A DNA stretch of 48,945 nucleotides from Fibrobacterota bacterium (GTDB taxonomy: Bacteria > Fibrobacterota > OXYB2-FULL-49-7 > JAEUSG01). The first letter of the stretch is position 1. Every line of letters begins with the position of its first letter. A program made the position numbers and the translations under genes. Positions 1 to 48,945 of the stretch are shown here, piece by piece. Below the pieces are notes generated by a model. It saw only the letters and a list, made by a program, of their open reading frames with translations. It made no database searches and was not told the origin of the DNA. Where the stretch lies: assembly GCA_016788315.1 (NCBI GenBank), contig JAEUSG010000203.1, positions 1 to 48,945 of the forward strand, given 5' to 3'.

Positions 1-2
1 CC

Positions 3-1466
3 TATAATAGCGGGATGAATGTAAACGATAGCGCATCGTTCTCTTCTGTCGCAACCAGGTATGCCGGTTCATGGACTAAAGCAGCCAATAATCGAAGCAC
101 GATGACTTTTGTCGACTGTATTCATCCCTTTGAGTTTCTTGTAAATGATTCGGCTAAAATCTCATTCACCCGATGCACTGATGTTCTTACATGGTTGTTT
201 ATGCCAAAAGGCGCTACGGGAACCTTGCGACTGCCCGGCGATACAGGTTGGAAATATGTTGACACATTCTATCTCGGCCCCAATTCAGATTCTATCAAGG
301 GAATTACGTATGAAGTTACAATGGATTCAACTACGAATATCTGGGGCTGTATACCACAGGCAGGCTGCAGTGTAAGCGTTGAAGATTCAAGAATCAGAGT
401 GATGGGTTTTATTTTCATGGATTCAATAGCTCCTTATAGAATCTCAGGTTTAAAGAACTATACATATTTCGCTAATCGCCGGTTTCCTCTTCCCGATCGC
501 TCCGTCACTCTCAAAAATACTTATGTAATGACCTTCAACCTTTACCCAATGCTGAAATCTGAAGTTCATATTGATTCAAGTACAGTAGGTGAAATCATTA
601 CATATCACAACAGCCATACAGTCATGAACAATGTAACTGTTGACGGGACAGGCGGCTTCTTTGGTCTTGAAGGAGGTTCGAAAGTTACAGCTGATTATTG
701 TGTATTCACCTGCGCGTTGAAAGTCAAAGATTCGACAGAGTTAAAATTAAAACACTCATTTGCACCATTGACAACCACAGTAATAAACCGTGGCCGCTTT
801 CTGGCGTCAAATTCAGTTGTAAATACAATTCCTGATGTTCGTGACAGCGCCCATTTTCTTAGTGTAAATATAAAAACTCCTGCAGTTTATGATACGCTTA
901 AAGGGATTGTACCGGTTGTAGCGTCGCTAATTAATAAAAGCGGATCAGCTGTTGAACCATTTAAACTTGAGTCATATTCCATTGCTATCAATACAACAGA
1001 CTCCTCGTCGAAATTGTTAAAAGGGCGCTCAAAGCATTTGTCCGATACGGTCGCGAACTGGAATACAGATCAGGCTTCCTTGGGTCAGTATCTCATTTTT
1101 GTCTCATGTATAATTGACAGCACGGACACTATAACTGCTCTAAGTGTAGCATACAAGGTCGCTTCTACCCCTGCTGTTAAAGCACCGGGCATAATTAGCT
1201 ATGGCTTTGGCGGAAGTCCGAACCCCTTCTCGACAGCCCTCTCATTACGGCTTGGCAGAGCTGTAGATGGGCAGCAGTTTTCAACGGTTGATATTCATGA
1301 TATAAACGGCAGACTTATAAGAAAATTAGCAGCAACGAATGGAAATAGTGCTATTCTCTGGGATGGTAAAAATGGATTAGGTAACATTGCTCCTGCAGGT
1401 TTATATACAGTAACGGTCAAAACGATAAATGGAAAAGTATTGACAAAAAAGTTTATGAAGCTTTAA
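3..1466 (+). CDS. Secreted protein with C-terminal T9SS/FlgD-like sorting domain (5' truncated by window edge)
   Basis: The reading frame is open to the left edge, so the visible 480-odd residues are the C-terminal part of a larger protein; the ATG at 15 is internal. Most of it is rich in Ser, Thr, Asp and aromatic residues with regularly spaced short strands, as in right-handed beta-helix or pectate-lyase-like surface proteins, but no catalytic motif is recognisable. The last ~85 residues carry the hallmark of type IX secretion sorting or FlgD-like domains: PNPF, a strand, DIHDINGRLIRKL, then PAGLYTVTVKT and a basic C-terminus. By family knowledge such domains direct export through the outer membrane and surface attachment. 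An outer-membrane protein gene follows 14 bp downstream. The sorting domain is confident; the function of the body is unknown. Confidence 0.75.
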   Translation, partial: YNSGMNVNDSASFSSVATRYAGSWTKAANNRSTMTFVDCIHPFEFLVNDSAKISFTRCTDVLTWLFMPKGATGTLRLPGDTGWKYVDTFYLGPNSDSIKGITYEVTMDSTTNIWGCIPQAGCSVSVEDSRIRVMGFIFMDSIAPYRISGLKNYTYFANRRFPLPDRSVTLKNTYVMTFNLYPMLKSEVHIDSSTVGEIITYHNSHTVMNNVTVDGTGGFFGLEGGSKVTADYCVFTCALKVKDSTELKLKHSFAPLTTTVINRGRFLASNSVVNTIPDVRDSAHFLSVNIKTPAVYDTLKGIVPVVASLINKSGSAVEPFKLESYSIAINTTDSSSKLLKGRSKHLSDTVANWNTDQASLGQYLIFVSCIIDSTDTITALSVAYKVASTPAVKAPGIISYGFGGSPNPFSTALSLRLGRAVDGQQFSTVDIHDINGRLIRKLAATNGNSAILWDGKNGLGNIAPAGLYTVTVKTINGKVLTKKFMKL

Positions 1467-1480
1467 AAGTGGAGAGATGA

Positions 1481-2263
1481 ATGAAAATCATAGCAGCTCT
1501 TTTAATCTCGGCATCTTTATTACTTTCTGCTCCATTTAACCATAAGGTCATGTATAGTGAATGTGCAATGCCTTCTGAAAAATGGGCAGGCGGGCTTAGG
1601 CTGAATCTTGCTCTGCCGATACCGATGATCACCACAGATCTTTTTGGGAATATCAATGGCTGGTTCGATGTTGACATAGTGCGTTCTGGGTGGAATAAGC
1701 TTAAGCTAGATTCAAATAATGCTATTACTGATCTCTTCTGGACTCTTGGAGTTCGAAGTAAACCATTTGAGTTTTCAGTAGCAGGAAAACCTCTTTATGT
1801 TGCGGCAGGTCTGAAAATTTTCAAATCAGATTTCGAAATTATCGATATTCCGGCAAAAGATACATTTTCAATATATGACAATTCTTTTGTGCTTTATCTT
1901 ACTGAATCATATAGGTTTACAGATAGGCATAGAGTAAATCTTCATACCTCTCTTTCATTCAGAGATGGCGGAACAAAAACCTATTATTTCATTCCTTCCT
2001 ATGTCTTTACAATAAATGAACGATGGGCATTCAATTATGAATATTACTTAACTAATACTGTTGAGCTCCCGGGAAAGATTATCCAGAGAATCTACGATGA
2101 AGATGGGTTGGAATTCCATAATTATAAACAGGTTGCCGTCTCATTCATGTTTTATGGAGTAAGCTATTCCAGGAAGCATTTGAGACTGGATTTTTCCATT
2201 GGCAACCATGTTTCCTTCAATCCCCCCTTTTTAGTGATGACAGGAATAGGGTGGCAGTTCTGA
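1481..2263 (+). CDS. Outer-membrane or periplasmic beta-rich protein, unknown function
   Basis: This 260-residue protein begins with a clear Sec signal peptide (short positive start, hydrophobic run to about residue 17, then APFN). The mature part alternates aromatic and polar residues in strands and ends in GIGWQF, a terminal Phe typical of outer-membrane beta-barrels recognised by the BAM machinery. A GGAGAG ribosome site lies 6 bases before the ATG at 1481. It sits 14 bp behind the sorted protein and probably shares its transcript. No family is recognised; the barrel assignment is inferred from composition and the terminal Phe. Confidence 0.65.
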   Translation: MKIIAALLISASLLLSAPFNHKVMYSECAMPSEKWAGGLRLNLALPIPMITTDLFGNINGWFDVDIVRSGWNKLKLDSNNAITDLFWTLGVRSKPFEFSVAGKPLYVAAGLKIFKSDFEIIDIPAKDTFSIYDNSFVLYLTESYRFTDRHRVNLHTSLSFRDGGTKTYYFIPSYVFTINERWAFNYEYYLTNTVELPGKIIQRIYDEDGLEFHNYKQVAVSFMFYGVSYSRKHLRLDFSIGNHVSFNPPFLVMTGIGWQF

Positions 2264-2380
2264 TACTTTTATCAGATACAACAGTATCCCAATTGATACG
2301 GAAAACAGAAGCAAAAATGGCAAAAATAATGTATAATATCGCTAACTCATTGAAAAACAAGGAAGTACTTGCCTGTTCAG

Positions 2381-2433
2381 GTTTTCGGCATCCGGTTTGA
2401 TTATACCTTAAGCATCAGCCGGCATACGAAAAC
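2381..2433 (+). promoter_or_regulatory. Imperfect inverted repeat in leader of the 2460 lipoprotein gene
   Basis: Arms at 2381-2395 and 2419-2433 pair as GTTTTCG with CGAAAAC and CCGG with CCGG, with mismatches between, around a 23-base loop. The right arm ends 27 bases before the start codon of the lipoprotein gene. A TATAAT hexamer at 2332-2337 lies upstream, without a convincing -35 box, so the repeat would be in the transcribed leader. It may be an operator, an mRNA structure or a degenerate dispersed repeat. It is not followed by a T-run, so it is not a standard terminator. Confidence 0.35.
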
Positions 2434-2459
2434 TTAAAAACAGAAATAAGGAGTAAAAA

Positions 2460-3437
2460 ATGAAAAAGACAATTCTAAAAATCGGAGCAGTTTCAGTCCT
2501 CGCTCTTGTTCTCTCAAATTGCGGTCAGAGCCCATTTGGTCCAGGTAATGGTGATCTTTCTTTGTTTGCAAAAATTGGTAAAGCTATGGGTAAACCATCA
2601 TCAATCAACGATGAACAGAATGATAAGCAGACAGCAAAAGCTATGGTCGCGGAAGGTCAGCAGGCTGCAAAAAGATTGGCAAAGGGTGAATCTGGCAGCG
2701 CATGGCTTGTAAGTCAGGGAATAGAGAAACTTGGCGGAGATACACTTAAATACTGGGAAGTCGTAACTAATAAACCATCAGAAGATGATGCAGATAAGCT
2801 GGTTTCAGGCCGCGGTGAGGTTCTGTTCGGTTACAGCGGTACATTCACAAGTGGACAGGACATAGACGGAAATCTAATTACAAAAGTATATAAATGGGGA
2901 TTTGTTGGAACAGAATACAAGACTTGGAAGGCTGAACTCTGTTCGATTCGTGCAACTGTTGACTTTAAAGAAAGCCTGCTGTCAAATCCGCTGCCTGGAA
3001 TGACAAAACTCTATGCCAAAAACATCAGCGGTACAAGAGAAAAAGGGGAAGGCGATACAGTATACATGTTTGTCGATTCTCTTGACCAGGTAAAGAGCAG
3101 TCAGTTCGGTGGCGGTACATTCTACGACAAATACACTGGTAGTGATAACAATGGTCCATCTGCAACATTCAGCTTTAATCTTGAAGTGCTCCACAAGAAT
3201 ACATATACTGACTGGAATGATAATGAAGGTATAATGACTTTTATGTATCCATGGGGTAATAGTGGTGACTCTCTTCACTTTATGATACACTTCTATCCTA
3301 ACTACGAAAGAAGCGGAGAAGTTAGAAAAAATGGTGCAACGGGTCCGGTGCTAGTAAAGTTTACAGGTAACGACAAAACAGGTGCATCAACAGCTATATA
3401 TTACGACGAAGAAGGTAAAGAAATAGATAGAGAATAA
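2460..3437 (+). CDS. Lipoprotein, unknown function
   Basis: A 325-residue protein with a lipoprotein signal: basic start, hydrophobic stretch and a lipobox ending LSNC at residue 21, followed by GQSPFGPG. Residues 40-75 are Lys/Gln/Ala-rich and helical. The remainder is strand-rich with many Gly, Tyr and Thr, resembling surface or periplasmic beta-sandwiches. An AAGGAG ribosome site precedes the ATG at 2460 by about 6 bases. The 196-bp upstream gap holds a TATAAT hexamer and an inverted repeat, so this gene may have its own promoter. A DUF5683-like gene follows after 13 bp. No known domain is recognised. Confidence 0.7.
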   Translation: MKKTILKIGAVSVLALVLSNCGQSPFGPGNGDLSLFAKIGKAMGKPSSINDEQNDKQTAKAMVAEGQQAAKRLAKGESGSAWLVSQGIEKLGGDTLKYWEVVTNKPSEDDADKLVSGRGEVLFGYSGTFTSGQDIDGNLITKVYKWGFVGTEYKTWKAELCSIRATVDFKESLLSNPLPGMTKLYAKNISGTREKGEGDTVYMFVDSLDQVKSSQFGGGTFYDKYTGSDNNGPSATFSFNLEVLHKNTYTDWNDNEGIMTFMYPWGNSGDSLHFMIHFYPNYERSGEVRKNGATGPVLVKFTGNDKTGASTAIYYDEEGKEIDRE

Positions 3438-3450
3438 TGGAAAGGCTCCT

Positions 3451-4011
3451 ATGAAAAATATTCTGACGGTACTCTTAATCGTCAGCGCCTTCACCCTTCC
3501 CGCACTAGGCGGGGAGGGTGATTCCGCTTTCACAATCAGCCCTGCAGTTGCAAAGTATGACTTCGATGCCATACCAAAAGATCCGGTTGCATCAGCCTTT
3601 TTTTCAGCAACAATTCCCGGCAGCGGACAGATTTACAATAAAGAATATACCCGCGGTATAGTAACCGCAGCTGTTTTTTATGCCGGTCTACTCACAACAC
3701 AGGCAATGATTGCCCGTTTTGAAGCGCTGAATACCGATACAATCTACTTTATGGAGACATCGCCTTCCGGGAGATCTCTTGATAGAGTCAGACAGGTCTT
3801 TGTGCCAAAAGCTGAAGAAGATATGGTTGGTCTGCCTACGAAGGAAAAGGTCATTTTAGGTACATCGGCAGCAGTTGCCGCAGGGGCCTACATTTTCGCT
3901 GTAGTTGACGCATATAAAGGCGCCAAGAGGTACAATAGTAAACTTAATAAAACTGTAACGATAGCTCCGTCAAAAAAGGGGCTTGGTGTTGAGGCGGCAC
4001 TGAAGTTTTAA
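3451..4011 (+). CDS. DUF5683-like membrane protein
   Basis: This 186-residue protein has a signal peptide (cleavage probably after ALGG, near residue 21) and the motif PGSGQIYNKEYTRG near residues 55-68. That motif, followed by a hydrophobic helix (about 70-88) and a second one (about 137-155), matches the DUF5683 pattern of PGxGQxYN plus membrane helices. The family is of unknown biochemical function and is common in Bacteroidota and Fibrobacterota envelope operons. The AAAGG ribosome site is at normal distance. It is tightly spaced behind the lipoprotein and ahead of the propeller protein, suggesting one envelope operon. Confidence 0.6.
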   Translation: MKNILTVLLIVSAFTLPALGGEGDSAFTISPAVAKYDFDAIPKDPVASAFFSATIPGSGQIYNKEYTRGIVTAAVFYAGLLTTQAMIARFEALNTDTIYFMETSPSGRSLDRVRQVFVPKAEEDMVGLPTKEKVILGTSAAVAAGAYIFAVVDAYKGAKRYNSKLNKTVTIAPSKKGLGVEAALKF

Positions 4012-4029
4012 GGTTTTTATTGAGATAAA

Positions 4030-5322
4030 ATGAAACAGGTTTGCATAGTTGTATTTTGTCTAGCGGTTCTGCTTCATTCTTTTGATCTATCACGTTTGAA
4101 AGCTGTTGATACATTGCCGATTATTCCTTATGGATTTGGCTTTTCAAAAGCTACCTGGAACGACCCCTCTCTAATCGTTGAGGGAGATTCTATGGTTATG
4201 TACGCGTCGGCTAGTCGGGGATTCGCTGCGATTAGAGTTTGTATATATCGATTGGTGTCAAAAGATGGTGTTTCATGGCGTTTAAGTCCGGATACAGCAG
4301 TCCTCTCACCATCCCAGGACAGCACAGCGTGGGATTATGGAGGAATTGAGACGCCTTCAGTTGTCTACTTTAACAATAAGTACCACATGTACTTTACAAC
4401 CTACAAGTCGCTTGAGTCTGTTCTTCTTTACAGAACCGGACATGCAAGTTCTTCGGATGGAATTCACTGGACTAAAACAGCAAATCCCGTAATATCGCCC
4501 ACCGGAAAGCCTACTGACTTTAATGCATATTTTACTGCTGAGCCGGGAGCCGTTGTTTGCAAAAATGAAGTCCTTCTATATTTTACTACAATGGGGTTCG
4601 ACACAACTGTAATGAGTAACCAGCAAACAATAGGACTTGCCCGATCGTCTGATGGGGTTAATTTTTCAAGTCCAGTTCAGGTTATCAAACCTAATCAGAT
4701 ACAATATCCCCGGAAAGATGGTTGGCTTGGTTTTTCGGCACCAAGCGCTATTATAATTGATGACACAATGCACGTTTTTGCAACTGTTGTCAACGATAGT
4801 GCAAAATGGCTTCAATATGCAATACATCATTTTACATCGTCCGATGGTCAAACTAATTTTGCTTCTGATAGTGCACAACTTTTAAGACGCACTGATTTCA
4901 GGTGGACACAGGATAATATTGCAGCTCCTGTGCCGGTAATGTTTAAAAACAAATTCATGCTATATTTTGCCGGGAGTGATTTTAAAGAGCCTGATTGGAA
5001 TACTGATTACTGGGGTATAGGCCTTACAGTTTGTGATATGCCATCGACAAAGATTGAGAAAAATGAACAGTCAAATAATATCCCATTGTTTACTTTGTTG
5101 GGTAATCCATTTACAGATCGGCTAGTTGTTGATGTTCATCAAAATTCTCTGCCAGTAAGATTTTCTCTATACGATATTTTTGGCAGACATTGTATTGCAC
5201 CGACGTTTTCTAAAACAGCACTTTTTCAAGTACCTTCGACATCATTGGCCGAAGGCTTATATTTTCTCAAAGCAGAAAAAGGCAGTCACACGACTGTCAG
5301 AACCGTTATAAAAGGCAGATAA
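4030..5322 (+). CDS. Glycoside-hydrolase-like five-bladed beta-propeller with T9SS sorting domain
   Basis: The 430-residue protein has a signal peptide (to about residue 18) and repeated blade signatures: WNDPSLI, ETPSVVYFNNKYHMYF, AEPGAVV, SAPSAI, AAPVPVMF, with SSDGIHW and SSDGVNF turns. This pattern of acidic or Pro residues opening each blade and K/N-Y-x-M-Y-F strands is typical of the GH43/GH32/GH130-type five-blade propeller enzymes acting on glycans. The Asp in WNDPS and the Glu residues in ETPS and AEPG are candidate catalytic acids. The last ~80 residues (GNPF, SLYDIFGRH, LAEGLYFLKAEK) form a type IX sorting domain, so the protein is probably secreted or cell-surface attached. Substrate cannot be assigned; a non-catalytic carbohydrate-binding role is possible. 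Its stop overlaps the next start (TAATG). Confidence 0.65.
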   Translation: MKQVCIVVFCLAVLLHSFDLSRLKAVDTLPIIPYGFGFSKATWNDPSLIVEGDSMVMYASASRGFAAIRVCIYRLVSKDGVSWRLSPDTAVLSPSQDSTAWDYGGIETPSVVYFNNKYHMYFTTYKSLESVLLYRTGHASSSDGIHWTKTANPVISPTGKPTDFNAYFTAEPGAVVCKNEVLLYFTTMGFDTTVMSNQQTIGLARSSDGVNFSSPVQVIKPNQIQYPRKDGWLGFSAPSAIIIDDTMHVFATVVNDSAKWLQYAIHHFTSSDGQTNFASDSAQLLRRTDFRWTQDNIAAPVPVMFKNKFMLYFAGSDFKEPDWNTDYWGIGLTVCDMPSTKIEKNEQSNNIPLFTLLGNPFTDRLVVDVHQNSLPVRFSLYDIFGRHCIAPTFSKTALFQVPSTSLAEGLYFLKAEKGSHTTVRTVIKGR

Positions 5323-5921
5323 TGATGATGAATATACTTAACGTCTTATGCAGTAAATTCAATTCTAATAACTTTGAATCAGAAGTTTTCGAAACCGCTC
5401 ATGCTGCGGCTTTGAGGGTAATCGAGCTCTCAAAAGGAAAGACTGTTGGTTTTGGAAACTCAATGACTATAAACTCACTTAATCTTGTAGCATTGCTGAA
5501 ACCGGAAGTTAAACAGTTGTTTATTCATCTTCCAGGCAAAGCTGGCAAGGAAGAAAGAGATGCTCTAACTGCAGACCTGTTTCTGACATCAGCAAATGCT
5601 GTTTCGATAGATGGCCACATTGTAAACATTGATGGAACAGGAAACAGAGTTGCCGCCACCTGTTTCGGACCGGGAAGAGTTATATATCTTATAGGTAAAA
5701 ACAAAATAACCGAAAATCTGCCAGCTGCGCTCGTCAGAGCCAAAGAGACTGCTGTAAATTTGGCAAAACACTACAATCGTAAAACGCCATGCGTAAAAAC
5801 CGGAAAATGTGAAGAATGCCAATCTCCTGGTTGTGTCTGTGCAGTAACGACAATTCATCGCCGTAAACCAAATGGCCTTAATATTTCGGTATTCCTGATA
5901 AATGAAGAGTTAGGGCTCTAA
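5322..5921 (+). CDS. LUD-domain (DUF162) protein
   Basis: This 199-residue cytoplasmic protein fits the LUD domain (LutC/YkgG-related, PF02589): VGFGNSMTI early, then LFLTSANAV, IDGTGNRVAA and FGPGRVIYLIGKNKI. It ends with a cysteine group (C157, C163, C166, C171, C173) in TPCVKTGKCEEC, which is a regular feature of this LUD subfamily and could bind metal. Relatives of LutC take part in lactate oxidation, but stand-alone LUD proteins have no fixed role, and no lutA or lutB is nearby. Three ATGs (5322, 5325, 5328) are possible starts. The first overlaps the stop of the propeller gene, so translation is probably coupled. Its cytoplasmic nature is out of keeping with the envelope genes before it. 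Confidence 0.75.
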   Translation: MMMNILNVLCSKFNSNNFESEVFETAHAAALRVIELSKGKTVGFGNSMTINSLNLVALLKPEVKQLFIHLPGKAGKEERDALTADLFLTSANAVSIDGHIVNIDGTGNRVAATCFGPGRVIYLIGKNKITENLPAALVRAKETAVNLAKHYNRKTPCVKTGKCEECQSPGCVCAVTTIHRRKPNGLNISVFLINEELGL

Positions 5922-5937
5922 ATTATTTTTAGACGTT

Positions 5938-5986
5938 CATCCCCCCTTTTTTTGCTCTGAAAAAAAGGGGGGCTAGGGGGGTTCTA
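5938..5986. repeat. Palindromic dispersed repeat, copy A (hairpin, possible terminator)
   Basis: A perfect 13-bp stem, six C plus seven T (5941-5953) against seven A plus six G (5960-5972), closes on a GCTCTG loop and is followed by CTAGGGGGGTTCTAA. A near-identical copy in inverted orientation lies at 26462-26509. It stands between two convergent genes (ends at 5921 and 6001) and may also act as a transcription stop, although no clean U-tract follows the stem on either strand. The shared flanks beyond the hairpin show that it is a dispersed repeat and not just a terminator. Confidence 0.8.
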
Positions 5987-6000
5987 ATTCCTCGTGCTTT

Positions 6001-7098
6001 TTACGGCAACTTCCAAATCTCACTTAAACTTTTAGGATCTGCGCAGTTGTATTTTGTCAGATGATTCATTCCCATCATATAAAGTGTATCTGCAATCCAG
6101 ATGAAATCCCGCGCGTTTGGTGTGGCTGTTGATGCATCAATGAACATCTGTGACGGATTGGAAGCATTTACAAGAGTGTAGCCGCTGTTGCCGTTTGCTA
6201 CAATGACATTGGAGCCCGATACAGCAAGTCCGTAAGGTGAAACAAGAGAAAGTGTATCAAGTGTTTTCGGGTTGTAGATGTCTTTAATTGAAACACTTAG
6301 AAGGACGTTGCTGATAGTTGTCCACCAGCCTTCACGTAAAGTGATAAATGCCAGCGTATCTTTGACAACAACTGGATCGTAGGATCTTGCGTGCTGAATT
6401 CTGCTTATGTAATTAGGCTTTGCCGGATCTGTCAGACCGTAAACTTCCATTCCCTGCTGTGTTCCGAGAAAGAGATAATCTTTTGTCGGATGAATGGTTT
6501 CAACAGTCCAGTTGGTATAAATTCTGCCAGTCTCAACAGGGTCAGCAGGATTTGAAATGTCATATGCAACAAGAGAGCTGTAATTTACATGATAGAGAAA
6601 AGAGTCCCGAACGGCAAAAACGGCATATGAACCTCCGCTTCCTCCTCCTCCAGTCATGTCGGCAGAGGCTACGGGTGAATAATCTTTGCCAGCACAAACA
6701 CAGCCGGTAAATTCATCATCTCCGTAGTAGTAATAATCAGCACCCATTCCCCATCTTCCGTTAAAGGTGAGCTGTTTTTCTACATGGAATGTTGTATCTG
6801 TATCGATGTGCAGAGCTAGAATTGAACCATAGCTATCGGCATAAAGGATGCTGTCTTTATAGGCCATTCCAGAATTTCCGCGAATAGGAATAGTCTGTAA
6901 TAGGCGAGGCTTTACTGACGAAGAATTGGCATAAACAAGTATGCCGGATGCACTGTCACTGATGAACATAAGCGTATCGTAAAGATAGATGTTTCTGGGT
7001 GCGGTAAGAATTCCATTTGAAGCAGTTTTAGACGCTTTCCAGCCGATAGAGAGTGATGCAAGGAGCGCTATTGCAATTAGTCTTAATGTAAATCGCAT
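6001..7098 (-). CDS. Secreted LVIVD-repeat-like beta-propeller protein
   Basis: A 365-residue protein with a signal peptide (hydrophobic to about residue 18). The mature part is built of repeats where a value is read, named and tied to a state: LVAYDISNPADPVETGRIY, MEVYGLTDPAKPNYISRI, LSVSIKDIYNPKTLDTL and TLVNASNPSQMF. The D-x-x-(N/D)P-x-x-P signature is that of LVIVD-type propellers, which are surface or periplasmic and of unknown role. A glycine-rich loop lies near residues 148-156. A strong AAAGGAG site precedes the ATG at 7098. It is the last gene of the minus-strand operon starting near 10370, only 4 bp after the outer-membrane protein gene. Confidence 0.7.
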   Translation of the reverse strand: MRFTLRLIAIALLASLSIGWKASKTASNGILTAPRNIYLYDTLMFISDSASGILVYANSSSVKPRLLQTIPIRGNSGMAYKDSILYADSYGSILALHIDTDTTFHVEKQLTFNGRWGMGADYYYYGDDEFTGCVCAGKDYSPVASADMTGGGGSGGSYAVFAVRDSFLYHVNYSSLVAYDISNPADPVETGRIYTNWTVETIHPTKDYLFLGTQQGMEVYGLTDPAKPNYISRIQHARSYDPVVVKDTLAFITLREGWWTTISNVLLSVSIKDIYNPKTLDTLSLVSPYGLAVSGSNVIVANGNSGYTLVNASNPSQMFIDASTATPNARDFIWIADTLYMMGMNHLTKYNCADPKSLSEIWKLP

Positions 7099-7102
7099 TC
7101 TG

Positions 7103-7969
7103 TTACTCCTTTCTTATAGCCATAGTGACACCGACCGAAAGCTGTGCATGTGAAAGCCAGAAACGGTTATCCAGCGTAAGATCATCATCATTGTACGAAT
7201 AATGGCTTTCTCCTATCTGCATGGTCTTGACTGCGCTGAAAGGAACTGCTATGCTGGCAGTAAAATCGAGATATTTAGAAAATTTCCAGCTCACACCTAT
7301 GTCTGGAACTGTTTCAATGGTTTTAACATGCAGTGAGACCCGTTCAATGTTCGATGGTAGAGTTTCATTGTAAACATTGTTACCATTTGAAGTATAGTAT
7401 GCTCTCTTTGAATTATCAGTTCTGGCAATGTAGTCGATCTTTATATCATTAGAAAATGGTCCGATAGCGAAATCTAAAGAGAGCTTTTTTGTAATGGGAT
7501 GTTTGTAGCAGAAACGGAGTCCGGATCTGAAGTAGGAGAGGCTGGCTGTCTCAATCATGGTTCCCGTTGCCAGGAAATAATCATGCGGTATTGAACTGTA
7601 AACAAGGGTGTCCCTAAAGGAAAAATTTGATGATGCCGATTTTTCGGAAAAGGAAGTTCCATGCTGTATGGTTAGGTCAAAACCCAGTCTGTCAAAGAAT
7701 ACTCCAAAACCGTAGTTCCAGCCGACGGTTGCCTTGTTCATATCACTTATGTCAACAGTAAGCCTGTTTCCTGAGTATGATAAAAGCTGATTACCGTCCA
7801 TGTAATGAGAAGAATATTCATACATCGGATAGTATGAGTAGCCTGAAGTCATTCCTGTTATCACATCGGGCAGACTGCAGTATCCGCTCTGAAACTTTGC
7901 TGTAAACTGGAAATCTGCTGCAGAAAGGACTGAAGCAGATAATATTACCGCGATAAATAAATTTTTCAT
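7103..7969 (-). CDS. Outer-membrane beta-barrel-like protein
   Basis: The 288-residue protein has a signal peptide (cleavage probably after LSAA, about residue 18) followed by alternating aromatic/polar strands such as VGWNYGFGVFFDRLGFDLTI, and repeated Tyr-rich segments. This composition fits an outer-membrane barrel of transporter or porin type, but the C-terminus (AIRKE) lacks a terminal aromatic residue. AGGAGG lies about 7 bases before the ATG at 7969, inside the end of the upstream lipoprotein gene, with which it is directly contiguous. Together with that lipoprotein and the propeller it probably forms an envelope assembly. Confidence 0.6.
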   Translation of the reverse strand: MKNLFIAVILSASVLSAADFQFTAKFQSGYCSLPDVITGMTSGYSYYPMYEYSSHYMDGNQLLSYSGNRLTVDISDMNKATVGWNYGFGVFFDRLGFDLTIQHGTSFSEKSASSNFSFRDTLVYSSIPHDYFLATGTMIETASLSYFRSGLRFCYKHPITKKLSLDFAIGPFSNDIKIDYIARTDNSKRAYYTSNGNNVYNETLPSNIERVSLHVKTIETVPDIGVSWKFSKYLDFTASIAVPFSAVKTMQIGESHYSYNDDDLTLDNRFWLSHAQLSVGVTMAIRKE

Positions 7970-8629
7970 TTAGAAGCCTCCTGTTATTGTGCCGATGTTT
8001 ATTGAATCTCTATTTGATACTGTAATTGAAGTGGTATTGAGTGTGATGGATCTGTTAGAGCCGTTTCTCTCTTTTGCATTAATGATGAAGGTGCCATGCG
8101 GAACATTTCTGATGGTAAAATATCCGGAAGAATCTGTGTTTGCAGCACATAAAGTGCCGGGTAGAAATATCTTAGCCTGTATTGGAGTTGTGCTGTCAGA
8201 AAAAGTTAACCGACCCGAAACTGAAGAAGGTTGTTTCAGTAAGGCTGTATCGAGATTAATTAGTGTGTCACCTCCGTGAATATAAAGCTGGTTTGAGATA
8301 AACATGCCAGCAGAAGGAGAGGCTGTGTCAACAGCGTACAATCTGAATGAAAATGCGCTGCTTGGCAACTCGAAAGATGCAAAACTATCTGACATTGTAA
8401 ATTTTGTGTATCTGCCTTCATTCAATAAAGTGTCGGGTTCTATAGAGTAAGGAATATAAAACCATTTTACACTCTTTACAGAAATACCTGAAGAGTCAAC
8501 AGTTTTTGCCTTTACATGGAGTTTAGTTATGTGCATGTCCGGTGCCGAACTGGTTCCCCATTCCGTTCCGCCAAACATACAGCCTGATAAGAAGATTAGT
8601 GTAAATATCAGTAAAAATATTTTCAGCAT
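7970..8629 (-). CDS. Lipoprotein with carboxypeptidase-regulatory-like domain
   Basis: A 219-residue lipoprotein: hydrophobic start and lipobox ending LSGC at residue 17. The C-terminal ~85 residues (from SVSGRLTFSDSTTPIQAKI) follow the carboxypeptidase regulatory-like / CarboxypepD_reg pattern, with NTDSSGYFTIRNVPHGTFII as its central turn. Such beta-sandwich domains mediate interactions at the cell surface. The start at 8629 overlaps the TIGR02147 gene stop by 7 bp, tying the lipoprotein to that regulator. Pairing of TIGR02147 genes with lipoprotein genes would suggest the regulator controls its own downstream envelope genes, but this is inference. Confidence 0.7.
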   Translation of the reverse strand: MLKIFLLIFTLIFLSGCMFGGTEWGTSSAPDMHITKLHVKAKTVDSSGISVKSVKWFYIPYSIEPDTLLNEGRYTKFTMSDSFASFELPSSAFSFRLYAVDTASPSAGMFISNQLYIHGGDTLINLDTALLKQPSSVSGRLTFSDSTTPIQAKIFLPGTLCAANTDSSGYFTIRNVPHGTFIINAKERNGSNRSITLNTTSITVSNRDSINIGTITGGF

Positions 8630-9471
8630 GCCGGTTCTCTTTCTTTTACAGATTTACTCATTGGAAATAGATTTATGGCCATCGTCATCACTTTAGTCGG
8701 TGATTTATCAGAATCGGCTAACATTAACAACTCTTTTCTGAAAAGTCGCACTCTTTCATGAATCTGGCTAAGGGTATTTTCCGATACAGAGATTGTTATT
8801 CCGGACATAGATCTCTCTTCTGATGGGAAACGGTCGAAAGCTTCCAGCGCTTTGGATACCATCTCCTTCTGAAAACACCATAGAGCAACATTTTTTATAG
8901 AGTCCACTCCGGATAGAAGTGTGTTTGTCTGGTGGTATCTTCCTTTGTCGTCCTTCTGGAGTAATCCGATTTTTATCAGTAGAGCGATTGATGCCTTGGC
9001 CTCTGCTGCTGATATTGACGGCAAAGTCAGTTTCCCGAGGGCGGCAAAGTCATCCTGAAAATCTGACATAACAGCCAGCTCTCTAATAACTACGTGATAC
9101 CATTTTGAAAAGTATTCATAGGACTCGGGGCTTAGCTTATGCACGTCAGAGGTTTTTTGGAGACTTAGCATTGCTGTAAGAAAGTGATTCTTCTCACTCT
9201 CTGTTTCCGCCTGGCAGAAAAAGACCAGCTGTTCAAAATAAAGAGCTTCATCTTTATCCAGGTTCAGAGTCTTCAGAACTTTTATTATGCTCTGTTTGGT
9301 TAATCCACGGTTCCCTTCAATAATATATTTGAAAAAGGCGGGTGCATTTATACCCGCTTCACTGCTCCAGGAGCGGTACGAAAAATTGGGCCTCCTCCTT
9401 TTACTCCATTCGTAATGGTCTTTAAGGAATTCCCTGTAGTCTGAATATTCGAAGATTCTTTTTGGTATCAT
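8623..9471 (-). CDS. TIGR02147-family (Fibrobacter-type) regulator-like protein
   Basis: The protein starting at the ATG at 9471 (IPKRIFEYSDYREFLKDHYE) matches the TIGR02147 family: the FEYxDYRxFLxDxYxxxK opening, then FSYRSWSSEAGINAPAFFKYIIEGNRGLT, which resembles a helix-turn-helix, and a long helical C-terminal region. It is about 282 residues, the normal length. The frame stays open to a GTG at 9546, but the family start is the internal ATG. The family was defined as a large paralogous group in Fibrobacter succinogenes and is thought to be regulatory. It lies between the receiver-protein gene and the lipoprotein/outer-membrane genes on one strand. A short inverted repeat upstream (9527-9542) could be its own operator. 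Confidence 0.8.
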   Translation of the reverse strand: MIPKRIFEYSDYREFLKDHYEWSKRRRPNFSYRSWSSEAGINAPAFFKYIIEGNRGLTKQSIIKVLKTLNLDKDEALYFEQLVFFCQAETESEKNHFLTAMLSLQKTSDVHKLSPESYEYFSKWYHVVIRELAVMSDFQDDFAALGKLTLPSISAAEAKASIALLIKIGLLQKDDKGRYHQTNTLLSGVDSIKNVALWCFQKEMVSKALEAFDRFPSEERSMSGITISVSENTLSQIHERVRLFRKELLMLADSDKSPTKVMTMAINLFPMSKSVKEREPAC

Positions 9472-9520
9472 GCTGTGAACAAATATAGGCATATTTATCT
9501 TAAAAAGCGCTAATTTTATT

Positions 9521-9542
9521 GCACAAGTACAAAATTGTGTAC
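9521..9542 (-). promoter_or_regulatory. Inverted repeat and weak promoter ahead of the TIGR02147 gene
   Basis: GTACA and TGTAC (9527-9531 and 9538-9542) form a perfect 5-bp inverted repeat around a 6-base spacer, 56 bases upstream of the ATG at 9471. Read on the minus strand, it directly precedes a weak TTGTGC box (9521-9526) that is 18 bases from TAAGAT. The placement suits an operator at an internal promoter. The evidence is modest because both boxes match the consensus poorly. Confidence 0.3.
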
Positions 9543-9578
9543 ACACCTGTGAACATGTCTTACAAAAAAAAGAGAAAA

Positions 9579-10370
9579 TTATGCTGCTATGAAGTCGCTT
9601 GTGGCTTCTAAGACATTTTTATTGAAATCTGACAACTGAACTGGTTTGCGCAGGAAATTGTTTACAACCTTTTTGCCGGGCAGTATTTCGGAGTTTCCAA
9701 GGTAGTTGTTAGGAGCATCGCGACCGTCGGTAAAAGCGCTTATGAGAAGGACTCGTGCGTTGAAATTTCTTTCGACTATGTGGTTAACCAGGTGATATCC
9801 GGATGCACCGCCCATTCTAATGTCGCTGATTACGAGGTGGTATGGTCTGTTCTTAATTTTTGCAACTTTTAGAGCATCGATTGCATCTTCAGTACTGGGA
9901 GAGGTCTCAATCTGTGAGTTCTCAAAACCTGCAACTTTCAGAAAATCGATACACATTTCCCGTATAACGGGATCATCGTCTACTACTAATATGTGAAGCT
10001 GGTCCCTGTTCACCTTGAAGGCATAATTACATCTGTGAGGTAATCTTTTTTCAGAATGGCTTTCGGGAACAGAATACTGCTGACGTTCACCGCATCGGAT
10101 AGATACATTACCGCAGATTCCCCCTTTTTCGAAGGGGCACTGTTTGCCCATTCTTTTGAAACGGCGGACATCATTTTCAGTTTTTACACGGTCGAACATC
10201 TCCATCTCAAGCTGGCGTACAGCTAGTTTGTTCTGGATTAAAGAGGTAATTGCGTCAGGGACGGAGTTTTCATCAAATTTTTGTTGGCGGAATGAGAAAT
10301 CAGCCTCGTTCTCTTCGTTGTTGTCTGGTGGTATGTTGTTCATATTTTCAAAACTCTGATTATTTCTCAT
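9579..10370 (-). CDS. Receiver-domain protein with N-terminal cysteine cluster
   Basis: 263 residues. Residues 125-260 are a complete CheY-like receiver: acidic DDD at 131-133, phospho-acceptor D183 in ISDIRM, S/T region LLISA, and conserved K242 in LRKP. Ahead of it is a helical segment (35-75) and a cysteine group, C78, C86, C93 and C114, in the context CPFEKGGIC, RC and HRCNYAF. Four cysteines spaced this way could hold a metal or iron-sulfur site. There is no DNA-binding output domain, so it acts through protein contacts or senses redox or metal state. It opens the minus-strand operon with the TIGR02147 regulator next, and is divergent from the hemerythrin MCP gene. The conserved residues suggest it is phosphorylatable. 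Confidence 0.75.
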   Translation of the reverse strand: MRNNQSFENMNNIPPDNNEENEADFSFRQQKFDENSVPDAITSLIQNKLAVRQLEMEMFDRVKTENDVRRFKRMGKQCPFEKGGICGNVSIRCGERQQYSVPESHSEKRLPHRCNYAFKVNRDQLHILVVDDDPVIREMCIDFLKVAGFENSQIETSPSTEDAIDALKVAKIKNRPYHLVISDIRMGGASGYHLVNHIVERNFNARVLLISAFTDGRDAPNNYLGNSEILPGKKVVNNFLRKPVQLSDFNKNVLEATSDFIAA

Positions 10371-10397
10371 TGTAAACCGGTTAAAGTGTCAGGTGTA

Positions 10398-10427
10398 ATT
10401 ATAGCAAAGATCATAAACCATTTGCAA
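10398..10427 (-). promoter_or_regulatory. Putative sigma-70-type promoter of the minus-strand operon
   Basis: On the minus strand, TTGCAA (10422-10427) is separated by 18 bases from a perfect TATAAT (10398-10403), 28 bp ahead of the ATG at 10370. The spacing and -10 box are good and the -35 box matches four of six bases. It lies in the 153-bp region between divergent genes. Confidence 0.5.
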
Positions 10428-10523
10428 GGCAGGTGATCAGAACTGAACAAAAGAGAAGTTGCAAATAGTTCCAGTTGGGTGTATTTTAGCAAATATAATC
10501 ATAAAACAAGGGAGAAAAGAGAA

Positions 10524-12569
10524 ATGCGTCTCAAGACAAAACTTCCGTTAGCTGCCATAGTTCCTGGTCTTATTATTCTACTCACCTTTATTGCCACCCA
10601 GTGGATATTGAAGTTGCAGGAATTCGACAGTGCGGTTGTTAATCTTGCCGGACGGCAGCGGATGTTGTCTCAGAAAATGACCAAAGAGGCCTTTCTTGGT
10701 TTTGAGAAGGTGCGCAATGGTGAAAGTGCTGATAAGGAACTGAATCTTTTTCGCCGTTCTGTTGAGGTTTTTGATAATAGTCTCACGGCTCTTCGCGATG
10801 GTGGCGAGGCTCCAATTTCACTTGATCCGGCGGTAACAGAAAAACAGCAATGTTCAAAGCCATCAAAAGAGGTTGCAGATGTTCTTGCATCTGTTGAAGC
10901 AGAGTGGAAGCCTTTAAAAGAGGCTGCTGATAAAATTGTTTCTTCTGGGTTTACAGATAGCGAAGCTCTGAAAGTACTTGCCGAATCGAATGGTAAGGTG
11001 CTTGCAATTTCTGACAAAGCAACTTCGGCAATGCAGAAGGCCTCAGAAGGACGAGTGAGTATCATCTTTACAGTTCAGATTATTGGTTTGATATTGGGAG
11101 TTCTTTGCATTATTTGGGTTATGGGGGTGGTCTCTATTCTGCTTAAGAAACTTTCAAACGTAAATTCATTGATGTTTAAGTATGCTAAAGGTGATTTGAC
11201 GGAACGTATTGAAGTCTCAAAAGAAGGTGATGAACTGGATGAAACCTTAACTGGAGTTAATCATCTTGGCGAAAACATTACATCGATAATAAGTGAGATA
11301 CACACTGTAATCAGAACGCTCCAAACCGTTTCCGGCCAGTTCTTTACATCGTTCGACTCCATTGCAGGGAACGCTCAGTCTGTTAAGGGTCGTTCCGCCA
11401 CTGTTGCCGCGGCATCTGAGGAGTCAACGGCAAGTGTAGCCAGTATTTCCGCAGCAGCAGAGCAGATGAGTACCTCTATGTCAACCGTTGCGTCAGCCAT
11501 GGAAGAGATGAGCAGCTCAATTCGTGAAGTGTCAAGAAACTGTCAGAATGAATCCAAAATTGTTTCAGACGCAATAAAGAGACTTGATGGTATGAAAGCC
11601 GCAATGCAGCGTCTTGATGAGGCAACAGGCGAAATCGGCAGAATCGTAACAGTCATCAATGATATTGCCGGCAGAACCCGTCTTCTTTCACTTAATGCAA
11701 CTATTGAGGCCGTTTCAGCAGGGGAGGCTGGAAAAGGATTCGCCGTTGTTGCTAACGAAGTAAAGGAGCTTGCCCGTCAGACAACAAGCGAAACAGAGGC
11801 TATCCGTTCACAGATAGAGAATATGAAAAATCAGGTTGAAGCGGCACAGGGAGCCATGATTGAGGTTGTAACTGTAATTGAAGAGGTTAATGTAATTGCT
11901 CAGACTATTGCCGCTACAGTTGAAGAGCAGTCTGCAACTTCAAATGAAATCGCACGGAATATAGGCGAAGCGAGCACAGCGGCAACGGAAGTTGCAAGAA
12001 ATGTCTCTCAAACGGCCACAGGACTTGAAGAGGTTTCATCAAACATACAAAGGGTTAATACAGAAACAGGTTCAGTTGCCGACAGTATAACCGGACTACG
12101 TAAGGATAGCAATAAGCTTACAACGCTTAATGAGGATCTCGGCAAGGTTATAGATTCCTTTAAAATCAATGGTGGCCTTATTGAGTGGAGCAGCAAATTA
12201 AGCACATCTGTTCCCAGTATGGACAAACAGCATATGAGACTTATAGATCTCATAAATAATCTGAATAATGCATTGGCTGAAGGGCGCAGCAGAGAGGTTA
12301 TCGGCACCATCTTAACTGAACTTGCAGATTACACGGTTACTCACTTTAAGGCTGAAGAGGCAATGCTTGAGAAATCCGGGTATCCCGATCTTGAGCATCA
12401 CAAACCGCTTCATGTTGCCTTTGTCAAAAAGGTTACAGATTTCAAACAAAGTTTTGATAGCGGCAAAGGCATGGTCTCCCGCGACCTTATGATCTTCCTG
12501 AAGGATTGGCTGGTTGACCACATTCAGGGTGTGGACAAAAAATACGGTAAATATTGTAAGGGGATGTAA
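10524..12569 (+). CDS. Methyl-accepting chemotaxis protein with C-terminal bacteriohemerythrin domain
   Basis: A 681-residue receptor starting at the ATG at 10524, with GGGAG just upstream; the frame also contains a GTG at 10479. Order: TM1 (about 9-27), a short periplasmic domain opening with [10 protein letters not shown] (41-50), the signature of PilJ/type IV pili MCP N-termini, TM2 (about 180-203), HAMP, then the MCP signalling coiled coil with hairpin tip GRTR (383-386). Residues 550-681 are a hemerythrin with all seven canonical di-iron ligands at normal spacing: H570, H607, E611, H626, H630, H666 and D671. Such domains bind O2 and occur fused to MCPs (for example Desulfovibrio DcrH). 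It probably reports oxygen or redox to CheA. It has no CheR-tether pentapeptide at its C-terminus. Confidence 0.92.
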
Positions 12570-12581
12570 GCGTATAATTTT

Positions 12582-12956
12582 CTAAAACTGGTTTGTGCGC
12601 AGCATAACCAGCGTACACGCCTCAATAGGTTGTATACCATTATCCTGCAATGCCTTAGCAAGTTCTGGATTTTCTGTTCCGGGATTGAATATCACCCTTT
12701 TAGGTTTCAGCTGCAAAAAGGCCTCTTTCATCGGTGAACTGATTTCAGCTCTGACATAAACTGTAACAGTATCGACCGATTCGGTTATGTCTGAAAGTTT
12801 TTGAGTGCATTTGACCCCTTCTATTTCCTGCAAAGCAGGGTTCACCGGGATTACCTTGTGACCAGCTTGAGTCAGGCTTACCTGAGCTTTGTAAGCATAC
12901 CGGTCAATTTTATTTGATGCACCTAAGATTGCTACGATCTCTTTTTTAGTTTCCAT
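12582..12956 (-). CDS. CoA-binding domain protein
   Basis: A 124-residue protein from the ATG at 12956, with AAGGGG 7 bases upstream. It is a single Rossmann-type CoA-binding domain (CoA_binding_2, PF13380): AILGASNKIDRYAYKA, GHKVIPVNPALQEIEGVK, then VTVYV and RVIFNPGTENPEL, and finally IEACTLVML. This is the usual length of stand-alone members, which bind CoA and may act in acyl-CoA or redox-related regulation; the substrate is unknown. It is oriented against the flanking MCP and cheA genes and ends 13 bp from the end of the hemerythrin MCP gene, interrupting the chemotaxis run. Confidence 0.85.
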   Translation of the reverse strand: METKKEIVAILGASNKIDRYAYKAQVSLTQAGHKVIPVNPALQEIEGVKCTQKLSDITESVDTVTVYVRAEISSPMKEAFLQLKPKRVIFNPGTENPELAKALQDNGIQPIEACTLVMLRTNQF

Positions 12957-13079
12957 TGTCAACCCCTTATTTAAATTCAATTCCTAATATACAAAATAGG
13001 TATTGCGGACATTTCTAACCTTTATTACATTGTATTATCTACTGTAAACGGCAATTTTTAATTAGGAGGCAGGGAAAAG

Positions 13080-16000
13080 ATGGACATCAAAGATAAAGAT
13101 CTCTTAAATGAACTAATCATTGAGTCTCAGGAGCATATTGCCAATATTGAACCGGATCTTCTTGTTCTTGAGAGGGACAAGGACGCGGTCTCTGATGAAC
13201 TTATCAACAAGATCTTCAGAGCAATTCACAGCATTAAAGGTGGATTCGGCTTTTTCGGTCTTGAACATATCAAAGAGCTGAGTCATACAATGGAAAACGT
13301 GCTGGATCTGGTTCGCAACAGGAAAATCTCAGTTACTGATAGCATGATAGAAGCACTTTTCAAAGGAATTGACAAACTTAAACTGCTTCTTCAGGATGTT
13401 GATAACTCCGATTCAACTTCAATAAGTGAAGAGTGTTCCCTTTTTGACCCCTTTCTGACAGATAAACCCGCTGAAACAAAACCAGCAGATAAAGGTCAGG
13501 AAACTGCTGCTGTTTCCAAAAAAATAGTAGGGATCGGCTCTCTAAATCAGGATACAGTAAAGGAATTGGTAAAAAGAGGAAAAAAAGTTTATCGGCTCAG
13601 TTTCAAGACTGATTCCAAAACCACAGCAAAAAGAGTAGAGGAATATAAGCTTCTAGGTGAAATTCTATCTATTACCCCTGATCCTGACAGATGGCCTGGC
13701 GGTAAAACAAAAGCTGCCGATGTCGAAATCTATTTTGCTTCAATACTCGAGTACGAACTCATAGGTGCAGGTCTCGGCTTACAAGAATCAGAAATTGAAA
13801 TAGTTGATATTAAGGCGATAGAAACCAGTGTGCAATCCGACAGGAAAAAAGAGATTAAACAGGCGGAAGCGGTGGCAAAAGCGGCTAAAAGCGGAGCTGC
13901 CGGGCAAACGGGCGGAACGGTAGAAACATCAGATACCCTCAGAGTGCGCGTAAATCTTCTGAATAATTTAATGAACCTTGCTGGCGAACTTGTTCTTTCC
14001 CGCAACCAGCTTCTTCAGAATGTTAACCGTAAAATAGAAGATGCGGTAGATGCTGATCGAATACGGGCAATTGTTGAGCGTGCAGTAGCTGACGCAATGC
14101 AGCGGGTATCCGCTGCTTCACAAAGACGCAATATCGGAAGCGGTGACCAGATACAGACGCTTATCCGTAAAGAGGCTCAGGCTGTTTCGCAATCATTGGA
14201 CGCAGTGCTTGGAATAAGACTTGGCGATGTAAAGGGGCTGAATGTAATTCTGCAGAATGTTGATCGTGTTACGTCCGAGATGCAGGAAAATATCATGCAG
14301 ACCAGGCTGCAGCCTGTAAGCGTAGTGTTCAATAAATTTCCAAGAGTTGTGCGGGATCTTGGACGCGACCTTAAGAAAGAGGTCAAGCTCGAAATAGAGG
14401 GCGGCGATGTAGAACTTGACAAATCAATCATAGAGCTGCTTTCAGATCCTCTTAATCACATTGTACGGAACTCAATGGATCATGGCCTGGAACTCCCGGA
14501 CGATCGTGAAGAGATGGGTAAAAACCGTGAAGGTGTAATTAAGCTTCGCGCTTATCACGAGAGTGGTAAAGTGCTTATAGAAATATCAGACGACGGCGGC
14601 GGTGTTGATGTCAAGAGAGTGCGTGAAAAGGCTGTTGAACGAAGTCTTATTTCGCGCGATGAAGTTGCAACAATGGGAGAAAAGGAAGTACTCCTGTTTT
14701 TATTTATGCCGGGTTTCAGTACAGCAAAACAGATTAGTGCCGTTTCCGGTCGCGGTGTCGGAATGGATGTGGTAAAGACTAACATTGAAAAGCTTGGCGG
14801 TACGGTTGAAATCGATTCCGAACTTGGTAAGGGAACGAGAGTAATAATGAAACTACCTCTCACTCTTGCTATTATACCATCATTAATTGTTTCTGTCGCT
14901 GAACGGCGATTCGCAATACCACAGGTTGGCCTTGAGGAGCTTGTTAGAATACGTGCAGTTGATGTCGCATCCAAGATTGAAACGGTGCATGGTAGTGCAG
15001 TTTTGCGACTGCGCGGTAAACTGCTTCCTCTTGTCCGATTGGCGGATGTACTCGGCATGGATCGTGTATTTGTCGATCCTGATTCAGGGGAAAAGAAAAC
15101 AGATCGACGCGAACGGCTTGCCGACAGGCGCGATCCAGCAGTTCAGGTTTCTCAGGAAATTCTTGATAAGCGGAAAGCAACAACAGATCGTCGATATCAC
15201 AGCGGCAGCTCTGTCAAGGTAGTTGTTCTTAAGCTTGCGGACAACAGATTCGGCCTCGTTGTTGACAACGTTCACGACAACGAAGAAATTATTGTAAAAC
15301 CGCTCTCCGGATATCTTAAAAAATGTCAGGCATACGCAGGGTCAGCAATTATGGGAGACGGCGCGGTTGCCATGATCCTTGATTCTTTAGGACTCTCAAC
15401 CCTCGCCGGCTTGCGCTTTTCTGACATCGAGAAAGAGTCACAGCTTGAGAAGGATCGCCACGCAAAAGTGCAGCTCATCGAACAGCAGGAGCTTCTCACA
15501 TTTAGAAACGGCACCAGTGAAATCTTTGCTGTTGATTTAAGCATGGTCGCCCGTGTTGAAAAAGTTCTGGTCAAGGATATCGAAAAGATCGGGGACAAAG
15601 AGTTCCTTAAGTATGACGACAGATCTCTGCGCCTTATCCGAATGCACCACCATCTTCCGATACAGCCGCCAACAGAAGAGGGCGAAGAGATTTTTGTAAT
15701 AGTGCCGAAACTTGTAAAGCATCCCCTGGGAATTGTTGCAACCAATGTGGAAGATGTCTTTCATGCACAGGTTACCCTGGACAAGAAAAATGTCAAGGGT
15801 ACAGGTATTCTTGGCACCGCCATGATCAATAAAAAGATGATTATCATGGTTGATGTTTACGGCCTTTTTGAATTGGCAGAGCCGGAGTATTACGGAGTTG
15901 GAAGTCTTAAAGGTATCGAAGGGAAAAAGATACTTCTTGCAGAGGACACAACATTCTTCAGAACGGTTGAAGAGAATTATCTGAAGTCATTCGGCTGTAG

Positions 16001-16286
16001 TGTCGAAATTGCAAGAGATGGCGAGGAGGCCTGGCAGAAACTCAATTCAGGAGAGCTTTTTGATGCTCTGGTTACAGACATTGAAATGCCATCTATGAAC
16101 GGTATAGAACTTGTCAAAAAAATCCGTGAGTCCGGCAAATTCGGCAGTCTGCCGATTGTAATGCTTACGGCACTGAAAGCTGATCGATTCCGTGAACGGG
16201 GTATGGAGGCGGGCGCCGATGCTTATGAGCTCAAACTTGATAAAGAGCAGCTCCGAAAAACACTTCTGAAATTAGTGGGGAAATAA
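13080..16286 (+). CDS. cheA: Hybrid chemotaxis histidine kinase CheA
   Basis: 1068 residues with these parts: Hpt/P1 with phosphorylatable H50 (IHSIKGGFGFF); a P2-like alpha/beta region (about 148-246); P3 dimerisation from 285 (LLNNLMNLAGELVLSRN), lengthened by a helical stretch at about 316-385; ATPase P4 (about 425-595) with NHIVRNSMDHGLE, DDGGG and GRGVGMDVV boxes; a first CheW-like P5 interrupted by a charged Arg/Asp-rich insert (about 664-708); a second CheW-like domain (about 795-930); and a C-terminal receiver (about 948-1066) with phospho-acceptor D1000 and a Lys in ELKLDK. CheA autophosphorylates under MCP control and passes phosphate to CheY, CheB and perhaps its own receiver. AGGAGG precedes the ATG. 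Its TAA overlaps the cheW ATG. Confidence 0.95.
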   Translation: MDIKDKDLLNELIIESQEHIANIEPDLLVLERDKDAVSDELINKIFRAIHSIKGGFGFFGLEHIKELSHTMENVLDLVRNRKISVTDSMIEALFKGIDKLKLLLQDVDNSDSTSISEECSLFDPFLTDKPAETKPADKGQETAAVSKKIVGIGSLNQDTVKELVKRGKKVYRLSFKTDSKTTAKRVEEYKLLGEILSITPDPDRWPGGKTKAADVEIYFASILEYELIGAGLGLQESEIEIVDIKAIETSVQSDRKKEIKQAEAVAKAAKSGAAGQTGGTVETSDTLRVRVNLLNNLMNLAGELVLSRNQLLQNVNRKIEDAVDADRIRAIVERAVADAMQRVSAASQRRNIGSGDQIQTLIRKEAQAVSQSLDAVLGIRLGDVKGLNVILQNVDRVTSEMQENIMQTRLQPVSVVFNKFPRVVRDLGRDLKKEVKLEIEGGDVELDKSIIELLSDPLNHIVRNSMDHGLELPDDREEMGKNREGVIKLRAYHESGKVLIEISDDGGGVDVKRVREKAVERSLISRDEVATMGEKEVLLFLFMPGFSTAKQISAVSGRGVGMDVVKTNIEKLGGTVEIDSELGKGTRVIMKLPLTLAIIPSLIVSVAERRFAIPQVGLEELVRIRAVDVASKIETVHGSAVLRLRGKLLPLVRLADVLGMDRVFVDPDSGEKKTDRRERLADRRDPAVQVSQEILDKRKATTDRRYHSGSSVKVVVLKLADNRFGLVVDNVHDNEEIIVKPLSGYLKKCQAYAGSAIMGDGAVAMILDSLGLSTLAGLRFSDIEKESQLEKDRHAKVQLIEQQELLTFRNGTSEIFAVDLSMVARVEKVLVKDIEKIGDKEFLKYDDRSLRLIRMHHHLPIQPPTEEGEEIFVIVPKLVKHPLGIVATNVEDVFHAQVTLDKKNVKGTGILGTAMINKKMIIMVDVYGLFELAEPEYYGVGSLKGIEGKKILLAEDTTFFRTVEENYLKSFGCSVEIARDGEEAWQKLNSGELFDALVTDIEMPSMNGIELVKKIRESGKFGSLPIVMLTALKADRFRERGMEAGADAYELKLDKEQLRKTLLKLVGK

Positions 16287-16765
16287 TGGCTGAAAGACAA
16301 TTTACAACATTTAAACTTGGTAATGATCTTTTCGGTATTGATATTCTGCTGGTTCGTGAAATAAACAGATCTTTGCAGATTACCCCAGTCGAAGGTGCTC
16401 CTGAGTTTGTAACAGGTCTTCTGAACCTGCGCGGACAGATCGTTACCGTTATAGATCTAGGCGTTCGTCTTGGTCTGAACAAAAGAGAAATTGCAGACAC
16501 CACCAGATGCATTATTCTTAAAACAGCACAGGAGTTGTCAAATAAAGGGGTGGATGAAAAGATTGTAAAAAGTGCTTCCGCCGATCAGGTAGGCTTTCTG
16601 GTTGACTATGTTGGGGACATGGTTGCCGCCGCCGAAAATGAAATTGCTCCGCCGCCTGCGAACCTTGGGCAGGTTAGCGAAAAATTCCTTACCGGTGTTG
16701 TAAAGCTTGAACAGGGACTTGTCGGTCTTCTTGATGTAGGACGTATTCTACAGGTGCAGGCGTAG
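16286..16765 (+). CDS. cheW: Chemotaxis coupling protein CheW
   Basis: A 159-residue single CheW domain: FTTFKLGNDLFGIDILLVREI, ITPVEGAPEFVTGLLNLRGQIVTVIDL, VGFLVDYVGDM and FLTGVVKLEQGLVGLLDV. CheW links MCP tips to the CheA P5 domain in receptor arrays. The start overlaps the cheA stop (TAATG), so the two are probably translated together. Length and motifs are ordinary. Confidence 0.95.
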   Translation: MAERQFTTFKLGNDLFGIDILLVREINRSLQITPVEGAPEFVTGLLNLRGQIVTVIDLGVRLGLNKREIADTTRCIILKTAQELSNKGVDEKIVKSASADQVGFLVDYVGDMVAAAENEIAPPPANLGQVSEKFLTGVVKLEQGLVGLLDVGRILQVQA

Positions 16766-16786
16766 TTTTAGGAGCTATCGACAATA

Positions 16787-17224
16787 ATGGTCTTCAAATT
16801 TTTTATTGTATTTCTGTCTGCTTTTCTTTCATTTGCTCATGCAGATGAAAAGGATGATGCTGTTATACTAGTTAAAAATGCGGTCTCTTATTACAAAAAG
16901 TATGGTAAAGAAAAAACCCTGGAGACTCTCACAACAGCAAAAAACGAATTTGTTAATGGTGAACTTTATGTGTTTGTATATGATACAGCAGGTGTAATGA
17001 AAGCTCATCCTGTAAATAAAAAGCTTATTGGAAAATGTCTGGTCGATATTCCTGATGTTGACGGAAAGCTTTTTAGAAAAGAAATCGTTAATCTTGCAAA
17101 ATCAAAAAAGCCCGGTTGGGTTGATTATAAGTATAAGAATCCGGCAACAAATAAAATTGAAGATAAAACCACCTATGTGATGATGGCAGGTGAATTGATT
17201 TTCTGCTGTGGAGCGTATAGGTAA
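16787..17224 (+). CDS. Secreted single-Cache (sCache-type) ligand-sensor protein
   Basis: A 145-residue exported protein: signal peptide ending SFAHA (about residue 19), then a single-Cache fold with DDAVILVKNAVSYYKKYGKEK, ELYVFVYDTAGVMKAHPVNKKLIGK and GWVDYKYKNPATNKIEDK, ending YVMMAGELIFCCGAYR. These are the strand and loop patterns of sCache_2 domains, which bind small ligands outside the cell. Here the domain is free and not fused to a receptor. The MCP gene that follows after 19 bp has a periplasmic part without such a domain, so this protein probably presents its ligand to that MCP. Two adjacent Cys (positions 141-142) are unusual in a secreted sensor. Confidence 0.8.
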   Translation: MVFKFFIVFLSAFLSFAHADEKDDAVILVKNAVSYYKKYGKEKTLETLTTAKNEFVNGELYVFVYDTAGVMKAHPVNKKLIGKCLVDIPDVDGKLFRKEIVNLAKSKKPGWVDYKYKNPATNKIEDKTTYVMMAGELIFCCGAYR

Positions 17225-17243
17225 AATTAAAGGAGAGTTTTGA

Positions 17244-18908
17244 ATGAATGGTAAAACTGGATTAAGAAAAAAAGTAGTCAGATTTGGATCTGCTGCTATC
17301 TTTATGTTGGTATTAATGGTGCTAATCTCGAATTATGGCTTCATTTCTCTGTCTGGTCTTCAGGACGGTGGAGCTGACCGGTTTAGAGATGCTAATTACC
17401 TCACAGTTGCTGCCCAACTTGGAACAGAAGGATATCAGATTGCTGCTGATGCTGTTATAAATAGAGACATGAGCGCCTCAAAGAATGAATGGCAGAAGTT
17501 TAAAGAAAAAGGGCAGAGTATTATTGACTCATGCAAAAAACTGGTTGATACAGACAAAGAGCAAGCGCTTATAAAACATTCAGCTGAAAAATATGATGAG
17601 CTGATTAAAATTGTCGAGAATGAACTTTTCCCGCTTCTCGAAAACTCAATGGAGGTTACCGAAGAGATAAAGGGGCTTGATGGAAAGCTTGATGGTCTTG
17701 TCGAAGAACTCTCTAAACCACTAATGGAATTAAGAGATTCTCTTCTTGTTGAAGCCTATGAAGAGGACGTTCTATTTGATTCAAAGGCGACAAGCACCAG
17801 TCTTCTGAATATCATTGTTTCAGTTATCGGCATTATAGCAATCATCGTCTTTGTTCTTCTGGTGCTTCGCCAGATACTGACTCCAGTCAAATCAACTTCA
17901 GATTTACTCCGCGATGTTGCAGAAGGTGAAGGAGATCTTACTAAAAGACTTCCAGAGGATCGTGACGACGAAATAGGAGAACTTGGAGGTAACTTCAACC
18001 GCTTTATAAAAAAGGTACAGGCTATTGTAAAGGAAATCTCCGGTAATACTTCAACACTTTCATCAGCCAGTGAAGAGATGTCAGCAGTTTCACAGCAGAT
18101 TAGTGCTTCAGCTGAGGAGATGAGTTCTCAGGCGCAGACAGTATCTGCATCATCTGAACAGGCAAGTGCCAATATCAGAAGCATTTCTGCAGCAGCCGAA
18201 CAGATGTCCGGTTCTGTAAATACTGTGGCTACAGCAATTGAAGAGATGAGCGCTTCGCTTAATGAGGTTTCAAAGAATTGCCAAAAAGAGTCGCAGGTTG
18301 CAGCAAAAGCTGATATTGAGGCAAAGAGCACACAAGCTCACATGGAAAAACTTGGCGCGGCGGCAAAAGAGATTGGCAAGGTTGTTGAAGTTATCAACGA
18401 TATTGCCGATCAGACCAACCTTCTTGCTCTTAATGCTACAATCGAAGCTGCAAGTGCAGGTGAAGCGGGTCGCGGATTTGCTGTAGTTGCAAATGAGGTT
18501 AAAGAGCTTGCCCGTCAAACCTCTCAGGCAACTGAAGAGATTAGGAACCAGGTTGAGAATATGCAGGGAAGCACTTCAGAAGCTGTCAAGGCAATAGAAT
18601 CCATTTCAAAGATCATTGAAGAGATAAATGTCATTTCTCAAACCATTGTAAGTGCAGTTGAAGAGCAGTCTGCAACAGTTCAGGAAATTGCCTGCACAAT
18701 GGGAGGTGCAAGCAGCGCCGCTAATGAAATTGCCAAAAATGTTGGCGAAAGCGCAAAGGGTTTACAGGAAGTCACAACAAATATTACAGGAGTAAACCAG
18801 GCTGCCGCAGATACGGCTTCGGGTGTAACTCAGATAAGGACAAGTGCAGGAGAGTTGGCCAAATTGTCAGCAGGTTTGCAGAAGATTGTTAATCAGTTTA
18901 AAGTCTAG
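17244..18908 (+). CDS. Methyl-accepting chemotaxis protein (DQTN tip), partner of the secreted Cache sensor
   Basis: 554 residues: TM1 (about 14-35), a helical periplasmic domain of about 150 residues, probably a four-helix bundle, TM2 (about 187-209), HAMP (about 209-262) containing GEGDLTKRL, and the MCP signalling domain with hairpin tip DQTN (389-392) and [14 protein letters not shown]. The cytoplasmic half is almost identical to that of the MCP at 19585, pointing to a recent duplication, while the periplasmic halves differ. AAAGGAG lies 6 bases before the ATG at 17244. No C-terminal CheR-tether pentapeptide is present (the end is NQFKV). It should form arrays with CheA/CheW from the same operon. 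Confidence 0.93.
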
Positions 18909-19020
18909 TCCTTCGCCCCTTTGACTAAGGATCAGGGGACGAGGAAATGATTGCCCTTTGACTAGGCTTCAGGTCACAAAGGAAGGATTCGCCCCCTGAG
19001 CGTAGTCGAAGGGGGCAAGA
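18909..19020. repeat. Cluster of three degenerate palindromic repeats
   Basis: Three related 25-29 bp units lie in the gap between an MCP gene and the next sensor gene. Unit 1 (18916-18942) and unit 2 (18954-18982) are direct: CCC(C)TTTGACTA, a short spacer, then TCAGG. Unit 3 (18991-19016) is inverted and best preserved: GCCCCCT pairs with AGGGGGC around GAGCGTAGTCGA, so its complement reads CCCTTCGACTACGCTCAGGG. Each can form a hairpin. Repeats with this core are known to be widespread intergenic elements. There is no coding potential in this 136-bp gap apart from the ribosome site of the next gene. Confidence 0.75.
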
Positions 19021-19044
19021 AGTTAACTTAAAAGGAGGTCTCTA

Positions 19045-19581
19045 ATGCGTATCATGAAAACGATTCTCGCAGTGATGGTCGCGGCTTTTTGTATAAATGC
19101 ACAGGATTTAACGGCAGAGCAGAAGGCCAAGGTTGATGCTAAGGTGAAACTTTTCAGTGTGTGGGGAACCGATGCCAAGGTTGTAGAGGCTGTTAAAGCA
19201 TTTAACGCCAATCCTCCTGCTGCAGCAAAAGAGATGACACAGGATAAATGGAAAACACTTACTCTGATTAGTCCTGAAATTAAAGCCTTTACAAAACATG
19301 AAGTTGCTGTTTATTTGAAGACAAAGAAGGATGAAACAGTCAGCGAATTGTTTGTATCCGGCGCAAACGGAACAAAGGTCGCTTTTTTTGCAAAAACTTC
19401 CAGCTGGTCGCATCTTGGTAAACCAAAACATGATGTTCCGATGACAGGCAAAACATGGGTTGGCAAAGTTGAAGTTGACGAGTCAACAGGTCTTCAGCAG
19501 GTTCAGGTTGCTTTTCCTGTTCTTGATGGTGGAAAAGCGATAGGTTCAATTGTTGTAGGGTTATCTTTAAGTAAGTTATAA
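19045..19581 (+). CDS. Secreted PDC/Cache-like sensor protein
   Basis: 178 residues, exported: signal peptide ending CINAQ near residue 19. The C-terminal part, with VSELFVSGANGTKVAFFAKT, PMTGKTWVGKVEVDESTG, VQVAFPVLDGGKAIGSIVVG and a final LSLSKL, is the pattern of PDC/Cache extracytoplasmic sensor domains (two-part sheet, conserved Asp/Gly turn before the last strand). A perfect AAAGGAGG lies 6 bases before the ATG at 19045. Only 3 bp separate it from the following MCP gene, so the two are probably co-translated and work together. This repeats the sensor-plus-MCP order of the previous gene pair, though the two sensors are not close relatives. Confidence 0.75.
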   Translation: MRIMKTILAVMVAAFCINAQDLTAEQKAKVDAKVKLFSVWGTDAKVVEAVKAFNANPPAAAKEMTQDKWKTLTLISPEIKAFTKHEVAVYLKTKKDETVSELFVSGANGTKVAFFAKTSSWSHLGKPKHDVPMTGKTWVGKVEVDESTGLQQVQVAFPVLDGGKAIGSIVVGLSLSKL

Positions 19582-19584
19582 AAA

Positions 19585-21219
19585 ATGAGTGTACGTAAAA
19601 AAATGCTGCTATTAAGCGCAATGGGTGTCGTTCTGACATTCATTGTGCTCGCTGTCTCGTTTCTCTTGAATAGAGGGATCTCTTCCCGTCTGACTGAGGT
19701 AATGAATGTAAATGATTTGCGGGATGACAATCTTGTTGAAGTCATTATGAGTGTATCCAACTCACAGGGAACCTTGCAGAAGATTCTACGTGAAAAAGAT
19801 GGCGATCTTTTAGAGCAATACATAGCAGAGTATGATTCACTGCTGATCTCTGCCGACAAATATATAGGCCTTGTTAACGGAGCGGCCTCATCAATTTTTG
19901 TTGAAGATCTGGACGATTTGAAAAATGTCAATAAATCACTGACGGAAAAGGCGCTTATTGGTGAACAGGCAATCGCACAGGAGCTCTTTGTAGAAAAATC
20001 TTCACCGCTTTTCACTAAAACCATAGTTGATATAAACGCATTCAGAGATGAGAGCGAGGCTGCTCAAAAAGCTGTAAGTGATAAAAGCATAGGCAGAATC
20101 AATTCTCTTTTCGTCATTTCTTTTCTGATTATGACCATTCTTTCAATCGCTGTTCTCTTTTTTGGCCGTTCGCTGTCAGCAAGTGTTTCGGTGCCGTTGA
20201 ACAGAACTACCGAATTGTTGAAGGATATCTCTGAAGGTAATGGAGATCTCACAAAAAGGATGGATGTAAGAAGCGAAGATGAGATAGGCAAATTAAGTAC
20301 CTACTTCAATGCCTTTATGGCTAAACTCCAGGGGATTGTAAAGGAGGTGTCGAACAACACATCTACATTGTCCACTGCAAGCGAAGAGATGTCAGCTGTT
20401 TCACAGCAGATTGGCGCTTCAGCAGAAGAGATGAGCGCTCAGTCACAGTCTGTTTCAGCTTCAACAGAACAGTCAAGTGCAAATATCAGAAGTATTTCTG
20501 CAGCAGCAGAACAGATGTCCGGTTCTGTAAATACTGTTGCCACGGCTATTGAAGAGATGAGTGCTTCGCTGAATGAAGTTTCGAAGAATTGTCAGAAGGA
20601 ATCATTGGTTGCTGCCAAGGCAGATGTTGAGGCAAAGAGTACTCAGGCCCATATGGAAAAGCTTGGTGTTGCGGCTAAGCAGATTGGCAAGGTTGTCGAA
20701 GTCATTAACGATATTGCCGATCAAACAAATCTTCTTGCCCTTAATGCAACAATTGAAGCTGCAAGCGCTGGTGAAGCCGGCAAGGGTTTTGCAGTAGTTG
20801 CTAATGAAGTAAAGGAACTTGCCCGTCAGACTTCCCAGGCGACAGATGAAATACGCAATCAGGTGAATAGTATGCAGGGCAGTACTGCAGAGGCAGTCAA
20901 AGCTATTGAGTCAATCACAAAGATAATCGAAGAGATAAATGTTATTTCGCAGACAATAGTCAGCGCTGTAGAAGAGCAGTCTGCCACAGTGCAGGAAATT
21001 GCACGCACTATGGGTGGTGCGAGCAGCGCAGCAAATGAGATAGCTAGAAATGTTGGTGAAAGCGCAAAAGGGATGCAGGAGATTTCTTCTAATATAACAG
21101 GAGTCAATCAGGCGGCTAAGGATACAGCTTCTGGTGTTTCACAAATTAGAAGCAGTGCGGATGATTTGGCAAAATTGTCAGCTGGATTGAAAAGGATTGT
21201 TGATCAGTTTAGAGTTTAG
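19585..21219 (+). CDS. Methyl-accepting chemotaxis protein (DQTN tip), partner of the PDC-like sensor
   Basis: 544 residues: TM1 (about 8-28), a helical periplasmic domain of about 145 residues, TM2 (about 174-195), HAMP with GNGDLTKRM, and an MCP signalling domain nearly identical to the one encoded at 17244-18908 (tip [20 protein letters not shown]). Helical bundle ectodomains in MCPs often read out ligand-loaded binding proteins, which suits the adjacent secreted sensor. The ATG follows the sensor stop by 3 bp with no separate strong ribosome site, so translational coupling is likely. The C-terminus (DQFRV) lacks a CheR-binding pentapeptide. Confidence 0.93.
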
Positions 21220-21243
21220 CCGAGGGGGGCAGTAGGAGACAAA

Positions 21244-22206
21244 ATGATGCGCTATGTTTTTTTTATTCTGATTTTATCTGTTGCTTCGTTTTCTGAAGAA
21301 ACAGATTCCTCAAAAATCAAAGAGGCCATGGAAATCGGCGGCCTTGTCACACTTGACATATATGGTCCCGTAAAAGAGATGGATCACCCCTCTTTCGAAA
21401 TAGGCAGCGTCTATCTTGGTGCTAATATGACCTTGTCTCCCGCTGTAACTGCTTCTGTAGTAATTGCCGCAGAAGGCAATATGGAGGCTTTGTGGATTGA
21501 TCAGGCAATAGGTGTTTTGGCACCTGAAGGATCTTCCTGGTCTCTTTCTGCCGGTCAGCAGACTTTAAAGCATGGTCTGCTTACTACCCGCCTTATTTGC
21601 GATCCCTTAATTTTAGACTCGGTTGAATTAATAAATCCAGCTCTTACAGCAGATTACACTAAGGGTGTATTTACATATGGAGCAGCATTTACTGCAATTC
21701 CAACACTCAGTCCTGATACAGCATTAATAAATAATGATAGGCTTGACTGGACAGCTGTGTTAGCTCTGGACTATAACAATGAAGAGTCCATTCTACAGGC
21801 TGCCAGGTTGTCATCTCTAATAACAGACCGGAAGCAGGATATTGATTTGGCAGTAACGGCAACGCTTAAAAGTTTTACGTTGGATCTAGAGGCGTATTCT
21901 GTGCTGAATTCTAATCGACCGGAATTAGTGTCGGGAAGTTTTGCCGGTCTTTCATGGCAGGCTACGGAAAAACTGGCAATTGCAGGCCGGTATGACATGC
22001 TTTCTCCAGATCGTTTTAAAGATGCTGACAATAAAGTCTGTTTCGGAGCTAAATTTGATATTCGTGACGGTATTTTTTGTGCAGTAGAATTTGAACGTAC
22101 ATGGTTCAATAGCGGTGGTAATGAAAATGAGATCAATTTGCAGTTGGGGCTTGAAAACACAATCAAGCTGCCCGGATTCCACAGAGAAACTTTGACAAAC
22201 AACTAA
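21244..22206 (+). CDS. Outer-membrane barrel-like protein inside the chemotaxis operon
   Basis: 320 residues with a signal peptide (hydrophobic to about residue 16, SFSEE). The mature part has porin-like alternation: FEIGSVYLGANMTLSPAVTA, WSLSAGQQTLKHGLLTTRL, FTYGAAFTAIP and late strands such as GAKFDIRDGIFCAVEFERTW. It resembles phosphate-selective or LbtU-like porins in style, but no family is certain. AGGAG lies 6 bases before the ATG at 21244. Its place, in tandem with MCP and cheB, is unusual for a chemotaxis operon. It may admit the ligands sensed by the secreted sensors. The sequence ends in ETLTNN, without a terminal aromatic residue. Confidence 0.6.
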   Translation: MMRYVFFILILSVASFSEETDSSKIKEAMEIGGLVTLDIYGPVKEMDHPSFEIGSVYLGANMTLSPAVTASVVIAAEGNMEALWIDQAIGVLAPEGSSWSLSAGQQTLKHGLLTTRLICDPLILDSVELINPALTADYTKGVFTYGAAFTAIPTLSPDTALINNDRLDWTAVLALDYNNEESILQAARLSSLITDRKQDIDLAVTATLKSFTLDLEAYSVLNSNRPELVSGSFAGLSWQATEKLAIAGRYDMLSPDRFKDADNKVCFGAKFDIRDGIFCAVEFERTWFNSGGNENEINLQLGLENTIKLPGFHRETLTNN

Positions 22207-22217
22207 ACGGGAAAAAC

Positions 22218-23330
22218 ATGGCTATACGCACTCTCATCGTTGACGATTCAGTATTATTCAGAAAGGTGCTCTCTGACGCCCTTGCTTCATTTACTAATGT
22301 GGAAGTGCTTGGAACCGCTCCTGGCGGTAAGCTTGCACTTAAAAAACTTGCACAGACTCCTGCCGACCTCGTTCTTCTCGATGTTCATATGGAGGAGATG
22401 GATGGCATTGAAACGCTTCGACAGATAAGAAAGGATTTTCCTGATACTAAAGTAGTAATGGTAAGTGGCATATCGACAAGAAATGCCGATTCAACCATTC
22501 AGGCCCTTGAAATAGGTGCTCTTGATTTCATTAGAAAGCCTGACGGGAAAGATTATGATGCAAATCTTGCAGAATTAAAAACAGATTTGCGCAGCGTCCT
22601 TAGGCTGATTGAGACAAAGCTCCTGGCTTCAAGCTCTCTGCGTCTTAAAAAAGAGACGCCAGCGTCAGCATCGCCCTCTATTTCACCTGTATCGGTTTCG
22701 CCGTCTCAACCCCAAAGAACTCCTTCCATAAGTGTTCCTCCTCCGGACTCATTTTCAGTCCTGGCGATTGGTGTTTCAACGGGAGGACCTGAGGCTTTGG
22801 CACGTGTTATTCCTCTTCTTCCGGCAAATCTTGGCGTTCCTGTGGTGCTGGTTCAGCATATGCCGCCGAACTTTACAAAATCGCTTGCTGACAGCCTCTC
22901 AAAAAAATCGAAACTGCCGGTTGTGGAGGTTCAGGAGGGAGACGAAATCATTCCTAACCGTGTTCATATTGCTCCGGGGGGGTTCCATTTTGTTGTAAAG
23001 GGTACTCCAACTGCCGCTAAAGTTTCTATAAATTCAGATCCGCCGGAAAACTCCTGCCGACCTGCAGTAGATGTGCTGTTTAGATCTGTTGCTGAAGTTT
23101 ATGGCGACAGAGGTGTATTGGCAGTAATTCTTACAGGTATGGGAAATGACGGAATGCGCGGTGTTTCAGTGTTAAAGAGAAAAAAATGTTTTTGCCTTTC
23201 GCAAACAGAGTCCAGTTGTGTAGTTTATGGTATGCCTAAAGCAGTTGATGATGCACGACTAACTGATGAGTCGGTGCCGCTCGATAAAATGGCTTTAAGA
23301 ATAGCGGAACTGATACAGAAAAGACGATAA
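22218..23330 (+). CDS. cheB: Chemotaxis response regulator and protein-glutamate methylesterase CheB
   Basis: 370 residues. The receiver (1-125) has D9/D10, phospho-acceptor D55 (LLDVHMEEMDG) and K107. A Pro/Ser-rich linker (about 145-175) leads to the methylesterase, with catalytic triad S187 (GVSTGGPEAL), H214 (VQHMPP) and D311 (MGNDGMRG). CheB removes methyl groups from, or deamidates, MCP glutamyl sites to reset receptor sensitivity and is activated by CheA phosphotransfer. The gene opens a cheB-cheR-cheY block with 6-bp or smaller gaps. Length and motifs are normal. Confidence 0.96.
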   Translation: MAIRTLIVDDSVLFRKVLSDALASFTNVEVLGTAPGGKLALKKLAQTPADLVLLDVHMEEMDGIETLRQIRKDFPDTKVVMVSGISTRNADSTIQALEIGALDFIRKPDGKDYDANLAELKTDLRSVLRLIETKLLASSSLRLKKETPASASPSISPVSVSPSQPQRTPSISVPPPDSFSVLAIGVSTGGPEALARVIPLLPANLGVPVVLVQHMPPNFTKSLADSLSKKSKLPVVEVQEGDEIIPNRVHIAPGGFHFVVKGTPTAAKVSINSDPPENSCRPAVDVLFRSVAEVYGDRGVLAVILTGMGNDGMRGVSVLKRKKCFCLSQTESSCVVYGMPKAVDDARLTDESVPLDKMALRIAELIQKRR

Positions 23331-23336
23331 TATATT

Positions 23337-24188
23337 ATGGCTTCAATATCTGCAAATGAATTTAAACTGCTGCGCGACTACATAGAGAAGAGTTGCGGTA
23401 TTTTAGTTGGAGATGAGAAGGCTTACTTAATAGAGAGTCGTCTATCAAGTCTTATGGCCCAAAACGGCTGCAATACATTTGCTGAATTTTATCAGAAGGC
23501 TGCATCCGATAGAACCGTTGGTCTTCGAGACAAAATAGTTGATGCCATGACCACAAATGAAACACTCTGGTTTCGCGATACACATCCATATAAAGTCCTT
23601 GATGAAGTTCTTTTACGCGAATTTGCAGATGAAATAGCAAAAGGTAAAAGACGGAAAATTAGAATATGGAGCGCCGCCTGCTCAACAGGTCAGGAGCCTT
23701 ATTCGATTTCTATGATCATTCAGGAATTTGCAAGAAAGTCATCAGTCCTCCCGCTGGAATATGTAGAGATTGTAGCAACAGATATTTCACCATCCGCCCT
23801 TTTTCTCGCAATGGCTGGCCGATACGATAAACTTTCTATGTCTCGCGGAATGACCGATGATTTTCGTGACCGATACTTCGATCAAACAGGAACTGTTTGG
23901 GCAGTAAAGGACAAAGTCAAAAAGATGGTCTCCTTCAAACGATTTAATCTGCAGGACTCTTTTGTGCCGCTTGGAAGTTTTGATTTAGTCTTTTGCAGAA
24001 ATGTGGCCATATATTTCAGTGAACAGTTTAAGAGGGAGCTCTTCCGCAAAATTGCACAGATGCTTCGGCCAACCGGAATCCTGTTTCTTGGGGCTTCTGA
24101 ATCCATGTCTAATTACAGCACTGAGTATCAGTTGATGACTCACGATAAAGCAATGTATTACAGAGTTAAGCAGGAGGGTAAGGTATGA
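23337..24188 (+). CDS. cheR: Chemotaxis protein methyltransferase CheR
   Basis: 283 residues. The N-terminal helical domain (1-75) has the CheR opening FKLLRDYIEKSCGI and MTTNETLWFRD. The SAM-dependent methyltransferase domain follows, with WSAACSTGQEPYSISM as the SAM-binding loop, VATDIS as the acidic ribose-contact strand, FDLVFCRNVAIYF, and the late RPTGILFLGASES. It methylates MCP glutamates using S-adenosylmethionine, opposing CheB. None of the local MCPs ends in an NWETF-like tether, so CheR presumably works without it. It overlaps cheY by 4 bp (ATGA). Confidence 0.96.
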   Translation: MASISANEFKLLRDYIEKSCGILVGDEKAYLIESRLSSLMAQNGCNTFAEFYQKAASDRTVGLRDKIVDAMTTNETLWFRDTHPYKVLDEVLLREFADEIAKGKRRKIRIWSAACSTGQEPYSISMIIQEFARKSSVLPLEYVEIVATDISPSALFLAMAGRYDKLSMSRGMTDDFRDRYFDQTGTVWAVKDKVKKMVSFKRFNLQDSFVPLGSFDLVFCRNVAIYFSEQFKRELFRKIAQMLRPTGILFLGASESMSNYSTEYQLMTHDKAMYYRVKQEGKV

Positions 24189-24550
24189 AAATACTTTCAG
24201 CAGACGACTCATCTATGATCAGACGAGTTATCAGGGGTGCCGTTGAAATGGTTGGTCACGAGCTAGTTGAAGCGCGTGATGGTAAAGAGGCACTTGAAGT
24301 ACTCGAGAAGCATCCTGACATCGGTCTGATTCTGCTTGACTGGAATATGCCAAATCTTGACGGATTATCTGTGCTCAAAGCTGTTAAAGCGGATGATCGA
24401 TATAAAGCAATTCCCGTAGTAATGGTTACAACAGAAGTTGAAAAAAGTAAAGTTGTTGAGGCTATAAAAGCCGGTGCAAAAAATTATGTTATGAAACCCT
24501 TTTCACAGTCCGATCTTGTTTCAAAGATTATGGAAACAATAAGCGGATAA
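24185..24550 (+). CDS. cheY: Chemotaxis response regulator CheY
   Basis: A 121-residue stand-alone receiver with all key residues: D7/D8, phospho-acceptor D52 (LLDWNMPNLDG), T82 or T83 (VVMVTTE) and K104 in MKPF. CheY carries the CheA signal to the output machine: flagellar switch, type IV pilus motor or another target. No output machine is encoded in this window. The start overlaps cheR by 4 bp, so translation is coupled. It is the only short free CheY here; the CheA receiver and the cysteine-cluster receiver may compete for phosphate. Confidence 0.95.
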   Translation: MKILSADDSSMIRRVIRGAVEMVGHELVEARDGKEALEVLEKHPDIGLILLDWNMPNLDGLSVLKAVKADDRYKAIPVVMVTTEVEKSKVVEAIKAGAKNYVMKPFSQSDLVSKIMETISG

Positions 24551-24571
24551 AAAAGAGGCAGGCGAATTACT

Positions 24572-25441
24572 ATGGCAACTATCAAAGATAAAATTCTGGA
24601 ACGTCTTGAAGGGATTGACGATCTGCCACCGGCTGGACCGCAGTTTCTTGAAACGCAGCGTCTTATCTGCGATGGAAAACATGATGCAGGTAAAGTCGCT
24701 TCTTACCTTGAAAAGGATTTAGCACTTTCTGCTAAAGTTTTACGAATAGCTAATTCAGTAGTTTATGGTGGCCGTTATGGTGAAATTGGCAGTCTGCCGC
24801 AGGCCATTGCCCGCCTTGGAATGGACGAAGTATGCCGGCTTACCATGGCGGTAAAAGCTATGGCTATCTTTGAAAAATCTTCAGGTGTAGTTGACCCAAT
24901 GGAATTCTGGCACCACTCTATCGCTGTGGCTATGGTTACAAGGAATATTGTAGCTGTTTCTAAACATGTCAATTCCGATCCGGGTCAGACCTATATTGCC
25001 GGACTTATGCATGACATTGGCATATTTATAATGGATAGATATTTTCCAGATGTTTACAGAAAGGTGAGAGAGTCTGCAGCTGCTAAGGGTGAACTGGTTC
25101 ACATTGCCGAAAAGCGGCTTCTTGGAATTGAGCATGGTGAAATTGGAGCTGTAATTCTGGAAAAGTGGCGTTTCCCCGAAGTAATAGTGACTGCCGTAAA
25201 ATGTCACAATAGTCCTGACGAAGCAACAGACGCTGCACTGCAATTGACACAAATCCTTCATATAGCTGATTTTGCCTGTTCAGCAATTGGTGCAGGAGAG
25301 CCGGGGGATGCTGTTCCGCAGACATTTAGCCTGGGGGCTTGGCATGATTTGAATATCGATGCTGACTCGCTCTCAAAGATTGTGTCTGAGACAGAAGAGG
25401 AAATAGCAAAAGCCAAGATCATGATGAACATTAACAAGTAA
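24572..25441 (+). CDS. HDOD-domain protein
   Basis: 289 residues forming an HDOD domain (an HD-related fold usually without catalytic residues): DDLPPAGPQFLE, VASYLEKDLALSAKVLRIANS, IGSLPQAIARLGMDEVCRLT, then LMHDIGIFIM and LGIEHGEIGAVILEKWRFPEVIV. HDOD proteins occur as signalling adaptors, often with receivers or c-di-GMP systems. Here it lies between cheY and the CheX fusion in the same direction with 21- and 12-bp gaps, suggesting a role in output or adaptation. The HD pair (LMHD) is present, but the full HD-GYP motif is not, so enzyme activity is unlikely. The ATG at 24572 fits the family start. Confidence 0.85.
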   Translation: MATIKDKILERLEGIDDLPPAGPQFLETQRLICDGKHDAGKVASYLEKDLALSAKVLRIANSVVYGGRYGEIGSLPQAIARLGMDEVCRLTMAVKAMAIFEKSSGVVDPMEFWHHSIAVAMVTRNIVAVSKHVNSDPGQTYIAGLMHDIGIFIMDRYFPDVYRKVRESAAAKGELVHIAEKRLLGIEHGEIGAVILEKWRFPEVIVTAVKCHNSPDEATDAALQLTQILHIADFACSAIGAGEPGDAVPQTFSLGAWHDLNIDADSLSKIVSETEEEIAKAKIMMNINK

Positions 25442-25453
25442 ATCTAACATAAC

Positions 25454-26458
25454 ATGCTAGTACTCCTTGTAAATACAAACAGGATAGTTGAGGGGCTCCT
25501 GCGAAATACACTGCAGGCCTCAGCACATACATTAAGAACTATAGCCATAGGTGATATTGAAACTCTGCTGATGCCGAAAATGGAGGACGTAGAGGTTAAC
25601 GATGAATCATCCTCAAACGCTAATGAACAAGATACAATTAATGAGATAGATGCGTTGTTGTCAAGTGGAGATAAAGGTAAGAGCAAAGGGCAAAAAAAGA
25701 TTATCCGGAAGTTGTCGCCGCCAATTATTTCCGCCGACTTTATTCTGTTCTATCCGCCGGACGATACAGAGAAAGCAAAGGCGGCTAATGTGCTTCTAAG
25801 AAGGGCAATTGCTTTCAGGGATGTTCCGCTGCTTGTATTGACTGAAATGTCAAAACTGATTACTGCAAGGGAACTTATTACGCTTGGCGCCGATGAAATT
25901 CAGAATCTGCCGGTTGCTCCAGAGGAGTTACTCATCAGAATTGAACGAATGTCAAGGCCAGTCGGCAGCCGTCTGCCGGTAATAACTAAGCTTATAAATC
26001 CATATATCAGCGCTGTGCTGGATATGATGACAACAATGGCCGGTATGCATGTTGAACGTAAGGATCTCTTTCTAAAGAAAAATTACCGTCTATTTGGCGA
26101 CATTTCAGGAGTTATGAATTTTTCAGGACGTATTGAGGGCTCAGTTACTGTTTCATTTACAGAAGATCTTGCTAAAGAGGTGATTGCTAAAATCATGGGT
26201 ATTACTCCTGCAGATATTTCAGATGACGATTTAAGAGATGGCGTAGGTGAAATAATCAATATTATTTCCGGCAATGCAAAAGCTTCACTGGCGGAGACTG
26301 AATTTTCTCATGAAATAGCGCTTCCGGCTGTAGTTCGAGGTGCCGGACACCATATCCGACATCCTGATGGTGCTCCTTGCATGGTTGTACTATTTGAAGC
26401 GGCAGGTAGGCCTTTTGCAGTTCTTGTCAGTATGTCAGTAAAAGGAAAAACAGCATGA
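25454..26458 (+). CDS. cheX: Degenerate receiver fused to CheX-type CheY phosphatase
   Basis: 334 residues. The N-terminal ~165 residues have receiver-like order (opening LVLLVNTNRIVEGLLRNTL, FILFYPPDD, VPLLVLTEM, ending LITLGADEIQNLPVAPEEL) but lack the acidic pair, a clear phospho-acceptor Asp and the conserved Lys (LP replaces KP), and carry an acidic, Ser/Asn-rich insert at about 42-80. The C-terminal part (about 180-330) is CheX, with phosphatase motif E266-x2-N269 in GEIINIISGNAK. CheX removes phosphate from CheY-P. The pseudoreceiver may be a docking or regulatory domain. There is no evident Shine-Dalgarno site before the ATG at 25454. A second, short cheX follows. Confidence 0.8.
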   Translation: MLVLLVNTNRIVEGLLRNTLQASAHTLRTIAIGDIETLLMPKMEDVEVNDESSSNANEQDTINEIDALLSSGDKGKSKGQKKIIRKLSPPIISADFILFYPPDDTEKAKAANVLLRRAIAFRDVPLLVLTEMSKLITARELITLGADEIQNLPVAPEELLIRIERMSRPVGSRLPVITKLINPYISAVLDMMTTMAGMHVERKDLFLKKNYRLFGDISGVMNFSGRIEGSVTVSFTEDLAKEVIAKIMGITPADISDDDLRDGVGEIINIISGNAKASLAETEFSHEIALPAVVRGAGHHIRHPDGAPCMVVLFEAAGRPFAVLVSMSVKGKTA

Positions 26459-26461
26459 GTT

Positions 26462-26509
26462 TTAGAACCCCCCTTGCCCCCCTTTTTTCAGAGCAAAAAA
26501 GGGGGGATG
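26462..26509. repeat. Palindromic dispersed repeat, copy B
   Basis: An inverted copy of the repeat at 5938-5986: TTTAGAACCCCCCTTG, then a perfect 12-bp stem (26477-26488 with 26495-26506) closing on a CAGAGC loop, then ATG. Only small length changes in the homopolymer runs distinguish the two copies. It sits between the two cheX genes, 3 bp after the first stop, where a strong hairpin might reduce read-through inside the operon. Confidence 0.8.
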
Positions 26510-26569
26510 TTTACTTTGAAAAAAAAGCGAGTGATAAGGGGTGGGTTTTCTTAAAGGAAAGTGTATAAG

Positions 26570-27001
26570 ATGAACGAAACACTCTTAGCGTCAACGCTAA
26601 ATACATTCCAGACGATGCTCATGATTGAACTGACCCCTGTTACTTCTGAGCCATATCCTCCTATTGATTGTGAGTTCGCTGGCATGATAGGCTTTTCCGG
26701 AGATATTTCCGGAAACATTGCCATCTGTATGTCGCGCGCAACTGCAATGGAAGCTGCACTTGCTTTTGTGGGTGAACAGGTAACTGAAGATTCTGAACTT
26801 TCCGATTGCGTAGGTGAGCTTGTAAATATGATTGCAGGAAATGCAAAGTCCAGCATGCATGATATGAATGTCTCTCTTTCAATACCGGAAGTCATAATAG
26901 GCAAAGATATCAGGATAGATTTCTGCAGATTTAAAACGAAAACAGACCTCTATTTTGACTCATCGGCCGGTCCAATTCATTTAATCTTTACACAAAGATA
27001 A
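26570..27001 (+). CDS. cheX: CheX-type CheY phosphatase, stand-alone
   Basis: 143 residues from the ATG at 26570, with AAAGGAAAG about 9 bases upstream; a GTG at 26561 is in frame but less likely. It is a single CheX domain with phosphatase motif E83-x2-N86 (VGELVNMIAGNAK) and the GDISGNIAICM strand shared with the CheX part of the preceding gene. It dephosphorylates CheY-P by family knowledge. The two cheX genes flank a palindromic repeat and are probably old duplicates, diverged in sequence. No cheC or cheD is seen nearby. Confidence 0.85.
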   Translation: MNETLLASTLNTFQTMLMIELTPVTSEPYPPIDCEFAGMIGFSGDISGNIAICMSRATAMEAALAFVGEQVTEDSELSDCVGELVNMIAGNAKSSMHDMNVSLSIPEVIIGKDIRIDFCRFKTKTDLYFDSSAGPIHLIFTQR

Positions 27002-27022
27002 CAGGATGCCTCCGGTTTCAGA

Positions 27023-28966
27023 ATGATTCTTTATTATTCGCATATATTTTACCATATAGGACCGCAGTTAGTAGCTATCTTTATTTTGTCTCTCTCTTTA
27101 GCGTTAATGATGCGAAAGAGAGATATTCCTGCTGTAAATTCCTATTTGTTAATATTATTGGCTCAGATTCTTTGGCAGTTCGGCTATGCTGCCGAAATAC
27201 TGTCGCCCAATTTAGAAGTGAAACTCTTTTGGGACGATTTTCAGTTTCTGGCGCTATTAATGTCAGTATATTTTATCCGCAGTTTTTCGTTGGTTTACAG
27301 CAAAACAGGTAAGTATAAGCGTGATATCTTCTGGTGGCTTCATCTTTTTGTCATATTCTCTTTCACAATAATTGTATCTCTGGGTCAAAATTCTGATTTG
27401 ATCAGGTTCTCATATAGAGTGGGAGAAGGATCGTATAATGGCCGGCTGATTTATGAATTTGGTCTGGTATCCTGGTGCATATTTTTATATGCATATCTGC
27501 AGCTTGCCGCAGTAGTTTATAGAATTATTAAAAAACCGTCAGAAAAAGTTAAATCCAAACGTGTTTTAACAATTCTGCTGATAGTCAGTGTGGCAATACC
27601 GTACGTAGGTTTTATACTGCGGATATCTGGATTGTTCAATACTTACGAAAGAGATATTACACCATTTACGTTTTCGATTTCGAGTGCTGTTGCTGTAGTG
27701 GCAGTCTTAAGGTTTAAGTTGTTTGATTTTGAATCTGCGGCAAGGGATAGGCTTGTGGAGACCCTACGCATTCCGCTTCTGGTGTTTGATAATAACTGGT
27801 GCTTAGTCGATGCAAATCAGGCTGCAAAAACCCTATGCTCCCCGGACAGCAGCAATGGTAAATTAACATTGGATTCCATACTTCACTGTTCATCAAAAAC
27901 AGCGGAAGATATCCGGTCAGGATTAAGAAGCGGAATAATGGAAACAATTTCTGATAGCTGTCAACATAGAGTTTTTGAATTTACAGTTGAAAATATCATA
28001 GAGGAAAATTATCAAGCTGGATGGATGCTTCTGCTTTATGAAGTGACTGGACGTGTCAATGCAGAAAGAGAGATATTGAAATCGAGAGAAGAATTGGAAC
28101 TTCGTGTTTCAGAAAGAACGGGAGAATTGCAGCAGGCTCTGATAGAACGGCAGAGAGCTGAAGAGGAGGCCCGGTTAAGAGATTTGCAATTAATGCATGC
28201 TGATAAGATGGCTTCACTCGGTATTTTAGTTGCCGGAGTGGCTCATGAAATAAATAATCCGAATAATTTGATACTCTTTAATACAGATGTTCTGGCACGT
28301 ATCATTGATGAAAGCTCTCCTGTCATTACTGAAATTATAGAAAATAGATCGGACTACAAGGTTGGCGAACTTAATTTCAGCGAGATAAGGAGTGAAGTTC
28401 CCAGATTGTTAAAAAGTATTAAAGAAGGTTCGTATCGCATCAAGGATATAGTGAACGGTTTGAAGAATTTTTCCAAAAGAGATGACGAAGAGCCGGTATT
28501 CCACTTTTCACTCAACAATGCACTTGATTCCGCGCTTATGCTGACGGGTAACTTAATTGAAAGGTCAACTAACTCCTTTCTTGTTCAAAAAGCCTCTTTG
28601 CTGCCGAGAGTTTTCGGTAAACAGAAACAGATTGAGCAGGTAATAATAAACTTAATAACAAACGCCTGCCAGGCTCTGGCATCAAAGGACAATTCAATAG
28701 TAATAACCACTGTCTATGATGAAAATGAGAAAACAGTAAAGCTTATTGTAAAAGACAGCGGCTGCGGTATATCAGACGAAAATATTAAGCGGGTGTTTGA
28801 CCCCTTTTTTACTACGAAAAGATCGGCAGGAGGAACCGGGTTGGGGCTATCCATCTCCTTTAATATTGTAAAGGCGCATCATGGCGAGCTTAATATATTT
28901 TCTCCTGCAGGTGCTGGAACTGAAGTCACTCTTGTTTTGCCGGTTAACGGGGAGAATTTGATATGA
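27023..28966 (+). CDS. Membrane sensor histidine kinase (7TM type)
   Basis: 647 residues. About seven membrane helices fill residues 1-232, matching the N-terminal 7TM sensor of HisKA_7TM kinases. A PAS-like region (about 240-345) opens with PLLVFDNNWCLVDANQAA. A coiled coil (350-390) leads to HisKA with H408 (ILVAGVAHEINNPNN) and an HATPase with QVIINLITNACQAL, DSGCGIS, FFTTK and GTGLGLS boxes. This is a complete NtrB-like kinase without a receiver. Its stop overlaps the NtrC-type gene by 4 bp, so the two form a pair. It follows the second cheX by 21 bp. The signal is unknown; a membrane-dissolved or membrane-state signal suits the 7TM module. Confidence 0.9.
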   Translation: MILYYSHIFYHIGPQLVAIFILSLSLALMMRKRDIPAVNSYLLILLAQILWQFGYAAEILSPNLEVKLFWDDFQFLALLMSVYFIRSFSLVYSKTGKYKRDIFWWLHLFVIFSFTIIVSLGQNSDLIRFSYRVGEGSYNGRLIYEFGLVSWCIFLYAYLQLAAVVYRIIKKPSEKVKSKRVLTILLIVSVAIPYVGFILRISGLFNTYERDITPFTFSISSAVAVVAVLRFKLFDFESAARDRLVETLRIPLLVFDNNWCLVDANQAAKTLCSPDSSNGKLTLDSILHCSSKTAEDIRSGLRSGIMETISDSCQHRVFEFTVENIIEENYQAGWMLLLYEVTGRVNAEREILKSREELELRVSERTGELQQALIERQRAEEEARLRDLQLMHADKMASLGILVAGVAHEINNPNNLILFNTDVLARIIDESSPVITEIIENRSDYKVGELNFSEIRSEVPRLLKSIKEGSYRIKDIVNGLKNFSKRDDEEPVFHFSLNNALDSALMLTGNLIERSTNSFLVQKASLLPRVFGKQKQIEQVIINLITNACQALASKDNSIVITTVYDENEKTVKLIVKDSGCGISDENIKRVFDPFFTTKRSAGGTGLGLSISFNIVKAHHGELNIFSPAGAGTEVTLVLPVNGENLI

Positions 28967-30363
28967 ATAGAGTCATTCTTATAGTCGATGATGAGACAGG
29001 TTTTCTCCATTCAGCGGCACTCTCTCTTAAGTTGGCTGGATACAGCTGCGTGGAAACATTGTCTGATCCATCAGAGGTTCTGCCCCGACTTGACAGAGGA
29101 GGGGTTGATCTGCTTTTTCTGGATATAATCATGCCGAACGTGTCTGGCATGCAACTGCTTACAGAAACACAGCAAAAACATCCGGATGTCACAGTCGTTA
29201 TGATCACAGCGCTTAATGATGCTAAGACCGCATTGTCGTGCATGAGGCTTGGCGCCTTTGATTATTTAGTCAAGCCTTTTGAAGAAAATGAACTCTTAAA
29301 TGTTGTGAGAAAAGTTTTTTCAAACCGTGATGCACAGGAACTTTCAAGTTCGCTGAGGCGCTCAGTTCTCGAGAGCAGGCTTCATACAATGGAGTATTTC
29401 TCTGCAATAAACACAAATCATCCTGTTTTACTTTCTGCGTTTCGATATGCTGAAGCTTTGGCTCCGACAGATTTCCCAATATTGGTGACAGGAGAAACAG
29501 GAACCGGTAAAGAACTGATGGCAAGAGCGATTCATAAAGCTTCCGGCCGAAAGGGAGAGTTTGTTTGTGTAAATGCGGGCGGAATTGATGACACGGTGCT
29601 GAATGATACACTGTTCGGACATGTAAAGGGAGCTTTTACAGGTGCGGATCGTGACAGATCGGGATTGATAGAGTCTGCCGCAAGAGGAACGCTCTTTCTT
29701 GATGAGATTGGTGACTTAAAGCCGGAATCTCAGATAAAACTTCTAAGGTTGTTGCAGGAAGGTGTTTATTATCCAATCGGTTCCGACAGAGCGAAAAGAT
29801 CAACAGCCAGAGTTATTGCGGCAACTCACCGTAATTTAAAGCAGCTTATTGACAAAGGGCATTTCAGACTGGATCTTTTTTACCGTCTTCAGGCACACGA
29901 ACTGCATCTTCCTCCTCTTCGTGAGCGGCCTTCAGATATTCCGTTGCTGGTTCACCGTTTTGCAAGCGATGCGGCTGAACGCATAAAAAAAGAGACTCCA
30001 AATATACCGCAGGATATTTTTGTTCTGCTGGCTAACCATTCGTGGCCGGGAAATGTGCGTGAATTGCAGGGATTAATTTATGACGCAGTAAGCAGAAGCA
30101 GCGGAAAAACGATATCGTTGGATGTCATAAAGGATAAGATTTGCGCAGATACTCAGATGGTTGGAAAAGAACAGGTTGCGATTACTGCAGACAATGAAAC
30201 ATACAATATTCGGCCAGCGCTATTTCCGGGACCTTTACCAACGGTAGAAGAGGCTGAAATGCAGTTGATTCAGGAAGCACTCAGAAGAACAGATGGAAAC
30301 AAGACCCTTGCCGCAGAAATGCTTGGACTTACCCGCCAGACTCTTATAAGAAAATTAAAATAG
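28963..30363 (+). CDS. NtrC-family sigma-54-dependent response regulator
   Basis: 466 residues. Receiver: D9/D10, D54 (LFLDIIMPNVSG), K104. AAA+ domain: Walker A GETGTGKE (177-184), GAFTGA loop (223-228) that contacts sigma-54, Walker B TLFLDEIGD, and the R-finger segment YRLQ...PLRERPSDIPLL. A Fis-type helix-turn-helix fills 436-466 (GNKTLAAEMLGLTRQTLIRKL). It is thus a full enhancer-binding protein that opens sigma-54 promoters when phosphorylated by the kinase encoded just upstream. A -24/-12 promoter lies about 90 bp downstream, with palindromic sites between, so the next operon is the probable target. Confidence 0.95.
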   Translation: MNRVILIVDDETGFLHSAALSLKLAGYSCVETLSDPSEVLPRLDRGGVDLLFLDIIMPNVSGMQLLTETQQKHPDVTVVMITALNDAKTALSCMRLGAFDYLVKPFEENELLNVVRKVFSNRDAQELSSSLRRSVLESRLHTMEYFSAINTNHPVLLSAFRYAEALAPTDFPILVTGETGTGKELMARAIHKASGRKGEFVCVNAGGIDDTVLNDTLFGHVKGAFTGADRDRSGLIESAARGTLFLDEIGDLKPESQIKLLRLLQEGVYYPIGSDRAKRSTARVIAATHRNLKQLIDKGHFRLDLFYRLQAHELHLPPLRERPSDIPLLVHRFASDAAERIKKETPNIPQDIFVLLANHSWPGNVRELQGLIYDAVSRSSGKTISLDVIKDKICADTQMVGKEQVAITADNETYNIRPALFPGPLPTVEEAEMQLIQEALRRTDGNKTLAAEMLGLTRQTLIRKLK

Positions 30364-30385
30364 TTACAGTGTAACAATTTGTTAC
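30363..30385. promoter_or_regulatory. Overlapping GTTAC/GTAAC palindromes, putative enhancer-binding site
   Basis: GTTAC (30363-30367), GTAAC (30371-30375) and GTTAC (30381-30385) form two overlapping palindromes with 3- and 5-base spacers. They begin at the stop codon of the NtrC-type gene and lie 65-88 bp upstream of the -24 box, the normal range for an enhancer-type binding site. Binding by that regulator is inferred from position and symmetry. A weak hairpin could also form, but there is no terminal T-run. Confidence 0.5.
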
Positions 30386-30450
30386 GCTACGAAAAATACC
30401 AAAGAATCCATATTTTCCTAAATATCAACTACTTATGTCGCTTGTCATAA

Positions 30451-30467
30451 AGGCATAAGGCTTGCAT
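30451..30467 (+). promoter_or_regulatory. Putative sigma-54 (-24/-12) promoter
   Basis: AGGCAT (30451-30456), 5 bases, then TTGCAT (30462-30467): the invariant GG and GC are spaced exactly as in the consensus TGGCAC-N5-TTGCA, with two mismatches in the -24 box. Transcription should begin near 30479, giving a leader of about 65 bases before the ATG at 30543. It directly follows a gene for an activator with the sigma-54 contact loop. Confidence 0.6.
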
Positions 30468-30499
30468 GTGTCAATAATAGCCCTTTTGTTGTGACACAT
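30466..30499. promoter_or_regulatory. 8-bp inverted repeat downstream of the -12 box
   Basis: ATGTGTCA (30466-30473) and TGACACAT (30492-30499) are perfect inverted arms separated by 18 bases, covering the predicted start of transcription. This could be an operator for a second regulator, or a leader hairpin. No candidate regulator is known. Confidence 0.4.
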
Positions 30500-30542
30500 T
30501 TTGTTGCACTTGCATTTAAACTATAAAATGAGGAGATTTGTT

Positions 30543-31202
30543 ATGAAGTTTGGGATTGTCGTTGCCATGTTGGCCGTTTCTTCGATTGTTTTCATCTTGG
30601 CATGCTCTGATTCTGATAATCCAGTTGCACCTCCTGCTGCAACTGTTCCTGATTCTGCTGCAATTATAAGTATGACTTTTGATACGGCAACTGTAGGCAG
30701 TGCAAAACAGGCTAATATTTCTGTAAAAGTGAGTGGCCCTGTTTCTCAGGGAAATTACTACACAGGCTATAAGCCGGCAACTGATTTTGCAGTTTGGATT
30801 GAAAACAGCGCTGGTAAATATATCAATACAGTAAAAGTTTCAAAAGGCAGTGCTAAGATTGGTGATTATGCTGCTCATGAAGCACATCTTCCAATTTGGC
30901 AGAAAAGCAGCGGACTTGACTTAAATAAAGTTACAGTACAGCTGGATACAGCAGGAATACCGGTTGTTCTTGATGGGTTAACTGGTGCAAGTTTGAAATG
31001 CCGCACAACAGCTGGCTATGATACGACCATGACACTTGTTTGGTCTATGAGAGATTCTGGAAAAGTTGCTGTCCCTTCCGGCTCCTATTTCCTCTGTGTT
31101 GAAACAGCAAATATTATCAAAAATAAAACTGGTTCAACAGGTGCTGATAGTGTTGTTATGACCATTAACAACAACTACAGGAAAAAGAGCATTGTTTTCT
31201 AA
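30543..31202 (+). CDS. Lipoprotein, DUF2271-like
   Basis: 219 residues from the ATG at 30543, which has GAGGAG 8 bases upstream. Lipobox ILAC places the lipidated Cys at about residue 21, followed by SDSDNP. The body fits DUF2271 (a flagellar-hook-like beta sandwich found in periplasmic redox gene clusters): FAVWIENSAGKYINTVKVSK, LPIWQKSSGLDLNKV, DGLTGASL and LVWSMRDSGKVAVPSGSYF with VETAN. DUF2271 genes commonly neighbour FMN-binding, PepSY or ApbE genes, and an FMN-binding gene lies four genes on. This is the first gene of the putative sigma-54 operon. The family match is by motif reading only. Confidence 0.6.
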   Translation: MKFGIVVAMLAVSSIVFILACSDSDNPVAPPAATVPDSAAIISMTFDTATVGSAKQANISVKVSGPVSQGNYYTGYKPATDFAVWIENSAGKYINTVKVSKGSAKIGDYAAHEAHLPIWQKSSGLDLNKVTVQLDTAGIPVVLDGLTGASLKCRTTAGYDTTMTLVWSMRDSGKVAVPSGSYFLCVETANIIKNKTGSTGADSVVMTINNNYRKKSIVF

Positions 31203-31338
31203 GTTAGTAATAACAGTGTCAATTGTTGCCATGCTATTCGGGCTTTTACAATGTGAAAGTTCGACTGGCGGTAGCGTAAACAGAGTTGTTCCAGTTGACA
31301 GTTCAGCAACTGACGGCGAAACAGGAGCTTCACCATAA
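31192..31338 (+). CDS. Small 48-residue lipoprotein with TTG start
   Basis: A short gene read from TTG at 31192 to TAA at 31336-31338. It gives MFSKLVITVSIVAMLFGLLQ then Cys21, a classical lipoprotein signal (basic residue, hydrophobic run, lipobox LLQC), and a 27-residue Ser/Thr/Gly-rich tail ending in ETGASP. AGGA lies 9 bases upstream. The start overlaps the preceding gene by 11 bp and the stop overlaps the next ATG (TAATG), so both ends suggest translational coupling. An ATG at 31231 would cut the signal in half. Its role may be as a small partner or anchor in the redox cassette. No family is recognised. Confidence 0.65.
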   Translation: MFSKLVITVSIVAMLFGLLQCESSTGGSVNRVVPVDSSATDGETGASP

Positions 31339-31700
31339 TGTCGCATGAATTACATCATCATGAAAAACACCAAGATAAGCATCACCATGATAAGCATCAT
31401 CAAGAGCATCTGACATCTTCCGAAGAAGCAGAAAAAAAACGTAAGCTCTATATTAAAAACAAGATAAGGTTGGCTGTTGACATTCTGATGCTGATTAGTT
31501 TTGCTGTTCTTGCTTTTACTGCGTATGTAAAAATGCCATTTAATTACGATCGTTTTTTTACCTATGAGCAGGAGGTCTTTGATTTTAAGCTTATGTCGCT
31601 TCTGCACGATTATTCCGGAATTGTCTTTCTTGGCGCAACTGTTGCACATCTCATATTGTCCAGAAGAAGGTTGCAGTATCTCATAAAGCACGGTAAGTAG
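31338..31700 (+). CDS. Histidine-rich DUF4405-like membrane protein
   Basis: 120 residues. Eleven of the first 24 residues are His (H3 to H24), a strong candidate metal-binding tail on the cytoplasmic side if the N-terminus is inside. A membrane helix spans about 44-64 and a second about 91-108. The second carries LLHDYSGIVFLGATVAHLIL with H90 and H104, fourteen residues apart as in heme-b-binding helices of DUF4405/cytochrome-b561-like proteins. The match is to the HD-W/Y-SG-x-H pattern and is moderate; only one four-helix half would be present. It could pass electrons to the FMN protein encoded downstream. AGGAG lies about 10 bases before the ATG. Confidence 0.6.
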   Translation: MSHELHHHEKHQDKHHHDKHHQEHLTSSEEAEKKRKLYIKNKIRLAVDILMLISFAVLAFTAYVKMPFNYDRFFTYEQEVFDFKLMSLLHDYSGIVFLGATVAHLILSRRRLQYLIKHGK

Positions 31701-31715
31701 AAAGGGTTTAAAAGC

Positions 31716-32894
31716 ATGAAGAAAATATTAGCCTTGACATTATTTCTGCTTTTGCTTTCAGGAAATATTTTTTCTGAAAGCTCTGTAAATGTCGGTGGGC
31801 ATATGGCATTGTCAATGTTCGATCTTGCTGCCGGCACATCAACATACATGAAGGACAAAGACAGCTCGGCAGTTGATTATGCTGGTTTCAAATTTCTTCG
31901 TTTCATGCTGTTCATAAAGGCCTCTTTATCTGAAAAGGTATTAGTTGATATTCAGCCGATTTTTGAAACAAGAACTGATGGAACAACCGGAGCGACACAG
32001 AAGTTTCCTGGAACTTATAAGGACTCTGCCATGTCCGTAATCATTGGTAAACAGAGAGGACTAAGTCCTAAGGTTGATTTTCAGGGATTTAACAGAGCAA
32101 CGGCTAAAATGGTTCTTGGCGGCGGTACCGAACTTTCGTTTGGTTATGTGCATCCCCGGTTTACCTGGGATTACGGCAATGAACTTTTCTGGGAAGATGA
32201 ACTTAATGCAAATCCATTTTCGCTGGATCTGTATTTAGGAAATCTTGATGCCGTCGGATTTGAAGTGGTTCACTATTTTGAATTGGCTGACGGCAATTTC
32301 ACCATTCCGTTTTATGGGTATGTGCTTAATGGTGCAGGAGAACCTGGCGGCGGGTCTGTAATTGAAAACAACAACTCACCTTTTGGCATGGTGCATATTG
32401 AGCCTGAAATCGGCTCTTTAAAATTACATTTGTCTGTTGGCGGGGGTGTTTGGGACGAAAAGAACTCGAAGCTTGCTGCCCGTGCTGCTGTAGGTCTATC
32501 GTTTTCAGATGGTCCATTTTCTGCAAGAGCTGAAGGTGCAGTAGGTTATTGGGACAGCCTTTTATATGATTCGAAAGACGCTGCAATGCCCTTTGGCGGT
32601 TATGCAAAATGTTTCTATAAGGTGTCTAAGAATCTGAGGCTTTCATTGGCTGGAAGTTTTGACTACCATAATTTCATTATGCCGTTTCAGCCCCATGCAG
32701 GCAAGGAACAGTGGATTGCCGTTTCGCCGGGCCTGCAGTTGACAACATCACCTGGTTCCAGGGTTGTCTTTCAGCTTGATCTTGCACAAGGTATTTACGA
32801 ACCGTATAAAAATAACGGAGTTGAAACTTACGAACGATACGATAGAACCATAAGTTATGTTCATCCGACAATCGGCTGGCGTTTAACATTTTAA
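31716..32894 (+). CDS. Porin-like outer-membrane protein
   Basis: 392 residues with a signal peptide (residues 1-20, GNIFSES). The mature part is barrel-like: repeated alternating strands (SVNVGGHMALSMFDL, AKMVLGGGTELSFGYVHP, FSARAEGAVGYW, YAKCFYKVSKNLRLSLAGSF) and a final TIGWRLTF whose terminal Phe fits BAM recognition. It resembles porins of the phosphate-selective O/P class in style. AAAGGG lies about 8 bases before the ATG. Set between a DUF4405-like and an FMN-binding gene, it may be the outer-membrane channel of the redox cassette. Confidence 0.7.
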   Translation: MKKILALTLFLLLLSGNIFSESSVNVGGHMALSMFDLAAGTSTYMKDKDSSAVDYAGFKFLRFMLFIKASLSEKVLVDIQPIFETRTDGTTGATQKFPGTYKDSAMSVIIGKQRGLSPKVDFQGFNRATAKMVLGGGTELSFGYVHPRFTWDYGNELFWEDELNANPFSLDLYLGNLDAVGFEVVHYFELADGNFTIPFYGYVLNGAGEPGGGSVIENNNSPFGMVHIEPEIGSLKLHLSVGGGVWDEKNSKLAARAAVGLSFSDGPFSARAEGAVGYWDSLLYDSKDAAMPFGGYAKCFYKVSKNLRLSLAGSFDYHNFIMPFQPHAGKEQWIAVSPGLQLTTSPGSRVVFQLDLAQGIYEPYKNNGVETYERYDRTISYVHPTIGWRLTF

Positions 32895-32903
32895 GAGGTG
32901 AAT

Positions 32904-33467
32904 ATGGTAAAAAGAGTTATTATTGCTGCATCACTCCTGCTTTTTCTCGCTCCGCTTGCATTTTCAATAGAGCTTTTAAGCGAAGAACAGGCTGTGAAAA
33001 GAATGTTCCTGACTGCTGACAATGTAAAGCAGGAAAAAAAGACTCTCACAGCACCGCAGATAGAAGAGCTTAAAAAGAAGCTGGCTGGTAAACTTTATGA
33101 AATAAAAAAGCCGGATGGTCAGTCTGAAAATGAATTCACCTTTCACATCGGCTCAAAGGGCGGTGCTGTTACCGGTGTTGCAGTAATACTTTCTGAAATT
33201 GACAGGTGGGGACCGCTTAAGTTTATTATTGTAGTAGATCCGGCAACCGGCAAGGTTGAAAATATGGCTATGCTTGAGTATATCGATCAGCGTGCTAGAA
33301 ATCTTTCAAACCGCAACTATCTTAAAAATTTCTTTGGCAAAGGGCTTGCCGATCCAATACAGATTGGTAAAGATGTAGACGGTTTGTCCGGTGCCACAGT
33401 TTCCTCAGAAGTGTTGGCGCATATGGTTCGCAAAGCAATTGCTCTCGTTGTAGGTCATGCAAAATAA
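32904..33467 (+). CDS. Periplasmic FMN-binding domain protein
   Basis: 187 residues from the ATG at 32904, with GAGG 5 bases upstream; an in-frame GTG at 32898 is less likely. Signal peptide to about residue 21, then the FMN_bind fold (NqrC/RnfG C-terminal type) with the flavinylation motif DVDGLSGAT at 157-165, in which T165 is the expected site of phosphoester-bound FMN. ApbE, which attaches FMN in such proteins, is not encoded in the window. The protein should be a periplasmic one-electron carrier. It lies between the porin and a fourth MCP, which ties flavin redox state to signalling. Confidence 0.88.
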   Translation: MVKRVIIAASLLLFLAPLAFSIELLSEEQAVKRMFLTADNVKQEKKTLTAPQIEELKKKLAGKLYEIKKPDGQSENEFTFHIGSKGGAVTGVAVILSEIDRWGPLKFIIVVDPATGKVENMAMLEYIDQRARNLSNRNYLKNFFGKGLADPIQIGKDVDGLSGATVSSEVLAHMVRKAIALVVGHAK

Positions 33468-33491
33468 GAGTCACACTCTGGAGGCAGAACG

Positions 33492-35207
33492 ATGAGAAAG
33501 ATCACATTCGGGGATCTTTTGAAAAGGCCGTTTAAGACCATTCGTAACAGATTAATGGTTGTTGGTGCGCTTTTTATCATTGGCTTTGCCATTTTTCTTG
33601 TCAAGCAGTACTGGTTTGTTGAAAAGGTAAGGGTTGGCTCTCCTCTCTATGACAGGATCACAGCATACAGGTTTATTCTTCAGGACATTTCATCGATATC
33701 GAGCGATATCAATGGATTGAATAATGCCTTTGCAACTCTCTCAAACGAAACAGATATGGGCCGTGTTGAAGATGGCATTGCAGAACTTGATAATTACAGA
33801 ATGAATGTAATAAATATCATTGCTCAGTTAAAAGAGGCTGCAAAAAAAGAGGATGGCGATTTCCAGAAAACTGTTTCTGAATTGGAAACTGCATGGAATG
33901 ATTATGCGAATGGCGGCGATGAAAAAATAGTTATGGCAATGGTTGATAACCGTGCTTCAGATGCTCAAGGGTATGTTCAGGGCGAGTTTGCTGAACTCTT
34001 TAAGAATCTTCAGTTGAAGTCAGACGCTACCAAGGGTTCGCTCAATAAAATGGTTGATATGCTTGAAAATGAAGCATATTCTCTTGTAAAGACAGGCCGG
34101 TATGCTGATGTTGTTGGGTCCATAATCCTGCTGGCCGTTCTTCTCGCTGTAATCGCGCTTATAGCCCGTTCTATACTTAAGCCGCTTGCAGGGCTTAATC
34201 TGGCCCTTAAGGATATTGCAGAGGGTAACGGCGACTTGACAAAGAGGCTCCATATTGCATCAGATGATGAAGTAGCGTCGGCAGGTCATTCCTTTGATAA
34301 GCTGCTTGATAAATTAAAAGTGATGATTGTCCAGATTCAGGAAAATGCCTCCGGTTTAAATAACGCTGCGGATGGATTGTCTTCACGATCAGATAAAATT
34401 GCATCTGCAACAGATGGTATAAAATCGGCAACCCATCAGGTTGCTTCATCTACGGAACAGGCGGTAAATAAAATTGGTTCAGTTTCCAATGGCGCCGAAC
34501 AGATGTCCGGTTCGGTTGGTGAAATTGTCCAGTCGATTCACAGTATTGAAGGAGACCTCAAACGCATAGAGGGCCACTGTTCGGAAGAGCTTTCAATTGC
34601 CAAAGAGGCAGGTAAAAGTGCAGCTACCGCTGAGGCGATGATGGATAATCTTAGAAAGTTAAGCGGAGAGATTGGTAAAATAACTACTACTATAAATGGC
34701 ATAGCTGGCCGGACCAGGCTTCTTGCGTTAAACGCAACCATAGAAGCGGCAAGTGCCGGTGAGGCAGGAAAAGGTTTTGCAGTTGTAGCGGGAGAGGTAA
34801 AAGAACTTTCCGGGCAGACAACAGCAGCTACAGCCAGTATTGAAAGCCAAGTTTTGCAGATACAAAAGATTTCATCACAGTCAGAGGCGGCAGTTAAAGC
34901 GATAGCAGATACTCTGATCCGTGTTGAACAGCTTTCACAGCAGGTTTACAATTCGGTTGAAGAAGTTACCAACAGGTTGTCGAATATTTCAGAGGCGGCA
35001 GGTGGTGCAGGCAGTGCTGCGCATACTGTTGCCGGAAGTGTTCAAGCAGTTACAGATGAGTTGTCTGGTGTTTCCGGGAAAATGCATGAGGTTGACGGAA
35101 GTATGACTCATGCTGCTGAAGGTATTGCAGATATACAGCTTCATGCCCGTCAAATGAAGGACTTAGCCGGCGAGTTGAATGCTATCGCCGGCAGATTCAA
35201 GATTTAA
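33492..35207 (+). CDS. Methyl-accepting chemotaxis protein (GRTR tip) of the redox cassette
   Basis: 571 residues: TM1 (about 21-37), a helical periplasmic domain (about 45-203), TM2 (about 207-227), HAMP with GNGDLTKRL, and the MCP signalling domain with tip GRTR (406-409) and [16 protein letters not shown]. It diverges from the two operon MCPs but shares the GRTR tip with the hemerythrin MCP. GGAGG lies 8 bases before the ATG at 33492. It ends in GRFKI, without a CheR tether. Its 24-bp gap from the FMN-binding gene suggests one transcript. It probably reports the state of the cassette (flavin redox state or substrate) to CheA. Confidence 0.92.
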
Positions 35208-35894
35208 TCAGTATTCAAAGCTCCACCAGTACCAGGCGTTAAGACCAACACTGATAGTTTCGCCTGACTTAAATCCACTGATCGGCAGAGAAAGTGAAAA
35301 CTGGTGTGGCGTATCTTTTACTCCAAACCAAAAACCCGGGTCAATTGAGAAGTTTACTTCCGTTTCAAAATAGCCATAACTTACATATGGATTAAATTCA
35401 ATGAATGGATAAAAAATATCCGGTATCATCTTGTAAACAACGCCGTGACTTGCCCAGATGTAGCCCTCTTTAAAATCAGACGCAGTAGACAGATCTATAG
35501 CTGCGTTAAGTTCCAGTACAATCTTATCAAGTTCTTTGCACAGGTGAATTTGAGGAGAAAGTTCCAATGCTTCAAAGTCTGTTCCGAGTTTAAGAGCAAG
35601 AACAAAGTTGTCGGTTAGTGCATATCTAGGCATAACCTCGATACCTGCCCAAGTAAAATCACTTAGAGGTTCAAATTTTGACAGGTTAAGTACAACATCA
35701 ACCTTGTCGCCAAAGCCGAATGCTGTATTGAGGTCTAGAGTTGATGAACCGAGGCCGTCAATGGCACCGCCCCAGATTGTTGGAGCAACAGCAATAGTCT
35801 TTGCCCCTGTCATTGTTGTCCAGTTTGTGTATGTGTATGAAAATGAGAGTGAAGAAGCAACCAAAACAAGAAGTCCGATAAGTTTTGTTCTCAT
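35208..35894 (-). CDS. Secreted beta-barrel-like protein, unknown
   Basis: 228 residues: signal peptide (about 1-19, SFSYT), then short alternating strands (DKVDVVLNLSKFEPL, WAGIEVMPRYALTDNF, FYPFIEFNPYVSYGYF) and a Trp/Tyr-rich end (LNAWYWWSFEY). Composition fits a small outer-membrane barrel. AAAGG lies 7 bases before the ATG. It ends 1 bp from the end of the MCP gene, tail to tail. It is 76 bp downstream of pckG, with a strong hairpin in between, so it either has its own promoter or is expressed by read-through. No family is recognised. Confidence 0.6.
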   Translation of the reverse strand: MRTKLIGLLVLVASSLSFSYTYTNWTTMTGAKTIAVAPTIWGGAIDGLGSSTLDLNTAFGFGDKVDVVLNLSKFEPLSDFTWAGIEVMPRYALTDNFVLALKLGTDFEALELSPQIHLCKELDKIVLELNAAIDLSTASDFKEGYIWASHGVVYKMIPDIFYPFIEFNPYVSYGYFETEVNFSIDPGFWFGVKDTPHQFSLSLPISGFKSGETISVGLNAWYWWSFEY

Positions 35895-35915
35895 GGTAAA
35901 TCCTTTGGGTTAAAC

Positions 35916-35947
35916 AAAAAACCACCATCAATTTGATGGTGGTTTTT
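35916..35947 (-). terminator. Rho-independent terminator after pckG
   Basis: A perfect 14-bp stem (35917-35930 with 35934-35947) with an ATT loop, ending in a T-run on both strands, lies 24 bp after the pckG stop. On the minus strand it ends pckG transcripts; the symmetry allows use on both strands. It lies only 22 bp ahead of the start of the secreted protein gene. Confidence 0.85.
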
Positions 35948-35970
35948 ATAAACTACATATTATTGATTAA

Positions 35971-37767
35971 TCAGCCAAGTCTTTTTTCAAGGCCAGCAAG
36001 TTCATCAGCAAGCTCTTTTGGTAGCTTTTCACCGAAGCGTGCGAAGTGTTCCTTGATTGATACAACTTCATTTTTCCATTCAGTTGTATCGACTCTGAGA
36101 AGCTCTTTCATGTCTTCGGCTGTTACCTTGGTTCCGCTGATGTCAATAGCATCCTCTGTCGGCATGAAACCGAGAGGTGTATCAACAGCCTTGCCTTTGC
36201 CGGCAACGCGTTCGCAGATCCATTTGAGTACGCGGCTGTTTTCGCCGAAACCTGGCCATAGCCACTTGCCTTCTTTTGTCTTGCGGAACCAGTTAACGTA
36301 GAAAATCTTAGGCAGTTTGTCTGCACTTGTTTTGCCGCCAACTTTGATCCAGTGGGCAAGATACTCACCCATGTGATAACCGCAGAAAGGAAGCATAGCC
36401 ATAGGGTCACGGCGGACAACGCCGACTGCACCGATATTGGCAGCTGTAGTTTCAGAACCTACAATAGAACCCATGAAAACACCGTGGTTCCAGCTTCTGG
36501 CTTCATGAACAAGAGGAATCGTTGATGGACGGCGACCACCGAAGAGAATTGCACTGATAGGAACGCCTTTCGGGTCTTCCCATTCCTTTGCAATCGATGG
36601 ACACTGGCTTGCAGGTGTTGTAAAGCGTGCATTTGCGTGTGCAGCAGGATCTTTACCGGCGCGATCCCACTCCTTGCCTTTCCAGTCGATAATCTTACCG
36701 GCAGGTGCATCGTAACCGATTCCTTCCCACCAGATATCTTTGTCTTCTGTAAGAGCGGCGTTTGTATAGATTGTGTTCTTCTCGATCGTTCTCATTGCAT
36801 TCGGATTGCTGTCCATTGATGTTCCCGGAGCAACACCGAAGAAACCAGCTTCAGGGTTGATGGCATAAAGTCTGCCGTCAGCACCGAACTTCATCCATGC
36901 AATGTCGTCTCCGACCGTTTCGACTTTCCAGCCTGGAATTGTCGGGATAAGCATTGCGAGGTTTGTTTTACCGCAGGCAGATGGGAAAGCTGCAGCTACA
37001 AATTTACGTTCGCCGTCTGGACTTGTGATTGCAAGAATGAGCATGTGTTCTGCAAGCCATCCTTCGTCGTGAGCCATAACAGAGGCGATACGGAGAGCAA
37101 GGCACTTCTTACCGAGAAGGGCGTTTCCGCCGTAACCGGAACCGTATGACCAGATTGTGCGCTCTTCAGGAAAGTGGGAGATGTATTTCTTTTCGATAGG
37201 AGCACATGGCCATACATTGTCTGTTTCACCAGCAGCAAGAGGCTTGCCTACAGAGTGAAGGCATGGGATGAATTCGCCGTTGCCCAAGACTTCAAGAACC
37301 TTAGTGCCTACGCGTGTCATGATGTGCATGTTTATGACAACATATGGAGAATCAGTAATTTCAATTCCGATTTTAGCAATAGTGGAGCCGATTGGACCCA
37401 TGCTGAAAGGAATAACGTAGAGTGTTCTTCCCTTCATGCAGCCGGAATAGAGACCTTTCATTGTCTCTTTCAGCTGATCCGGATCGATCCAGTTATTCGT
37501 AGGTCCGGCAGCTTCTTTTGTTTTCGATGCAATGTATGTACGATCTTCAACGCGGGCAACGTCAGATGGGTCGCTTCTGAAAAGAATTGAGCCGGGACGT
37601 TTTGCCGGGTTAAGCTCTGTTGCTAACCCTAATTTCTTGAGAAGAGATACCATTTCATCGTACTCTCTCTTTGAGCCGTCACACCAGACAATTGAGTCAG
37701 GCTGGCAGAGGTTCTTTACTTCTTCGACCCAAGCCAGAAGCTTGGCGTTCTTTGTTGGAGCGGACAT
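35971..37767 (-). CDS. pckG: Phosphoenolpyruvate carboxykinase (GTP)
   Basis: 598 residues, typical for the GTP-dependent enzyme that interconverts oxaloacetate + GTP and PEP + GDP + CO2. Motifs: kinase-1 P-loop FPSACGKTN (261-269) with the reactive C265, [10 protein letters not shown] for metal and GTP contact, [15 protein letters not shown], and [12 protein letters not shown]. The opening and the C-terminal lid are complete. AAAGGAA lies about 9 bases before the ATG at 37767. In rumen- or gut-type fermenters the enzyme runs toward oxaloacetate and succinate, which fits a Fibrobacterota host. It stands alone with its own terminator. Confidence 0.96.
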
Positions 37768-37928
37768 TTGTGTCGTTCCTTTACAGTTAATGGTTAAAAA
37801 ATTAATGGGCTAATTTTAAAAGGAGAGAAGAACATGGTCTGCCGAATGAATTTGACTGGGCAAACCGGACTAAGATAGTAATTTTAAACGGGGGTAGGCA
37901 ATTAAGATTTTGGAAATGTTGGAATCAT

Positions 37929-38759
37929 TCAAAATTTTATCTGAGTAAATGAAATGTCATTTATTCCTGATTCAAGCTCAAGAAGAGAGGTATAATTTTC
38001 AATATTCACTGAGTCTGGTAGCATGACATATGCATTAGAAAAAATCCAGCGCGAGCCGTTTGCTACACCATAAATGTTCATAGCTTTGTTGATAAGTGTT
38101 CCGTTTTCGTATGAGGTAAACGAAAAACCGGTTCGTGTTTTGTATAGATATTGATCACCATCTTCGCCGGGAAGATTACTTTTAGGACCGCTTAGCAGTG
38201 AGTAACCGGTTAAAACATCAAAAGTTTCATGCCGTCTGAAGAGTCTGGCTTCACCATCAGGTTTGCTTAAGAATCGGTTGTAGTACAGTTCACCGAAAAG
38301 TAGAATCGGCTTCCCTGAACGCAAAACAGATCTGATAACCGGCGGCTCAGTTGTGGAAATTGAATAAACAGATAAGTTGTCTTTCTTGAATAACCCAAGA
38401 TAGTATTTAGGATCAATTTTTGGGGTGTCCATATCCTGTGTTCTTGGGACTGCCGCTCTTTTTTCCGAAAGAAACTCTATTTTTGCAGATGGAGTATAGA
38501 AGGCTCGTACTGCATGAAGCATTCTATCTTGTAATTCAAAGAAATGGCCTTCCGGTACCATTTGGAGGTCAATGCTCCGAAACTCATTTACAATCTGCTG
38601 CTCAATTGCTGTTGTAAGCTCTATTCCTTTAACTGTAAAACTCTCTTTCCTGTTCTGCGCTTCGTCAATTTTTCCGTCAGGATTTACAAAAACACCTGAA
38701 CAGTCAAAAACAAGCATTAATGCTATGATTGAGAGAAGGAAGAGGGTATATGGGCGCAT
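37929..38759 (-). CDS. Putative lipoprotein, unknown function
   Basis: 276 residues. The N-terminus is a membrane-export signal (hydrophobic to about residue 18) ending LVFDC; the Asp before the Cys departs from the usual lipobox, so lipidation is uncertain. The rest mixes helix and strand, with PPVIRSVLRSGKPILLFGELYYN and GEDGDQYLYKTRTGFSFTSYENG; no known domain is seen. It starts 11 bp after the pilin-like gene, so the two are probably co-transcribed. The 161-bp region behind it, up to the pckG start, has no clear terminator. Confidence 0.6.
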   Translation of the reverse strand: MRPYTLFLLSIIALMLVFDCSGVFVNPDGKIDEAQNRKESFTVKGIELTTAIEQQIVNEFRSIDLQMVPEGHFFELQDRMLHAVRAFYTPSAKIEFLSEKRAAVPRTQDMDTPKIDPKYYLGLFKKDNLSVYSISTTEPPVIRSVLRSGKPILLFGELYYNRFLSKPDGEARLFRRHETFDVLTGYSLLSGPKSNLPGEDGDQYLYKTRTGFSFTSYENGTLINKAMNIYGVANGSRWIFSNAYVMLPDSVNIENYTSLLELESGINDISFTQIKF

Positions 38760-38770
38760 AAAAATGAGCC

Positions 38771-39178
38771 TTAGTTATATTCCCAGTTGAGCGTACGGGG
38801 ACGGAGAGTGTCGTTTACTGTTTCCAGTTTATATCTGCATGTGATGACTGTCTTCATGTTTCCGATAAATCCGGTTGATCTGGCTAAAAAGGTGCTATCG
38901 GCTATTTTTTCGATTTCTACGGTAAAAAGCCCCTCTTTACCCTCTTCATACCTTACGTTTTTAAAACCATCACTCCAGTCGGGCTTTTCAGAGATCTTGT
39001 TCAGCGCCATTGTCATGCCATGCTCGGCCATTTCCTGGGCTAATTTTTTATCAGCATCACGCTGGGCGATCTGACCTTTTACATAATAGACTATGGTTCC
39101 AGCCAGGATTACGAGGGTCAAAAGTGACACAACAAGTATAACTGTGGACTGAATAGCCCCTCTTTCATTTTTTAACAT
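38771..39178 (-). CDS. Pilin-like / PilX-type single-pass protein
   Basis: 135 residues. The N-terminus, NERGAIQSTVILVVSLLTLV, is a short basic start plus one long membrane helix (about 10-32) like those of PilX/type IV pilus minor-pilin assembly proteins, followed by an amphipathic helix (AQRDADKKLAQEMAEHGM) and a small C-terminal sheet ending in a Trp-Glu-Tyr-Asn tail. The classical prepilin G-FTLIE cleavage motif is absent, so the call is based on topology. The 108-bp space to the + strand enzyme gene is divergent. A prefilin-like role would fit PilJ-type signalling in the window. Confidence 0.45.
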   Translation of the reverse strand: MLKNERGAIQSTVILVVSLLTLVILAGTIVYYVKGQIAQRDADKKLAQEMAEHGMTMALNKISEKPDWSDGFKNVRYEEGKEGLFTVEIEKIADSTFLARSTGFIGNMKTVITCRYKLETVNDTLRPRTLNWEYN

Positions 39179-39286
39179 GAAAAGAACATATAAAATTCAC
39201 TCCTATTTCTGCAATTGAAGCGATGGGTATTCAATAATTATCTTAAAATTCTCGAAACATTACTATTTAAAAAGGGATATCCTAAA

Positions 39287-40480
39287 ATGGCAGCTCTCAC
39301 ACAAAAACAGAAAGATGAATTTTTTGCGCTTGCATTAAAAGGGGCAGACTGGTTCGTTAATACTCAGCTCGGTCATCACCGTGCAAAATGGAATGGAGAC
39401 TACGGCCGCTTCATGTATTACTACTATATGCCTGAAAAGAAGCATGTACCCGGCATCAGCTGGACTTCCGGACGTGCGATATTCACACTTGCTGAAGCAT
39501 ACAAACTTACAAATGATCAGAAATACCTCGATGCAGCTATGATTGGCTCAAGATGGGTTGAGGCTATGCAGGTTCTTGATCCCGCTTTACAGTCGTATGG
39601 AGTGATGAAAGAGTTCACACCGCAGGGCGATTACGCAGGAATTCTTGACGGAGCACAGGCAGCCTCCGGTATAATTCTCCTCGGAAAGGTAACTGGAAAC
39701 AAGACCCTTTTACGAAAAGGAAAGGCATTTTGCGACTTCATGGTCCGCCATTTCAAAGAAGATGAGGGTATGGTTTCTCAGGTTCATTTCTATCCCGAAG
39801 AGAGAATTCTGTACGGTATTCCTTATGCAAATAACGCATGCGGTCAGGCAGCAGCCATCCCGCTGTGGCATATGTACTGTATTGACAAAGACGAAAAGTA
39901 TCTGCGCGTAATAAAATGGGCTGCCGATTACATACTTGCCTGTCAGCGTGCCGATGGTGCAATGAATTTTGTTAAGGATATCAGAAGCGAAGAGCCTCCT
40001 GCACCGAACCACCACTGGGGTCAGGGTGTCGGAGACGAAAAATATGTTTTCCATAATGATGATGGAATCATGGTGATTGTTCTTGCCGCTTACATGGCGA
40101 CAAAGGATAAGAGATATCTTGATTCAGCAGTTGCCTATGCCGACTGGATGGTAAATACTGAAGTGCCGCCCCGCCCTTTCTGCGCTTTCCCGTTAAAAGC
40201 TAATAATGTGCTTGATATAGGCAAAGTTGCCGGTAAGGATTACACCTCATGGGTTTTGGATAATCTGCAGGACCATCTGCTCTGTCTTCAGGTGAACAAT
40301 CCGGACGATCTTCAGGCTAATGGCGGTTTTGCAGGTGAGGATGAGGAGCATGAAGGGGGTATCTTCGGAGGCAGATCTCTTGATTATGTAAACACAAGAA
40401 ACACCTGTTATGCTACAGGAACTCTGCTCCGTCTTTCCGGCAGGGGAACCGGCTCAGGATTCTCTGTTTATGGATTATGA
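39287..40480 (+). CDS. Alpha/alpha-toroid (six-hairpin glycosidase-like) protein
   Basis: About 397 residues from the ATG at 39287, with AAGGGA about 10 bases upstream. It has no signal peptide. The repeating helical hairpins show GISWTSGRAIFTLAEAYKLT, KYLDAAMIGSRWVEAM, GAQAASGIILLGKVTGN and KYLRVIKWAADYILACQRADGAMNF, in the style of (alpha/alpha)6 toroid enzymes such as GH88, N-acylglucosamine 2-epimerase or terpene-cyclase-like folds. Acidic stretches such as HNDDG and GEDEEHEGG could carry catalytic residues. The frame also has an ATG at 39215, but the ribosome site favours 39287. Cytoplasmic location suggests action on internalised sugars. The exact family is undecided. Confidence 0.6.
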   Translation: MAALTQKQKDEFFALALKGADWFVNTQLGHHRAKWNGDYGRFMYYYYMPEKKHVPGISWTSGRAIFTLAEAYKLTNDQKYLDAAMIGSRWVEAMQVLDPALQSYGVMKEFTPQGDYAGILDGAQAASGIILLGKVTGNKTLLRKGKAFCDFMVRHFKEDEGMVSQVHFYPEERILYGIPYANNACGQAAAIPLWHMYCIDKDEKYLRVIKWAADYILACQRADGAMNFVKDIRSEEPPAPNHHWGQGVGDEKYVFHNDDGIMVIVLAAYMATKDKRYLDSAVAYADWMVNTEVPPRPFCAFPLKANNVLDIGKVAGKDYTSWVLDNLQDHLLCLQVNNPDDLQANGGFAGEDEEHEGGIFGGRSLDYVNTRNTCYATGTLLRLSGRGTGSGFSVYGL

Positions 40481-40519
40481 GTATTTATAGTGTATAGATA
40501 GGTATATTGTTCTGTAATA

Positions 40520-42430
40520 ATGAATAGAAAACGAACCTTTATTTTTCAGCTGCTCTTTCTGGCTGCTGTTCTTACCGGACTCTTCTTTGCAATCCGCTAT
40601 TGGACTATGGGGCCGTTGCGAGAGAGTCTTATTTCTGAAAAGGAGAGAGAGATCCGTCTCTCTTTGCCGGAAATACAGAAGACGATAAAGGAAAGTGATT
40701 TTCAGGAACCTCGGGAACTTATCGGCTCTATCACCAAAGAACTTCGCGGCCGGTTTTCACTTCTTAGGGTAGTCGTTCTTGATACAAAGGGAAGAATTCT
40801 TTCTGCTACAGAAGGCTTTTCAGAAGTAACAGTTGAACATGCGCCGGAGGCTCTTTCATGTCTTGATGCCAGACAGGTTGCCTTTTACCGGCCATCAAGA
40901 GAGCATGCACTCAATCTTGTGATATCCGATCCGCTGCCAGGTCCCTGCAGAGGCGGAGTTCTGGTCTCTTTCTCGACTTCGGATGTTGATGACATGCTAA
41001 GTCAGATTGCTTTCCGTGCCACTCTTGTTGCTGCGCTTTTTATCATTTTCCTCTTTTCTGTCGAAGTGTTTCGTTTCCATACTCTCGCGGGGGCCTGCTC
41101 CGATTTGCGGCGAGGTTTCTCCTTTTTGCGGGAGGGCATTCATGTATTCGAACCTAAAGGTGTTTCCGGCGGAGCAAAAGATCTTGTCTCTGATTTTAAA
41201 ACAGCACTGACAGCAGAAAAGGATCGTGATTTACAGCGTAATATACTTATTGAAAAGTCAAAAGCCCTTGCAGTTCTACGCAACAGAGATGAGCTGCATG
41301 CTAAACTTTTTGCAGATCTTAAAGATGCAATTGCAGTTGAGCAGCAGATTCTCATGGAAATCAGCGATGATGTCCTTGTTGTTACAGCTGTAAACGGTTA
41401 TTCCACGTCTGTGGTGCAGGTAGGCGAGGCATACAGGGCAAATGAAGATGTGTTTAACGAGGCTATGGAATTCGGCCGCCCATTGATTATAGATGATCCT
41501 TCAGAGATACAGCAGAATCAGGGATACAGAGCAGTCTTAGCAAAATCCGGAAACTCAGCGCTTCTTCCTCTCACGCTTGGAAATGAGGTTGTAGGGCTTC
41601 TGCATGTTGCAAGGCCATCCGAAAGAGGGTTCTTTACAACAGCAGAAATGGAAAAGGGAGCAATTCTTACTGGTGGTGCGGCTATTGCAATTCTGCACGG
41701 CTCCTCTCCGCAGGAGGGCAATAAGCTTTCTGAACAGCATCTTCCGGTAATCCGCCATTTCAGGGATGCTGCAAGTTTTCAGGCGGCTTCAATACCGCTG
41801 TTCGGGAAAAATGGTTCGTGGTCGGAATGGTTTGCTCTCGGAAGCGAAAAGGGAGGCGACATAACCCTTGTCTGTGCCTCTTCTGAAAGAAGCTCTCTTC
41901 GTCTTCCGCTTCGGCACAAACTTGAGGGCATACTTGCGTCAACGGCGCAGCTTAAACGGCAGATAGGCAACCTGTCGCTCTTTTCTCTCTCAACAATATC
42001 AAAAATGAAGCAGGGACCTGAACGGGATAAGCTGATGGATCTCTTTAAATACTCTCCTTTCTCAGTTGAAGGAATTGAAGAGCTGATAAAGGCTGCGTTA
42101 GGTGCGGAGGCGGGAGCGGTAAATATAGATGTCATCCGTTTTGATTCCAGACGTGCCCTTATTCACTCTCATTTGTACAGGTTTATCCTTTATACGGTCG
42201 GCCGGAACGGAGCCAGGATTATTTCCGAATTTCCGGCTAAGTTTGATTCAGAAGCGCTTTATGTTGTTCTTCCCGATTCATTCCCGGGCGCAGCTGATTT
42301 GTCATTGAATGCGCGTACAGACGATTTAAATTCACTGTTAACAGAAATAAGAGCCAAAACAGCTGCCGGGGACACTCCTTCGGCTATAAACACACCTGCC
42401 GCGCTTGTTCTTTGCAGTGCCATAGCTTAG
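40520..42430 (+). CDS. Membrane protein with extracytoplasmic and GAF domains, no catalytic output
   Basis: 636 residues. TM1 (about 5-25), an extracytoplasmic domain (about 30-165) containing LRVVVLDTKGRILSATEG, as in Cache or PAS-like sensors, TM2 (about 170-190), then a GAF domain (about 275-400) with SGNSALLPLTLGNEVVGLLHVARP and FFTTAEMEKGAILTGGAAIAIL. The final ~220 residues have no HATPase, GGDEF, HD-GYP or MCP motif that I can see, so the output is unknown. No good ribosome site precedes the ATG at 40520. It leads a row of small unknown, dciA-like and gyrB genes. Confidence 0.65.
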   Translation: MNRKRTFIFQLLFLAAVLTGLFFAIRYWTMGPLRESLISEKEREIRLSLPEIQKTIKESDFQEPRELIGSITKELRGRFSLLRVVVLDTKGRILSATEGFSEVTVEHAPEALSCLDARQVAFYRPSREHALNLVISDPLPGPCRGGVLVSFSTSDVDDMLSQIAFRATLVAALFIIFLFSVEVFRFHTLAGACSDLRRGFSFLREGIHVFEPKGVSGGAKDLVSDFKTALTAEKDRDLQRNILIEKSKALAVLRNRDELHAKLFADLKDAIAVEQQILMEISDDVLVVTAVNGYSTSVVQVGEAYRANEDVFNEAMEFGRPLIIDDPSEIQQNQGYRAVLAKSGNSALLPLTLGNEVVGLLHVARPSERGFFTTAEMEKGAILTGGAAIAILHGSSPQEGNKLSEQHLPVIRHFRDAASFQAASIPLFGKNGSWSEWFALGSEKGGDITLVCASSERSSLRLPLRHKLEGILASTAQLKRQIGNLSLFSLSTISKMKQGPERDKLMDLFKYSPFSVEGIEELIKAALGAEAGAVNIDVIRFDSRRALIHSHLYRFILYTVGRNGARIISEFPAKFDSEALYVVLPDSFPGAADLSLNARTDDLNSLLTEIRAKTAAGDTPSAINTPAALVLCSAIA

Positions 42431-42440
42431 GGTCCAAGTA

Positions 42441-42776
42441 ATGAGCCTGCTTTTCAATAACATTATAGCGCGAAAACTGCTCGAAAAATTTCTCGTGGAC
42501 GGGTCTAACGGCGCAGTTGTAAAACTAAGTGAACTCCATATAAATACGATGAATAAAGAGGCCTCTCTTGCGCTTCTGCTGCAGGGTGAAACTGAGCCCT
42601 TAACGGTAAAGATAGCGGGCTACTCCTTTGGGGAGGGAAATGTCCTTTTTATCCGGGAAATCAGCGCCTCAAAACCATGGGTTGAGACAATTCTTAAGAG
42701 CCTTTTATCTGCTTCGGAAAACCGAATTAATCTGCCGGATTCCCCCCTCTCCGCCGTTGTCTCAAAACTTCTTTGA
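42441..42776 (+). CDS. Small protein of unknown function
   Basis: 111 residues, no signal peptide and no membrane helix. It contains AVVKLSELHINTMNKEASLALLLQGETEPLTVKIAGYSF, a beta-rich core, flanked by helices at both ends. It begins 10 bp after the GAF gene and ends 50 bp before the dciA-like gene. No family is recognised; reading frame and spacing alone support it. A weak ribosome site (AGGGT) is present. Confidence 0.6.
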   Translation: MSLLFNNIIARKLLEKFLVDGSNGAVVKLSELHINTMNKEASLALLLQGETEPLTVKIAGYSFGEGNVLFIREISASKPWVETILKSLLSASENRINLPDSPLSAVVSKLL

Positions 42777-42825
42777 ATGATATAAAATCTGCCATAATCA
42801 TCGGCGGAAAAATGTATTTTAAGTG

Positions 42826-43137
42826 ATGGAAAAAGCGAGCGGAAAAAGATACTGCCGGGTGCCTGAAAAGGTGAGTGATACTGTTAAGGAAATTATGACT
42901 GCTCCCGGTGTCCGCCGTATGGAATTTGAGTGGATGCTCTTTTCAAAATGGCAGGAAATAGCAGGAGAGGCTATAGCCGAAGCGTCAACACCTGTTGACA
43001 TAAGGGACGGAGTGCTTCACTTGCGTGTTGACAACTCGGTATGGAGAACAGAACTTCACTATATGAAAGCTGATCTCATTGAGAAACTAAATAAAATTGC
43101 CGGACAAAAATTGATTAGCAATATACTTTTCAGATAG
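42826..43137 (+). CDS. DUF721/DciA-like protein
   Basis: About 103 residues from the ATG at 42826 (an upstream in-frame GTG at 42823 is also possible). The DUF721 pattern is clear: WMLFSKWQEIAGEAIAEAS, GVLHLRVDNSVWRTELHYM, LIEKLNKIAGQKLI. DUF721 includes DciA, the replicative-helicase loader of bacteria that lack DnaC/DnaI, and the gene often lies directly before gyrB, as here. The usual neighbours dnaA, dnaN and recF are not upstream. The likely role is helicase loading at replication start. Confidence 0.85.
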   Translation: MEKASGKRYCRVPEKVSDTVKEIMTAPGVRRMEFEWMLFSKWQEIAGEAIAEASTPVDIRDGVLHLRVDNSVWRTELHYMKADLIEKLNKIAGQKLISNILFR

Positions 43138-43142
43138 ACTAA

Positions 43143-45119
<1,977 letters not shown>

Positions 45120-45123
45120 CATT

Positions 45124-46653
45124 ATGGCAAACAGCGAAAAGAAGATCAAGACAGCGATTACACCTACAAGAGCAGACGATTATCCGGAGTGGTATCAGCA
45201 GATTGTTAAGGCTGCCGATTTAGCGGAGAATTCTCCGGTACGCGGCTGCATGGTTATTAAGCCGTGGGGCTACGCATTCTGGGAAAACATTCAGCATGTA
45301 CTTGACGGGATGTTTAAAGAGACAGGCCACGTTAATGCCTATTTCCCCATTTTTATTCCAAAAAGTTTTCTTGAAAAAGAGGCGCAGCATGTCGACGGCT
45401 TTGCAAAAGAGTGCGCCGTTGTAACACACCACCGGCTTGAAGCGGGTCCTGACGGAAAACTTGTTCCGGCAGGTGAACTTGACGAACCGCTTATTGTAAG
45501 GCCTACCTCTGAAACCATAATCGGAGCGATGTTTTCGAAATGGTGTCAGTCGTATCGTGATCTTCCAATTCTCATAAATCAGTGGGCTAATGTTGTCCGC
45601 TGGGAAATGCGTACACGCCTGTTCCTGCGAACAACAGAATTCCTATGGCAGGAGGGACATACTGTTCATGCCACAAAGGAAGAAGCTGTTGAAGAGACTC
45701 TTAAAATGCTCGATGTTTACGAAACATTCGCTCACGACTACATGGCTATGCCTGTTATCAAGGGTGAAAAAACTGCTGAAGAGCGTTTTCCCGGAGCTGT
45801 CACAACATACTGCATTGAAGCTATGATGCAGGATCGTAAAGCACTTCAGGCAGGAACATCGCACTTTTTAGGACAGAATTTCTCAAAAGCATCAGAGATT
45901 AAATACCTCTCCAAAGAGGGTGCTCTTGAGTTTGCATGGACAACTTCATGGGGTGTGTCAACAAGGCTTATCGGCGGAATGATAATGACTCACGCCGACG
46001 ATAATGGAATGGTAATGCCTCCGCGACTTGCCCCTTCTCATGCTGTAATTCTGCCTGTAATTCATAGCGACGAAACAAAAGCTCAGGTAATGGAGTTCTG
46101 TGAAGCTCTCCAGAAAGAGCTCAAAGGGCTTACATACTGCGGCAGAGCTGTACATGTTACAATCGATAAGAGCGAAGGCCGCGGCGGTGACAAATATTGG
46201 GGCTGGGTAAAGAAGGGTATTCCTCTTACAATTGAAGCTGGTCCCAGAGATATTGCAGCCGGCACCGTGTATGTCGGGCGGCGCGATAAAATGGACGAAA
46301 AGCGCCAAAGTATTTCACGTAATGATTTTGTTGCAGGCTTTACAAAGCTACTCGACGATATTCAGGCAAATCTCTTTAATAAAGCGCTGAAGATGCGTCA
46401 GGATAATACTGTTACAATAAAGTCAAAAGATGAGCTATATGCATTCTTTACACCGAAAAATCAGGATAAACCTGAAATTCATGGCGGTTTTGCAGAAGCC
46501 TTTTTTGCCTGCGGTCCCGAAGAGAGTGCAAAGCTTAAAGATGATCTCGCTGTAACGGTGCGTTGTATTCCTCTAGCAAATACCGGTGAAACAGGCCCCT
46601 GTATAATTACGGGCAAACCTTCACAGAAGGTAATCCTCGCAAAGTCTTACTAA
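45124..46653 (+). CDS. proS: Prolyl-tRNA synthetase, archaeal/eukaryal type
   Basis: 509 residues, the short ProS type 3: class II motif 2 (NVVRWEMRTRLFLRTTEFLWQEGH region), AGTSHFLGQNFSKA, WTTSWGVSTRLIGGMIMTHAD, and the anticodon-binding domain opening LAPSHAVILPV. The bacterial editing insert (INS) between motifs 2 and 3 is absent, and the C-terminus ends in Tyr, as in the archaeal-like form. It charges tRNA-Pro. It follows gyrB by only 4 bp, so it may share its transcript. This form is found in a subset of bacteria, including Fibrobacterota-like lineages. Confidence 0.95.
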   Translation: MANSEKKIKTAITPTRADDYPEWYQQIVKAADLAENSPVRGCMVIKPWGYAFWENIQHVLDGMFKETGHVNAYFPIFIPKSFLEKEAQHVDGFAKECAVVTHHRLEAGPDGKLVPAGELDEPLIVRPTSETIIGAMFSKWCQSYRDLPILINQWANVVRWEMRTRLFLRTTEFLWQEGHTVHATKEEAVEETLKMLDVYETFAHDYMAMPVIKGEKTAEERFPGAVTTYCIEAMMQDRKALQAGTSHFLGQNFSKASEIKYLSKEGALEFAWTTSWGVSTRLIGGMIMTHADDNGMVMPPRLAPSHAVILPVIHSDETKAQVMEFCEALQKELKGLTYCGRAVHVTIDKSEGRGGDKYWGWVKKGIPLTIEAGPRDIAAGTVYVGRRDKMDEKRQSISRNDFVAGFTKLLDDIQANLFNKALKMRQDNTVTIKSKDELYAFFTPKNQDKPEIHGGFAEAFFACGPEESAKLKDDLAVTVRCIPLANTGETGPCIITGKPSQKVILAKSY

Positions 46654-46663
46654 AAGTCCGCCT

Positions 46664-47839
46664 ATGGTCGAAGGCAACTTTAAAAAGCTTTATCTCTTTA
46701 AAACCCTACGCTGGTTTTTGTTGATAATTCCTGTTATTGTACCTTTTTATCAATCTGTCGGTCTCTCAATGGCACAGATTCTGACGCTGCAGTCTGTTTT
46801 CTCTATTGCTATTGTTGTGCTTGAAGTACCGTCAGGATATTTTGCAGATATTATCGGCAGACGCAAGTCGCTGATTGTCGGATCGTTTCTGTCGACTGCC
46901 GGTTTTCTTATGTATAGCCTCTCATACACATTTACCGGTTTTCTTGCCGCTGAACTTGTTATGGGGATGGGGGCGAGTTTTATTTCCGGTGCCGATTCTG
47001 CGCTTGTTTACGATTCGCTTCTCAGTCTCGGCAGAAAAGATGATTATAAGAAAGTTTGGGGGCGCAGCAGCGCTCTTGGAAATTTTTCTGAGGCCACAGC
47101 AAGTATCATAGGCGGTTTATTGGCTGCTGTCAGTTTGCGATTGCCGTTTTATATAGAAACTGCTGTTATTGCACTAACGATTCCCCTTGCCTTTTCGCTC
47201 GTGGAGCCAGCTCTCCATGAAGCAAATAAGCGGCGCGGTTCGTTTCGGGATATTATCGATACCGTCAAGTATGCATTACATGGACACAAAGAACTTAAGT
47301 GGCTTCTGTTGTATGGCGCTATTCTTGGAGCATCTACACTTACAATGGTTTGGTTTGTTCAGCCATACTTCAAGTTATGCGGATTGCCTCTTGCCTGGTA
47401 TGGTGCTGTATGGGCTGCATATAATCTATCAGTCGGTCTTTTCTCTCTTTCAGCGCACGGAGTTGAACGTGCCATCGGCAGACGTGGTACTCTTCTGATG
47501 CTCCTCCCACTGTCAGCAGGTGCTTATATTCTGGTGAGTTTTTTCAATGCCCTTTGGATATTGCCATTCTTTTTAATCTTTTACTTTGTGCGAGGTATAA
47601 ACGGCCCTGTCATTGGCGATTATATGAATTCACTCATCTCAAGCGAACGCAGAGCCACTATAATGTCAGTGAATGCGCTGATGGTGAGGTTGATCTTTTC
47701 TATCGTTGGCCCGCTAGCTGGACTTTTGTCAGACCACTATACGGTTTCACTATCTCTAAGGTGGCTTGGCCTGTTGTTTTTGGTAGTTGGATTATACCCT
47801 CTTCTGAAACTTACTCAGCTTCGGCAAGCAGACCGATAG
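46664..47839 (+). CDS. MFS-type transporter
   Basis: 391 residues with about 12 membrane helices and Major Facilitator signatures: FADIIGRRKSLIVGSFLS in the loop between helices 2 and 3, then GADSALVYDSLLSLGRKDDYKKVWGR, a loop typical of MFS drug or unknown-substrate exporters. The second half has GVERAIGRRGTLLMLLPLS and the RGINGPVIGDYMNSLISSERRATIMSV stretch. Substrate is not predicted. The 10-bp gap from proS suggests co-transcription. Its 3' end overlaps the minus-strand lipoprotein gene by 29 bp. Confidence 0.85.
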   Translation: MVEGNFKKLYLFKTLRWFLLIIPVIVPFYQSVGLSMAQILTLQSVFSIAIVVLEVPSGYFADIIGRRKSLIVGSFLSTAGFLMYSLSYTFTGFLAAELVMGMGASFISGADSALVYDSLLSLGRKDDYKKVWGRSSALGNFSEATASIIGGLLAAVSLRLPFYIETAVIALTIPLAFSLVEPALHEANKRRGSFRDIIDTVKYALHGHKELKWLLLYGAILGASTLTMVWFVQPYFKLCGLPLAWYGAVWAAYNLSVGLFSLSAHGVERAIGRRGTLLMLLPLSAGAYILVSFFNALWILPFFLIFYFVRGINGPVIGDYMNSLISSERRATIMSVNALMVRLIFSIVGPLAGLLSDHYTVSLSLRWLGLLFLVVGLYPLLKLTQLRQADR

Positions 47840-48251
47840 TGCCATTTCCCTCATGCTGACGGCGTAAAAAGACCTTTAATTCTGCCACTGCTTCCGGATG
47901 GTTCACATCTTTTACATATACGCTTTTGCCCTGAGGAAGAGTAATTGCCGATGCATTGTTAAAGTCATTTGCGAAGGTACCTTCAATTGTATCACCATCG
48001 GCAATAAGCATATAAACGAATGTATCAGCAACGTCACGCTCTCTGAAGCAGAAATGGACCTTTTCGGATGATTCAAGAAAAAGGGAGAATTCGATGGGTG
48101 TGCCCGGAGGCAGCTTTGAGTCGGTATTATACAGGCTTGTTTGTTTAGATACAGTTGGTGCCTTCTCCGGTGCTATTGGTGATTTTTTTGAACAGCCGTT
48201 TAAGAGTATTACTGCTGCTGTTAGTGCGATTACTGATACTTTCTTAACCAT
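47811..48251 (-). CDS. Small lipoprotein, unknown function
   Basis: About 146 residues from the ATG at 48251, with GGGAG 8 bases upstream; longer in-frame starts lack a ribosome site. The lipobox is LLNGC (Cys near residue 20), followed by SKKSPIAPEKAP. The body ends as a small beta-sandwich with ELKVFLRRQHEGNG, and no known family is seen. It ends tail to tail with the MFS gene, overlapping it by 29 bp. A short palindrome lies about 140 bp upstream. Confidence 0.65.
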   Translation of the reverse strand: MVKKVSVIALTAAVILLNGCSKKSPIAPEKAPTVSKQTSLYNTDSKLPPGTPIEFSLFLESSEKVHFCFRERDVADTFVYMLIADGDTIEGTFANDFNNASAITLPQGKSVYVKDVNHPEAVAELKVFLRRQHEGNGTIGLLAEAE

Positions 48252-48362
48252 TTTGAATCTCCCTTTTAATATCCCGTATTCCCGTACGAATAAAGAGAGA
48301 TACAAGTTCTGTGCCGAAAGCTAAGTAGTTGAAAAATATGAGTATTTAATCGGTTAAAATGG

Positions 48363-48419
48363 CGTTTGATGCTGATCTGCACTACTCAAAGTGTTGCACA
48401 TATGCAACGTCGTTTGATG
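48363..48419. repeat. Palindrome between two direct repeats, upstream of the 48251 lipoprotein
   Basis: GTTGCA (48393-48398) and TGCAAC (48403-48408) form a 6-bp inverted repeat around CATA. Two direct copies of CGTTTGATG (48363-48371 and 48411-48419) flank it. The segment lies between the minus-strand lipoprotein start and the end of the truncated gene, in a 180-bp gap that otherwise shows nothing clear. It could be an operator or a relic of a small insertion. Confidence 0.35.
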
Positions 48420-48431
48420 GCAACTGGGAGA

Positions 48432-48944
48432 TTATTTGGATAGTAAGAGAGATATTATGGAGCTTTTACTGTTTGTTTCAAGCTTACAGAAATATAGCCC
48501 GCTGGATAGATTCGTTCCGTTCAGATTTATATTACCGGCTCCTGTTACTTGTTTTGATAATATTAGCTGACCGGACGTGCTATATAATCGTATTAGACCG
48601 GATTTATTGTGTCCGCAATTGTATACAATATTTGTTGTAGGATTAAACGGATTAGGGTTGGCTGTTAATTGAATTTCTACAAGAGGTGATTTCTTCCTAT
48701 CAACTGATGCGCCAGGTTTGTATTCCAGCGTTCCGTTCTCGATCTCAAGCAGGAGATGACATGTATTACCGTCAGTTGTCCAAGGTTTCGTCCTAGTCGG
48801 GATAATAGGGCTAAAATTTTCATAAGCATATAGTGTGATTTTTCCAGTACTGCCATCGCCAGGATTAATAACTGCAGCGATTCCAAGTTGTCCGCTTTGG
48901 CTTAGAATGTATTCAACCTGTTTGGTAATGTTCATCTCGAAAAA
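48432..48944 (-). CDS. C-terminal part of secreted protein with T9SS sorting domain (5' truncated by window edge)
   Basis: The minus-strand frame is open to the right edge of the window, so only the last ~170 residues are visible; the ATG at 48935 is probably internal. The end is a type IX sorting domain: LTANPNPFNPTTNIVYNC, GLIRLYSTSGQLILSKQ, LSSGLYFCKLETNSKSS, ending in LLLSK. The upstream residues belong to a beta-rich body (GKITLYAYENFSPIIPT). The protein is probably exported through the outer membrane and surface-bound. The substrate or body function lies outside the window. Confidence 0.75.
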   Translation of the reverse strand, partial: FFEMNITKQVEYILSQSGQLGIAAVINPGDGSTGKITLYAYENFSPIIPTRTKPWTTDGNTCHLLLEIENGTLEYKPGASVDRKKSPLVEIQLTANPNPFNPTTNIVYNCGHNKSGLIRLYSTSGQLILSKQVTGAGNINLNGTNLSSGLYFCKLETNSKSSIISLLLSK

Positions 48945-48945
48945 A

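Follow-up and report, generated by a model that had tools for sequence, protein, structure and literature searches.

Known outer-membrane electron conduits depend on multiheme cytochromes, and those of the Mtr/Pcc type combine a porin with a redox lipoprotein and a periplasmic carrier. Listeria lacks both an outer membrane and a porin; its flavin-based EET system consists of EetA/EetB/FmnB/PplA, of which PplA is also a flavinylated lipoprotein. Clusters flavinylated by ApbE have been described in several types, including PepSY/DUF2271, DUF4405, NapH, and MsrQ (PMC8238504, PMC11334425). For DUF2271, whose motif is [S/T]GA[S/T], flavinylation by ApbE has been demonstrated (PMC8238504), and DUF4405 binds heme b (PMC11334425). 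In the congregation and energy taxis of Shewanella, electron-transfer genes (MtrCAB) and specific MCPs (SO_2240) are both needed for cells to gather at acceptors; these MCPs sense through Cache or PAS domains, and their locus numbers are far from the mtr genes (PMC5789149).

The window, the whole 48,945-nucleotide stretch of Fibrobacterota DNA analyzed here, contains a cassette of six ORFs, all on the + strand at 30543-35207, encoding a DUF2271-like lipoprotein, a 48-aa lipoprotein, a DUF4405-like membrane protein, a porin, an FMN_bind protein, and an MCP. The intergenic gaps are at most 24 bp, and the first two junctions overlap. The cassette is probably read from a single transcript. The first-pass annotation had proposed this tight order with a kinase/NtrC pair directly upstream, and both were recovered. 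Among 168 Fibrobacterota genomes, the full six-gene order was found in one other MAG (L019), and a second MAG (L020) has DUF2271-porin-FMN_bind-MCP on a truncated contig. The cassette is therefore not unique to one genome. It recurs with its linked MCP, which the first-pass annotation had named as a supporting outcome, and a search for a terminator-like site at the FMN_bind/MCP junction revealed none; neither outcome that it had named as refuting was fully realized. The porin and the cassette FMN_bind protein co-occur in the same 5 of the 168 genomes, and the MCP sensor domain is limited to 3, which are the cassette genomes, where it lies beside the cassette. All genomes compared appear to be MAGs, a point against the explanation favored below, and the genome-wide counts given here are the results of pattern searches. 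The GC and GC3 contents of the cassette resemble those of the adjacent che genes, which rules out obviously foreign DNA.

The cassette shares predicted DUF2271-like and FMN_bind substrates, a putative DUF4405-like cytochrome, and ApbE in the genome or cluster with the ApbE-flavinylated clusters but adds two more putative substrates, the 48-aa lipoprotein and the porin, neither with a known flavin domain, and a chemoreceptor. A porin, chemotaxis, or a chemoreceptor is not mentioned in those parts of the main text of PMC8238504 and PMC11334425 that were searched. A porin, a redox lipoprotein, and a periplasmic carrier are also common to the cassette and the Mtr/Pcc conduits, in logic only; in contrast to the latter, no CxxCH heme motif is present in any cassette translation, and flavins would replace the multiheme cytochromes. 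Unlike Listeria-type EET, the cassettes of the window and L019 do not include EetA/EetB. In contrast to the Shewanella receptors, the cassette MCP is of the 4HB type and is the final gene of the same gene run.

The upstream pair comprises a 7TM sensor histidine kinase (27023..28966, +; HisKA_7TM, 3.9e-30; HATPase_c, 6.5e-25), which is the probable cassette regulator, and an NtrC-type sigma-54 activator with REC, Sigma54_activat, and Fis HTH domains (28963..30363, +; Pfam, 4.3e-57) and GAFTGA in its translation. A weak candidate sigma-54 (-24/-12) promoter, AGGCATAAGGCTTGCA (30451..30466, +; 9/12 with a GG-N10-GC core), sits inside the 180-bp gap between the activator gene and the cassette. Equally good sites occur in the window at ~1 per 5 kb per strand, so ~0.04 chance sites are expected in the gap. 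No counterpart of the site was found in L019, which has a regulator of the AraC type, and sigma-54 control is thus ruled out as a conserved feature. For the sigma-54 control suggested by the first-pass annotation, the window offers an activator and a candidate site, with no equivalent site in the syntenic relative, and it is retained as a candidate only.

Four cassette proteins, the two lipoproteins, the porin, and the FMN_bind protein, carry the motif D-G-x-[ST]-G-A-[ST], a predicted signal for covalent flavin attachment. In the six-frame ORFs of the window, the ApbE motif D-x-x-[ST]-G-A-[ST] matched these four sites only, all in exported proteins. The cassette holds 4 of the 7 strict sites of the 5.55-Mb genome, with a chance expectation of 6e-4; among the other three, one is in an NqrC/RnfG-like protein and one in a probably cytosolic protein. 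The first-pass annotation had noted only the DVDGLSGAT of the FMN_bind protein, which was confirmed, and had missed the other three motifs. This protein, a predicted periplasmic flavoprotein (32904..33467, +; Thr165), exceeds the PF04205 cut-off (31.3 versus 22 bits) and is 55% identical to its cassette homologues. The DUF2271-like lipoprotein (30543..31202, +; lipobox ILAC, motif LDGLTGAS) scores just below the PF10029 cut-off (26.4 versus 27.3 bits), and its homologues match below that cut-off too (21.6 and 16.2 bits); we therefore describe it as DUF2271-like only. It has homologues in L019 and L020, and that of L020 reads TSAS/TSAT in place of TGA[ST], which counts against the explanation favored below. 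ApbE was found in 6/6 genomes checked, own genome and relatives, and lies inside the cluster in L019, L022, and L023. The four motifs and the relatives with their own ApbE support the proposed flavin/heme envelope cassette more strongly than was apparent to the first-pass annotation. In the own genome, ApbE (C308; E, 2.6e-70) is unlinked to the cassette, and the Nqr/Rnf operon of that genome would depend on it as well, which likewise counts against that explanation.

The porin (31716..32894, +) was modeled as a 16-strand-type barrel (AF2 pLDDT, 71.6; Foldseek, PorB/OmpT/OmpF), in agreement with its first-pass assignment, although it matched no Pfam or NCBIfam family and has no PDB relatives by sequence. 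In the model, the motif DGTTGAT (residues 88-94) sits in a long loop (residues 86-119) that is probably extracellular. Flavinylated DUF3570 proteins are also barrel-like, with ~400 aa and an [S/T]GA[S/T] in the N-terminal part (L083, L095, and L103), but the cassette porin has no detectable homology to them, and their operon partners differ. Membership in DUF3570 (PF12094) was rejected, with no Pfam match, an hhalign probability of 1.8%, and a BLASTP E value of 0.27. In another phylum, the porin family adjoins FMN_bind, ApbE, and, in several loci (L121, L126, and others), NusG_II (EetA) and PF07456-CbiQ (EetB).

The terminal MCP (33492..35207, +) has a cassette-specific four-helix-bundle periplasmic sensor, a HAMP domain, and a signaling domain, and it passed Pfam, in line with its first-pass assignment (MCPsignal, 95; HAMP, 44.9), as did the FMN_bind protein. 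The Pfam 4HB family gave no match to the sensor, but its model (AF2 pLDDT, 84) resembles MCP2201/Vc1313 (Foldseek TM, ~0.7-0.9). A full CheA-W-B-R-Y-X locus (10479..27001, +; PilJ-MCP-hemerythrin, CheA-REC, CheW, MCPs, CheB, CheR, CheY, HDOD, and two CheX), absent from the first-pass annotation, is directly upstream of the kinase/NtrC pair. A CheA gene lies near the cassette here as well as in L019, consistent with the suggestion that the receptor could feed CheA. The suggestion that it reports redox state fared less well. The sensor was modeled as a plain helical ligand-binding bundle, with no support for a heme, PAS, or flavin domain and no visible redox cofactor motif, and the receptor could therefore just as plausibly detect the electron acceptor or another ligand as redox state.

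Dedicated chemoreceptors of catabolic operons bind their small-molecule substrate directly. An ordinary porin could thus admit a soluble acceptor or release flavin shuttles, the flavoproteins would reduce the acceptor in the periplasm, and the MCP would bind the same small molecule. The porin model, which resembles general substrate porins, the nearest structural neighbors of the modeled sensor, which are receptors for D-amino acids and citrate/malate, and the two EetB-linked porin family members that read SGGATP instead of the motif (L127/L128) all fit such substrate-specific respiration or uptake. It is possible but doubtful, as the complete motif is present in the porins of all three MCP cassettes, and the extra flavin carriers, one of them lacking any enzyme domain, suggest multistep transfer rather than one reductase. 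A reductase subunit is also absent; genes for a terminal reductase and for a dedicated donor of electrons are both missing from the cassette, which counts against the favored explanation too.

The 48-aa lipoprotein (31192..31338, +) consists of a signal peptide, a lipidation Cys, a ~20-residue linker, and the putative flavin tag DGETGASP at its extreme C terminus. If it is flavinylated, we know of no smaller natural ApbE substrate. The syntenic lipoprotein of L019 has 83 aa and ends in STDGTTGASEE but otherwise has little in common with it. The exact C-terminal pattern, one residue before the stop, gave 8 DNA matches in the 168 genomes, which is about background, and a reversed-pattern control matched as many or more. 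On codon reading, 4 of the 8 encode S/T at both positions, 2 of them in the own genome. Such tags are therefore not common across the phylum.

It is unlikely that only the FMN_bind and DUF2271 proteins are flavinylated, with the porin-loop and lipoprotein-tail motifs being structural or coincidental. The tail-tagged lipoprotein is known from two examples only, and while [ST]GA[ST] is present in 6/6 aligned porin relatives, TGATP is also kept in relatives lacking the Asp, among them a copy in L021 without adjacent flavin genes. In the wider family, A/S/N/E stands in place of the Asp and SGGATP is found in two members, which leaves room for a structural role of the loop and also counts against the explanation favored below. 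Against a coincidence, the chance expectation of the motif in the 48-aa protein is 1.7e-5, and the L019 lipoprotein has this tail as well. Moreover, seven residues suffice for ApbE, tags at termini work best, and changing the motif Asp to Ala has a minor effect (PMC12052999). Judged from the motif, the porin is probably flavinylated in its loop.

The DUF4405-like protein (31338..31700, +), a putative two-TM b-type cytochrome, would be the transmembrane electron-transfer component. It scores just below the PF14358 cut-off (24.1 versus 26.7 bits), but its 41% identical L019 homologue passes (31.3 bits). Both His residues on TM2 (His90/His104) are conserved. The gene was found in 2 of the 3 cassette genomes and not in the L020 genome, which is 83% complete, a further point against the explanation favored below. 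Reductive assimilation of iron or another metal by a ferric reductase chain, an uptake porin, and a metal-taxis MCP is quite improbable. In its favor are the link of certain flavinylation clusters to the reduction and assimilation of iron (PMC8238504), the relationship of DUF4405 to FezC of the ferrosome (PMC11334425), and the His-rich N-terminal tail of the DUF4405-like protein. This tail is not conserved in L019, however, and neither in the window cassette nor in L019 was a transporter for metals, a TonB receptor, VIT1, or a regulator of the Fur type seen.

We consider the cassette to be, on balance, an ApbE-dependent, multiflavinylated envelope electron-transfer module with its own chemoreceptor. 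The DUF4405-like protein, probably a heme-b dimer, would pass inner-membrane electrons to covalently attached FMN on the FMN_bind protein and from there to lipoproteins with flavin in the DUF2271 domain or at the 48-aa terminus, the latter serving as a short, lipid-anchored tether that carries a swinging flavin arm. The porin, probably with its own loop FMN, would open the way across the outer membrane, and the terminal MCP may respond to the acceptor, or to how the module is working, and signal to the neighboring CheA. More tentatively, the porin and the minimal tether that feeds it, in effect a flavin tag of natural origin lacking any protein domain, could form a flavin-only outer-membrane conduit whose state the operon chemoreceptor reads.

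The report claiming the first Listeria-type flavin system outside Gram-positive bacteria names no outer-membrane flavin component (PMC11323493). The porin family, with its loop [ST]GA[ST] and its repeated linkage to FMN_bind/ApbE, is a direct, testable candidate for the step by which such systems would cross the outer membrane. If this is true, a porin flavinylated in a surface loop and a tether would form a flavin conduit across a diderm outer membrane. How cells find their way to electron acceptors is a long-standing question that becomes testable within a single operon, given the linked chemoreceptor specific to the cassette. Motility and electron transfer would be served from one transcript, as the MCP in the operon would signal via the neighboring CheA. 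With the last operon gene encoding a receptor that was met nowhere but next to this chain, the cell may navigate by its electron-moving system.

The six-gene plus-strand run (30543-35207) that the first-pass annotation described downstream of a histidine kinase/NtrC pair is present: two gene junctions overlap, no gap exceeds 24 bp, and no terminator-like site lies between the FMN_bind and MCP genes. The start codon of the first gene, for a DUF2271-like lipoprotein, is most probably the ATG at 30543 (plus strand). The sigma-54 promoter upstream of the cassette is only a candidate. In Pfam searches, the FMN_bind and MCP assignments held above their cut-offs, but DUF2271 (26.4 bits against 27.3) and DUF4405 (24.1 bits against 26.7) fell just below. 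The syntenic DUF4405 homologue in L019, a locus from an uncultured Fibrobacteres bacterium (MAG Loclat_bin-05108), passed with 31.3 bits. DUF2271 is a proven substrate of ApbE, which attaches FMN covalently (PMC8238504), and DUF4405 proteins bind heme b (PMC11334425). The window porin matched no family in sequence-family searches. The basis throughout is sequence from genomes that are MAGs or apparently MAGs; the window's own genome consists of 850 contigs and is 95.5% complete, with 5.6% contamination.

The pattern D-x-x-[ST]-G-A-[ST] occurred four times in the six-frame open reading frames of at least 40 aa in the window, each time in a different cassette gene. The previously reported FMN_bind motif (DVDGLSGAT) was recovered; those of the DUF2271-like lipoprotein (LDGLTGAS), the 48-aa lipoprotein (ATDGETGASP, its last residues), and the porin (RTDGTTGATQ) had been missed. 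Given the window amino-acid frequencies, chance would yield about 6e-4 strict motifs for the cassette and 1.7e-5 for the 48-aa protein. Among the matches listed, the strict D-G form was found at seven places in the own genome; the sites outside the cassette lie in an NqrC/RnfG-like protein of an Nqr/Rnf operon, a long open frame resembling cytosolic glutamate synthase, and a secreted protein ending in DGTTGATK. Seven motif residues suffice for ApbE, with terminal tags labelled best; FMN is attached at the last T/S, where T-to-A substitution abolishes the reaction, and D-to-A changes have minor effects (PMC12052999).

A porin profile scan of 84,980 species yielded five loci, and reading their neighbourhoods showed that the gene order recurs. 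It is complete in L019, which encodes a DUF2271-like protein, an 83-aa lipoprotein, DUF4405, a porin (DGSSGAS), FMN_bind, the MCP, a second MCP, and an ApbE that is the single ApbE match in that genome. The 3.9-kb contig L020 carries the DUF2271-like, porin, FMN_bind, and MCP genes. The variant loci L022 and L023 encode a small membrane protein, a porin (EVATGAT), ApbE, FMN_bind, and a Rieske-like protein, with no MCP. This exported Rieske-like protein (L022:12779-13240 and its L023 counterpart) has CTH...CPGD or CPQD, no Pfam match and, by eye, Asp at the place expected for the second cluster His. Of 168 genomes of the Fibrobacterota, the same five encode members of the porin family and of the cassette FMN_bind subfamily; the three cassette genomes, and no others, have the MCP sensor domain, each as a single copy, and two of these three have the DUF4405-like protein. 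Because the five genomes fall in four families of the phylum, the module is patchy, as would be expected if it were transferred as a unit.

The window and L019 lipoproteins (the latter ending in STDGTTGASEE) have a signal peptide, Cys, linker, and tag in common and little else. The DUF2271 protein of L020 ends in STDGNTSATAAAH, as though a lipoprotein tail had been fused on; such tails form a small sample of two to three. Other candidates for tagging were noted. In the own genome, a secreted 206-aa protein (L064:3989-4606, with L064:4713-5684; G000:C329), flavodoxin-like by eye with no Pfam family passing, ends in NKPDGTTGATK, a predicted second natural C-terminal flavin tag there; a probable beta-barrel gene lies immediately upstream. 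In the same genome (L049:1491-2042 and 2039-2773, G000:C261), a multiheme cytochrome with c7/MtrC-like Pfam matches ends in CHGKMDSQTGATVRR, and its gene overlaps an upstream gene resembling an outer-membrane barrel; the two make a porin-cytochrome-like pair that may carry a flavin tag. A single N-terminal stretch of a DUF3570 protein in the genome of L019 (L103:618-1856) contains DAVTGAS, DGRSGAS, and DGTTGAT, three motifs of the ApbE type.

The cassette is preceded in the window by a complete chemotaxis locus encoding a PilJ-MCP-hemerythrin receptor, CheA-REC, CheW, MCPs, CheB, CheR, CheY, and two CheX proteins. The locus begins with that receptor (10479-12569), an MCP that is PilJ-type at its N-terminus and has a hemerythrin domain at its C-terminus. 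The first MCP of this locus and the cassette MCP have the same signalling tip, IAGRTRLL; two other MCPs of the locus have IADQTNLL. L019 encodes a CheA upstream of its cassette, and this protein combines Hpt, dimerisation, kinase, and CheW domains. The MCP sensor models well (pLDDT 84.2) and is predicted to be a four-helix bundle like those of Vc1313 and MCP2201, which makes sensing of a small ligand or of a partner protein more likely than sensing through a bound redox cofactor.

Gene content, motifs, order, recurrence, MCP coupling, and CheA adjacency are direct observations. Electrons would pass from the membrane cytochrome b to FMN_bind, on to the tethered flavin of the lipoprotein, and then to the porin/DUF2271 flavin and an acceptor, and the MCP may report the acceptor or the activity of the chain. 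Shewanella offers an earlier case of cells steering by electron transfer: its congregation requires the mtr genes as well as SO_2240, a Cache MCP (PMC5789149). Text searches of open-licence literature turned up neither an account of a flavinylated porin nor, in the same sense, one of ApbE with a chemoreceptor.

The AlphaFold model of the window porin (pLDDT 71.6, shallow alignment) is a porin barrel, nearest to PorB and OmpT by Foldseek. Its motif lies within a loop (residues 86-119) that is long, modelled with low confidence, and joins strands 75-85 and 120-134; this loop is probably extracellular, since the strands alternate from a periplasmic N-terminus. Flavinylation would have to come before barrel insertion; the motif could instead be structural. 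In the phylum of L021, a porin locus outside Fibrobacterota, 10 of 45 genomes have the porin. Most copies with a retrieved neighbourhood adjoin FMN_bind, usually with ApbE too, and several loci also encode NusG_II (EetA) and PF07456 (EetB), the latter fused to a CbiQ-type domain in L121. In Listeria, EetB serves the FAD exporter as its substrate-binding subunit (PMC9973259). In five porins of this phylum TGATP is present and the Asp position holds A, S, or N; two others read SGGATP. Porin and FMN_bind are therefore a recurrent partnership within flavin-based systems, and the complete D-G-x-[ST]-G-A-[ST] porin motif was found in the three MCP cassettes alone. In L121, L123, L126, L127, and L128, EetA/EetB-type flavin-export clusters of putative diderms, the porin stands beside FMN_bind, and ApbE and a small multi-TM protein are mostly present. 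The porins of these clusters are candidates for the outer-membrane component that flavin-based EET has been missing.
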